Source: a bacterium
Lineage (GTDB): Bacteria; Patescibacteriota; Minisyncoccia; UBA6257; JAUSGH01
Direction of reading: 5' to 3'
Assembly: GCA_030649055.1 (NCBI GenBank)
Contig: JAUSGH010000014.1
Coordinates: forward strand, 1 to 37,108
DNA: 37,108 nt
Below are positions 1 through 37,108 of the stretch, one piece after another. The position numbers and the translations under genes were made by a program. Numbering within the stretch: the stretch's first letter is position 1; every line of letters starts with the position of its first letter. Under the pieces are notes generated by a model. It was not told where the DNA came from. It saw only the letters and a program-made list of their open reading frames with translations, and did not search any database.

Positions 1-1
1 A

Positions 2-958
2 CTTGCAAAATTCAACCTCGTACATTTTCCGGGTTCTGATTTCAAATATAAAATCAATCAAGGGAAATTTGATGAAAAGAAATTTTCTATCGAAAAAGAG
101 CGTGAGTTTTTACCTATTTATCAAAAACTACTCAAAAAATACTCAATCAAACTAAAACAAGATAAGTCAGATTCTTTCCTTGATATTTGGTTTATGGATA
201 ATGTTCGTCGAGAGATAGACCACGTTTTTCAAACAATAAAACAAGAGAAAGATATTAAGACTAGAAAAATACTCGCTCTTATTTTGAGTAGAACAATTAG
301 GTCATGCCGTGCAACTACACACAGCGACTTAGCAACACTTAAAGAACCTCAACTTACGACTTATTACTGTTTTAAGCACAAAAAAATCTGCAAACCACTT
401 TTCTCTATAACAAGCATGCTCAATCGCTATGCACTTGATACTTTGAGCAGAATCAGAGAATTTAAAAGATTACGCAAGCCTGTCCATTATTCTGTATTAA
501 CTGGTGACTCAAGGGCTGTAAATATTTTTGAGAAAATAGAAAAGCAAAACCCAGAGTTTTCTAAAATTCTAAAAAAGCAAAAAATAGCAGGTATTTTTTG
601 CTCACCTCCTTATGTCGGGCAAATTGATTACCACGAACAACATGCTTACGCATATGACCTTCTTGGATTTAAGCGTAAGGATGATTTAGAAATTGGTCCG
701 CTTTATAAGGGACAAGGAATGGAGGCTCGCCGGTCATATGCACAAGGAATTGCGGATGTGTTAAATAACTGCAAACAATATCTCAAAGCTGATTTTGATA
801 TTTTTCTTGTAGCAAATGATAAATATAATCTCTATCCAGAAATTGCAGAAAAGGCGGGAATGAAAATTGTAAACCAGTTTAAACGACCTGTGTTGAACCG
901 AACGGAACGCGATCGAAATCCGTATTCAGAAATTATATTTCATTTTAAAGTAAAATAA
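2..958 (+). CDS. DNA methyltransferase of a type II restriction-modification system (5' end missing)
   Basis: The frame is open from the first bases of the window to the stop at 956-958, so the gene starts upstream; the first internal ATG (194) is not the true start. The visible part carries an SPPY catalytic motif (motif IV of amino-methyltransferases) at 602-613, in the context CSPPYVGQIDYHEQHAY, and a C-terminal region typical of N4-cytosine or N6-adenine methylases. The AdoMet-binding motif (FxGxG type) is not visible and presumably lies before the window. Only 4 bp separate it from the downstream endonuclease gene, so the two form one operon, and the enzyme probably protects the host at the nuclease's target site. 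Composition is AT-rich compared with ddl and infB nearby, which suggests acquisition. SPPY fits m4C best but does not exclude m6A. Confidence 0.85.
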   Translation, partial: LAKFNLVHFPGSDFKYKINQGKFDEKKFSIEKEREFLPIYQKLLKKYSIKLKQDKSDSFLDIWFMDNVRREIDHVFQTIKQEKDIKTRKILALILSRTIRSCRATTHSDLATLKEPQLTTYYCFKHKKICKPLFSITSMLNRYALDTLSRIREFKRLRKPVHYSVLTGDSRAVNIFEKIEKQNPEFSKILKKQKIAGIFCSPPYVGQIDYHEQHAYAYDLLGFKRKDDLEIGPLYKGQGMEARRSYAQGIADVLNNCKQYLKADFDIFLVANDKYNLYPEIAEKAGMKIVNQFKRPVLNRTERDRNPYSEIIFHFKVK

Positions 959-962
959 TTAT

Positions 963-1745
963 ATGGCTTTATCTAAAGAGCAAATTACAAGTGTTGAAGA
1001 AGTTTTGAAAGCAAGTTTGCGCAACAAGTTTCAAAACTATAAACCGGAGCCGGCATCAATGCCTTTTCATACGCGATTACTTGGTAAGGATAGACTGGCT
1101 TTGTATTCCTTCATTCATTCGCTCAATACAAATTTCGGTACGAGTATTTTCGAGCCGGTTGGCCTTGCTTTAGCACAAAAGAATTTCAAAATGGCTGTTT
1201 CTCAAGCTACAGCCGGAGACCAAATCAGTACAGGCGCGCAATCTGAAATCCAGAAGATTATTGATGGTCTTATTACAGCAACAAGTTCGCCAAACAAAAA
1301 AGAAGAAATCGAAAGAATACGAAAAGTTTGTCAAACAGGCGATATGATTAAGGTAAAGCCAACAAAAGTTGATCTACTGTTTGAATCAAAAGACGGTGGA
1401 TATTTCTTGTTTGATATTAAAACTGCAAAACCAAACGCCGGTGGCTTTAAGGAATTTAAGCGCACATTACTTGAGTGGGTTGCAGTTGTTTTGGCAAACA
1501 AACCTAACGCAGAGATAAATACTTTTATTGCAATTCCATATAATCCTTACGAACCAGAACCTTATACCCGATGGACAATGCGGGGAATGTTAGATTTAGA
1601 AAATGAGCTTAAAGTAGCAGACGAGTTTTGGGATTTCCTTGGTGGTAAAAATACCTATAAGGATTTACTCGACTGCTTTGAGAGGGTTGGTATTGAGTTG
1701 AGAGATGAAATCGATGCCTACTTTAAGCGCTTTAACAAGAAATAG
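963..1745 (+). CDS. Type II restriction endonuclease, TdeIII/MjaII-like
   Basis: A 260-residue protein starting 4 nt after the methylase stop. I recognise the overall sequence as resembling the TdeIII family of type II endonucleases (Pfam RE_TdeIII), whose characterised members cut GGNCC; target specificity here is inferred from family only. A PD-(D/E)XK-like centre is visible near residues 138-156: KVDLLFESKDGG followed by YFLFDIKTAKPN, giving the metal-binding Asp and the DxK pair. The family length is similar, so the gene looks intact. It presumably cleaves unmodified foreign DNA and depends on the adjacent methylase. It shares the AT-rich composition of the methylase and is followed directly by a long hairpin-rich non-coding tract, consistent with an accessory insertion next to ddl. 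Confidence 0.78.
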   Translation: MALSKEQITSVEEVLKASLRNKFQNYKPEPASMPFHTRLLGKDRLALYSFIHSLNTNFGTSIFEPVGLALAQKNFKMAVSQATAGDQISTGAQSEIQKIIDGLITATSSPNKKEEIERIRKVCQTGDMIKVKPTKVDLLFESKDGGYFLFDIKTAKPNAGGFKEFKRTLLEWVAVVLANKPNAEINTFIAIPYNPYEPEPYTRWTMRGMLDLENELKVADEFWDFLGGKNTYKDLLDCFERVGIELRDEIDAYFKRFNKK

Positions 1746-2213
1746 TCCGCCCCGAATTTCGCCAAAAGAAAACGGATGGAGCAAGCGGAGGATTCCTCCC
1801 CAGACCCCTCCTCCTCCGCTTGCGAAATCCAAATTAGTCGAGGTTTTGCGGAAACCATTCCCCCAGAAAAATGCTTCCGCAAAACCGAGTCCGCATTGTT
1901 CCGCCACCTGCCCGAATACTTGGAGGGCAGAACACCAAAGAAAAATGTCCTTTCCATTTTCAAGAAAAATTTCACCCCCGCCAAATCAAGAAAGCAAGAG
2001 ACATTTTTCTTTGGTGTTGCCGAGTGAAGCGAGGCAGTGGCGGAACGATACGAGCGTACGATTTAGTTTCAAGCCACCACGCACGCGGGGCGTGCGCATT
2101 AGTCAGTTTGATGTTCGAAAAAGGTTCGAGCAAAGTGTATGATTACAGCACAAATGCAAAATTCCCCTCTCGGGGGATTTTGCATTTGTGCGCGAGGAAT
2201 CGAACGGCCATCC
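1746..2213. repeat. Non-coding array of long inverted repeats between the R-M genes and ddl
   Basis: There is no convincing gene here: the open frames have no start context and run through palindromes. The tract holds successive hairpins. Arms 1781-1792/1812-1823 are 12 bp and perfect. Arms 1842-1853/1875-1886 are 12 bp and perfect. A large nested cruciform spans 1898-2046, with outer arms 1898-1907/2037-2046 (10 bp) and inner arms 1931-1949/2000-2018 (19 bp perfect). A last hairpin has arms 2148-2167/2173-2191. The final hairpin abuts a tRNA 3'-end-like fragment on the minus strand (2189-2210). The composition of the arms differs from hairpin to hairpin, so this is not a tandem repeat. Confidence 0.8.
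2189..2210 (-). other. tRNA 3'-end-like fragment (T loop plus acceptor strand)
   Basis: On the minus strand the bases just after the ddl stop read GGCCGTTCGATTCCTCGCGC then AC. This resembles a T loop (TTCGATT) followed by a tRNA acceptor 3' strand. The five bases on either side of the loop do not pair, and no D or anticodon arm lies upstream because ddl occupies that space. It is therefore a fragment, not a gene. It runs directly into the hairpin at 2148-2191, the same arrangement seen after tRNA-Arg and beside tRNA-Leu(CAA). Confidence 0.5.
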
Positions 2214-3152
2214 CTACCTCATTGCCGCTTGCACAATGTTGTCTAAAAGCTCGGCGGGTGGTAGGCCGAAGGCGCGCGCCTCCTGCGGAACCAAGCTCGT
2301 TTCCGTCATGCCGGGGATGGTGTTGATTTCCAAAACATAAATTTTGCCGTTTGCATCCATAATCATGTCCGTGCGCGAAACGCCGCGGGCATGAATGGCG
2401 CGGTGTGCCGTAAGCGCCGCGCGCTGAATTGCTTTTATTTTTGCTTCCGGAAGATTGCGCGGCGGCGTGACTTCTTCGGATGCGTTCGGAGTGTATTTCG
2501 CATTAAAGTCAAAGAAGACGCTGCCTTTCAAAACAATCTCCGTCGGCGGAAGTGCTACGGTTTTTTTATGCCCTGAGCTTGTCGAAGGGGCGATCTCCAA
2601 TACCCCGCACGTGAACTCGCGGCCGGAAATAAACTGCTGCGCGACGATGTTTGGTGAGCATTGTTTTGCTTTTGCAATTGCTGCCGGAAGCTCGGCTGCG
2701 GTTTTTACAATACTCACCCCGACGCTTGATCCGCGGTCGGCCGGTTTTATTACAACGGGAAATGTTTTGATTTTCGAGGGGTCCATTTCCGGAGGCATAT
2801 TTAGCCCGGCATTTTTAAATGCCTGCGCCGCCGCAATTTTATCCATACCAAGGCGGCTCGCTTTGGCGTCCGATCCGGTGAAAGGAACGCCAAGCGACTC
2901 CAGCAATGCCTGAATCGTGCCGTCCTCGCCATATTCGCCGTGCATGGCGATGAATGCGAGGTCGTAGTCGCGTTTGAGCGTTTCGGGCGCAACCGGCCAT
3001 TTGCCGTCTTTGCCGATGACCATCGGCGTCGCGACATATTTTTGCGGATCAAGATTTTTCACTACCATCGCCCCACTTTTCAGTGACACCTCATGTTCGG
3101 CGGACGGTCCGCCCATGAGGACTGCGATGCGGAGTTTTTTTGTTGGTTGCAT
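2214..3152 (-). CDS. ddl: D-alanine--D-alanine ligase
   Basis: A 312-residue ATP-grasp ligase that joins two D-alanines for peptidoglycan precursor synthesis in the cytoplasm. Visible landmarks are LMGGPSAEHEVSLKS (12-26, N-terminal substrate site), AMHGEYGEDGTIQ (69-81), VVIKPADRGSSVGVS (133-147, ATP-grasp lysine and glycine loop) and the metal-binding stretch TDMIMDANGKIYVLEIN with NTIPGMTETS (261-286; Asp262, Glu275, Asn277). Length is normal for Ddl. A strong Shine-Dalgarno (GGAGG) lies 7 nt before the ATG, inside the end of the upstream coiled-coil gene, whose stop is 2 nt away, so they form one transcript. Residues 189-194 (PSTSSG) come from a dispersed repeat at 2571-2589, inserted in a loop before the conserved LPPTEI segment. 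Confidence 0.95.
   Translation of the reverse strand: MQPTKKLRIAVLMGGPSAEHEVSLKSGAMVVKNLDPQKYVATPMVIGKDGKWPVAPETLKRDYDLAFIAMHGEYGEDGTIQALLESLGVPFTGSDAKASRLGMDKIAAAQAFKNAGLNMPPEMDPSKIKTFPVVIKPADRGSSVGVSIVKTAAELPAAIAKAKQCSPNIVAQQFISGREFTCGVLEIAPSTSSGHKKTVALPPTEIVLKGSVFFDFNAKYTPNASEEVTPPRNLPEAKIKAIQRAALTAHRAIHARGVSRTDMIMDANGKIYVLEINTIPGMTETSLVPQEARAFGLPPAELLDNIVQAAMR
2571..2589 (-). repeat. Dispersed CCCTTCGAC/GCTCAGGG repeat inside ddl
   Basis: The plus strand reads CCCTGAGCTTGTCGAAGGG, the reverse complement of the form seen in infB. It lies in frame in ddl and encodes PSTSSG at residues 189-194. It belongs to the family also found in infB, valS, cca, the GT87-like gene and the OB-fold gene. 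Confidence 0.85.
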
Positions 3153-3154
3153 AT

Positions 3155-3394
3155 TTATTCCTCCGACCCAAGCCGATGTTCTACGACCCCTTTTTTCTGT
3201 TCAATAGTGGACCGCAGTTGTTCAACTTGCGCGGTTAGCTCACGTTGTTCTTTCTCGTCTTGTGCTTTGGCGAGCTGTTCGGTAAGCGCTTCCAATCTCT
3301 CCTGCTGTGTTTGTAAGTACTGTATGTCCCAATCCGCAACCCCCACTTCTTGTGGTAACTGTTCCTCTAACCCCTTCGGCATTTCTTTGCTCAT
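3155..3394 (-). CDS. Small coiled-coil protein of unknown function, upstream of ddl
   Basis: A 79-residue charged protein. I do not recognise a family. From about residue 25 to 70 it is an uninterrupted run of Glu, Gln, Lys, Leu and Arg (LQTQQERLEALTEQLAKAQD and onward) with heptad-like leucines, predicting one long coiled coil. It has no membrane segment or signal peptide. The gene starts 26 nt after the 3' end of tRNA-Ser on the same strand and ends 2 nt before the ddl start. It is probably transcribed with tRNA-Ser and ddl, and its last codons contain the ddl Shine-Dalgarno. No clear Shine-Dalgarno precedes its own ATG. Confidence 0.7.
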   Translation of the reverse strand: MSKEMPKGLEEQLPQEVGVADWDIQYLQTQQERLEALTEQLAKAQDEKEQRELTAQVEQLRSTIEQKKGVVEHRLGSEE

Positions 3395-3420
3395 GGTAGG
3401 AATTTATTAATGTTTAATTT

Positions 3421-3514
3421 TGGCGGTGAGGGAGGGATTCGAACCCTCGATACGGATTTAAACCCGTATAGCAGGTTAGCAACCTGTCGCCTTTAGCCAC
3501 TCGGCCACCTCACC
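3421..3514 (-). tRNA. tRNA-Ser (GCT)
   Basis: A class II tRNA on the minus strand. The 7-bp acceptor stem is GGTGAGG (3508-3514) with CCTCACC (3425-3431). The anticodon loop TTGCTAA gives GCT, there is a long variable arm, and the T arm is GAGGG-TTCGAAT-CCCTC. It ends with discriminator G and an encoded CCA (3421-3423). It is the only one of the eight tRNAs in the window with CCA in the DNA. Confidence 0.96.
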
Positions 3515-3570
3515 AATATGTATACAGCGTACTAAAAAGGGGATTTATAAGCAAATAAAAAGCAACAACT

Positions 3571-3599
3571 TTGACATTCAAGGCGAAAAAGTATAGTAT
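3571..3599 (+). promoter_or_regulatory. Sigma-70-type promoter of infB
   Basis: TTGACA at 3571-3576, then 17 nt, then TAGTAT at 3594-3599 (alternative -10 TATAGT at 3592-3597). The infB ATG begins 8 nt after the -10 box and there is no Shine-Dalgarno, so the infB message is predicted to be leaderless or nearly so. Confidence 0.7.
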
Positions 3600-3607
3600 T
3601 AAGCGAT

Positions 3608-5050
3608 ATGAAGCGCCCACCGGTTATTGTTGTTGTCGGACATGTGGATCACGGAAAGACCACGCTTCTTGACTATATCCGCAAGGCAAACGTCGCCTCC
3701 CGAGAGGTGGGGGGTATTACGCAGTCCATCGGGGCTTATGAAGTGGTACATCCTTCGACAAGCTCAGGAAATAACGAGCGCATGACGTTTATTGATACCC
3801 CTGGACATGAGGCGTTTTCTAAGATGCGACGTCGCGGCGCGAACATCGCAGACTTGGCAATTTTGGTTGTCGCAGCGACCGACGGCGTGCAGCAGCAAAC
3901 AAAAGAGGCCATTAAGATGTTGCAGGAAACTGAAACGCCGTTTGTGGTTGCTATTAACAAAATTGACTCGGCCGGCGCGGATGAACAGAAGGTGAAAAAT
4001 GAACTGATGCAGGCCCAGGTGTTCCTTGAGGGGTTCGGAGGCAATACTTCTTGGCAGGCCATTTCGGCAAAAACCGGCAAAGGAGTGAGTGAACTGCTTG
4101 ATTTGTTGCTCTTGGCGGCAGATTTGGAGGAGCTCACGTATGACCCTGCGGCAGTGGCGAGCGGCTACGTGCTTGAAGGAAAACGCGACGGCAAGAAGGG
4201 AATTGTCGCGACGGTTATTTTGAAAGATGGGACGCTGAAAGTCGGTGACATGATTCAGACCGGGACCGTGTCGGGAAAAATTAAAATATTGGAAAACTTT
4301 TTAGGTGAACGTGTTGATGAGCTTACCCCTTCAAGTCCGGCGCGCGTTTTGGGATTTGAGGCGCTTCCGACGGTTGGCGCGGAGTTTCACGCCGCGAAAG
4401 CCCTTGAAGCGATTATGCGGGTTATTGCGAAGGCGCCGGAGCGTGTTGTGAAACAAAGACTCGCGGAAGGCGAAGCGGAGTTGAATCTTATCCTCAAAGC
4501 CGATGTTTCGGGATCGCTGGAGGCACTCTCCGGCATTATGAAAAGTTTGCCGCACCCGCCCGAGCTTCGCGTTGCTGTTATTAGCGAATCCGTTGGCGAC
4601 ATTACGGACGGCGACGTGAAAGACGCTATCGGTCATCACGCCACCATCATCGGTTTTCGGACGCAGGCGACAAAAGCTGCTGAGGAGCTTGCCCGCGCGC
4701 AAAGAATTGACATCGTGCAATCGGAGATTGTGTATGACCTTGTGAAGGCGATTGAGGAACGCCTGAAAATAAAGGCGCGAGAAAAATCGCTGGGTATTCT
4801 TGAAATACTCGCCGTGTTCGGGCGTAAGGGAAAGGCGCAGATTATCGGCGGTAAAGTCACCGAAGGAGAAATTAAAAATAACGCGGAGCTGGAAGTGACG
4901 CGCGGCGAGGTACTTCTTGGCAGCGGAAAAATTATTAACCTGCAGCACCAGCGTGTTGACGCACCGGTAGTTGTGGCAGGGAAGGAGTGCGGACTGCTTT
5001 TCGACGCAGAGATAGAGGTGAAGGTAGGGGATAGACTTGTCATGCGATAA
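3608..5050 (+). CDS. infB: Translation initiation factor IF-2 (short form without N-terminal domains)
   Basis: A 480-residue GTPase that brings fMet-tRNA to the ribosome during initiation. It begins directly at the G domain: G1 GHVDHGKT (11-18), switch I GGITQSIGAY (35-44), G3 DTPGH (63-67), G4 NKID (117-120) and G5 SAKTG (about 153). Domain II and the C-terminal fMet-tRNA-binding domains follow. The N-terminal extension found in model bacteria is absent. The ATG is preceded by a promoter but no Shine-Dalgarno. The stop is followed after 1 nt by rbfA, so both ribosome-linked genes form an operon. Residues 49-54 (PSTSSG) come from a dispersed repeat (3752-3768) that fills the hairpin loop between switch I and the strand leading to DTPGH. 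Confidence 0.96.
   Translation: MKRPPVIVVVGHVDHGKTTLLDYIRKANVASREVGGITQSIGAYEVVHPSTSSGNNERMTFIDTPGHEAFSKMRRRGANIADLAILVVAATDGVQQQTKEAIKMLQETETPFVVAINKIDSAGADEQKVKNELMQAQVFLEGFGGNTSWQAISAKTGKGVSELLDLLLLAADLEELTYDPAAVASGYVLEGKRDGKKGIVATVILKDGTLKVGDMIQTGTVSGKIKILENFLGERVDELTPSSPARVLGFEALPTVGAEFHAAKALEAIMRVIAKAPERVVKQRLAEGEAELNLILKADVSGSLEALSGIMKSLPHPPELRVAVISESVGDITDGDVKDAIGHHATIIGFRTQATKAAEELARAQRIDIVQSEIVYDLVKAIEERLKIKAREKSLGILEILAVFGRKGKAQIIGGKVTEGEIKNNAELEVTRGEVLLGSGKIINLQHQRVDAPVVVAGKECGLLFDAEIEVKVGDRLVMR
3752..3768 (+). repeat. Dispersed CCTTCGACAAGCTCAGG repeat inside infB
   Basis: CCTTCGACAAGCTCAGG in frame, encoding PSTSSG at IF-2 residues 49-54. It has the same sequence as the copy in ddl, in the orientation giving the same peptide. 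Confidence 0.85.
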
Positions 5051-5051
5051 T

Positions 5052-5402
5052 ATGAAATTCCATCGCAAAGAGCGTATCGCAGAACTTATCCGCGACGAGT
5101 TGAGTAATTTTTTCTTGCGCGAGTTGGAGTTTTCCGGGAAGGTTTTGACTATTACAACCGTTGAAGTGTCGGGAGATTTGAATCACGCGAAAGTGAAGGT
5201 GAGTATACTTCCCTCCGGCGGAGAGGAAGATATTTTAAAGAAACTTATCAAAATGCGCGGGCATTTCCAGCATTTGTTGAATTACAAGATGAACATTCGT
5301 CCGATGCCGGAGATTCGGTTCGAAATTGATCATGGGCTTGAAAAAGCCGCCGTCCTTGAGAAGGATTTTATTCAGATTGAAAAAGAGGAGAAAGGGCGGT
5401 AG
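5052..5402 (+). CDS. rbfA: Ribosome-binding factor A
   Basis: A 116-residue RbfA, the small KH-like protein that assists late 30S subunit maturation. It opens with FHRKERIAELIRDELSNFF and continues with LTITTVEVSGDLNHAKVKVSI, the usual RbfA core. The strand-helix pattern ending in PEIRFEIDHGLEKA also fits. I chose the ATG at 5052 because a TTG at 5037 would only add five residues overlapping infB. The start lies 1 nt after the infB stop, and infB-rbfA is a common gene order in bacteria. Confidence 0.9.
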   Translation: MKFHRKERIAELIRDELSNFFLRELEFSGKVLTITTVEVSGDLNHAKVKVSILPSGGEEDILKKLIKMRGHFQHLLNYKMNIRPMPEIRFEIDHGLEKAAVLEKDFIQIEKEEKGR

Positions 5403-5437
5403 GATAGAGGGAGTTCTTGGATTTGGGAGGTACGCGA

Positions 5438-5728
5438 ATGACCGATCGTAAGGCGAGGGAAGTGTTGAGGATGTACCGCAAGTGGTTCCGCGATCGCCAC
5501 ATCCCGAAGCGTATAATGGATCACGATCTCGTGTGCCCATCGGCCGGAGCGGCGCTTAAGCATTGCCATAACATGCTCGACAAGATGGAGAAGATGGTCG
5601 GCGTTGCTGAGGACAAGGAGAAGTTCGCGCGGTGGCTCGGGTTTATCCAAGGCATCCTCTGCGTGTGCGAGCACTTCACGCTCAAGCAGCTGCGCGACCA
5701 CAATCGTTCCCGGAGCCGTCACCGCTGA
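5438..5728 (+). CDS. Hypothetical 96-residue protein with own Shine-Dalgarno and terminator
   Basis: I do not recognise a family. The start at 5438 is chosen because GGGAGG (5425-5430) lies 7 nt upstream; an upstream TTG would place the Shine-Dalgarno inside the gene. The protein is basic and helical, with three cysteines and several histidines (MYRKWFRDRHIPKRI, ALKHCHNMLDKMEKM, GILCVCEHFTLKQ) and an Arg-rich tail. Lysine codons are almost all AAG, unlike the mixed use in infB or valS. The stop codon lies within an intrinsic terminator hairpin. It is one of a set of mostly orphan genes in this window with strong Shine-Dalgarno sequences. Confidence 0.75.
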   Translation: MTDRKAREVLRMYRKWFRDRHIPKRIMDHDLVCPSAGAALKHCHNMLDKMEKMVGVAEDKEKFARWLGFIQGILCVCEHFTLKQLRDHNRSRSRHR

Positions 5729-5744
5729 CGGCTCTTTGTTTTGG
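5713..5744 (+). terminator. Intrinsic terminator after the 5438-5728 gene
   Basis: GAGCCGTCA (5713-5721), loop CCGC, TGACGGCTC (5726-5734), followed by TTTGTTTT. The 9-bp stem is perfect and includes the stop codon of the gene. Confidence 0.88.
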
Positions 5745-5789
5745 TAAGTTGAAAAATGCGGCGACATATACTACAATGTGAACATATAA

Positions 5790-5861
5790 GGCCTGGTAGC
5801 CAAGTGGTAAGGCGTCTCTCTGCAAAAGAGATATGCGCGAGTTCGATTCTCGCCCAGGCCT
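5790..5861 (+). tRNA. tRNA-Cys (GCA)
   Basis: Acceptor stem GGCCTGG/CCAGGCC is perfect, anticodon stem TCTCT/AGAGA has loop CTGCAAA (GCA), and the T arm is GCGAG-TTCGATT-CTCGC. Discriminator T is followed by CCG, so CCA is not encoded. Confidence 0.96.
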
Positions 5862-5906
5862 CCGCAAATTTTTCCCGTGAGCAGGGCTAACGGTTGAAAA
5901 ATTTAG

Positions 5907-5969
5907 CGCCTCGCCGTAGCTTTAGCGAAGCTCGCCTACGCTCTTATGAGCTTCGGCGGAGCGAAGGCG
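5907..5969. repeat. Imperfect palindrome upstream of tRNA-Leu(TAA)
   Basis: A GC-rich inverted repeat with nested arms: CGCCT/AGGCG (5907/5965), CGCCG/CGGCG (5912/5954) and CGAAGCTC/GAGCTTCG (5926-5933/5948-5955). It has no coding support. Confidence 0.6.
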
Positions 5970-5980
5970 GGAACATAATT

Positions 5981-6062
5981 GCCCGGGTGGTGAAACTGGT
6001 AGACACACATCCCTTAAGAGGATGCGCTCCAAAGCGTGCCGGTTCGAATCCGGCCCCGGGCA
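5981..6062 (+). tRNA. tRNA-Leu (TAA)
   Basis: A class II tRNA: acceptor GCCCGGG/CCCGGGC, anticodon stem CATCC/GGATG with loop CTTAAGA (TAA), short variable arm CGCTCCAAAGCGT, T arm GCCGG-TTCGAAT-CCGGC. Discriminator A is followed by CTG, so CCA is added after transcription. Confidence 0.96.
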
Positions 6063-6123
6063 CTGAATTACTTCCTCACGTACATAAATATACCGCTTAA
6101 TAAAAGAGGTGTATATTTTCAGT

Positions 6124-6324
6124 ATGGACGCAGACATGTTGAGGAAGCTCGAGGAGCAGGATAAAAAACTGGAACTGATCTTGAAATCGGTGGAAAGCAC
6201 CCGCCGCTACTTCATGTGGACGCTCATTATCAGCGTGGCGGTGATTGTTTTGCCGCTCATCGGGTTGGTGCTCGTGATTCCGAAACTCTTAAGCACCATG
6301 AGTTTGGGGCAATATGGATTATAG
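6124..6324 (+). CDS. Small single-span membrane protein
   Basis: A 66-residue protein if read from the ATG at 6124; a GTG at 6109 would add five residues. AGAGGTG at 6105-6111 could serve as a Shine-Dalgarno about 12 nt upstream. The N-terminal part is a charged amphipathic helix (MLRKLEEQDKKLELILKSVE), followed by STRRYFMWTLIISVAVIVLP and one strongly hydrophobic segment ending in LVLVIPKL. I have the impression of similar short proteins in Parcubacteria genomes, but function is unknown. It precedes a run of membrane and secreted proteins on the same strand. Confidence 0.75.
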   Translation: MDADMLRKLEEQDKKLELILKSVESTRRYFMWTLIISVAVIVLPLIGLVLVIPKLLSTMSLGQYGL

Positions 6325-6342
6325 GAATGATATAAATAAAAA

Positions 6343-7887
6343 ATGATCAATCAGCAATTACTAGATTACATTAAGCAATCACTGGCGCAGGGTTCAGGTA
6401 AGGACTTCATTAAAAGTTCTCTGATTGCGAGTGGTTGGCAAGCGGCGGATATTGATGAGGTGTTTGGTTCTTTGGTTGATGCTTCCCGTCAATCACCCAT
6501 AAAGAAAGTGAAGAAAGATAAAGTTAAGAATTGGAAGTACGGTTTGGGCGTGGGTGTTACCATCGGCGTAGCGCTGGTTGTTGTAGATCTGTTTACTATG
6601 GGTCTTTTGAGTATCTTGCTGAATGCAGTATTGCTCCCCATTTTTTATCCTATTAATTATTTCTACCATATTTTCACAAATGAATGGATTTTTTGGGGTA
6701 GTATTTTATTGTCCGGACTTCCTCAATCTGGTGGATCAATGTATGGCGACAGTGGTCCAATGTACTTTTATGAAACTATTTTATATTTCTTCAGTTCAAT
6801 TTTATTCAGCGTATTAATTGTTAGGAAGGGTTTGAAAAAGGGGTTCGTGTACGGTTATTTAATAATTTTATTAATAGCGAGCATATCCGCACTAGTGTCC
6901 GGAGTAAAAATGATTAAACAAGCTAATGACAACTCTGATAGCAAAGTGAGTTTTTTGCAAGATCTAGATAGAAATATAGAAGTTATCGCAAAAAGTCCAC
7001 TAGATACCAAGCGTGAGGTTGACGGACGGGCGATTTATTTTTACGCGCGTCAACATAATAACTTTGATCGATATAGTTCTTTGAATTTAAGTTTTAGACG
7101 TTACAATTCCCCAATTATTCCAGCGATTAATCCTGTGTATGATAATGGTGGAAGTGTAACGATTGGTGCTAGCGGGGTTAATAAGATTGTGATTGGTTTG
7201 TCGCCCGCCGAGGAACCTTTTGTGAAAGTAAGTAAATTTTATATTCTCGGCAGAACTAATCCGGGCCCCACAAGGTTGGAACTTAATTATTCAGGTAAAT
7301 ACGAGATTGAGCTCGAACTACCTATTCCTACTGATTTTGATGAGCGTGGCAAGATCTTAGTACGCAACATCGGCATATCTCCAGCCGGATTACCGAAAAT
7401 TCAGGTGAGCTTTTTACCCGTTGTGGCAAGGCAATCAGCTGTATCTATAAAATCGACCTCATATGATTTAATGAGTGAAATACTTGCGGCGTTGAATATA
7501 AAAAATGTGAGCTTAGTAAAGACATCGCTTGAGTGGAATACGGGAAAGTATGAAACGCCGAATGGAAAAATGACTAAAGAGGTATTTAATGGATACGGCT
7601 TTGAGGTTACGCGGTCGGCGGTCGAAAATGAAACCTTGAAGGCAATGGGAAAAACAGACGATCTAAATATCGGATCACGCTTTGGCGGCGCATTAAGTAA
7701 TCGAGGGTTTGTATTTGACGGGGTTAATAGTGGGGATGCTACATTTCATGCGACGTTGGGCTATGCAAAGGGGGATTTCATTTGCGTGATTAAGACCCGG
7801 ATAACCACGCCGCCTGAACAGGTGGGTGATCACACTCCTGTTGCCACGGTCGACACTGTGGCTTGCGCGGACAAAAATGATAAATAA
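6343..7887 (+). CDS. Multi-span membrane protein with UBA-like N-terminus and exported C-terminal domain
   Basis: 514 residues. Residues 1-45 (LLDYIKQSLAQGSGKDFIKS, then GWQAADIDEVF) form a short helical module of the kind that precedes membrane segments in several Parcubacteria proteins, similar in pattern to UBA-like bundles. A basic linker (50-65) is followed by hydrophobic segments at about 68-102, 143-161 and 167-187. A long C-terminal part of about 320 residues is mostly polar and beta-like and probably faces outside. No catalytic motif is seen. TATAAA at 6331-6336, preceded by TGA (extended -10), ends 6 nt before the ATG, so the message may be leaderless. The gene is AT-rich like the next two and probably belongs to the same surface-protein cluster. 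Function unknown. Confidence 0.8.
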   Translation: MINQQLLDYIKQSLAQGSGKDFIKSSLIASGWQAADIDEVFGSLVDASRQSPIKKVKKDKVKNWKYGLGVGVTIGVALVVVDLFTMGLLSILLNAVLLPIFYPINYFYHIFTNEWIFWGSILLSGLPQSGGSMYGDSGPMYFYETILYFFSSILFSVLIVRKGLKKGFVYGYLIILLIASISALVSGVKMIKQANDNSDSKVSFLQDLDRNIEVIAKSPLDTKREVDGRAIYFYARQHNNFDRYSSLNLSFRRYNSPIIPAINPVYDNGGSVTIGASGVNKIVIGLSPAEEPFVKVSKFYILGRTNPGPTRLELNYSGKYEIELELPIPTDFDERGKILVRNIGISPAGLPKIQVSFLPVVARQSAVSIKSTSYDLMSEILAALNIKNVSLVKTSLEWNTGKYETPNGKMTKEVFNGYGFEVTRSAVENETLKAMGKTDDLNIGSRFGGALSNRGFVFDGVNSGDATFHATLGYAKGDFICVIKTRITTPPEQVGDHTPVATVDTVACADKNDK

Positions 7888-7904
7888 AATGCACTGACTA
7901 CTAT

Positions 7905-10900
7905 ATGAATGACTCTCGTAAAGGCTTTATTGTCCCGATAATCTTGATTGTTGTCGCGCTTCTTATCGCTGGAGGAGGCGCGTATTTAAGGTATCGGCAG
8001 GAGAATAAACTAACGCAGCAGAGTAGTGAAACTGTAGGCTGGAAAACGTACACTGATTCAAAGGTTGGATTTACATTTCAGTATCCGAGTAATGCTTCGG
8101 AAAACGCAAAAGAGGGTTTGGCATTTAGGGTTACGGTGAATGACTTAAATACTATGGGTGATGCGCCGTTGGGTTACGGCATAGACAACGCTTTAAAAGA
8201 TAAAAATGCCCTATCTCAAGGAGATCCAAGCGTGCCTTTGGGTATGCCTGTGGCGGGTTCTTTAAAGATGTTGACCGTTAAGAGCGCGTTAGCGAAAGAG
8301 CTGGTTCTTCTCCAGGAGTTGGACGTCTGTGATGTAAGATTCGATCGCCAAGCGGTCATCTACAAAGATCATTATCAAATAATATTATCCTGGAGCTACA
8401 ATGGAGCCGATGCTTTGAAGGGAACTGATATCCAGAAAAATAATCCGAGCTATTTTGGCGGAGGTGAATGTAGTAAATCCGAAAATATTTTTTGGACATA
8501 CAAGGATAAGCGCGATAGCAGCGCGGATGTTTTTTATGCAGACCTTGTAGCCGGCAAAACTGATCCAGTGAGTCAAAACTGGTTTACTGCTTTTGACAAA
8601 ATTGTTAAAACTTTTCAGTTTACGAATGTTGAAGTTCAAATAGCGCCTAAAGCGCCTTCGAACGAAACAGCTGGCTGGAAAACATACATGAACACGTCCG
8701 ATGGGTATAGTATTTCCTATCCAGATTCTTACCATGTTGCATACGGCGACTCCCTCTTTAATTATGATGAAAATAAGTATGAGCGTGGCAATCCTAATGG
8801 TGTAAAGATTCAGGTTCAACGACACAGTAAAGAAAATTTTGGTTATGATTTAGCAACGAACGAGGGTGTCAAAAAGTTTACTGATAAATTGAATGCGGAT
8901 CGCATAAAAAATGATGCTATAGAAAGTTCAAATTCAACTCCGATCACTCCATCTTCACTAGGTATTTTCAAATTCAAAAATAAAGTGCTTGGTGGCCCCG
9001 GAGGAGCGTTTGACGTATATTATACTTTTGCTAGCAGTGACACCTATTACATGGTTCTAGTTTGGGGAGAAACTAATGATCAGCAAACAGTTAATCAAAT
9101 TCTTTCGACAATTAAAATAAGTGTAACTCTCACAACTCAACCGCCTATAGCAAGTGAAATCCCAAACATCATAAAAAATATAACGGTTGATGCCGAAACC
9201 GGAAGTCAAAAACCCGAAAACAATTCGCAAGTTATTGATCAGGTCAGAAAAGATGTACAGAACGGTAAGTTATTGTGGTTCAAAGACCCTGTAGAAGTCT
9301 CTAAAAAATACGGAATCCGTTTTGGAATTGGCGCGGGTGCACAATATGTTTTAGGACAAAAAGCAATTACGGGTGGAGATTCAGGTTTAGGGCACTCGAC
9401 GGTGTTAGCTACTTACAATTCTAAATCGTACAGAATTGCCCTAATCACTGAACTTAGTCAGCCATCGATTTGGGTCATAAATGCTGTCACAGATGTTCAA
9501 CAGGAAAATAAATTGAGGGTAAATTTCTTTCAAGCCGCTTCTACATACGATAATGACGGAGTAGGTCATCAAGAAATTGTAAGTAAATTTGGTGACGGGA
9601 CTACGATGTATTATCTCAATGTCAAAAATCCTGTAGTTTCCTTTTACCTCAATCAGCCAGCAAATCCATCTACTGTAAATTCTGGTTCAATTATTGTAAA
9701 AGTGAATAATACAGTGCTTAGCGGAACTACTGCAAAAGCTGTTACGGAGCAAGCGTCTTCTCACGGAGCAACATTTCCAATGTACTCGGTTCAAGTTGAT
9801 CTTAGTGGTGTAGCGAATTTGAAAAATTATGCCGGACAAAATATTCAAATTATTCTCACAGATAAAATTAAGGACAATTCTGGTAATCCACTCCAGCAAT
9901 GCGATAGAGCATATAATAAAGGCGAATGTATAACAGATACTTCTGGTCAAAAAATAAAAGTTTTTGGCGCAGAATTAAAATTGTATTCTCAAACACCCTT
10001 AATCACCGTGTTGAGTCCGAATGGCGGTGAAGCGTACAGGGCGGGCGATACCGTGAATATACGTTGGAGTTCGAATTCGAATACCTCAAATTCTGTAAAT
10101 ATACGCCTACATCGAATCGACGAAACGGCAACGACCGACATCGCAAAGGGTGTTCAAAACAAGGGGAGTTATAGTTGGACCGTTCCGCAAAGCAACCCCG
10201 GAGATTCAATTATTCCATATATAGTTTGCGTAAGCGTTCCGGATGCTCAAGGTGTGGATAATATTGATAATAAGAATGCTGACTGCAGCGATAATAAATT
10301 TACAATTACCTCGGCACAAACTATCCAGAGTTCAAGTTTAAATTCAGGGACTATTTCGGTCCGCGCTATTGTGGCAAATATTAATGAGGTTGGAGACAAG
10401 TACGGATCGTACGGAATGAAATTTTCGCAGTCGAAATTAGCGGAGGTTGATCAGGCTCTTCAAAAACTTAATGTTTTCGTACAACAGAGTTCGTATGGAA
10501 AGACGCAGTTGCAAGGGAACACCATGGGAGTTTATGAACTCGGGAGCGGTGTGTGCAATCATACATCCTACGGAGACAGGGTTGATGATTTAATACAACG
10601 CGCGTTGCAAAAAGCAGACGCGCAAACGCCATTTGTGGATTATTCATATTATCTCATCGTCCATCCGATGCCGGATTGTCCCGATGGATCATTGTGGACT
10701 TTCGAGGGCAAAGGCCAATTTGTGTTGTATACACTAAATGGTAGAACTGTTCACTTGCGAGGGATACATATTTCTGATCTATCGGATGAATATCTTTTTC
10801 ATGAATTTGGCCATAGTTTGGCGTATCAACCGAATACTGGCATCGGCCATCCTGATTATATAAATTGCCCAGTAACTACCTCCGGCGGTGTTACAACGAT

Positions 10901-11402
10901 AGCGCTTTCTAACTCATGTCCGCATGTTTACGATTGGAATAATGGAAATATACCCGTGTTTACAATGATGTCCGCTAAAAGGGGGATACTATCCGATTAC
11001 AGCGCGATTGAAAAAGAAATTATTGGTTGGCTTGTTGGTTCTGATTTTGTGATAACAACAAGCGGACAGTATAGTTTGTCGCCCATAGAGCAGAGTGGTC
11101 CCGGACCGAAGGCGCTTAAAATTCCAATATCGGGCACCGATTTTACCGCGTATGTTTCTTTTAGACAGCCGGTTGGATATACGTATCCCGACGCGCCATC
11201 GAATAAACCGAACGGCGTGACAATTGACATATCAAGCGCAGGGACAAAGAGTTTTCTCGTGACTAACAATGTGAATATGGACGCGCCGCTTCAAATAGGC
11301 GCATCGTACCGCATAGGTACGAGCGGCCCTTTTGTTACGGTTACGAATATTTCAAACAATCTAGCGTCTGTGACTTTGTCATCAATTGCTCTGCCGAGGT
11401 AA
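7905..11402 (+). CDS. Large membrane-anchored secreted protein with zincin-type metalloprotease domain
   Basis: 1165 residues. A short basic start and a hydrophobic anchor (IVPIILIVVALLIAGGGAYL, 9-28) place the rest outside. Two PsbP-like modules follow, recognised by GWKTYTDSKVGFTFQYP (45-61) and GWKTYMNTSDGYSISYP (257-273). Near residues 698-795 a beta-sandwich resembling the Kre9/KNH Ser-Thr-rich domain begins with LSPNGGEAYRAGDTVNIRW. The C-terminal third carries the zinc motif HEFGH (966-970), a possible third ligand further on in GIGHPDY, and a possible Met turn in VFTMMSAKRG. This fits a metzincin-like peptidase; family assignment (M6, M11 or other) is uncertain. The gene lies 17 nt after the previous one and is AT-rich. 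A role in cell-surface interaction is inference. Confidence 0.8.
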   Translation: MNDSRKGFIVPIILIVVALLIAGGGAYLRYRQENKLTQQSSETVGWKTYTDSKVGFTFQYPSNASENAKEGLAFRVTVNDLNTMGDAPLGYGIDNALKDKNALSQGDPSVPLGMPVAGSLKMLTVKSALAKELVLLQELDVCDVRFDRQAVIYKDHYQIILSWSYNGADALKGTDIQKNNPSYFGGGECSKSENIFWTYKDKRDSSADVFYADLVAGKTDPVSQNWFTAFDKIVKTFQFTNVEVQIAPKAPSNETAGWKTYMNTSDGYSISYPDSYHVAYGDSLFNYDENKYERGNPNGVKIQVQRHSKENFGYDLATNEGVKKFTDKLNADRIKNDAIESSNSTPITPSSLGIFKFKNKVLGGPGGAFDVYYTFASSDTYYMVLVWGETNDQQTVNQILSTIKISVTLTTQPPIASEIPNIIKNITVDAETGSQKPENNSQVIDQVRKDVQNGKLLWFKDPVEVSKKYGIRFGIGAGAQYVLGQKAITGGDSGLGHSTVLATYNSKSYRIALITELSQPSIWVINAVTDVQQENKLRVNFFQAASTYDNDGVGHQEIVSKFGDGTTMYYLNVKNPVVSFYLNQPANPSTVNSGSIIVKVNNTVLSGTTAKAVTEQASSHGATFPMYSVQVDLSGVANLKNYAGQNIQIILTDKIKDNSGNPLQQCDRAYNKGECITDTSGQKIKVFGAELKLYSQTPLITVLSPNGGEAYRAGDTVNIRWSSNSNTSNSVNIRLHRIDETATTDIAKGVQNKGSYSWTVPQSNPGDSIIPYIVCVSVPDAQGVDNIDNKNADCSDNKFTITSAQTIQSSSLNSGTISVRAIVANINEVGDKYGSYGMKFSQSKLAEVDQALQKLNVFVQQSSYGKTQLQGNTMGVYELGSGVCNHTSYGDRVDDLIQRALQKADAQTPFVDYSYYLIVHPMPDCPDGSLWTFEGKGQFVLYTLNGRTVHLRGIHISDLSDEYLFHEFGHSLAYQPNTGIGHPDYINCPVTTSGGVTTIALSNSCPHVYDWNNGNIPVFTMMSAKRGILSDYSAIEKEIIGWLVGSDFVITTSGQYSLSPIEQSGPGPKALKIPISGTDFTAYVSFRQPVGYTYPDAPSNKPNGVTIDISSAGTKSFLVTNNVNMDAPLQIGASYRIGTSGPFVTVTNISNNLASVTLSSIALPR

Positions 11403-11463
11403 TTGACTTATGGGTATGGGGTCAGACGGCAGGAATGCGTTTAACCCTCAAAAAAATAAACGT

Positions 11464-11931
11464 ATGAAAACATTTTTAGTAGCTTTAGTTATTACACTCG
11501 CCATTGTAGTTGGCTATTTTATTCTACATAAACCGGCAACGCAGTCTACTATTTCAATAGCTACATCTGGTTGGCAGACATACGTAAGCGATCAATACGG
11601 TTTTGAACTCAAGTATCCGGATATCGCCGCGTACCTCAAAACACTGGACGGTTCATGGCTGGTAGGTGGCGGCAATGCGCCGATAATTGTTCCGGAAATA
11701 GGTTTTAATTATGGTTCCTGCGTTTCAACGGATAATTATTATGGCCCAGGTGAGCCTGTAAAATCAAAACGCACTGTCGCGGGTAGGGAATTCTGCCTTG
11801 TCGCGACTAATGAAGGCGGAGCGGCGGGAAGCGGTGGCACAAAATATGAATATGTTACGCATGTCGGCGACAACGATGTCGGCATTGTTTTTGAAGTTGT
11901 GTATCGGCTCAGTGAAAATTTTGACGCGTAA
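11464..11931 (+). CDS. Membrane-anchored PsbP-like protein
   Basis: 155 residues from the ATG at 11464; an ATG at 11410 would add 18 polar residues in front of the hydrophobic anchor, which is less likely. The anchor FLVALVITLAIVVGYFIL is followed by GWQTYVSDQYGFELKYPD. This is the same module that occurs twice in the neighbouring 1165-residue protein, so this gene may derive from a partial duplication of it. The rest is a single extracytoplasmic beta-rich domain with two cysteines. No catalytic residues are evident and function is unknown. Confidence 0.7.
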   Translation: MKTFLVALVITLAIVVGYFILHKPATQSTISIATSGWQTYVSDQYGFELKYPDIAAYLKTLDGSWLVGGGNAPIIVPEIGFNYGSCVSTDNYYGPGEPVKSKRTVAGREFCLVATNEGGAAGSGGTKYEYVTHVGDNDVGIVFEVVYRLSENFDA

Positions 11932-11985
11932 TTAAAATCTTTTTTTGAAAGCATTCTTTCTACTTTTAGGTTAAGGTAGCGCCGG

Positions 11986-12014
11986 TTGGATATTTTCACG
12001 GCAAGTAATATAAT
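11986..12014 (+). promoter_or_regulatory. Promoter of the 12023-13621 gene
   Basis: TTGGAT at 11986-11991, 17 nt, TATAAT at 12009-12014. The ATG follows 8 nt later without a Shine-Dalgarno, so the message is predicted to be leaderless. Confidence 0.7.
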
Positions 12015-12022
12015 AAAAGAAT

Positions 12023-13621
12023 ATGAAATCCTTTTTTATTGCCGTCGCGTGGATTGTCGGCATCCCGCTCACGATTGTTCTGATTTTCGCGGCGTTTGGC
12101 TATGCGGCAATTCGTTTTGATTTCTGGCCGCCGACGTGCAACATGATTCCTATTCCGCAGGCACGGCAGGTTTGCGAGTTTTCTAAATTAGACAAAGCGC
12201 CGAAAGGGAAATCGGCAGAAATTACGTTTTGGGTGACGGTGCCGAGTAATACACCTGCGGGTAGCAATGTATTGCTCGCGATTGAAGGAAAAGACCCGGT
12301 TGCGATGGAAAAAATAAACGGATTGAGTTTTCAAACGACCGTTGACGCGACAACGGGCGATACATTGAAATATGCGTATCTCCGCGGAGGCGCGAACGCG
12401 TCTTCGGACCAAAAAGAGTGGAGGGTGAAATCGTTCAAAAAAAACGTGTACGATTACGTTTCCGGATGGAGTGATATTGGGACTCCAGCGGCGCTTGCGT
12501 CTCTGCTTGGGCCCGCTGTTGAAATGTATGATACGTGGTCCATCAACTACAACATGCAGTTTTTTGAGGATACCAGAAAGAATTTGGATGTTACGATGGA
12601 GCGAATAAGCGCGATGGGCGGAAAGGAAATCGGCGTGTATAGTTTCATTGATATGGAGGGCGACCGGGAGAGCTTTACTGTTCAAGAGGCTCCGCTGATG
12701 CCACGGACAATTTGGGGGCAGGTAAAGCATAAATCCGGCCGTGACGCGTCCATTACCGAGAGCGAAATGAAGCAAATTGCGAAAACAGCGAAAAAGTACG
12801 GATTAAAAACAACGATCTATTACAACATCGGCGCCGATTATACGAAATACATAAACATTACGGCGAATCCGTTTGCCGCGCGGGGAAGCGGCGGCAATTT
12901 GGCGGAAAGGCGCGCGGGTGAGGACTTCGGCCGATATGAGCCAAAGACCAAAGCATGGCTTGACCGTTATTTCGGTCAGCTGGAAACGGTGCTGGTGGAG
13001 TGGGCGAGGAGAATGGAATTAGCCGGTATTGATGCGTTTGACATCACTCCGCACTATCGTCCGCCGACCGTGGCTCCGCTTGAGGAATACGCCAATGCAA
13101 AATGGCGTGAGATCATTGCGGCAATGCGCGAGGTGTATAACGGCAAAATTTATGCCGATGGCAGCCCTGCATACCGTGATGATGTAGACGGCGTGTATGT
13201 TTCCGCAGGCATTACTGTGCGACCAAGCGCGACAATCGGTGAAATGCGCGATGCGTGGAAAAGAGAGTTGCAGACGCTTGAGGCGAAGTTCGCGGGATAC
13301 CGGAAATCTGTCATTGTGATGGCCGCCGTTTCAAGTTTTGACGGCGCGTTAAGCGGAAAATCCGGCATGGAATTCTTGGATTATGAGGAAGTGAAGGCGG
13401 CCGGCTATAAGCGCGATTGGCAGGGACAAGCGGATGCGTATGAGGCCTTTTTTGAGGCGCTTGCGGAAGGGTTTGATTTTGACGGCTTTGGGACCCGACT
13501 TTTGTCTTGGGACGACATGATGGGGCCGGAGTATATCCCTTCGCGATATAGCGATTTGGGATCGAGTATCAGAAGTAAGCCCGCGGAGGCGGTGTGGAAG
13601 AAGTGGGTGCTGGCGAAGTAA
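12023..13621 (+). CDS. Membrane-anchored glycoside-hydrolase-like protein
   Basis: 532 residues. A hydrophobic segment (FIAVAWIVGIPLTIVLIFAA, about 5-24) anchors it to the membrane. Residues 60-140 look like a small beta-sandwich of starch-binding type (EITFWVTVPSNTPAGSNVLL, then a turn and TLKYAYLRGG). From about 155 to the end the pattern of strands and helices, with DTWSINYN, IGVYSFIDMEGD, TTIYYNIGADY, GIDAFDITPHYR and GKIYADGSPAY, suggests a TIM barrel like those of glycoside hydrolases. Acidic residues that could be catalytic are present, but I cannot assign a family. The gene has its own promoter and ends in a bidirectional terminator. Likely role is carbohydrate breakdown or remodelling outside the cell. 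Confidence 0.65.
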   Translation: MKSFFIAVAWIVGIPLTIVLIFAAFGYAAIRFDFWPPTCNMIPIPQARQVCEFSKLDKAPKGKSAEITFWVTVPSNTPAGSNVLLAIEGKDPVAMEKINGLSFQTTVDATTGDTLKYAYLRGGANASSDQKEWRVKSFKKNVYDYVSGWSDIGTPAALASLLGPAVEMYDTWSINYNMQFFEDTRKNLDVTMERISAMGGKEIGVYSFIDMEGDRESFTVQEAPLMPRTIWGQVKHKSGRDASITESEMKQIAKTAKKYGLKTTIYYNIGADYTKYINITANPFAARGSGGNLAERRAGEDFGRYEPKTKAWLDRYFGQLETVLVEWARRMELAGIDAFDITPHYRPPTVAPLEEYANAKWREIIAAMREVYNGKIYADGSPAYRDDVDGVYVSAGITVRPSATIGEMRDAWKRELQTLEAKFAGYRKSVIVMAAVSSFDGALSGKSGMEFLDYEEVKAAGYKRDWQGQADAYEAFFEALAEGFDFDGFGTRLLSWDDMMGPEYIPSRYSDLGSSIRSKPAEAVWKKWVLAK

Positions 13622-13666
13622 AATCAAAAATCCCCTCTGATGCACATCGGAGGGGATTTTTGATTT
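13621..13666. terminator. Bidirectional terminator between convergent genes
   Basis: AAATCAAAAATCCCCTC pairs with the complementary right arm ending in GGGGATTTTTGATTT (13650-13666), with about 20-bp arms around loop CACAT. There are A-runs before and T-runs after, so it can act on both strands; the genes at 12023-13621 and 13677-13868 converge here. Confidence 0.9.
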
Positions 13667-13676
13667 GAGATGAATC

Positions 13677-13868
13677 TTATTGCGGCATCGTCGGAGGCAT
13701 CGGACCTTCTGTCTTTTTGCCGAAGAGCAGCCACAAACCGGCAACCAGGATAATGCCCATCGTGACCGGAGCCACGATGCCGTAGGTTTCGACCTGCGAC
13801 GCCGCGCCCGCGGTGAGTATTAACCCGATGATAGAAACAACCACACCAAGCGCTTTTCTTTTGTTCAT
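13677..13868 (-). CDS. Small two-span membrane protein
   Basis: 63 residues, read from the ATG at 13868; a longer frame to 13952 has no support. After MNKRKA there are two hydrophobic segments (LGVVVSIIGLILTAGAA and APVTMGIILVAGLWLLFG), then a short polar tail rich in proline. No family recognised. It converges with the glycoside-hydrolase-like gene. Confidence 0.65.
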   Translation of the reverse strand: MNKRKALGVVVSIIGLILTAGAASQVETYGIVAPVTMGIILVAGLWLLFGKKTEGPMPPTMPQ

Positions 13869-13945
13869 AGTAATAACAGAAAAGTGATTTTCTCGACCCT
13901 TTTCTTTATTATACCAAATCGGAAGGACGCAAAAATCGCGTATAA

Positions 13946-13983
13946 ATAACATTCCGACATTCTTGAGAATGTCGGAATGTTAT
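13946..13983. repeat. Perfect palindrome, also found inside tsaD
   Basis: A 17-bp-arm inverted repeat (arm ends ACATTCCGACATTC, loop TTGA, GAATGTCGGAATGT). The same palindrome with loop TCAA, i.e. reversed, lies in frame in tsaD at 22561-22592. Here it lies between two minus-strand genes and ends 9 nt before the 3D-domain gene's stop codon. Confidence 0.85.
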
Positions 13984-13992
13984 TTTGGTTCT

Positions 13993-14505
13993 TTATAATA
14001 CCACGATTTCCGCTTTGCGGAGGCCGAAGTTTTTGGCGGACGCGCGGTCCGGGAACCAGATGTCCACGCGGTCGCTGAATCTTCGGTGCATACGGTCTTT
14101 CACAACAAAGATTTTATTGCCGAAGAGTTTCGGAATCATGATGCGCGTGTGCATCGGCAAAAAGTTCGCGGCAACAACGCCATCGGTCACGTGATAACCG
14201 GAAGCAGTGATAAACGGTGTGTCGTCGGTTTGGTCCGGCGTTGAAGAATATGCCGTGATGACCGCGCTCATCGTTTTCTTTTTTGATGGCGCAAACAGCG
14301 TTTCGCGCAGTGTTGAGTCGGCGACCAGCGTCTCAATTCCCGGTGTCGGTAAGGAAAGCGAGGGGATGACACCTGTTGGAATCAGCGGAAGCATGAACGC
14401 AAGCGTCAAACCGCCGGCGGCGAAGCGCTTGGTGAGCGGCGCGAGGTATTTACGCAGTGTTTGTGCGGTTTGCGGCAACAACCATTGAATAGCAGTGAAA
14501 AACAT
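13993..14505 (-). CDS. 3D-domain cell-wall protein
   Basis: 170 residues. A hydrophobic stretch at 30-50 (AGGLTLAFMLPLIPTGVIP) is a signal or anchor. The C-terminal half is a 3D domain (double-psi beta-barrel named after three aspartates): TMSAVITAYSSTPDQTDDTP (79-97), TASGYHVTDGVVAANFLPMHT (100-120), then VVKDRM and FSDRVDIWF with Asp137, Asp145 and Asp148. The family includes lytic-transglycosylase-like and resuscitation-associated wall proteins, so peptidoglycan cleavage outside the membrane is likely. A strong promoter lies upstream, with a hairpin and T-run in the leader (14530-14552) that may attenuate transcription. Start chosen at the ATG that precedes the hydrophobic region. Confidence 0.82.
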   Translation of the reverse strand: MFFTAIQWLLPQTAQTLRKYLAPLTKRFAAGGLTLAFMLPLIPTGVIPSLSLPTPGIETLVADSTLRETLFAPSKKKTMSAVITAYSSTPDQTDDTPFITASGYHVTDGVVAANFLPMHTRIMIPKLFGNKIFVVKDRMHRRFSDRVDIWFPDRASAKNFGLRKAEIVVL

Positions 14506-14529
14506 AGGTTTTATGCGTCTTTATCTAAC

Positions 14530-14552
14530 AAAAACCCTCCGCTTGGAGGATT
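14530..14552 (-). promoter_or_regulatory. Leader hairpin with T-run (possible attenuator) of the 3D-domain gene
   Basis: On the minus strand: CCTCC (14545-14549), loop AAGC, GGAGG (14536-14540), then GTTTTTG. It begins about 20 nt after the -10 box and ends about 25 nt before the ATG, so it lies in the leader. It could terminate most transcripts early. The stem contains both an SD-like GGAGG and its complement. Confidence 0.5.
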
Positions 14553-14567
14553 CTCAACTTTTGCTAT

Positions 14568-14596
14568 ATTATATACCCTATTTATTTAAAAGTCAA
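14568..14596 (-). promoter_or_regulatory. Strong promoter of the 3D-domain gene
   Basis: On the minus strand TTGACT (14591-14596), 17 nt, TATAAT (14568-14573), close to the sigma-70 consensus. Confidence 0.8.
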
Positions 14597-14598
14597 CC

Positions 14599-14629
14599 CC
14601 CTGTGCCAAAGCTTCGCGTTGGCACAGGG
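14599..14629. repeat. GC-rich palindrome between divergent promoters
   Basis: CCCTGTGCCAA (14599-14609) and TTGGCACAGGG (14619-14629) form 11-bp perfect arms around AGCTTCGCG. It sits between the minus-strand 3D promoter and the plus-strand promoter at 14652. It could be an operator or a dispersed repeat; the sequence cannot decide. Confidence 0.6.
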
Positions 14630-14651
14630 CAGGGCTTGCATGTGGGCGCGG

Positions 14652-14680
14652 TTGCAGTTTTTCGAGGTTTTTGGTATGTT
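14652..14680 (+). promoter_or_regulatory. Promoter of the 14719-15036 gene
   Basis: TTGCAG (14652-14657), 17 nt, TATGTT (14675-14680), upstream of an orphan gene with Shine-Dalgarno GGGGGAT. Confidence 0.6.
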
Positions 14681-14718
14681 ATTATAAGTTTCAATCGGTT
14701 CTTCTGGGGGATAAGACA

Positions 14719-15036
14719 ATGGCAGGGAATATGCCGCCGAGGGAGCTGTGTGTGGTGACGGAAGATGTCCTCATCGAGCCAGCGATGCTCATTCCGGGGT
14801 GGGACTCCATGATTTGGATTCCGTGTGTGTCTGCGGGATCTATCTGTCAGGCTTTGCAGGAGAGCACCTTCAGAGCCGAGAAGTACACGCTCATTTACTA
14901 CGGTTACGATTTTGGATCGCTTCTCTTATGGGTCCCCTCGTCGGTGCTTCGTCCGTACGATCCGCAACGGGATGCGGAGACGAGGAAGCTGGAGCGTCCG
15001 GATCCGTGCGGCGATCAGCGGCGCTGCGCGCCGTAA
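14719..15036 (+). CDS. Hypothetical 105-residue protein
   Basis: No family recognised. The ATG at 14719 follows GGGGGAT by 6 nt and lies downstream of a plausible promoter. The protein starts MAGNMPPRELCVVTEDVLIE and contains a mixed hydrophobic stretch (MLIPGWDSMIWIPCVSAGSI), then TLIYYGYDFGSLLLWVPSSV and a charged tail. It has no signal peptide or certain membrane span. A second small gene follows 55 nt later, after an imperfect hairpin (about 15046-15078), so both may be on one transcript. Codon choice favours G or C endings. Spurious overlapping frames exist, which lowers confidence slightly. Confidence 0.6.
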   Translation: MAGNMPPRELCVVTEDVLIEPAMLIPGWDSMIWIPCVSAGSICQALQESTFRAEKYTLIYYGYDFGSLLLWVPSSVLRPYDPQRDAETRKLERPDPCGDQRRCAP

Positions 15037-15091
15037 CGAAGGTCGCCTTCGCCCCGTATGGCGGGGCTTCGGCGAACCAAAGGAGGTTGCG

Positions 15092-15280
15092 ATGAAGGAG
15101 AAGATTCAGTGCATCGGGGCAGCGGCGGCCGGTGTGGTCGTCATGGCGCTGGTGCTTGTTGGGGGATACCAGGGAGTCCGGTTCGCGTCCCGAGCTGTAC
15201 ACATGTACGATCCCTGCGCGAAGCTTGAGGCAACGAAGGACGCGACGATGCCTATCCTCCGGATTCTTGGCGGTCAGTAA
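15092..15280 (+). CDS. Small single-span membrane protein
   Basis: 62 residues, starting at an ATG 5 nt after the strong Shine-Dalgarno AAAGGAGG (15079-15086); longer upstream starts lack one. Residues 6-30 form one hydrophobic segment (CIGAAAAGVVVMALVLVGGY), followed by a short polar tail with one cysteine (YDPCAKLEATKDATM). It is followed by an intrinsic terminator. Probably co-transcribed with the preceding hypothetical gene. Function unknown. Confidence 0.68.
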   Translation: MKEKIQCIGAAAAGVVVMALVLVGGYQGVRFASRAVHMYDPCAKLEATKDATMPILRILGGQ

Positions 15281-15296
15281 GGGAGAAAATCAGCGT

Positions 15297-15335
15297 GCGG
15301 CGGTCGCCTTAGGGTGATCGCCGCTTTCGTTTTTG
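15297..15335 (+). terminator. Intrinsic terminator after the 15092-15280 gene
   Basis: GCGGCGGTCGCC, loop TTAG, GGTGATCGCCGC (12-bp stem with two G-T pairs), followed by TTTCGTTTTTG. Confidence 0.85.
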
Positions 15336-15346
15336 TATAAAATGGT

Positions 15347-15374
15347 AACGCGGTCGTTTTTAGGCGACCGCGTT
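15347..15374 (-). terminator. Hairpin at the 3' end of the patatin-like gene
   Basis: AACGCGGTCG (15347-15356) and CGACCGCGTT (15365-15374) form a 10-bp perfect stem that includes the last codons of the minus-strand gene. Its T-rich tail is weak on the minus strand, so it may work together with the converging hairpin at 15297-15335. Confidence 0.55.
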
Positions 15375-16424
15375 GTTTGCTTCCAACATTTTTTTGAGCT
15401 CCACGAGGACTTCCGTGCCGCACGCGTGGCCGTGATCCATTGCCCGCGTGATGTCGCCGGCGTTGAAGTCAATCGTGGTAAGCGCGCCGATGAGCATCTT
15501 CGGCGTGATGAACACGATACAGCGCTTGGAGAGTCCATAGCGCTTCCCGAACCGCGCCATAAGGCCGATTTTTCGGATGTAGGGGACGATGGAACCTCCC
15601 GTCCATACGGTGAGCGCGGGATTCTTCGCGTACACTTTGACGACTTCGTCGAAGAAGGCGATGTCATACATTGTGCCGAATGCCTTCATGAAGTCCGGGA
15701 AGAACCCTCGCCGTTCATCGGCGCGCGGCTGGTCGTTCACAAGCACAAACACGATGTCGGCTTTGCGCAGCGCAACCCTTAGGCCGTTTCCGAAGTAGAG
15801 GCCGTCAAACCGTTTCCGGTTTCTGATGAATGGCAGGAAGCTTGCCGAGCCGACGATTTCGTCCAGGATTGCCTCCGGATTTTTCTTGAACCGCTCATCG
15901 TGGTTTCCGACGAGTGTATGGCAGTCCGCTCGGCCTTTCCTTGCGCGGCGATGCACGGCAATGTCAAATTCCGTCTCCGCCGCGGTGAGCCCTTTCACGT
16001 CAATGCGGTCCGCCAAGCTTCGGATGCCGTCAATGGTCGGTGGCAGTCCGTTGCGCAGAACGTCGTTCAGAAACGCCGCTTCCATAAAGCGCCACGCCGT
16101 TTTCACGATTGTGCGCCAGACGTGGTGATTGTCCTCCAGTTCGTCCAGCAAGATGTCGCGGATCATGTGGACTTTGTTGAACAACGCCTTCGGGCCGATG
16201 CGTTCAATCTCCCGGAATGTCCGCACCAGTCCCGCTGTGCGTGAACCTGAGGCGATGTATTCAGCAAATGCGATTGCCGTTCCCGAAGTACCCAGGATGT
16301 AATCAAATGCCATGCCGGCACCGTGGAGCGCTATGAGTACTCCGACACTGAAGGCGACCTTGAAGCCGCCCCCAGTCGCGACGAGCGCGAGCCGCAGCCC
16401 GTGCCATCGGCTGTTGGCAGCCAT
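15360..16424 (-). CDS. Patatin-like phospholipase
   Basis: 354 residues. LALVATGGGFKVAFSVGVL (12-30) gives the glycine-rich oxyanion loop. LGTSGTAIAF (44-53) holds the putative nucleophile Ser47. SASFLPFIRNRKRFDGLYFG (193-212) carries the catalytic Asp207 in a DG pair, followed by ADIVFVLVND, the usual strand after the Ser-Asp dyad. Family members hydrolyse phospholipid or neutral lipid esters. Oddly the elbow reads GTSGT, so the last Gly of the GxSxG consensus is Thr here. The start is supported by GAGGTGA 6 nt before the ATG. No signal peptide is seen, so it is probably cytoplasmic or membrane-associated. A lipid-scavenging role would suit a host-dependent cell but is inference. Confidence 0.78.
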   Translation of the reverse strand: MAANSRWHGLRLALVATGGGFKVAFSVGVLIALHGAGMAFDYILGTSGTAIAFAEYIASGSRTAGLVRTFREIERIGPKALFNKVHMIRDILLDELEDNHHVWRTIVKTAWRFMEAAFLNDVLRNGLPPTIDGIRSLADRIDVKGLTAAETEFDIAVHRRARKGRADCHTLVGNHDERFKKNPEAILDEIVGSASFLPFIRNRKRFDGLYFGNGLRVALRKADIVFVLVNDQPRADERRGFFPDFMKAFGTMYDIAFFDEVVKVYAKNPALTVWTGGSIVPYIRKIGLMARFGKRYGLSKRCIVFITPKMLIGALTTIDFNAGDITRAMDHGHACGTEVLVELKKMLEANNAVA

Positions 16425-16478
16425 GGGTCACCTCATGAGTTTTTAAGGTACGGGGGATCCGTTCGCGGAATCGCAAAA

Positions 16479-16528
16479 CTAAAAGACCCCCTCTGCGGCG
16501 CGCCTATTGGTGCGTCCTAGAGGAGGCC
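16479..16528 (-). terminator. Terminator of the prsW-hsp20 operon
   Basis: On the minus strand GGCCTCCTCT (16519-16528) pairs over 10 bp with AGAGGGGGTC (16485-16494, two G-T pairs), followed by TTTTAG. It lies about 47 nt after the hsp20 stop and upstream of the patatin-like gene. Confidence 0.75.
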
Positions 16529-16574
16529 TTTCGCGTTGTTGCGTTGGATCGCATACGCAGAGCGGTAACAGTTA

Positions 16575-17015
16575 TTAGTCAAACTTCACTTTTAGTTTTT
16601 TCGTTTTTTCGCGGTTCAATTTCGGTAGGCGAATCGTGAGCACCCCGTTTTTCATTGCCGCCACCGCGCGTTCCGCGTCAATCTCCTGCGGCAGAATAAT
16701 TTGCCGGGCAAAGCGCCCCCAATAGCACTCCTGAAAGAAATAATCCTCGTCCGCGACTTCTTCCATCTTCTCGCGTTTGCCGCGGATGGTGACGGACTCC
16801 GCGGTGATGGCGATATCTAATTCCTCGGGGTCAACGCCCGCGATGGTGGACTGAATGACGATTTCCGTCGGCGTCTGATAGACATCTACGGTCAGTTGCC
16901 CCTCGGCTTCTTCCACGAAGTTGCCGATTTCCTCCTCAACTTTTTGACGGGAAAGAGTAGTACTCGCTTTCGCAAGTTCAATCCGCACTTCGTTTTCCTG
17001 TTCGTCTAACGTCAT
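16575..17015 (-). CDS. Small heat shock protein, Hsp20/alpha-crystallin family
   Basis: 146 residues. The alpha-crystallin domain spans about 40-140: LTVDVYQTPTEIVIQSTIAG, VDPEELDIAITAESVTIRGK, then YWGRFARQIILPQEID and the family signature region AAMKNGVLTIRLPKL. The N-terminal arm is short and charged, and the C-terminal extension is basic (KTKKLKVKFD). It acts as an ATP-independent holdase that binds unfolding proteins in the cytoplasm. Its ATG overlaps the end of the upstream prsW-like gene by 4 bp (ATGA-type overlap), showing translational coupling. The pairing with a membrane protease suggests a shared stress-response unit, which is inference. A terminator follows at 16479-16528. Confidence 0.93.
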   Translation of the reverse strand: MTLDEQENEVRIELAKASTTLSRQKVEEEIGNFVEEAEGQLTVDVYQTPTEIVIQSTIAGVDPEELDIAITAESVTIRGKREKMEEVADEDYFFQECYWGRFARQIILPQEIDAERAVAAMKNGVLTIRLPKLNREKTKKLKVKFD

Positions 17016-17764
17016 AATGCTTCAATGCGCTTTAATTTTTCGAAATCGTTGAGGACAAAGAAAGCGATGGCAACCAGAAACAGCGTGGCAACCATGTTTT
17101 CAGGCTTATATCTTAGTATAAGATAGTTGAATGCCGCGTGCAACAATGTCGCAACACCGATGCCTTCGAGAAGAATCGTGAAAGATCCGGGCGTTTTGAC
17201 CGGGTTTTGTTCCGGCGCGGCCGGAAGCGACGGGGCGGAAATTTTCGCGTAGCGGGCAACCATGGTGAGGCCCCAATAATAACCGACTAAGGCAGAGCTT
17301 AAGACGTGGAGGAGCGTGGCGCCGATGAAACGGAGCGAGGTGACTTCCACCGGCCCCAGGGCTTGCGGCAGAAAAACGCTGGTCCACTGGAAAGCGGAGG
17401 CGATATTTTCCATCGCGGCGAAACCAAGCGAGGCGACGATCATGTAAATCATGGCGTCTAGTGGTTCGTCAAAGTCTTTCCGCCACGCGACGGTCAAGTA
17501 GACCGCGACGAACTTGAAGAGCTCTTCAATGCCCGCGAGGAGGAAAAGCCCGAGGATGCTCATCGTTTCAATGTCCGCGGCCCCAAGAATCTGCGCGAGA
17601 AAAAACTGCGGGCCGAACACAAACAGCGTGGTCGCGGCACCGGAAAGGAAAACATAGAAGAGTAATCGCTTCGGTTCCGGACGCGCCTCGTCCTCGCGGA
17701 GAAAAAACAGGAGCCACACGAAGCTTGGGATAAGTCCGACGAAAAGATTGAACGCGAAAGACAT
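17012..17764 (-). CDS. PrsW family intramembrane metalloprotease
   Basis: 250 residues with about seven hydrophobic segments. PrsW-type motifs are visible in order: IEELFKF (79-85), GFAAMEN (114-120), LLHVLSSA (151-158) and, near the C-terminus, LLHAAFNY. The Glu pairs and histidines are the presumed zinc ligands of the family. Known members cleave membrane-bound regulators such as anti-sigma factors; the substrate here is unknown. TATACT (17772-17777, minus strand) ends 7 nt before the ATG and no Shine-Dalgarno is present, so the transcript may be leaderless. The stop overlaps the start of hsp20, forming a two-gene operon. Confidence 0.87.
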   Translation of the reverse strand: MSFAFNLFVGLIPSFVWLLFFLREDEARPEPKRLLFYVFLSGAATTLFVFGPQFFLAQILGAADIETMSILGLFLLAGIEELFKFVAVYLTVAWRKDFDEPLDAMIYMIVASLGFAAMENIASAFQWTSVFLPQALGPVEVTSLRFIGATLLHVLSSALVGYYWGLTMVARYAKISAPSLPAAPEQNPVKTPGSFTILLEGIGVATLLHAAFNYLILRYKPENMVATLFLVAIAFFVLNDFEKLKRIEAL

Positions 17765-17771
17765 TACTTAC

Positions 17772-17880
17772 AGTATATAGTATTCACGAATATCGCGAAT
17801 AGGGAATATAAATATCGCGAATATCCGCCTCCATTCGCGTTATTTTTATCGTTTTATTCGTGATATTAGCGAACACTATA
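17772..17880. repeat. AT-rich intergenic tract of ATTCGCGAATA-like inverted repeats
   Basis: The 117-bp gap between prsW and valS holds several variants of TATTCGCGAATA in both orientations (ATTCACGAATATCGCGAATA, ATATCGCGAATAT, ATTCGCG, ATTCGTGATATTAGCGAA). The prsW -10 box lies at one edge. No gene is present. Confidence 0.65.
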
Positions 17881-17881
17881 T

Positions 17882-20662
17882 CTACCAAGGCTCAACAATC
17901 AGCCATTTGCTGTCAGATGCCGGAAGTTTTTGGAAAATTTCTTCCGTGATGTGCGGCATAAAGAGGTGGAGCATTTTGAGCGATGCGGTAAGCACGTGCA
18001 GGAGGATGGCGTTTGTGTGTTCGTCCGGTTGCGTTTTTGATGCTTCAAGATAGACATCGCAGAAATCGTGCCAAAAGAAATCGTAGAGGCCGTGAAGCGC
18101 GGGGCCGAGTTCGTAGGAGGCGATTTGTTTTTCCAATAGTTTTTTTGTTGCTATGAGTTTTTTGAGTATTTGTTTGTCGGCGGCTGTTTTTGGCCTCGGC
18201 GTGTCAAGGTAGCCCTTCGACTTCGCCGCTGCTCCGCTCAGGGGATAATTACTTGCTGAGCTTGTCGAAGCATTACCTACGCGCCCTAACACAAACCGGC
18301 TGGCGTTCCAAATTTTGTTTGCAAACTTCCTGCCGGCCATCACCGCGGCTTCATCCCAGCGGATGTCTTGGTTGCCCATGGTTTGCCAGATGATGCCGAA
18401 TCGCGTCGCGTCCGCGCCGTATTGGTCAATGTATTGGAGCGGGTCAATGCCGGTGCCCAAACTCTTGGACATGCGCTTGCCGTCTTTTGTAAGAATTGTT
18501 CCGTGAATCAAGACATCGGGAAACGGCGTTTTACCCATGAACTCTAAGCCGGAAAAAATCATGCGACCAACCCAGAGGTTGATGATGTCGCGCGCGGTGA
18601 TAAGGACATTGGACGGGTAGAACTGTTTCTTATCGGCGTCGTTTAACCCCGCAAACGGCCAAAGCGCTGAGGAGAACCATGTGTCTAAGACATCGGTTGC
18701 CAACTCAAGGAAATCACCGCCGCATTTTTTGCAGTTTTGTTTTGAGACGCTTAACTGCGCTATCGATGCGTTCTCAAATCGAAGTTCCTCAATGCCATCT
18801 GCTCCAAGTTTTTTGAGTATGCCAAACAGTCTTCGCAGCGTGTGTCCGTGTGAAATGACGACAATATTTTTGTGTCCGTGTTTTTCTTTGTGTTCGGCGA
18901 GGATTTCTGATATCCGTTGCTCCACCTCTTCCACTGATTCCGCTCCGGGAATCTGCGCACCTTTATGATGACGGCGCTCGAATAATTCCGTTAAGTTATT
19001 TTTCATCCGATCTTCCAGTGTTGTACCTTCCAGCACACCGAAATTTCTTTCTCGCAGCCGTTTATCGGATATCACCTCAACGCCGAGTTCTTTTGCGATG
19101 ATATCCGCGGTTTCCTTTGCGCGTTTAAGGTCTGAGCTCACAATGAGGTCGATGTTACTTCCTTTGAGTTTTTTTGCCGCATCGCGCGCCTGCTCCTCTC
19201 CTTTTGATGTTAGCGACTGGTCGATGCCTTGCCCCTGCATGCGTTTTTCTGCATTCGCCGCCGTTTCTCCGTGACGGACAAAAAACCAGTTGCCGGTTAC
19301 TTTCGGTTCAATGACGGTATCTCCGCAGCTCACGCAGTACCCGACCGGTATGCGATGACCCCACCAAATTTGTCGCGAGATGCACCAGTCCTTGATATGT
19401 TTCAGCCACGCAAAGAACGACTTCTCAAAGTTTTTTGGAATGATGCGCGTTTTTTTTGATTTTACCGCCTGGGCAGTTTTTTTCGCGAGCTCCGCCATTT
19501 TCAAAAACCATTGATTGGAGAGCAACGGCTCAAGCGTTGTGGTACAGCGGTAGCAGGTTGCGACGTTGTGCGTGTATGGTTCAACTTTTTCCACGAGTCC
19601 GGCAGTGGTAAGCTCGGCGACAACTTTTTCCCGCGCTTCCGCGACTTTCAGGCCGCGGTATGCTTCCGGCACTGCGTCGGTCATGCGGCCGCGTTCGTTG
19701 ATGATTTCATAGATCGGCAATTTGTGGCATTCACCGATTTCGGCGTCGGTCATGTCATGGGCAGGAGTTACCTTCACCATGCCTGTGCCGAACTTCGTAT
19801 CAATGGAGTCGTCAGCGACAATCGGGATATCGCGGCCAACGAGCGGCAGGCGCACCGATTTCCCGATGAGCGTTTTATAGCGTCTGTCTTTGGGGTTCAC
19901 TGCCACGCCGGCATCGCCGAGCATGGTTTCGGGGCGAGTGGTGGCGACAATAATATAATTTATTCCCTGAGCTTGTCGAAGGGTTACATTATTGTCGTCC
20001 TTCGACTCGGTCTGCTGGCCTCGCTCAAGAACTAATGGGTACTTGATATAGAATAATTTCCCGGCTTCCTCCTTGTATTCAATTTCCAGATCTGACAGTG
20101 ATGTCTGGCAGCGTGGGCACCAGTTGACGATACGTTTGCCGCGGTAGATGAGGCCTTTGTTGTAATAGTGGATGAATGCTTTTGTGACCTCCTCGCTGTA
20201 CGCGGGGTCCATGGTGAAGCGTGTGCGGGACCAATCCGCCGAGGCGCCGATGCGTTTCAGCTGGTCCAGAATGATGTTGCCGTATTTTTCTTTCCACTCC
20301 CAAACTTTTTCGATGAATTTCTCACGCCCCAGATCAAAGCGGTTGATATTTTCTTTGCGCAAGTTTTTTTCCACCACGTTTTGCGCGGCAATGCCGGCGT
20401 GGTCAATGCCCGGAAGCCACGCGGTGGCGAATCCTCTCATGCGGTGGTAGCGGATGAGGATGTCGGAAATCGTTGCGTTTAACGCATGACCCATGTGCAA
20501 ACTTCCTGTGATATTTGGCGGTGGCAGCAATATTGTATAGTTTTGTTGCTTCTTTGCTTCTTTGCTTTCTTGCTTTCTTGACGAAAAGAATCCACGCTTC
20601 AACCACTCTGCGTAGATGCGCGCTTCAACGGATTTTGGGTCGTATTGGGGAGGGAGTTCCAT
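17882..20662 (-). CDS. valS: Valyl-tRNA synthetase with an inserted histidine-phosphatase domain
   Basis: Charges tRNA-Val with valine in the cytoplasm. Numbering is from the alternative ATG at 20692, which is in frame; I prefer the ATG at 20662 (residue 11, MELPPQYDPKSVE), because the first ten codons fall in a repeat tract. Landmarks: HMGH (66-69), the class I HIGH motif; CP1 editing region with TTRPETMLGD (251-260); WWGHRIP (443-449); KRMSKS (739-744); and a C-terminal anticodon-binding domain ending at 936. The zinc ribbon has CVSC (453-456) and CKKC (654-657), and between them lies a whole phosphoglycerate-mutase-like domain (about 467-650). In-frame short repeats add SRKQESKEAKKQQ (38-50), VTLRQAQG (236-243) and the segment 807-828. 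All synthetase motifs are intact, so it should be functional. Confidence 0.96.
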   Translation of the reverse strand: MELPPQYDPKSVEARIYAEWLKRGFFSSRKQESKEAKKQQNYTILLPPPNITGSLHMGHALNATISDILIRYHRMRGFATAWLPGIDHAGIAAQNVVEKNLRKENINRFDLGREKFIEKVWEWKEKYGNIILDQLKRIGASADWSRTRFTMDPAYSEEVTKAFIHYYNKGLIYRGKRIVNWCPRCQTSLSDLEIEYKEEAGKLFYIKYPLVLERGQQTESKDDNNVTLRQAQGINYIIVATTRPETMLGDAGVAVNPKDRRYKTLIGKSVRLPLVGRDIPIVADDSIDTKFGTGMVKVTPAHDMTDAEIGECHKLPIYEIINERGRMTDAVPEAYRGLKVAEAREKVVAELTTAGLVEKVEPYTHNVATCYRCTTTLEPLLSNQWFLKMAELAKKTAQAVKSKKTRIIPKNFEKSFFAWLKHIKDWCISRQIWWGHRIPVGYCVSCGDTVIEPKVTGNWFFVRHGETAANAEKRMQGQGIDQSLTSKGEEQARDAAKKLKGSNIDLIVSSDLKRAKETADIIAKELGVEVISDKRLRERNFGVLEGTTLEDRMKNNLTELFERRHHKGAQIPGAESVEEVEQRISEILAEHKEKHGHKNIVVISHGHTLRRLFGILKKLGADGIEELRFENASIAQLSVSKQNCKKCGGDFLELATDVLDTWFSSALWPFAGLNDADKKQFYPSNVLITARDIINLWVGRMIFSGLEFMGKTPFPDVLIHGTILTKDGKRMSKSLGTGIDPLQYIDQYGADATRFGIIWQTMGNQDIRWDEAAVMAGRKFANKIWNASRFVLGRVGNASTSSASNYPLSGAAAKSKGYLDTPRPKTAADKQILKKLIATKKLLEKQIASYELGPALHGLYDFFWHDFCDVYLEASKTQPDEHTNAILLHVLTASLKMLHLFMPHITEEIFQKLPASDSKWLIVEPW
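18213..18271 (-). repeat. Inverted pair of dispersed repeats in the anticodon-binding part of valS
   Basis: A long form with ends CCCTTCGAC...GCTCAGGGG (18213-18244) and a short form GCTGAGCTTGTCGAAGC (18255-18271) face each other across 10 AT-rich bases. Together they encode about residues 808-827 (STSSASNYPLSGAAAKSKG). Confidence 0.8.
18743..19294 (-). other. Histidine-phosphatase (phosphoglycerate mutase-like) domain inserted in ValRS
   Basis: ValRS residues about 467-650 form a complete domain of the histidine phosphatase superfamily. It begins NWFFVRHGETAAN with the phospho-acceptor His474 in RHG. It continues with SSDLKRAKETAD (second Arg, 524), RLRERNFGVLEG (acidic residue region, 545-556) and VVISHGHTLRRLF (second His, 615). 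All usual active-site positions are present, so phosphatase or mutase chemistry is plausible. It sits exactly between the two Cys pairs of the synthetase zinc ribbon and is in frame, with no stop or start of its own. Confidence 0.9.
19965..20029 (-). repeat. Inverted pair of dispersed repeats in the editing region of valS
   Basis: Short form CCCTGAGCTTGTCGAAGGG (19965-19983) and long form CCTTCGAC...GCTCAAG (19999-20029) face each other across 15 bases. The encoded stretch is ERGQQTESKDDNNVTLRQAQG (about 223-243), before NYIIVATTRPET. Confidence 0.8.
20544..20582 (+). repeat. GTTGCTTCTTTGC-type repeat in the 5' part of valS
   Basis: Tandem-like units of TTTGCTTC and CTTGCTTTCTTG, in frame and encoding SRKQESKEAKKQQ before YTILLPPPN. 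A related tract in the opposite orientation covers the start region of valS (20665-20701). Confidence 0.7.
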
Positions 20663-20664
20663 GG

Positions 20665-20701
20665 GCAAGAAATCAATAAAGCAAGAAAACAATAAAGCAA
20701 C
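20665..20701 (-). repeat. GTTGCTTTATTG-type repeat at the 5' end of valS
   Basis: On the minus strand it reads GTTGCTTTATTGTTTTCTTG followed by CTTTATTGATTTCTTGC, like the tract at 20544-20582 but inverted. It ends 2 nt before the preferred valS ATG, and no Shine-Dalgarno is visible. Confidence 0.65.
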
Positions 20702-20801
20702 AGAGTTAACGCATCTGCGAATTCTTACAGCATAGAAAATTTTGACTCGTTTTGCAATTCCTAGTAAGCTGAAAAGCTAACGAAGCTATCAACCCCTTTT
20801 T

Positions 20802-21437
20802 ATGACCTCAACCATTTGTTTTCTTGATTTAGATAATACGCTACTCGGCGGGCACGAGTTTAAAAAGGACAGAGAGAACTTTTTCCGCGGGTTTGGCGTA
20901 GATAATATACTCCACGCGGAAACGTACGCGACGGCGCGCCGCAGCGAAGGCGGTTTGTATACTATCGAAAAACAGATTGCGGAAATTGTGCGCCGCAAGC
21001 CCGATTTTCCCGCCGCTGAAGTAACGGAAAAGTTTTATCACGCATTCGCGAATCTTAAGCCGTATTTATATCCGGATGTTATCCCGTTTTTAGAATCCGC
21101 AAAGGCGCGCGGCTGCGCTGTGTGTCTCCTCTCGCATGGGGACACCGCATGGCAGCGCTACAAGGTCCGCGCGGCAGGTATTGCCGACTACTTTGACGAT
21201 CTTTTTTTCACGAACCGCGAAGGCGCAAAATATGTGCACATTGAGGAAGCGGTGGCGGTGTATTCGCGCATTATTTATGTGGACGATAACCTCATGGAAT
21301 TGGACATTGCCAAGCGCGCAGTGGAGTCGTGCGAGACATATTTCATCCATCGTTTGCCGGGCGTGCATGATGCGTCTGCGGCGGCAAAACATAGGATTTG
21401 CCATACGTTAAATGAGGTGTTGGGGGAGGGGGCTTGA
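20802..21437 (+). CDS. HAD-superfamily hydrolase
   Basis: 211 residues. Motif I FLDLDNTLL (7-15) gives nucleophile Asp9 and acid-base Asp11. Motif II is CLLSHGD with Ser111. Lys143 in EGAKYVH fits motif III, and YVDDN (159-163) fits motif IV. The cap between motifs I and II is helical (residues 20-95). Members dephosphorylate small phosphorylated metabolites; the substrate is unknown. There is no Shine-Dalgarno before the ATG. The stop codon lies inside the -35 region of the next promoter. It diverges from valS across a gap of about 140 bp in which no certain promoter is visible. Confidence 0.85.
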   Translation: MTSTICFLDLDNTLLGGHEFKKDRENFFRGFGVDNILHAETYATARRSEGGLYTIEKQIAEIVRRKPDFPAAEVTEKFYHAFANLKPYLYPDVIPFLESAKARGCAVCLLSHGDTAWQRYKVRAAGIADYFDDLFFTNREGAKYVHIEEAVAVYSRIIYVDDNLMELDIAKRAVESCETYFIHRLPGVHDASAAAKHRICHTLNEVLGEGA

Positions 21438-21463
21438 CATTTTTTACCCTACTTGTGTATAAT
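21434..21463 (+). promoter_or_regulatory. Perfect-consensus promoter of the 43-residue gene
   Basis: TTGACA (21434-21439), 18 nt, TATAAT (21458-21463). Both boxes match the sigma-70 consensus exactly. It overlaps the HAD gene stop codon and lies 47 nt upstream of the small gene's start. Confidence 0.88.
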
Positions 21464-21509
21464 GGCGTGAGGGTTACAGATTCAATCGTGTTCTTTTTTG
21501 GAGGTGCGT

Positions 21510-21641
21510 ATGCACGCATTCGTCGCAGTGTCGGACCAGGCAGTGTTCGCGGGTCTCATGGTGTTCTGGTTTCTTCTGTGGGCGGGGATGGCCGTCCTCG
21601 TCACATGGGGGTGCAGGATACCGGAAGAAGAAGAGAAGTAA
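21510..21641 (+). CDS. 43-residue membrane peptide with strong promoter and Shine-Dalgarno
   Basis: A short gene with all the expression signals: a perfect promoter, GGAGGTG 5 nt before the ATG, and hairpins after the stop. The product begins MHAFVAVSDQAVFAGLMVFW, continues as a hydrophobic span rich in Trp, Leu and Val to about residue 34, and ends in CRIPEEEEK, an acidic tail. One membrane span with the acidic end in the cytoplasm or outside is likely. No family recognised. The strong signals suggest high expression; it could be a regulator of a membrane complex or a toxin-like peptide, both speculative. Confidence 0.72.
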   Translation: MHAFVAVSDQAVFAGLMVFWFLLWAGMAVLVTWGCRIPEEEEK

Positions 21642-21651
21642 CCCTAACTAT

Positions 21652-21729
21652 GCCGGACATCGGGGAACGCCCGATGCGCCGGCTTCCTATTTAGAGGGGG
21701 CGTGCTGGAAACGGCCGCCCCCTTCTTTG
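21652..21729 (+). terminator. Two hairpins after the 43-residue gene
   Basis: First hairpin: arms 21652-21664 and 21670-21683 (GCCGG and ATCGGG paired, small internal bulge). Second hairpin: GGGGGCG (21696-21702) with CGCCCCC (21716-21722), followed by TTCTTTGTTT. The second has the better T-rich tail and probably ends plus-strand transcription before convergent tsaD. Confidence 0.65.
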
Positions 21730-21730
21730 T

Positions 21731-22816
21731 TTATAAACTTAGATTCCCGTTTGCTTCCATCGGGTATTTCTTTTTTCGGAACGTATTGATATATGCCGCG
21801 GCGGCGATCATCGCGGCATTGTCGGTGTTGTATTCTTTTTCCGGAGCGATGAATGTTGCGCCGGCGATGCCGGCCGCGCGCGCCAATGTTTCGCGAAGGG
21901 CGGTGTTTGCGGCAACGCCTCCGCAGAGGATTACTGATTGCGCGCCGAATTCTCGCACCGCGCGGATGGCTTTGGTGACGAGCACGTCGATTGTGGCGGA
22001 TTGGAACGCCGCTGCTATGTCAGCGGCCGCGGACTTGCGCGGACTCAACGCGGACTCACGCGGAAAACTTTTTTTGATGTAATATAGGACGGCGGTTTTT
22101 AATCCCGAAAAACTGAAATCGTAGTTTTCTTCGCGCATCATCGGACGCGGGAAGGTAATTGCTTTTGGGTTACCTTTTTTTGCCAACTTTTCAATCTCCG
22201 GTCCGCCCGGATAGGGGAGTCCAAGCATGCGGGCGACTTTATCAAACGCTTCGCCGACGGCATCATCGCGCGTTTCGCCGAGCAGTTTCCAATGGAGCAG
22301 GTCCTTCATGTGGAGGAGCATGGTGTGGCCGCCGCTTACGAGCAGGGCTACTGCGGGGAAGGCGATGCCGACATTTGACATTTGACCATTAACATTTGAC
22401 CGCGGAAGGAGGAACGAATACAAGTGCCCTTCCAAATGATTTGCGCCGACGAGCGGCACGTTGAGTTTTTCTGAAAGTTTTTTTGCAAACTCAATACCGG
22501 CCCATAATGCCGGTTCTAATCCCGGACCAACTGTAACCGCAATCAAATTGATACGTGATGACATTCCGACATTCTCAAGAATGTCGGAATGTTCTTTTGT
22601 GAGGGTATGATAAATTTTTGGAAGATTTTTTATGTGCTCGCGCTTGGCGAGATTGGGAACAACGCCGCCCCATTGGCGGTGGGTGGCGGTTTGCGAGGAG
22701 ACGATATTTTCGTGAACAATAAAAGTTGGCGCCGCGGTTTTTGATGCCTTGCCGGTTGCTTCAACAATAGCGATGGAAGTGTCGTCGCAGCTGGTTTCGA
22801 TGGAGAGGATGCGCAT
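21731..22816 (-). CDS. tsaD: tRNA N6-threonylcarbamoyladenosine transferase subunit TsaD
   Basis: 361 residues of the Kae1/TsaD (Gcp) family, which transfers threonylcarbamoyl to A37 of ANN-decoding tRNAs. Visible motifs: ILSIETSCDDTS (3-14), THRQWGGVVPNLAKREH (45-61), VTVGPGLEPALWAG (94-107), the metal site NHLEGH (126-131), LLVSGGHTML (158-167), GEAFDKVARMLGLPYPGGP (188-206), FSFSGLKTAV (234-243) and ILCGGVAAN near the C-terminus. Three loops carry extra residues from three different repeat families: EHSDILENVGMS (75-86), RSNVNGQMSNVG (139-150) and FPRESALSPRKS (251-262). All catalytic motifs remain. A hairpin with T-run (22828-22846) lies just before the ATG. No Shine-Dalgarno is visible. 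Confidence 0.95.
   Translation of the reverse strand: MRILSIETSCDDTSIAIVEATGKASKTAAPTFIVHENIVSSQTATHRQWGGVVPNLAKREHIKNLPKIYHTLTKEHSDILENVGMSSRINLIAVTVGPGLEPALWAGIEFAKKLSEKLNVPLVGANHLEGHLYSFLLPRSNVNGQMSNVGIAFPAVALLVSGGHTMLLHMKDLLHWKLLGETRDDAVGEAFDKVARMLGLPYPGGPEIEKLAKKGNPKAITFPRPMMREENYDFSFSGLKTAVLYYIKKSFPRESALSPRKSAAADIAAAFQSATIDVLVTKAIRAVREFGAQSVILCGGVAANTALRETLARAAGIAGATFIAPEKEYNTDNAAMIAAAAYINTFRKKKYPMEANGNLSL
22028..22064 (-). repeat. CGCGGACT tandem repeat inside tsaD
   Basis: CGCGGACT occurs at 22028, 22038 and 22049, with a fourth partial copy at 22059. It is in frame and encodes FPRESALSPRKS (about 251-262) between the FSGLKTAV helix and the conserved DIAAAFQ segment. Confidence 0.75.
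22371..22400 (-). repeat. ACATTTGAC repeat inside tsaD
   Basis: ACATTTGAC occurs at 22371, 22378 (overlapping) and 22392, with ACCATTA between the last two. It encodes NVNGQMSNVG in a loop after the metal-binding NHLEGH helix. Confidence 0.75.
22561..22592 (-). repeat. ACATTCCGACATTC palindrome inside tsaD
   Basis: 14-bp perfect arms around TCAA. It matches the intergenic palindrome at 13946-13983 in reverse orientation. It encodes EHSDILENVGM, a loop insertion between the helix before it and INLIAVTVGPGL. Confidence 0.85.
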
Positions 22817-22827
22817 GGTGTGGAAAA

Positions 22828-22956
22828 AGCAAAGTCAAACTTTGCTCAATTTTATTTTATATAAAATATTATGAGTGCCGAGTCGCTAGCCAAGTTTGAC
22901 TTGGCTGACTCGGCTACCTCGCAAACTCAGTTCTTGCGAACCGAGTTTGACTCGGT
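22828..22956 (-). repeat. Cluster of hairpins with TTTGA loops between tsaD and tRNA-Glu
   Basis: AGCAAAG-TCAAA-CTTTGCT (22828-22846) is followed on the minus strand by TTTTT before the tsaD ATG. A nested palindrome (22877-22914) has inner arms AGCCAAG/CTTGGCT around TTTGA and outer arms GCCGAGTC/GACTCGGC. TCGCAA/TTGCGA lies at 22919-22939, and ACCGAGT-TTG-ACTCGGT (22940-22956) ends exactly at the tRNA-Glu discriminator base. Three of the hairpins share a TTTGAC core but have different arms. Confidence 0.75.
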
Positions 22957-23029
22957 GATCCCAATGGGATTCGAACCCATGTTTCCGGGATGAAAACCCG
23001 ATGTCCTGACCAGGCTAGACGATAGGACC
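22956..23029 (-). tRNA. tRNA-Glu (TTC)
   Basis: Acceptor GGTCCTA/TGGGATC (two wobble pairs), anticodon stem TCGGG/CCCGG (one mispair) with loop TTTTCAT (anticodon TTC), T arm ATGGG-TTCGAAT-CCCAT. Discriminator A is followed by CCG, so CCA is not fully encoded. A hairpin begins immediately at the 3' end. Confidence 0.95.
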
Positions 23030-23088
23030 AATGCCTACAGCGTATATGAAAGATGCGCGATTGTACATATTGGGGTATATTTTATTAC

Positions 23089-23364
23089 ATGTCTGAAATT
23101 GCCCTAAACCTTCTTGAATTCTACGGCACCGAGTGCCCGCACTGCGTCCGCATGGAGCCGCTTCTGGAGCGGTTGGAAAAAGAGCTAGGGCGTCGCGTGC
23201 AACGCTATGAGGTGTGGCACAACAAAGAGAACCGGAAAATTATGGAACAGTATGATAAGGACTTTTGTGGAGGCGTACCGTTTTACTTCAATATTAAAAC
23301 CGGAAAATCAATTTGCGGTGAGGCGGATTATGAGGCATTGAAAGCGTGGGCAACGGGCGCGTGA
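23089..23364 (+). CDS. Thioredoxin-like protein with CPHC active site
   Basis: 91 residues, read from the ATG at 23089. LNLLEFYGTECPHCVRMEPL carries the CxxC redox centre (Cys16, Cys19) at the usual place after the first strand, and CGGVPFYFNIKTGK supplies the cis-Pro region (GVP). The fold is shorter than classical thioredoxin (about 105 residues) but typical of small thioredoxin-like proteins. There is no signal peptide, so it probably works in the cytoplasm. TATATT (23076-23081) ends 7 nt before the ATG and there is no Shine-Dalgarno, so the message may be leaderless. DoxX follows 49 nt later and could be functionally linked to redox at the membrane. Confidence 0.82.
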   Translation: MSEIALNLLEFYGTECPHCVRMEPLLERLEKELGRRVQRYEVWHNKENRKIMEQYDKDFCGGVPFYFNIKTGKSICGEADYEALKAWATGA

Positions 23365-23413
23365 GCTTGGCGCGCGTGTTATGCTCAAGGTGACATCGGC
23401 AAACTTTTTTATT

Positions 23414-23833
23414 ATGAGTGTATTAATTGACTATCTTATGGTGTATCAGGAGTGGGGGTATTTTTTACTGCGTGCCGTGATCGCGGTTATTTTTCTCGCG
23501 CACGGCTACCCCAAAATAAAAAATCTCCGGCAGACCGGTGAGAATTTTAGCATGATGGGTTTTTATCCGGGGATGCTTTGGGGGACTCTCGCGGCACTTC
23601 TGGAGTTTTTCGGCGGTATCGCGCTCCTCCTCGGACTTTATGTGCCCGTACTCGGCGCGCTTTTTGCCGTTGAGATGCTTGTCGCGGCGTGTTGGAAAAT
23701 GCGGCGCGGGCAAGGATTGGTGAACGGGTATGAGCTGGACCTGCTTCTTACTGTCGGATCATTCGTGCTTGCGACATCCGGCGCCGGCGCGTTGTCGTTG
23801 GATATGTATGTTGTGGGACTTGCGGGGTACTAA
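23414..23833 (+). CDS. DoxX family membrane protein
   Basis: 139 residues from the ATG at 23414; an upstream start would add eleven residues without support. Four hydrophobic segments are present. The DoxX pattern is visible in FLLRAVIAVIFLAHGYPKI, then GTLAALLEFFGGIALLLGLY, VPVLGALFAVEMLVAACWKM and a final segment after the charged LVNGYELDLLLTVGSF. The family is membrane-bound and linked in other bacteria to respiratory or redox processes, but the exact role is unclear. It follows the thioredoxin-like gene on the same strand, and its stop is 6 nt from the convergent recG stop. Confidence 0.85.
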   Translation: MSVLIDYLMVYQEWGYFLLRAVIAVIFLAHGYPKIKNLRQTGENFSMMGFYPGMLWGTLAALLEFFGGIALLLGLYVPVLGALFAVEMLVAACWKMRRGQGLVNGYELDLLLTVGSFVLATSGAGALSLDMYVVGLAGY

Positions 23834-23839
23834 CCACGA

Positions 23840-25966
23840 CTATTCCAGATGTATTTGCTTCCGGAACGAGGCGAATTTTTCTTTGAGTGCCGGGTGACTT
23901 TTAAGTGTCTGGTCTTTTTTTATGACTGCTGCCGCCGCCGCCCGCGCGAGCTTTACGAGTTCCATATTGTTTAACGCTTGCATGGCAAGGTCGGGGAGTC
24001 CGGTTTGGCTTTCGCCTAAGAATTCTCCGGGACCACGGATTGCCAGATCTTTTTCGGCGAGCTCAAAACCATTTTTTGCTTCAAGTAGCGACTGTAATCT
24101 GCGCGCGGCGGATTCCGACGATGAATCGGTGAACAACAAACAGAACGATTGGTGTTCACCGCGGCCGACTCTGCCGCGGAATTGGTAGAGCTGGGAAAGC
24201 CCGAAACGCTCCGCGCCCTCAATGAGCATGATGGTGGCGTTCGGGATGTCCACTCCGACTTCCACGACCGAGGTGGAGACGAGAATGTCCAAGTTTTTTT
24301 CGGAAAAATCCGCCATGATTTTTGCCTTTTCGGCGCTTTTCAGTTTGCCGTGGAGCATGCCGACCTTCAAGTCCGGAAATACTTTTTGTGAGAGTTTTTC
24401 GTATTCTTCTTTTACCGCCTTTACTTCGCTCCAGGCTGCGCCGAGCGTGCTTAGCGCCTCGCCTTCGACGTGCTCCGCTTTTTCGATGCGCGGGCAGATG
24501 ACGAATGCTTGCCGGCCTTTCTTGACTTCACCGCGGACGAACGCATACGCGTTGGCGCGGTTTTCCGGCGCGACCACTTTGGTGATAATCGGCTTTCGCC
24601 CTACCGGAAGTTCGGTGATGAGCGAAAGATCAAGGTCGCCGAAGATGGTGAGCGTGAGGGTGCGGGGGATCGGCGTCGCGCTCATAGAGAGAAAGTGCGG
24701 CACGAGCGCTTTTTGTTTCTGGGCAAGCAGCGCCGCGCGCTGTGAAACGCCGAAGCGATGCTGTTCATCCACGATCGCGAGCGCCAATGATTTAAACGCG
24801 ATGCTTTTTTGAATGATGGCGTGCGTGCCGATGATGATTTTTATTTCTCCGGATTCAATGCGCTTTTGTGCTTCGCTTTTTTTGATGTCGGAGGCAAGTC
24901 CTTCCTCAAAAAAGATTTTTGATTCTGAGCTTGTCAACATGCCGATAGGGATGCGGAGATGGCCGAAAATTGTCGTGAGTGTTTTGTAGTGCTGGCGCGC
25001 GAGTACTTCGGTCGGCGCCATAAATGCCGTCTGGTAGCCATTTTTTGCGGCGATGATTGCCGCGATCGCCGCGATGACGGTTTTGCCGGATCCCACGTCT
25101 CCTTGGAGCAATCGGTTCATCGGGCGGGCTTTGCCGATGTCTTCAACGATTTCGTGCAGACTCTGATGTTGCGATGGCGTGAGCTGGAAGGGGAGCTTCG
25201 CGATGATCGCGTGCAAGTCTTCTTCGCCGACGGGAAGCGACGGCGCCTTTTCCTTTGCAAGTTCAAGGCGCGCTTTGATGTTGTTGATTTGCAAAAGAAA
25301 CAGGTCTTCAAACGCGAAGCGCTTTTTCCCAGCGGCTGCTTCCTCCAGTGTCTTCGGGGAGTGAATGGCGTGCAACGCGGTGTTTACTTCCGGCAGACGG
25401 TTTTTAAGCAGTATGTCCGGCGGAATAAAATCTTCAATTGGCGCGACGTTTCCCAGAATCACGCGCATCAGATAGCGGATGCCTTTGGAGGTCAACCCCT
25501 TTGTTTCGGGATATGTGGGAATGAGTCCCGCCGTGTGTCGCGTTTCGCCGACGGCGCCGGTGACCAATTCGTACGAAGGGTTTGAAAGGAAGAGTCCCTC
25601 ATCGCCCGCGGACACTTTTCCCGCGAAATTGGCAAGATGTCCGATGCGGAGATTTTTTGCGATGAATGGTTGGTTGAACCAGATGGCGGTGATGGCGGCG
25701 GTATCATCGGCGATGGTTGCCTCTACCACTACCATGCGTTTCCGGAATGTGCGTCGCAGGGCGACTTTGCGGATAAATCCTTGGATGGTCGCGGTTTGAT
25801 TGGTTTCAAGATCCGCGATTTTTACGGTTGTTGAAAAATCTTCATAGCGTGTTGGAAAATGCCAAAGTAAATCGCGCACCGTCTTGATGGTGAGCTTTTG
25901 AAATTTCAAGAGAAACCGGCTGGGCAGCCCTTTAATGTTCGCGAGCGGGGTGGTGATGCTTAACAT
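23840..25966 (-). CDS. recG: ATP-dependent DNA helicase RecG
   Basis: About 708 residues, a superfamily 2 helicase that remodels stalled forks and branched DNA. Numbering is from an in-frame ATG at 25978; the ATG at 25966 (MLSITTPLANIKGLP) is preferred because the extra codons come from an A-rich repeat. The N-terminal wedge/OB region (about 55-140) is followed by motif I GDVGSGKT (293-300), motif II DEQH (404-407), MSATPIPRTLTLTIFG (motif III region), VGVDIPNATIM and QLYQFRGRVGRGEHQSF (motifs V-VI). Length and motifs are normal. MLTSSESKIFFEEGL (347-361) is encoded by DNA with a partial match to the dispersed repeat. tRNA-Lys lies upstream on the same strand. Confidence 0.95.
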   Translation of the reverse strand: MLSITTPLANIKGLPSRFLLKFQKLTIKTVRDLLWHFPTRYEDFSTTVKIADLETNQTATIQGFIRKVALRRTFRKRMVVVEATIADDTAAITAIWFNQPFIAKNLRIGHLANFAGKVSAGDEGLFLSNPSYELVTGAVGETRHTAGLIPTYPETKGLTSKGIRYLMRVILGNVAPIEDFIPPDILLKNRLPEVNTALHAIHSPKTLEEAAAGKKRFAFEDLFLLQINNIKARLELAKEKAPSLPVGEEDLHAIIAKLPFQLTPSQHQSLHEIVEDIGKARPMNRLLQGDVGSGKTVIAAIAAIIAAKNGYQTAFMAPTEVLARQHYKTLTTIFGHLRIPIGMLTSSESKIFFEEGLASDIKKSEAQKRIESGEIKIIIGTHAIIQKSIAFKSLALAIVDEQHRFGVSQRAALLAQKQKALVPHFLSMSATPIPRTLTLTIFGDLDLSLITELPVGRKPIITKVVAPENRANAYAFVRGEVKKGRQAFVICPRIEKAEHVEGEALSTLGAAWSEVKAVKEEYEKLSQKVFPDLKVGMLHGKLKSAEKAKIMADFSEKNLDILVSTSVVEVGVDIPNATIMLIEGAERFGLSQLYQFRGRVGRGEHQSFCLLFTDSSSESAARRLQSLLEAKNGFELAEKDLAIRGPGEFLGESQTGLPDLAMQALNNMELVKLARAAAAAVIKKDQTLKSHPALKEKFASFRKQIHLE

Positions 25967-26007
25967 GCAAAAAAACAAAAAAGCAATAAATCAAAAAATC
26001 ACTTTAG

Positions 26008-26078
26008 TGCCCCCACTTGGAATCGAACCAAGGTCTGCGGATTAAGAGTCCGTAGCTTTACCATTAAGCTATAGGGGC
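26008..26078 (-). tRNA. tRNA-Lys (CTT)
   Basis: Acceptor GCCCCTA/TGGGGGC (one wobble), D arm GCTTAATGGTAAAGC, anticodon loop CTCTTAA (anticodon CTT) on a stem with one mismatch at its base, T arm CTTGG-TTCGATT-CCAAG. Discriminator A; CCA is not encoded. Confidence 0.93.
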
Positions 26079-26148
26079 GCGATATATGTTGAAATGACGG
26101 GAACTCGTCTAACTGCTCACATTCTACAACATCTGCATGACAAATTGC

Positions 26149-26204
26149 AACGCCCCCGCGAAAATTCGCAAGGGGCGGGGCCCCGTCAGACGGGGCGGGG
26201 CGTT
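26149..26204 (-). terminator. GC-rich hairpin after the lipoprotein gene
   Basis: Outer arms AACGCCCCCG/CGGGGCGTT (26149/26196) enclose an inner stem CCCCGTC-AG-ACGGGG region (26181-26195). It follows the stop of the minus-strand lipoprotein gene by about 10 nt. No long T-run follows, so termination is inferred from position and stability. Confidence 0.55.
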
Positions 26205-26214
26205 CTCCGGCCGG

Positions 26215-26595
26215 TTACTTCACTTGTTTCTTCAGCTCCTCGCCGGCCTTCGCGAGGTGGTCGTTCGCGGATGTTGCGTGCTTCTCGGTCTCTTGGAGCG
26301 CCTTTGTCGCGTTCTCCTCTTGCGCTTCTCCCGCGGCAAGCAGGGGAATGGCCTTGAGGTAGAAGAGGGCATTGGCGTAGCGGAGTTCCTTCACCCCGTT
26401 TTCCAGCTCGGTCTTCGCCGCCGGAGTCACGGCATTCTTTCCGTCGAAGACGGTGGTCAGCGCCTTCTCCGCGCCCGCGGCCTCGCCAATGGCGCCACGC
26501 GTGTCCAGAATGCTCTTCGCGAGCGCCCGGTCCTTCGGAAGGATCACGCAGCCGGAGAGCAGGATTCCGAGTATCGCAGCGGCGGTGATGCGCAT
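26215..26595 (-). CDS. Putative lipoprotein of unknown function
   Basis: 126 residues. The N-terminus MRITAAAILGILLSGCVILP is a lipoprotein signal with lipobox LLSGC (Cys16 would be lipidated). The mature part is alanine- and glutamate-rich and almost wholly helical (KALQETEKHATSANDHLAKA), suggesting a helical bundle anchored to the outer face of the membrane. AAAGGAG lies 7 nt before the ATG, and a TTGCAT-17-TATACT promoter lies further upstream. It has its own 3' hairpin, so it is a single-gene unit. Codons favour G or C endings. No family recognised. Confidence 0.75.
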   Translation of the reverse strand: MRITAAAILGILLSGCVILPKDRALAKSILDTRGAIGEAAGAEKALTTVFDGKNAVTPAAKTELENGVKELRYANALFYLKAIPLLAAGEAQEENATKALQETEKHATSANDHLAKAGEELKKQVK

Positions 26596-26641
26596 GGCAA
26601 AGCTCCTTTGTTGATGTCGACGAATCGTTTATCTACCCAAT

Positions 26642-26670
26642 AGTATAGTTGTGATTGGGCGAAAATGCAA
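26642..26670 (-). promoter_or_regulatory. Promoter of the lipoprotein gene
   Basis: On the minus strand TTGCAT (26665-26670), 17 nt, TATACT (26642-26647). Confidence 0.72.
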
Positions 26671-26686
26671 CGCAGTGTTGCTATAG

Positions 26687-26932
26687 TTATTCTTGCCTCG
26701 GTTTTTTTACCAGCACCGAAATCGCGATCATCGCCCAGATGATTTGGAGGACGAGTGATGGCCATGCTTGGAGGTAGAGCACGTTGATTCCCAAACAAAT
26801 TGCTCCGATGAGATTTAGTAACTGATAGTAGAGATTCGCGCTGCCAATCTTTTTGTGCGAGTTCAAAAAATACGCGAGTACAATGAGGAGTGTCCCGACC
26901 CAGCCGATGAGTTGGATAAAAGTTTCTGCCAT
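26687..26932 (-). CDS. Small membrane protein, CBU_0592-like
   Basis: 81 residues with three hydrophobic segments: ETFIQLIGWVGTLLIVLAYF, then YYQLLNLIGAICLGINVLYL, then WPSLVLQIIWAMIAISVLV. The intervening SHKKIGSAN loop and the overall arrangement match small membrane proteins annotated as CBU_0592-like in other bacteria. Function is unknown. No Shine-Dalgarno is evident before the ATG. It converges on nothing and lies alone between the lipoprotein promoter and tRNA-Arg. Confidence 0.75.
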   Translation of the reverse strand: MAETFIQLIGWVGTLLIVLAYFLNSHKKIGSANLYYQLLNLIGAICLGINVLYLQAWPSLVLQIIWAMIAISVLVKKPRQE

Positions 26933-27006
26933 AGTTGCTTAAGTGTAGTATACCATGGACTTGGCTTGAGAAAACGGCGCGAAACGGCTACTATAATGGT
27001 ACAAAC

Positions 27007-27078
27007 GCCCTCGTAGCTCAATGGATAGAGTACATGGCTTCGAACCATGGGATTGAGGTCCGATTCCTCACGAGGGCA
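27007..27078 (+). tRNA. tRNA-Arg (TCG)
   Basis: Acceptor GCCCTCG/CGAGGGC, D arm GCTCAATGGATAGAGT, anticodon stem CATGG/CCATG with loop CTTCGAA (anticodon TCG), T arm TGAGG-TCCGATT-CCTCA. Discriminator A is followed by CAA. Its 3' end is repeated 157 bp downstream and is built into a long hairpin. Confidence 0.96.
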
Positions 27079-27236
27079 CAACGAAAATAGTAATTCTATT
27101 TTCGTTGTGCCCGGAAGCGGACGGAAAGGGGGTCGGGGAAACGGGAGTTTCCCCGTGGCGGAGTACACGAACCGCTGGGTTCGTGAGCGCAGCCGACCGA
27201 AGGTCGTAGCGAGCAGTTCGACTCCCACGAGGGCAC
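27069..27236 (+). repeat. tRNA-Arg 3'-end duplication with 17-bp hairpin
   Basis: CACGAGGGCAC occurs at the tRNA 3' end (27069-27079) and again at 27226-27236, the second time after a T-loop-like TTCGACTCC. Between them a perfect 17-bp inverted repeat (27074-27090 and 27096-27112, loop TAATT) has a left arm that includes the acceptor strand. Further stems are GGGGAAAC/GTTTCCCC (about 27136-27154), CACGAACC/GGTTCGTG and GACC-GAA-GGTC. The core at 27132-27151 is shared with the tRNA-Leu(CAA) region. No gene is present, and the second copy ends 8 nt before the cca ATG. Confidence 0.8.
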
Positions 27237-27244
27237 TAAACCAT

Positions 27245-28789
27245 ATGGAAATCCCCAAAGAAATTATCGCTATCGGTAAAACGCTTCACGACGCCGGCTA
27301 CAAGGCTTATCTTGTGGGTGGGTGCGTGCGGGATATTTTGATTGGACGAGAACCAAAAGATTGGGATGTGACGACGGACGCGAAACCGGAAGAAATCCAA
27401 AAGATTTTCACTACGTTTGCCGGCGGGACTGCGGAAGATCCCTCTACTGTTTATGAAAATACTTTTGGCACGGTCGGTATTAAAACCGATTCTGAAGATT
27501 CGAAATTAAAAATCGTTGAAGTGACGACGTTCCGGCTTGAAGGAAAATACACCGACAAGCGGCATCCGGACGAAATCAAGTTTGCAAAAACGGTGGAGGA
27601 AGATTTAGCCAGACGCGATTTTACGATAAATGCAATCGCACTCAGCCTTTCTCAAGGTAAGCCTTCGACTCGCGTTGCTCGCTCAGGCAATAAATTATTA
27701 GTTCCTGAGCTTGTCGAAGGACGACTCATTGATCCATTTGGCGGCCAAGACGATCTTGCAAAAAAAATCATTCGCACTGTCGGGAATCCCGATGAGCGAT
27801 TTACCGAAGACGCCTTGCGCTTGATGCGTGCGGTGCGGTTTGCGGCGCAGCTTGGTTTTGTAATTGAAAAAGAAACCGCTGTGGCGATAAAAAAGCACGC
27901 AGGGCTTTTGGAGATGATTTCAAAGGAGCGTGTGCGCGATGAACTGACAAAACTGCTTATGACGGACAATGCCGTGCAGGGGGTTGAAGACATGCGCGCA
28001 TATGGCCTCCTGCGCTATGTGTTGCCGGAACTGCAAGATGGCGTTGGTGTGGGCCAGAACAAGCATCATATATATAGCGTGTACGAACACAACCTCCGTT
28101 CATTCAAGTATGCGGTTGAAAAAAACTTTCCGCTGGATTTGCGCATTACCGCGTTGTTGCATGACGTGGGGAAGCCCGCGACCAAACATGGGGAAGGAGA
28201 GAATTGTACGTTTTACGGACATCAAGTGGTGGGGGAGCGCATCGCGATTATGATGCTTGACCGGCTACATTTCCCGCGCCAGCTGATTGAGAAGGTTGCA
28301 TTGCTTATCAGAGAGCATATGTTTGTGTACGATCCGGAGTCCGTCACGCTCGCGGGCGTGCGTCGCATTGTCCGCCGCGTCGGTTCGGAAAATGTTGATG
28401 ACCTTATGCTGGTCCGTGAAGCCGACCGCATCGGAAGCGGCGTACCCAAAGCCCAGCCGTATCGTTTGCGTTACTTAAAAGCGATGATTGAAAAAGTGCA
28501 AAAAGATCCGATTCACCCGAAGATGCTTGTGCTGAAAGGCGATGACGTCATGCGCATCTTACACATTGCAGCCGGTCCGAGGGTCGGAAAGATTTTGGCG
28601 GCGTTGCTTGAGGAGGCGCTGGAGCACCCGGAGTTGAATGACGCGGCGGTTCTTGAAAAGCACGTGCGTGAGCTCGGTGCGCTCTCCGAAAAAGAACTTG
28701 ACGCCATCGCCGCCAAAGCCAAAAAAAGCGCGGCGAATGCGCAAGAGCGGATAGATGCGGAGATCAAGAAAAAGTATTTTGTGCAGTGA
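27245..28789 (+). CDS. cca: CCA-adding tRNA nucleotidyltransferase with HD domain
   Basis: 514 residues. It restores the 3' CCA of tRNAs, which most tRNAs in this window need because CCA is not encoded. The start at 27245 is used; a longer frame would run back through tRNA-Arg. The class II nucleotidyltransferase head shows YLVGGCVRDILIG (22-34) and DWDVTTDAKP (39-48, catalytic aspartates), RRDFTINAIAL and LIDPFGGQDDL, then EDALRLMRAVRFAAQL. An HD domain follows with LLHDVGK (His306, Asp307). Residues about 139-159 (KPSTRVARSGNKLLVPELVEG) come from an inverted pair of dispersed repeats inserted just before LIDPFGG. Poly(A) polymerase is the alternative, but the motifs suit a CCA enzyme better. 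Confidence 0.9.
   Translation: MEIPKEIIAIGKTLHDAGYKAYLVGGCVRDILIGREPKDWDVTTDAKPEEIQKIFTTFAGGTAEDPSTVYENTFGTVGIKTDSEDSKLKIVEVTTFRLEGKYTDKRHPDEIKFAKTVEEDLARRDFTINAIALSLSQGKPSTRVARSGNKLLVPELVEGRLIDPFGGQDDLAKKIIRTVGNPDERFTEDALRLMRAVRFAAQLGFVIEKETAVAIKKHAGLLEMISKERVRDELTKLLMTDNAVQGVEDMRAYGLLRYVLPELQDGVGVGQNKHHIYSVYEHNLRSFKYAVEKNFPLDLRITALLHDVGKPATKHGEGENCTFYGHQVVGERIAIMMLDRLHFPRQLIEKVALLIREHMFVYDPESVTLAGVRRIVRRVGSENVDDLMLVREADRIGSGVPKAQPYRLRYLKAMIEKVQKDPIHPKMLVLKGDDVMRILHIAAGPRVGKILAALLEEALEHPELNDAAVLEKHVRELGALSEKELDAIAAKAKKSAANAQERIDAEIKKKYFVQ
27662..27720 (+). repeat. Inverted pair of dispersed repeats inside cca
   Basis: Long form with ends CCTTCGAC...GCTCAGG (27662-27687) and short form CCTGAGCTTGTCGAAGG (27704-27720) separated by 16 AT-rich bases. 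In frame, encoding PSTRVARSG and PELVEG. Confidence 0.85.
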
Positions 28790-28842
28790 TTGCATTGCGA
28801 AAATCGTTGTAAGTTTAGGAGTTTTAGGGTAAAGTTTATTAT

Positions 28843-29061
28843 ATGACGTACAAATCAACGGCAATCATTACGCGAGAAGGAAAATGGTTTGTGGCGCGTT
28901 CACTTGAGCTCGGCATTACGAGTCAGGGAAAAACCATTGAAGGCGCTAAAAAGAATCTTGAGGAGGCACTTGCGCTCTATCTTGAAGATATGCCAGCACG
29001 CCGGCGCACGCTAGCGAAAGAATCGCCGTTGGTAACCTCTGTTGAAGTGGGAAATGGCTAA
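28843..29061 (+). CDS. hicB: HicB-family antitoxin
   Basis: 72 residues with the HicB-type partial RNase H-like fold: YKSTAIITREGKWFVARSLE, LGITSQGKTIEGAKKNLEEA, then LALYLEDMP. It would neutralise the downstream HicA toxin by direct binding. The C-terminal DNA-binding part is very short, so autoregulation may be weak or may rely on another factor. The stop overlaps the hicA start by 8 nt. The order hicB-hicA is the reverse of the classical hicAB but is common. TAAAGT (28830-28835) lies 7 nt before the ATG; this -10 assignment is weak. Confidence 0.82.
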   Translation: MTYKSTAIITREGKWFVARSLELGITSQGKTIEGAKKNLEEALALYLEDMPARRRTLAKESPLVTSVEVGNG

Positions 29062-29278
29062 AACATTTTCCGGTAAGGAAGTTGTGCGTATTCTGTGCCG
29101 CGCGTTTGGTTTTGTTTTTGTATCGCAGTGCGGGAGCCATGTGAAGCTGCGGAAAAGGGTCGGTGGGAAGGTATTAACGACCATCGTGCCGATGCATCGT
29201 TCGCTGGTGCGCGGCACCTTGCTTGGCGCACTTGAACTCGCAGAGGTGGACGAGGAAGATTTTCGGAAAGCGGCGTAG
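29054..29278 (+). CDS. hicA: HicA-family mRNA interferase toxin
   Basis: 74 residues, a dsRBD-like fold toxin that cleaves mRNA. GKEVVRILCRAFGFVFVSQC is followed by GSHVKLRK with the conserved catalytic His29, and by TIVPMHRSLVRGTLLGALEL, the usual C-terminal half with a second histidine. The ATG at 29054 is used because it fits the family start (MAKTFSGKEVV); it overlaps the hicB stop. Overlap and order imply translational coupling with the antitoxin. tRNA-Pro follows 48 nt after the stop. The pair looks intact. Confidence 0.85.
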   Translation: MAKTFSGKEVVRILCRAFGFVFVSQCGSHVKLRKRVGGKVLTTIVPMHRSLVRGTLLGALELAEVDEEDFRKAA

Positions 29279-29326
29279 CGCTTCAACTTGCAGCCGGAAA
29301 ACTTTTGCGGTAGGATATATTCGTTA

Positions 29327-29397
29327 CGGGCTGTAGTATACCGGTAGTACACACGCTTCGGGTGCGTGTAGACTGGGTCCAATTCCCAGCAGCCCGA
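29327..29397 (+). tRNA. tRNA-Pro (CGG)
   Basis: Acceptor CGGGCTG/CAGCCCG, anticodon stem CACGC/GCGTG with loop TTCGGGT (anticodon CGG), T arm CTGGG-TCCAATT-CCCAG. Discriminator A is followed by ATT, so CCA is not encoded. Confidence 0.95.
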
Positions 29398-29407
29398 ATT
29401 TAAGTTT

Positions 29408-29436
29408 TTGTCAAGTGCAAAAAGTTAGCGTATCTT
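29408..29436 (+). promoter_or_regulatory. Probable promoter of the GT87-like gene
   Basis: TTGTCA (29408-29413), 17 nt, TATCTT (29431-29436), between tRNA-Pro and the ATG at 29461. Confidence 0.55.
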
Positions 29437-29460
29437 TTAACCGATAGCGGTTTGTGCGAT

Positions 29461-30636
29461 ATGACTATGCCTTCGTTACTCTCGCGTTCTCCGCAACTGC
29501 GGATGTTTCTCGTCGCGATTGTGGCGGTTGGAATTGTGGGCGCCGCATTTCACGCTCTCGGTTTTTTCGGTGCGCCGATTAATTTGGTATATAGCGATGT
29601 GTTGGGGTTTTATGAGCGCGCATCGGCGCCGGGGTTTGCATATGTGAGTAAGCCGATAGAGTATCCGGTACTTACTGGACTATTCATTGAGGATGCGGCG
29701 CGCCTTGGAGGCAGCCGCGCGGGATACTACGTGGTGAGTATGCTCGCATTGCTGGGGTTTGCGATCGGGACGACGTACCTATTATATAAGGTAGCCCTTC
29801 GACCCGCTTCGCCGGAGCTTCAGCGAGGCGAGCAGGCTCAGGGAATAACGGTTTCGCGGTTGTGGAGGTATTGGATTTTCGCGCCGTCCATGTTTTTATT
29901 TGCTACATATAACTGGGACTTGATGGCTGTTTTCTTTTCGGTCGCGGCGTTCTATTTGGCATCGCGCGATCGCAGGGGACTTGCCGCGATTTTTCTTGCA
30001 TTAGGATTTTGCGCGAAGTTTTATCCGGTGCTGTATTTCATTCCGTTGCTGCTTCTTGCGACAACGTGGCGTGAATGGGTAAAGTTGTGCGCTATCTTTG
30101 GCGCAACCGCGCTGGTTGTGAATTTGCCGTTTATGCTCCTGAACTTTGACGGGTGGTCATATTTTTTCACGCTGAACAGCGCGCGGAACTCTAATCCGGA
30201 TTCCATTTGGACCATTCTAAGATTTTTCTTCTCCGACGCTGCGGTCGGAGTTCCCGCAATCAACGCAATTTCGCTCGGGCTTTTTGCGGCGGGATATTTT
30301 GGTATGCTTTGGAGATTTCGCCGCTCCCCGTTTCTTTACCTCTGTTTTGTGGCAACATTGCTTTTCCTCATCACAAATAAAATCTTTTCACCGCAGTATA
30401 TTTTATGGCTGCTGCCGTTTTTTGTGTTGCTCCCATCTGTGAAAAATTGGCAATTTTACGGACTTGAGCTTTCTAACATCGCGGTATTCTTTTCAATCTT
30501 GCCGTGGTTCTTTTTAGGCAAAGACATGTTTTATTTTTATCTCGCGAGTCCGTTTGTTATTTTGCGGCACGTTGTACTCACCATGCTTTTCGTGGGTGTG
30601 ATGAAAAAACTCAACAATGGCTTGCGTGCGGGATAA
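29461..30636 (+). CDS. Multi-span glycosyltransferase, GT87-like
   Basis: 391 residues from the ATG at 29461; a TTG at 29452 would add three. There are about ten hydrophobic segments. An early extracytoplasmic loop holds an acidic residue in VYSDVLGFYERA, then IEYPVLTGLF. Later IFAPSMFLFATYNWDLMAVF and LGFCAKFYPVLYFIPLLLL resemble GT87/PIG-M-type polyprenyl-phosphate-dependent mannosyltransferases, as does TNKIFSPQYILWLLPFFVLL near the end. It would add a sugar to a lipid or surface glycan on the outer face of the membrane; donor and acceptor are unknown. Residues 112-128 (ALRPASPELQRGEQAQG) come from a long dispersed repeat in a loop between membrane spans. Confidence 0.75.
   Translation: MTMPSLLSRSPQLRMFLVAIVAVGIVGAAFHALGFFGAPINLVYSDVLGFYERASAPGFAYVSKPIEYPVLTGLFIEDAARLGGSRAGYYVVSMLALLGFAIGTTYLLYKVALRPASPELQRGEQAQGITVSRLWRYWIFAPSMFLFATYNWDLMAVFFSVAAFYLASRDRRGLAAIFLALGFCAKFYPVLYFIPLLLLATTWREWVKLCAIFGATALVVNLPFMLLNFDGWSYFFTLNSARNSNPDSIWTILRFFFSDAAVGVPAINAISLGLFAAGYFGMLWRFRRSPFLYLCFVATLLFLITNKIFSPQYILWLLPFFVLLPSVKNWQFYGLELSNIAVFFSILPWFFLGKDMFYFYLASPFVILRHVVLTMLFVGVMKKLNNGLRAG
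29795..29843 (+). repeat. Long form of the dispersed repeat inside the GT87-like gene
   Basis: Ends CCCTTCGAC and GCTCAGGG enclose a 32-base internal part with its own GC-rich inverted repeats (CGCTTCGCC, GGCGAGC). In frame within a hydrophilic loop. Confidence 0.78.
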
Positions 30637-30650
30637 TTTTGCGTTATAGT
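30622..30650 (+). promoter_or_regulatory. Promoter of the 30694-31446 gene
   Basis: TTGCGT (30622-30627), 17 nt, TATAGT (30645-30650), overlapping the end of the GT87-like gene. Confidence 0.7.
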
Positions 30651-30693
30651 AGCGACAGTATTCGTTGGGCATCAAACGCAGAGGAGGCGTCCG

Positions 30694-31446
30694 ATGAAAA
30701 GCTCCGAAGAAACCATTGCGCAATCGCGCGCGCAGATTGACGAGTGTATTGCGTTGATTAAGGCGCTGTACGTTGCGAGGAAGCGGATCGTGTTCGTTGG
30801 TGACAGTGACGGCGTGGTGACCTCAAGCGATAGCGATGCGTTGGGCCGCGTCGTCAAGGGCGAGGACAGCCTTGCCAATCGTTTCGCGCTTGAAGAGCGT
30901 TTGGCGCTCCAGCCCTTGCGGCCCGGCCCATGGCTTCCGATCGCAGAGCGTTGCGCGCGCATCGGTGCCTCGATCTACATCGTGACGGCGCGGTCAACGT
31001 TCGCGAATCCGCGGTTGTTGTGGTTCTGTCTCGAGCATGACATTCCGGCAGAGTGGATTCTCGGCGTCGGCCATCAGTCCAAGCGCGGCAGTTACGAGAT
31101 CATCCTCCGCGAGTACGCGAACGATCCCGACTGTCACTTTATTTACGCGGATGACAGCTTGCGGCATATGGAAGACTTTCAGAAACTCATCGCAGAGCTC
31201 GGCATTGAGGATCGCTGTCACGTGTTCCACGCCATTCCCATTTTCGACCACACGGAAGAGGAGTACCGCGCGTACTATGACGCAGTCATGAACGCGACCG
31301 CATCGTCCATGCTGGACGCCGTCAGCGTGAACGTGCCCGGATTCGGCGAGTTGCTTGTGGTTCCTGATCGTCGGGCCGGACTGAAGCGCATCCAAGAGGA
31401 GTATCGCAAGTCACTCCTTGCTGCCGCCGCGCTTCTCGCCGAGTAG
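30694..31446 (+). CDS. Cytosolic 5'-nucleotidase 1-like HAD protein
   Basis: 250 residues. The middle part resembles the NT5C1/5'-nucleotidase family (Pfam 5_nucleotid, PF06189): RIVFVGDSDGVVTSSDSDAL with DxD at Asp37/Asp39 as the HAD-type nucleophile pair. It continues with GPWLPIAERCARIGASIYIV and TARS (second motif), then HDIPAEWILGVGHQSKRGSY and HFIYADDSLRHMEDF (acidic motif). Such enzymes dephosphorylate nucleoside monophosphates. The length is shorter than animal enzymes. GAGGAGG lies 6 nt before the ATG, and its own promoter and a weak hairpin flank it, so it is a single-gene unit. Family assignment is by pattern only. Confidence 0.62.
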   Translation: MKSSEETIAQSRAQIDECIALIKALYVARKRIVFVGDSDGVVTSSDSDALGRVVKGEDSLANRFALEERLALQPLRPGPWLPIAERCARIGASIYIVTARSTFANPRLLWFCLEHDIPAEWILGVGHQSKRGSYEIILREYANDPDCHFIYADDSLRHMEDFQKLIAELGIEDRCHVFHAIPIFDHTEEEYRAYYDAVMNATASSMLDAVSVNVPGFGELLVVPDRRAGLKRIQEEYRKSLLAAAALLAE

Positions 31447-31464
31447 ATCGTCTCGTTTTCTACG

Positions 31465-31491
31465 CCCTCGACTGCGCATTGCGGCCGAGGG
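31465..31491 (+). terminator. Weak hairpin after the 5'-nucleotidase-like gene
   Basis: CCCTCG (31465-31470) and CGAGGG (31486-31491) enclose GCGCATTGCG. The tail TGATTACTTTAT is only partly T-rich, so function as a terminator is uncertain. It overlaps the next promoter. Confidence 0.45.
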
Positions 31492-31508
31492 TGATTACTT
31501 TATATAAT
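31479..31508 (+). promoter_or_regulatory. Promoter of the OB-fold tRNA-binding gene
   Basis: TTGCGG (31479-31484), 18 nt, TATAAT (31503-31508). The ATG follows 7 nt later without a Shine-Dalgarno, so the message is predicted leaderless. Confidence 0.65.
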
Positions 31509-31515
31509 TGTTTAT

Positions 31516-31890
31516 ATGCCTATCTCATTTGATGATTTTAAAAAAGTGGAGTTGCGCGTCGGGAAGATTTTGTCCGCCGAGCGCGTGGAGGGGTCGGAGA
31601 AATTGCTGAAGCTCGCGGTGGATCTCGGTAGTCCTTCTGCTGTTGGTGGCCCTTCGACTAGCTCAGGGACTATTGTTACGCAAGACATCCGTCAGGTGAT
31701 TGCCGGCATCGGGAAAGTATACGACCCCGCGACGCTTGTTGGGCGATCGGCGGTGTTTGTCGCAAACCTTGAGCCGCGGATGATCATGGGATTGGAGAGC
31801 CAAGGAATGATTCTCGCAACCGATGACGAAAAAGGCCCGGTGCTTTTGGCGCCGGACCGCGAGGTGTTGCCCGGGGCGGGGCTGCATTAA
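31516..31890 (+). CDS. Stand-alone tRNA-binding OB-fold protein (MetRS C-terminal/CsaA-like)
   Basis: 124 residues forming one tRNA-binding domain. It begins SFDDFKKVELRVGKILSAER, continues KLLKLAVDLG and ends RSAVFVANLEPRMIMGLESQ and GMILATDD, the standard pattern of the MetG C-terminal/Trbp111/CsaA group. These bind the outside corner of tRNAs as dimers and can assist aminoacylation. No synthetase is fused. Residues 44-51 (GGPSTSSG) come from a dispersed repeat (31650-31668) inserted in the loop before the strand TIVTQDIRQVIAGI, making the domain longer than usual. The start is leaderless-like. Confidence 0.85.
   Translation: MPISFDDFKKVELRVGKILSAERVEGSEKLLKLAVDLGSPSAVGGPSTSSGTIVTQDIRQVIAGIGKVYDPATLVGRSAVFVANLEPRMIMGLESQGMILATDDEKGPVLLAPDREVLPGAGLH
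31650..31668 (+). repeat. Dispersed repeat inside the OB-fold gene
   Basis: CCCTTCGACTAGCTCAGGG, in frame and encoding PSTSSG. It differs by one base from the ddl copy (TA instead of AA between the two ends). Confidence 0.83.
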
Positions 31891-31898
31891 AAATGGGT

Positions 31899-31931
31899 CG
31901 GGGGCGGTTTCGCATTGCGGAACCGCCCCCG
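31899..31931. terminator. Bidirectional hairpin between convergent genes
   Basis: CGGGGGCGGTT (31899-31909) and AACCGCCCCCG (31921-31931), 11-bp perfect arms around TCGCATTGCGG. On the minus strand a T-run (CCCATTTTTAA) follows; on the plus strand the tail is poor. Confidence 0.75.
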
Positions 31932-31938
31932 TGTGCTT

Positions 31939-32163
31939 CTAGATCTCCGCGCAGTGGTAGATGGCCTGTTCGTCCAAGTCGGCCGTAGCGAACGTCTTCT
32001 TCAGCCCCGTTTTGCACCCGACGCAGAGCTCTGCGCCGGGGATGCCTTCCGCGGTCACGAAGGGGATGTACTTGACGCATTCCGTCTCCACGATTTCCCC
32101 CTCCTTCGGCTGTGGCCGTGTCCTGAGCTGAGCGACGATGTGCACCTGCTTCTTCTCGTTCAT
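31939..32163 (-). CDS. Hypothetical 74-residue protein with a CxxC pair
   Basis: Read from the ATG at 32163, which has GGAGAAG 6 nt upstream; a longer frame to 32199 lacks support. The product starts MNEKKQVHIVAQLRTRPQPK and contains AELCVGCKTGLKKTFATADL plus two further cysteines (ETECVKY, YHCAEI). CxxC with outlying cysteines could bind a metal, but the spacing is not a known finger. It is followed by a terminator. No family recognised. Confidence 0.65.
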   Translation of the reverse strand: MNEKKQVHIVAQLRTRPQPKEGEIVETECVKYIPFVTAEGIPGAELCVGCKTGLKKTFATADLDEQAIYHCAEI

Positions 32164-32256
32164 CTGACTTCTCCAAAAAGGAACCTTTATATTATACACG
32201 AAAGTAGGTTTTTGTCAATAGGTGGTATTTTTGGGGTTTTTTAGTGATGCAGTGTG

Positions 32257-32265
32257 TGCTATAAT
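32257..32265 (+). promoter_or_regulatory. Extended -10 promoter of the exported-protein pair
   Basis: TGCTATAAT at 32257-32265 is a perfect extended -10 element. The -35 region is only T-rich. The ATG at 32276 follows 10 nt later with no Shine-Dalgarno. Confidence 0.6.
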
Positions 32266-32275
32266 AAAAATAATT

Positions 32276-33763
32276 ATGTCCACCTACGGCGCCTTTCATA
32301 TATATCGCAAGTTTTTTATTTTCGGCACGCTGCTGGTTTTGGTGGCGCTTGTTTTGCCGATGTCCGTGATAGCCGCTGAAAAGACCAGTCCAAATGCGGA
32401 GCATAGCGTGCTGCCCGCCCCCTCGGCGCCTTCAACCGGCGCTATTGGGTCGTTGCCCGCGCCGCAATATCAGGCGGCGGATGTTATTTATCAAATTGAA
32501 CATTTGCAATCGCTTGTGGATCGCGCGGCAAAAAGTCCGGATGGGAGCGCCGAAGCGTATCCGCTTGATTTGTTCCAGATTCCGGGCGCGCCGCAGTTAC
32601 GCGTTGCCGCAGATAATGGCGTGTTGACAGTCGGTCTTTCGGGAACCGGTGTTTATAATGTGAGCGGCACTTTGCTTGGTGCGGAAAATGCCGCGCTCGG
32701 GAAATTCTCCGGTTCCAATTTCAGCGTAACGCTTGACCAATACGCGGATAAAAATCCGCGGGCGCTTGTTGTTTCGGTGACGTATCTTCCTGAAAAAACA
32801 CCGATATTTTATGAAGGTCCGACGGGAAGCGGGGGGTTGAGATTGCCTCCTCCGATTCCGACCACCGTGCCGGCTCCCGCCGAAGGTATTTCCGAACGGA
32901 TTTCTGAGCCGGTGATTACCTCTTCCGGACCAAGCGTGTCTAAGTCGCCGGCAGAAACCCTGCCGCCCATCGGCGAGCCGCCAACAGAGTCTCAATCAGG
33001 GCCGGAGATTGTGCCGCCCGAAACAGCAACGGAGGACATTTCCGTGACCTTAGAAATGGTGCCATCCGAAGCCGGGGCGGTCGCGAAATCCGAACAAGCC
33101 GCGCCGACGGAAGAACGTATTGAGTTTAATTTCGATTTTATACCGGAATCGGCCGATAGCGACACCCAATTAATTATTGGTACGGATATTGCTCCGCTCG
33201 GCAGATCATTCGGCGATGGAGAACCTCTGAATACGCGACCGAGCGTCGGTGAGCTTCTTGTATCTGACTTTTTGCCTCCGCTGTTGACGACCGGGCCGAT
33301 TGTCACAGATCAACAACCCCCTATTATCGGCCTTGGCGAGAGCGAACAAGTAAACGCTATTGCTCCGGAAGTGAGTGGAGATCTTGAGTTTGCCGATGAA
33401 GGTGAAGCTCCCGCGACCCAAAAAAACTTATCGGATGGATTGTCAGCGGTGGGAGGCGGCACCTTTGACGGCGACATGCTGAATTTTTCCTCTCAAGATT
33501 TTCGTTTGCCATCGGGTCTTGTGGTTGGCGACATTTCGGTCGCGAGTAACTTGCCGCAATTTTTGACACCGACGCAAATCGTTATATCGGATTTACCGGC
33601 ACCAATCATCGGTAAGGGTTCTCCTCTGCAAATAAATGCCGTTGTTCCGGATGATGGTCCGGCGCCGGAGCCGGTAGATGTTACGCTTGAATTAGTTGAT
33701 GGAGTTGCCGATGCTGTTCAAGGCGCCGTCGAAACCATTTATGAAACCCTGCGATTTCAATAA
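32276..33763 (+). CDS. Exported low-complexity protein with an internal repeat
   Basis: 495 residues from the ATG at 32276; an in-frame start at 32222 lies upstream of the -10 box and is unlikely. A signal peptide is clear: basic YRKFF, hydrophobic IFGTLLVLVALVLPMSVIAA, then mature AEKTSPNAEH. The mature protein is rich in Pro, Ser, Glu and Thr and contains an internal duplication: IVTDQQPPIIGLGESEQVNA and IVISDLPAPIIGKGSPLQIN. A small beta module (LFQIPGAPQLRVAADNGVLT) lies near the N-terminus. No catalytic motif is seen. It precedes another exported protein by 20 nt, so they are probably co-transcribed and work together at the cell surface. Function unknown. Confidence 0.75.
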   Translation: MSTYGAFHIYRKFFIFGTLLVLVALVLPMSVIAAEKTSPNAEHSVLPAPSAPSTGAIGSLPAPQYQAADVIYQIEHLQSLVDRAAKSPDGSAEAYPLDLFQIPGAPQLRVAADNGVLTVGLSGTGVYNVSGTLLGAENAALGKFSGSNFSVTLDQYADKNPRALVVSVTYLPEKTPIFYEGPTGSGGLRLPPPIPTTVPAPAEGISERISEPVITSSGPSVSKSPAETLPPIGEPPTESQSGPEIVPPETATEDISVTLEMVPSEAGAVAKSEQAAPTEERIEFNFDFIPESADSDTQLIIGTDIAPLGRSFGDGEPLNTRPSVGELLVSDFLPPLLTTGPIVTDQQPPIIGLGESEQVNAIAPEVSGDLEFADEGEAPATQKNLSDGLSAVGGGTFDGDMLNFSSQDFRLPSGLVVGDISVASNLPQFLTPTQIVISDLPAPIIGKGSPLQINAVVPDDGPAPEPVDVTLELVDGVADAVQGAVETIYETLRFQ

Positions 33764-33783
33764 GGCAATTAAAAACTAAAATT

Positions 33784-35277
33784 ATGATCCACATTATTCA
33801 ACGAAGAAAAATTTTAACCGGAGTCGCGATCGTGGCAACATTATTTCAATTAATGCCGTTCGGCGCGTTCGCGCAGGTTGCGGGGATTAAAGCGTTGCCT
33901 TCGGTGCCGGTGCCAATGCCGGCAAGCGCGCCGGCGCCGGCTGATCATCCGGCGGTGCCTCAGCCCACCCCGTCATCCGGCGGCTCTGCTGCTCAACCGA
34001 CACCGCTTCCGACTGCCGGGTCCGGTGGCGCGGGAACTCCAATTGACAACGGGGGATTATGGGCCGGTTCGCCAATTGGCACCGCGCCGGCGAAGCCGTT
34101 ATATACGGTTGCGGCTGTGGTGCCAAAAGTGGCGTTAGATGCTATTGCAACACGTTCCACAATCGGCGCGGTTCGTTTTAAAGATATTTTGAGCATACAA
34201 GGTACTAGCATCGCTCAAGTTGTAGCGATGCGCGATGGTGCGGTCGTTAAATTTACATTTACTCCGGCGGGTGGTTCAAAGATTGTGAATGCGAATTTCC
34301 AACGATCGGGGTTTTCCGGATTTTTCAGTTCGCAATCTCCGTGCTCAATATTGGGTGACAGCGCGGTATGCGCGACAACCGGCCCAGGAAATGTTCATTT
34401 TGACGTTATGCCGACGAATAGTTTTGGGGATGTGGCGTATAACATAGCAAAAATTGATCCCAGAGATCTTGGCGATCTTACGACTCCGACAAGGGCATTC
34501 TATGATGAGTTGCTGAACGAGATTCATGGGGCGGGGTCCGGAGCCGAACAATTCGCCAAACTTCCCGATGGTACGGTTGTAAACATGATTGATGTTATTC
34601 TTGGCGAGAATCTCAAGGCCCCAAACACCGTGCTTTTGGAGGCGAAAAGCGAAATCGCTAACATCCTCGTACTGGCGCTCAAGAGAGAGAGAGAATGGGC
34701 GAAAATGTGTCTTGGTAGGGATTCAGCCGCGGCAAGAGGAAGCAATGATTCTAGTTGGCTGAGCGGGGATGTCTCAAGTATGGCTGATGGAATGACCGAA
34801 ACGCTTAAACAGGCGGGAAAAGAAAAATTATGCAGTGACGCGGAGAAAATTTCCGAGCAGATTGATGGATTTTTGAGCGCGCTTCAAAGTGGTCCGTTGG
34901 GTCTATTTACTTCCTGTAAGTTGGACTTCGCTCAGCTCATCGCCGCGGCACGGGCGGGTTACGCGGCACGGGGAGGTTCTGAGCTTGACCCCAATATTGA
35001 GGCGCTACTTGCCGGCATGCCTGCCGATGATGTGATGATGGTCGCGCAAAAAGCGGACGCGGACGCGGCGCAGATCCGAAAGCTCGCGAACTTGGTTGGG
35101 GCCGCGAAAAGCGTGGGGTCAACGGATGATAAATCCGAAAAAGAAAAGGAGGCACTCATCAATGACTTGCGCGCAAGGGGTTCGCAATATACGAGTGCGA
35201 AAAACGAACTTAACTCTTGGTACGAAGTGGGATATGAGTCGCCCAATGGAGCTGTATCCTCCGCTCGTTCTCGTTGA
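33784..35277 (+). CDS. Exported protein of unknown function
   Basis: 497 residues. The signal peptide is ILTGVAIVATLFQLMPFGAF with cleavage probably after AFA (residue 30). Next is a Pro/Ala/Ser-rich linker (MPASAPAPADHPAVPQPTP, to about residue 105). A beta-type domain about 110-220 follows (DILSIQGTSIAQVVAMRDGA, then FTFTPAGGSKIVNANF). The rest is a mostly helical C-terminal part with several cysteines (CLGRDS, LCSDAE, SCKLDF). I do not recognise a family. It follows the other exported protein directly and ends in a strong terminator. Possibly a surface or filament component, which is inference. Confidence 0.75.
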   Translation: MIHIIQRRKILTGVAIVATLFQLMPFGAFAQVAGIKALPSVPVPMPASAPAPADHPAVPQPTPSSGGSAAQPTPLPTAGSGGAGTPIDNGGLWAGSPIGTAPAKPLYTVAAVVPKVALDAIATRSTIGAVRFKDILSIQGTSIAQVVAMRDGAVVKFTFTPAGGSKIVNANFQRSGFSGFFSSQSPCSILGDSAVCATTGPGNVHFDVMPTNSFGDVAYNIAKIDPRDLGDLTTPTRAFYDELLNEIHGAGSGAEQFAKLPDGTVVNMIDVILGENLKAPNTVLLEAKSEIANILVLALKREREWAKMCLGRDSAAARGSNDSSWLSGDVSSMADGMTETLKQAGKEKLCSDAEKISEQIDGFLSALQSGPLGLFTSCKLDFAQLIAAARAGYAARGGSELDPNIEALLAGMPADDVMMVAQKADADAAQIRKLANLVGAAKSVGSTDDKSEKEKEALINDLRARGSQYTSAKNELNSWYEVGYESPNGAVSSARSR

Positions 35278-35283
35278 TGATAT

Positions 35284-35313
35284 AAAAACACTCGCCTGAG
35301 GCGAGTGTTTTTG
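35284..35313 (+). terminator. Strong intrinsic terminator of the exported-protein operon
   Basis: AAAACACTCGCC, loop TGA, GGCGAGTGTTTT, followed by TGTG, a perfect 12-bp or longer stem with A- and T-runs on both sides. Confidence 0.92.
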
Positions 35314-35756
35314 TGTATTATTGTGCCGCCGGTCGGAGAATCTCACTGCTCAGCCCCGCGTTGCGGGGCTTGCACTCTAAAACTCAGCGGTTTTAGTATT
35401 TCCGCAATGGTGAAACTCCCGTTTTCCCCGACTTCGTCGACCGAAGCCGACTACGACGGGCGGAGGCCGACCCCTTTCCGGTTCGACTCCCCGAGCACAA
35501 ACAAAAATCCGCGCTTTTGCGCGGACTTTTGTTTGTGCTCGGGGGGAGAGTCGGCTACAAGTAAATTTCCTGACGGAAATTTCTCGCAGCCCGGTGAATT
35601 ATTAAATAACAAATCCAAAAAGGTGCCGACAGGCCACCCCTCGCGGCGCTCGCCTTTCGCTTTCAGCGAAAACTCGCGCATCGCTGCGGTCTTCTCCTCC
35701 CCCCACGCAGGCCAAGCAGTTGGCCTGCTCCGCGTCAAATTCGCTTCGCTCATTTG
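35314..35756. repeat. Hairpin-rich non-coding region with tRNA 3'-end fragments beside tRNA-Leu(CAA)
   Basis: No gene is supported here. It contains AGCCCCGC/GCGGGGCT (about 35351-35369), CTAAAAC/GTTTTAG, and the core at 35412-35432 shared with the tRNA-Arg element. A 26-bp inverted repeat (35489-35514 and 35519-35544, one mismatch, loop TTTT) follows, then AAATTTCC/GGAAATTT (about 35562-35581) and AGGCCAA/TTGGCCT (about 35709-35726). A 22-bp exact direct repeat of the tRNA-Leu 3' end lies at 35532-35553 and 35753-35774. A T-loop-like TTCGACTCCCC on the plus strand (35482-35492) enters the long hairpin from the other side. Confidence 0.78.
35532..35553 (-). other. Duplicated 3' end of tRNA-Leu(CAA)
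   Basis: 22 bases identical to 35753-35774, which cover the acceptor 3' strand, T-stem and first flanking bases of tRNA-Leu(CAA). The copies are 221 bp apart in the same orientation, like the ends of an inserted element. Confidence 0.8.
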
Positions 35757-35839
35757 TGCTCGGGGGGAGAGTCGAACTCCCATGAGGTTACCCTCGCTGG
35801 TTCTTGAGACCAGTGCGTATGCCATTTCGCCACCCGAGC
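35757..35839 (-). tRNA. tRNA-Leu (CAA)
   Basis: Class II tRNA: acceptor GCTCGGG/CCCGAGC, D arm GCGAAATGGCATACGC, anticodon stem CTGGT/ACCAG with loop CTCAAGA (anticodon CAA), long variable arm, T arm GGGAG-TTCGACT-CTCCC. Discriminator A is followed by CAA, so CCA is not encoded. Confidence 0.95.
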
Positions 35840-35927
35840 ATTGTTTGGATGGGTTCTGCTTTTAGTTGATACTGCCATAAAATTGTGTCAGAGTAAAGAT
35901 GTTATGCCCCGTGCTACAACTTCGACG

Positions 35928-36197
35928 ATGCTCTTCTACGTCTATGTTTTGGAGAGCTTAAAAGATGGAAAGCGATATATTGGCTTCACAAACAATCTAC
36001 GGCGTCGGTTTGAAGAGCATCAAAAAGGACAGAGCTTCTCAACAAAATATCGACTACCTTTTAAACTTATTTATTTTGAAGCATGCACAAACAGGGATGA
36101 TGCGGTGCGTCGTGAAGAGTATTTCAAATCCACGGGAGGAAACAGATTTCTCGCAAAAAGGTTGAAGGTATATTATAAAGTTAAATCGAAGTTGTAG
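35928..36197 (+). CDS. GIY-YIG endonuclease-domain protein
   Basis: 89 residues from the ATG at 35928; a start at 35904 would add eight residues. One GIY-YIG domain: FYVYVLES (GIY position, 3-10) and RYIGFTNNLRRRFEEH (YIG at 17-19, catalytic Arg in the 25-27 run), then the acidic residue in RREEYFKSTGGN and a basic tail. This is the small UPF0213-like form, found in multiple copies in many bacteria. It should nick or cut branched or single DNA, but the biological role is not established. It diverges from tRNA-Leu(CAA) and lies 8 nt before parA. Confidence 0.88.
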   Translation: MLFYVYVLESLKDGKRYIGFTNNLRRRFEEHQKGQSFSTKYRLPFKLIYFEACTNRDDAVRREEYFKSTGGNRFLAKRLKVYYKVKSKL

Positions 36198-36205
36198 CAC
36201 AGGGT

Positions 36206-37108
36206 ATGGCTCGTGTCATCGCTGTTTGCAATCAAAAAGGTGGTGTTGGAAAAACAACCACGGCAGTTAATTTGGCGGCGTATTTGGCGTTGCTGGGTAA
36301 GAAGACGTTACTCATTGATTTTGACCCGCAGTCCAATGCGAGCTCGGCGTTGGGATTTGATAAAAAAAGCGATGCAGGCACGGTATATGACGGACTGCTT
36401 GGCAAAGTGCCTCCGGTAAAACTGGTGCAGGCGTCATCGGTGCCGAAACTTGATTTCATTCCCGCGCACCCCGATCTTGCGGGGGTCACGGTTGAGCTGC
36501 TGCAAAAACCGGAGCGTGAACGGTATCTGCATCGGTTGCTTGACCCGTTCCGGTATTTGTACCAGTACATTCTTATTGATCTTCCGCCGAGTGTTAGTTT
36601 GCTTACGGTGAACGGACTTGTCGCGGCCGACGAGGTGCTTATTCCCGTGCAGTGCGAATACTACGGCCTTGAGGGGTTGGGACAGCTTTTGGAAACCGTG
36701 GACCTCATCAACAAAAATCTTGGCCGTAATCTGAAGATCGCGGGTGCCTTGATTACCATGTACGACGCGCGGGAGCACTTGTCGCGCGAGGTTTCAAAGG
36801 AAGTGCGGAGAAAATTCGCCGGCCATGTGTACGGAGTTGAAATTCCGCGCGCGGTGGCGCTTGCCGAGGCGCCGAGTTTCGGAAAACCTATCGCGCTTTA
36901 CGCGCCGGAGTCCATCGGCGCCCGGGCGTATGAACGGCTGGCGCGGGAAATTGTGGCGCAAGAGGCCACGCAGAATATTGATCGCTTCCGTCAGGAGGTA
37001 AGGGTGCCGGTGCGGCTTGTGCAAAGTAGCGCGACGATTACCACACCCGTTGCATCACTTGCCATACTTCCGGAGCCGGTCGTGGCGAGCGCGCCGGCTG
37101 AGACAAGC
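36206..37108 (+). CDS. parA: ParA/Soj chromosome-partitioning ATPase (3' end cut by the window)
   Basis: The frame is open from the ATG at 36206 to the window end (301 codons). ARVIAVCNQKGGVGKTTTAV holds the deviant Walker A KGGVGKT (11-17). KTLLIDFDPQSNASSALGF is Walker A' and the following helix, and YILIDLPPSVSLLTVNGLVA holds the Walker B aspartate. It forms ATP-dependent dimers on DNA that move ParB-bound origins. parB usually follows and would be expected beyond the window, which would place this end near the replication origin (inference). A long Val/Pro/Ala-rich extension starts near residue 265, beyond the usual ParA length of about 250-260. Confidence 0.93.
   Translation, partial: MARVIAVCNQKGGVGKTTTAVNLAAYLALLGKKTLLIDFDPQSNASSALGFDKKSDAGTVYDGLLGKVPPVKLVQASSVPKLDFIPAHPDLAGVTVELLQKPERERYLHRLLDPFRYLYQYILIDLPPSVSLLTVNGLVAADEVLIPVQCEYYGLEGLGQLLETVDLINKNLGRNLKIAGALITMYDAREHLSREVSKEVRRKFAGHVYGVEIPRAVALAEAPSFGKPIALYAPESIGARAYERLAREIVAQEATQNIDRFRQEVRVPVRLVQSSATITTPVASLAILPEPVVASAPAETS

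Follow-up and report, generated by a model that had tools for sequence, protein, structure and literature searches.

Aminoacyl-tRNA synthetases with extra domains are known. The isoleucyl-tRNA synthetase (IleRS) family NF040702 carries a GNAT domain and is likewise a synthetase with an additional enzyme domain, although this domain is other than a histidine phosphatase (HP). The RNase HI/acid phosphatase fusion (NF005567) likewise combines an HP of branch 1 with an enzyme acting on nucleic acids, but there the fusion is side by side and the partner is unrelated. The protein described here scores 185.7 against a cut-off of 1999 for NF040702 and 105.6 against a cut-off of 326 for NF005567. No report of an HP in IleRS or in valyl-tRNA synthetase (ValRS) was found in the open-licence PMC literature, and database entries with HP-bearing synthetases probably exist unremarked. 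Here we describe an HP nested in the ValRS encoded in the window, that is, the whole stretch of 37,108 nucleotides that was analysed, and its counterparts in related genomes.

A phosphatase domain in the zinc ribbon of ValRS

The valS open reading frame (17882-20692, minus strand) opens at a TTG, and the likely ATG lies ten codons further in (Table 1). Its product passes the curated valS threshold for a bacterial ValRS (TIGR00422, 870.8 bits, cut-off 612.1) and scores 942.2 with PRK05729 (cut-off 704). By motif reading, the HIGH and KMSKS motifs and the zinc-ribbon cysteines are all kept, and the reading frame is unbroken across the insert. An AlphaFold2 model of the 926-residue protein had a mean pLDDT of 82.7, and in a Foldseek search it matched the Thermus thermophilus ValRS structure 1gax over the full chain length (TM 0.76 by target). 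With HMGH and KRMSKS on either side of the insert, this agrees with the initial annotation, which had described a synthetase that is split and then resumed. Elsewhere in the window, large proteins encoded at 6343-7887, 7905-11402 and 32222-35277 have weak Pfam matches or none.

Table 1. Features of the window valS gene and its nested phosphatase.
Feature	Position	Strand	Remark
valS (ValRS) CDS	17885..20662	-	from likely ATG at 20662; start chosen on sequence only
HIGH motif (HMGH, 66) of synthetase	20486..20497	-	
Zinc ribbon, first half, CVSC 453-456	19325..19336	-	ORF numbering
Nested HP, branch 1, PF00300 positions 2-185	18734..19285	-	Pfam match
HP motif RHGET (R473, nucleophile H474)	19262..19276	-	
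HP motif SSDLKRA (second arginine R524)	19118..19138	-	
HP motif RLRERNF (acid/base E548)	19040..19060	-	
HP motif ISHGHT (second histidine H615)	18839..18856	-	
Zinc ribbon, second half, CKKC 654-657	18722..18733	-	ORF numbering
KMSKS motif (KRMSKS, 739), beyond insert	18461..18478	-	

The same annotation had placed a complete HP inside ValRS, between the CVSC and CKKC pairs, and both the domain and its position were borne out. Residues 470-653 match PF00300 (His_Phos_1) at 1.8e-48, with 165.2 bits against a gathering score of 21.7, and the full branch-1 catalytic set (R473, H474, R524, E548 and H615) is in place. The residue numbers first given for His474, Arg524, the acidic region and His615 are exact in ORF numbering, and the proposed span of 18743-19294 is correct to within a few codons. 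Profile matches and the catalytic-residue alignment rule out a chance or misread motif. Along the ribbon the order is CVSC-GDTVIEPKVTGNW-HP-SVSKQN-CKKC, with the HP forming the ribbon tip, and without the HP the ribbon has an ordinary length, comparable to that of an HP-free relative (L015, CxxC pairs at 415 and 433). GC3 is 0.48 in the HP and 0.61-0.62 in its flanks, a weak compositional hint that the domain may have arrived later. An assembly artefact, named at the outset as what might overturn the fusion, is ruled out as its source because independent assemblies of relatives show the same architecture.

The structure prediction proposed in the initial annotation gave only a weak model of the HP lobe when modelled alone (pLDDT 64), but its top structure matches were nonetheless HPs, namely BPGM, PspA, HFP (9mmh), TIGAR and PhoE. 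The best PDB matches to the domain were 9mmh (3.8e-18), PspA 4ij5 (2.2e-17) and PhoE 1h2e (2e-16). Such PDB neighbours are phosphatases for varied small molecules (phosphoserine, a riboflavin-pathway phosphate, glucosyl-3-phosphoglycerate), and for this reason the HP sequence names no substrate. Scores did not reach the equivalog cut-offs for dPGM, GpmB (118-120, cut-off 261), CobC (108-113, cut-off 162.9) or PspA (101.5-105.6, cut-off 350). The window genome (G000) encodes a third HP, free-standing and of another clade (C11:17438-18001, PF00300). It also has two cofactor-independent phosphoglycerate mutase (iPGM) genes (C9:17826-18452 and 29247-29897); most relatives have one.

Distribution and descent of the nested domain

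Relatives with the fusion had been thought possible, and they were found, mostly with the domain in IleRS. An IleRS-size ORF with an HP is present in 47 of the 61 genomes of the window's order, a count that uses ORF size as its criterion and of which about 20 were read and confirmed as IleRS. The domain, its active site and its placement were recognised from the start, whereas its group-wide occurrence, commonest in IleRS, was missed. When 117 genomes were sampled evenly across the phylum, long ORFs with an HP turned up in all 9 that belong to the window's class or order and in 12 of the remaining 108. HP-bearing IleRS is also seen in named records, among them one Candidatus Paceibacterota and one Yanofskybacteria metagenome-assembled genome, which makes Patescibacteria the probable phylum. 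In the window genome itself, IleRS (G000:C3) likewise has its CxxC pairs separated by an HP, at the same site as in ValRS, and the two HPs are 40% identical over their aligned part. Some lineages have tandem HP pairs in IleRS (1441-1551 aa). A second insertion site in IleRS follows the KMSKS end of the catalytic core and precedes the anticodon-binding domain (L183 of G425, L191 of G106 and L187 of G300); the last of these (767-5299, plus strand) contains three HPs, two of them in the ribbon and the third at this second site. Genome G004 has two IleRS-size ORFs with an HP.

An HP-bearing ValRS occurs in 2 of the 61 genomes of the order (the window genome and G057), with ten or so further cases in the phylum sample. 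The HP is near-universal in the order's IleRS and sporadic in ValRS. A contig scan by ValRS flank pattern, non-exhaustive and mainly of other phyla, found a nested HP in none of 76 ordinary bacterial ValRS loci. Other variations were seen among the ValRS genes. That of G004 (L011, 271-2820, minus strand) has a different insert of about 100 residues at the same zinc-ribbon site, ASCH-like by eye and with no Pfam match at 0.001, and that of G009 (L032, 903-4001, minus strand) has a methyltransferase-like domain at its N-terminus (PF08241, 2.5e-7). In family f26 of the same order, the ValRS of G045 (L028) and genome G025 have in-frame TGA at conserved Trp positions; the G045 ValRS frame contains 19 TGA and 1 TGG, and TGA is apparently read as Trp. 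A 2021 genetic-code survey listed Gracilibacteria and Absconditabacteria with UGA=Gly only (PMC8629427).

In a ValRS backbone tree computed with the HP cut out, the window ValRS falls within a 17-row clade (SH-aLRT 100) that has no other HP, and its nearest neighbour is the HP-free ValRS of G060 (65%). Mapping the HP state on this tree needs 7 changes, 6 of which are forced by supported branches. In the HP tree, the window HP groups with the ValRS HPs of G057 and G280 (98/91; support falls to 81/38 in the smaller tree that combines nested with free HPs), while the backbones of these two synthetases differ from the window lineage. The grouping of the three HPs despite differing backbones suggests that the domain may have moved between ValRS lineages. 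ValRS HPs form at least two well-separated groups in the HP tree. Origin of the window ValRS HP from the IleRS HP of its own genome is ruled out (AU p = 0.0025); a deeper common origin, with the ValRS trio placed together with the IleRS-HP clade, is compatible with the data (p = 0.55). The window ValRS would have gained its HP separately, with a pool of ValRS-type HPs as the source instead of the IleRS of the same genome.

Catalytic conservation and free-standing relatives

The catalytic residues are kept with few exceptions in both synthetases. Among 87 IleRS-nested HPs, one of them truncated, the R, H and R residues are present in all 87, the acid is E in 86 and D in one, and the second histidine is found in all 86 that reach it. 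Among 13 ValRS-nested HPs, R, H and R are present in 13, E in 11 and the second histidine in 12, the exception being G104. These rows were gathered by homology search, which gives a mild bias toward intact domains. Most positions outside the catalytic core vary widely in the alignment, and selection for phosphatase chemistry appears to be the most economical reading of this pattern. Beyond the universal HP core, the alignment has no substrate-specific or clade-specific residue signature.

When nested and free HPs are placed in one tree, the IleRS-HP clade (97/83) contains 24 nested and 9 free domains. All 9 free HPs belong to genomes with an HP-free IleRS (G011, G033, G052, G021, G041, G038, G405, G331 and G388), and the 28 free HPs of other genomes all fall outside the clade. 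HP-free IleRS was found in eleven genomes of the order and in 6 of the 8 class genomes examined. Within the order only, free HPs that belong to the IleRS clade occur in 6 of 11 genomes with HP-free IleRS versus 0 of 47 (1.1e-5 assuming independent genomes, although they are phylogenetically non-independent, with three from one genus and two from one family). Nested and free HPs of the same clade are mutually exclusive. Of the 17 genomes with an HP-free IleRS, 8 also lack a free IleRS-clade HP; with neither form present, the function is therefore dispensable. A single detachment as the source of all free IleRS-type HPs is disfavoured (p = 0.02).

For three of these nine free HPs, the gene is found between argS and ileS. 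The gene order is argS-HP-ileS in G331 and G405, with gaps of 1-14 nt, and argS-HP-x-ileS in G388, where one extra gene precedes ileS. In G121 and G379, argS lies upstream of an HP-nesting ileS with no HP gene between them. The HPs of G379 and G331 are closely placed in the HP tree (97/83; 93/77 when nested and free HPs are analysed together), so the main difference between these near relatives is the place of the HP, within ileS in one and immediately ahead of it in the other. Several free HPs do not adjoin ileS.

Possible roles of the nested phosphatase

On balance, we favour a bifunctional ValRS in which the tip of the zinc-ribbon hairpin has been replaced by a predicted active, small branch-1 HP that would be linked to Ile/Val-tRNA charging, whether nested or free. 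Some functional link is supported by the strict catalytic conservation, the recurrent insertion and the argS-HP-ileS operon form. The direct evidence lies with IleRS, and by analogy the link may extend to ValRS. The HP would transfer phosphate through a phospho-His474 intermediate, and its substrate would be a phosphomonoester made, bound or regulated in isoleucine or valine charging; examples would be by-product nucleotides, tRNA ends that are blocked or damaged, and inhibitory phosphates carried by the synthetase itself. Nesting would set the dose of the HP and its position relative to the synthetase, and the free HPs of sister genomes suggest that action in trans may also be possible. More tentatively, a dedicated synthetase-associated phosphatase, present inside IleRS singly or in tandem or encoded beside it, and recruited into ValRS more than once, might carry out an undescribed quality-control or regulation step of translation that is specific to branched-chain aminoacyl-tRNA synthesis. 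Of the substrates mentioned in the initial annotation, an alarmone found no support, since a RelA/SpoT domain is absent from the window genome and from 13 of 40 relatives in the order, HP-bearing genomes among them. The other, an adenylate, does not belong to the phosphomonoesters on which HPs usually act.

The HP could instead have a metabolic job unrelated to charging, the ribbon tip being simply a permissive and well-expressed site for a compact domain. We consider this rather unlikely, though it has evidence in its favour: the tip accepts other inserts, such as the unrelated one of about 100 residues in the G004 ValRS, some free copies lie away from ileS, and the genomes are small. Against it, the recurrent insert is an HP and not an assortment of enzymes, both synthetases have received it, IleRS at two different sites, and two lineages carry its free form in an argS-HP-ileS operon. 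A metabolic role as the cell's phosphoglycerate mutase is extremely improbable. HP family membership and small genomes would fit such a role, but iPGM (PF06415) is nearly universal in the order (58 of 61 genomes) and duplicated in the window genome, which makes it unlikely, and the equivalog scores are far under their cut-offs.

The location of the HP within an inserted element of the synthetase, together with the loss of the second histidine in the G104 ValRS, would be compatible with a non-catalytic spacer, either structural or in contact with tRNA. This is improbable, since the catalytic residues have stayed essentially invariant across very deep divergence, unlike most other positions. Among ValRS lineages the domain is sporadic, recurrent and mobile, and in this it resembles a resistance trait; a role in defence or detoxification would involve removal of phosphate or phosphoramidate from synthetase-directed inhibitors, or reversal of an inhibitory phosphorylation of the synthetase. 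Its near-universal presence in the order's IleRS is more housekeeping-like, neither an inhibitor nor a kinase has been identified, and we regard such a role as very improbable.

The favoured link to charging points to an undescribed connection between a phosphatase and protein synthesis. An intact phosphatase is found repeatedly in the same hairpin of two synthetases, and in several genomes it lies free between argS and ileS instead. This offers a comparative system for phosphate chemistry around Ile and Val charging in minimal genomes, and it also bears on how enzyme domains settle inside essential enzymes.

Compared with described systems, the window HP is like the branch-1 phosphatases PhoE, PspA, TIGAR and HFP (9mmh) in fold family, in its size of about 185 residues and in the RHG...R...E...H arrangement; unlike them, it sits in a tRNA synthetase and falls below every NCBIfam equivalog cut-off. 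The synthetase shares its whole fold, HIGH and KMSKS motifs and zinc-ribbon cysteines with bacterial ValRS (TIGR00422; 1gax), but differs from the ordinary enzyme in holding a 184-residue enzyme domain in the zinc ribbon. Its closest counterparts are the HP-nesting IleRS from its own order and class, which have the same ribbon site and catalytic set in a closely homologous synthetase, whereas their HPs form a clade separate from that of the window ValRS, and tandem copies and the second insertion site are features of IleRS.

Follow-up and report, generated by a model that had tools for sequence, protein, structure and literature searches.

Why is the 3' end of a tRNA-Leu(CAA) gene repeated, in direct orientation and a short distance away, across a piece of DNA that appears to encode nothing? 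This question was raised by a stretch of 37,108 nucleotides (contig JAUSGH010000014.1, assembly GCA_030649055.1, referred to below as the window) belonging to an 875-kb draft genome of a Patescibacteriota bacterium. An earlier note, based on the sequence alone, described two 22-bp copies of the tRNA end bounding a hairpin-rich element without any gene, along with a neighboring 26-bp inverted repeat carrying a second T-loop-like sequence, and proposed that a minimal non-coding element targeting tRNA genes might be one explanation. The observation proved to be correct on all these points, and the interpretation is supported by the comparisons with related genomes described below, although an attachment-site duplication in the sense used for integrases, which the note also suggested, has not been shown, no integrase having been linked to these elements. 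Genomes and loci in our survey are designated by G and L numbers, respectively.

Anatomy of the locus

Both 22-bp copies are exact, and no other direct repeat longer than 16 nt occurs between positions 35000 and 37108. Since the tRNA gene was placed by ARAGORN and Rfam on the minus strand, the inner copy consists of the last 19 nt of the tRNA plus 3 nt, and the same sequence is found again exactly 221 bp away. The two arms of the inverted repeat (35489-35514 and 35519-35544) are 96% complementary, and the second T-loop-like sequence is present at 35482-35492. No gene was found between the copies, and searches with Rfam at gathering and permissive thresholds returned only tRNAs and chance hits. 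The region folds with a z-score of -8.3 in comparison with shuffled sequences. Two features could not be seen from the window alone: the DNA outside the outer copy (35321-35504) is a copy of a second family of elements, unrelated in sequence, and the 199 bp between the copies contain a third, small repeat. The element described in the note was named family C, the second element family E, and the small repeat family D. The term T is used here for the gene-end copy, and T' for a short inverted copy of the same target located inside the element. The features are as follows.

35756-35839, minus strand: tRNA-Leu(CAA), the intact target gene
35753-35774: inner 22-bp direct repeat, the 3' end of the intact tRNA plus 3 nt (reconstituted gene end of element C)
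35532-35553: outer 22-bp direct repeat, the displaced tRNA 3' end, cut inside the T-loop (...GAGTCG | GCTACAAG), which is also the right gene-end copy of element E
35554-35752: body of element C, non-coding
35554-35590: first stem-loop of C (GCTACAAG, inner hairpin AAATTTCCTGACGGAAATTT, CTCGCAGC)
35591-35633 (approximate limits): family D repeat inserted in this copy of C (CCGGTGAATT...AAAAAGGTGCC), absent from the C homologs listed
35691-35704: T' of C, an imperfect inverted copy of the tRNA T-arm (CTTCTCCTCCCCCC against GTTCGACTCTCCCCCC)
35707-35728: hairpin GCAGGCCAA-gcag-TTGGCCTGC of C, between T' and the tRNA, a similar hairpin being present in most C homologs
35321-35346: displaced tRNA 3'-end-like copy at the outer end of element E (TTGTGCCGCCGGTCGGAGAATCTCAC), with the typical GAATCTCAC junction
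35347-35479, plus strand: element E, comprising a variable stem-loop, the core (covariance model hit at 35373-35441) and a 40-nt expansion shared with L050, another copy in the same genome
35480-35504, plus strand: T' of E, an inverted copy of the tRNA T-arm, acceptor strand and trailer
35489-35544: 26-bp inverted repeat, a terminator-like hairpin joining T' of E to the next gene-end copy
27007-27079, plus strand: tRNA-Arg(TCG), target of a second E copy in the window
27123-27189, minus strand: core of this second E copy, downstream of tRNA-Arg(TCG)
27107-27122, minus strand: T' of the second E copy (GTGCCCGGAAGCGGAC, inverted copy of the tRNA-Arg end)
27216-27235, plus strand: displaced 3'-end copy of tRNA-Arg beyond the second E (GTTCGACTCCCACGAGGGCA)
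35904-36207, plus strand: small GIY-YIG nuclease ORF inside an inverted repeat, just upstream of a ParA-like gene, possibly an autonomous relative in style

The order of these features suggests that E entered first and left its displaced end at 35321-35346, and that C then entered the rebuilt tRNA end, leaving the 22-bp copy at 35532-35553. Family D has at least three further copies in this genome (L029, L030, and L031; CCGGTGAATT...AAATCCAAAAAGGTGCC), and in L031 the repeat lies between two copies of a tRNA-Val 3' end.

Two dispersed families inserted at gene ends

A DNA similarity search with positions 35553-35755 identified C-like sequences in 27 of 244 genomes of the order, which is a minimum estimate since it is based on DNA similarity alone. 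Nineteen further loci (L232-L250) were examined, including the 3' ends of tRNA-Arg, Gly, Tyr, Ser, Trp, Ala, Leu-GAG, and Leu-TAG and that of a tmRNA, and the arrangement is not fixed at tRNA-Leu(CAA). In most of these loci, the outer repeat ends at the same base of the T-loop (GATTCG | CCTACAAG outside, GATTCG | AACC in the tRNA). The consensus consists of a gene-end copy, a GCCTACAAG...CTCGCAGGC stem-loop, CCGCCCCTCGCGGTGCTCGCC...ACTCGCACATCGCTGCGG, a T' of the (C)TTCGAATCC type, a GC-rich hairpin and the intact gene end. Locus L241 apparently carries two tandem C copies at one tRNA-Leu(TAG), with a 67-bp direct repeat. The presence of an empty site with a single tRNA 3' end, which had been named beforehand as the proof of insertion, was established at tRNA-Ala(GGC): genome G127 carries the element, whereas G149, which belongs to the same genus, as well as G110 and G100, have the same tRNA-Arg/tRNA-Ala pair with one 3' end and no element.

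A covariance model of the 68-nt core of family E detected 14 copies in this genome, and copies in 62 of 150 genomes of the order and in 29 of 379 genomes of a phylum-wide sample. The exact core was found in 47 contigs, the named ones being nearly all Patescibacteria (Liptonbacteria, Colwellbacteria, Harrisonbacteria, Moraniibacteriota, and other Parcubacteria-type genomes). One exact core lies at the end of a 5-kb contig labeled Polynucleobacter sp. (L203, SSFP01000018.1), which might be a mis-binned Patescibacteria contig. No exact core of either E or C was found in viral contigs. Of 83 distinct E loci, 70 lie beside a tRNA or tmRNA gene: 69 are downstream of its 3' end and antisense, covering 18 tRNA isotypes and tmRNA, and one is at the 5' end of tRNA-Leu. 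Family E is not restricted to RNA genes, and the protein-gene loci resolved by reading are in the ends of the EF-G, LepA, TypA, L11, RNase HI, and L33 genes, which were named from the encoded sequences; a LepA case recurs elsewhere in the phylum (L264). In L023, L051, L053, and L054, the first core hairpin is expanded by a long palindromic insert with ends GGACCCTATCGCAATTCTT, possibly another mobile repeat, and in L066, L074, L089, and L103, short hairpin inserts occur inside the displaced gene-end copies (for example GGG[CGCTGCGCT]ATCTCAC).

The two families share the same order of parts: displaced gene end, stem-loops, T', spacer, and a complete gene end running on into the gene. True flanks share a median of 15 nt in E and 19 nt in C, whereas the mismatched flanks of other loci never share more than 12-13 nt; direct repeats of 14 bp or more were present in 56 of 83 E loci against 0 of 83 controls, and the median of 19 bp in C compares with a control maximum of 12. 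In E, the 16 nt following the core match their own target with a median exact inverted run of 11 nt, against 6 nt for the targets of other loci, and none of 2000 permutations reached the observed mean. T' fits the functional copy better than the displaced copy in 76 of 83 loci (p about 1e-12), which led us to reject, in the case of E, the idea that T' was made by fold-back copying of the outer gene end. In C, T' often carries a GA-to-TC change and matches its target only partly. The T-T' helix of C was predicted by RNAalifold without being imposed, 4 of its 5 pairs show compensatory changes, and the signal was far lower when the pairing was slid by 1-3 columns, although this covariation test does not fully remove the effects of shared ancestry. 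No fixed PAM-like motif was seen by eye beside T' across the tRNA, EF-G, LepA, TypA, L11, RNase HI, and L33 targets.

In the case of RNase HI, four relatives have the recJ-RNase HI junction (recJ being named from its sequence) without the element and with a single gene start. At TypA, the outer copy has the upstream sequence shared with relatives, and at EF-G (L100), the outer copy follows the rpsG-like end, as read from the sequence, expected in the str operon. At L11, the two gene starts differ at 9 synonymous and 5 non-synonymous codons of 21, so that they are the starts of two functional lineages rather than a decaying duplicate, as expected for a hybrid gene end originating from another lineage. 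The displaced copy is altered next to the element, often from GAATCGAAC to GAATCTCAC. In RNase HI, TypA, and EF-G (L065), the only differences between the two copies are two changes near the junction, so the change seems to come with insertion or to be selected at once.

Among 1429 cells in the E helices, G-T pairs (8) and A-C mismatches (14) are both rare, whereas the tRNA acceptor stems of the same loci show 19 and 1, respectively. The helices lack the strand bias of an RNA, which argues against an RNA gene and favors pairing in DNA; this is suggestive but does not constitute proof.

Origin and possible mechanism

We interpret the feature, with moderate confidence, as a non-coding, non-autonomous mobile element of family C inserted into the T-loop end of tRNA-Leu(CAA) next to an insertion of family E, and both families as DNA-hairpin elements that replace gene ends, related in style to small GIY-YIG homing elements. 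The data establish that both families are dispersed and have been mobile in the past, that each insertion splits a conserved gene near one end, pushes the original end outward and leaves a complete gene end fused to the rest of the gene, that the DNA between the copies folds into stem-loops closed by a short T-T' helix, and that T' changes with the target; it is only by inference that we take the element to act as structured DNA rather than as an RNA gene, an enzyme supplied in trans to break or nick the conserved target, the element to be copied in by recombination as in gene-end-replacing homing elements, and T' to be the recognition arm pairing with T of an unoccupied gene.

The leading candidate source of such an enzyme is the small GIY-YIG homing-type elements present at the same kinds of site in these genomes. 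GIY-YIG ORFs were found beside the 3' end of tRNA-Gln (L164, L168, L169, L171, L173, and L175), after tmRNA (L167 and L174), and before RNase P RNA, recognized from its sequence, with an inverted copy of its 5' end (L178 and L182); often accompanied by a displaced gene-end copy, they are apparent free-standing homing elements. Several of the displaced ends read GTGAGATTCC or close to it, as at the E junction, and L167 shares 15 nt (GCGACGTGAGATTCC) with the outer end of E and carries an antisense T-arm copy at the E position. The ORF in the window (35904-36197, Pfam PF01541) lies within a 22-bp, 91% inverted repeat, the left arm of which is preceded by a sequence resembling the start of the adjacent ParA-like gene. 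The number of E copies correlates weakly with that of GIY-YIG hits (rho 0.27, p 0.0009), without any correction for phylogeny. However, no enzyme is linked to E or C, and several E-rich genomes have one GIY-YIG hit or none (G112: 10 E copies, one hit; G137: 5 E copies, none). In addition, since the occupied gene still carries an intact target, classical homing does not explain immunity to re-cutting, and the near identity of the two gene-end copies in RNase HI and TypA also fits an enzymatic target-site duplication.

Guided single-strand insertion is not excluded but seems unlikely on present evidence. In this view, T' would pair with the target strand, the nicked 3' end would prime the copying of the element, either as RNA by target-primed reverse transcription or as single-stranded DNA, and a staggered second nick would give the 15-65 bp gene-end duplication. 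The fact that T and T' flank a structured core like a spacer and primer-binding site, the target-matched T' and the gene-end duplications in RNase HI, TypA, and EF-G, identical apart from two changes at the junction, are consistent with this process. On the other hand, the presence of E was not associated with reverse transcriptase (p 0.41) or with Y1 transposase (p 0.34); 13 of 24 genomes with five or more E copies have no RVT_1 match, while the genome studied here has one RVT_1 match and no Y1 transposase, and no RNA-like G-U signature was observed. The 15-65 bp duplications also differ from the insertion without target duplication that characterizes IS200/IS605 and REP elements.

Movement in trans by a tyrosine recombinase, the direct repeats being ordinary att sites and T' part of the recombinase-binding inverted repeats, is more doubtful, although it remains possible. 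The direct repeats do bound the insert and run from inside the T-loop to about the tRNA 3' end, as with integrases that use tRNA genes, and one boundary is fixed to the base in most C copies. However, family E also enters the EF-G, LepA, TypA, L11, RNase HI, and L33 gene ends, which have unrelated sequences, T' follows the target, which recombinase-binding arms would not do, and no integrase gene lies in the elements, the C homologs being likewise only about 200 bp long. Host-useful regulatory or processing structures kept by selection at tRNA trailers (anti-tRNA hairpins or terminators) are very unlikely, since, although nearly all the elements lie at tRNA 3' ends, many include terminator-like hairpins and T' could pair with the T-arm of the precursor, there are empty sites in close relatives, different tRNAs are occupied in different genomes, protein genes are targeted, and tandem and nested insertions occur.

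Related systems and implications

The literature searches gave no description of E or C, although the open literature consulted is incomplete and a description might exist elsewhere. The mobile-ORF gene hybrids of fungal mitochondria (Allomyces atp6; Glomus atp6, atp9, cox2, and nad3; PMC3630166) similarly insert near the end of a conserved gene, displace the native end and fuse a replacement end, sometimes from another lineage, to the gene, but they carry an endonuclease ORF, whereas E and C carry none, hold a target-matched inverted arm and mostly use tRNA genes. Integrative elements at tRNA 3' ends also show a direct repeat of the tRNA end bounding the insert and a reconstituted gene; E and C, however, contain no integrase, measure only 130-200 bp and have a T' that follows each target, and E is also found in protein genes. 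The insertions in CPR rRNA genes, including GIY-YIG and short ORF-less ones (PMC11270868), occur in the same host phylum and in conserved target genes, with ORF-less forms beside endonuclease-bearing forms, but they lie inside rRNA, and we found no mention there of gene-end replacement or of a target-matched arm, nor the word tRNA in the main text. The double-hairpin elements of mitochondria and bacterial REP/MITE-type repeats are likewise short, non-coding DNA-hairpin repeats dispersed in a genome, but they are not known to rebuild gene ends or to carry a copy of each target. The layout of TIGR-Tas arrays is different.

A more far-reaching possibility, which we regard as tentative, is that E and C are a new kind of mobile element: a DNA- or RNA-guided, protein-free unit of 130-200 bp, the 10-14 nt arm T' of which would base-pair with any matching conserved gene end and direct insertion there by enzymes supplied in trans, the gene being rebuilt in the process. 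A target-matched arm directing insertion would also be a new route to programmable insertion, and it would pose the question as to how a non-coding element acquires an arm matching each new target. If the present interpretation is right, many tRNA genes and several core translation genes in Patescibacteria have been re-ended by elements of 130-200 bp with no protein, which would explain many of the unannotated repeats in these genomes and give a traceable marker of gene exchange between uncultured lineages.
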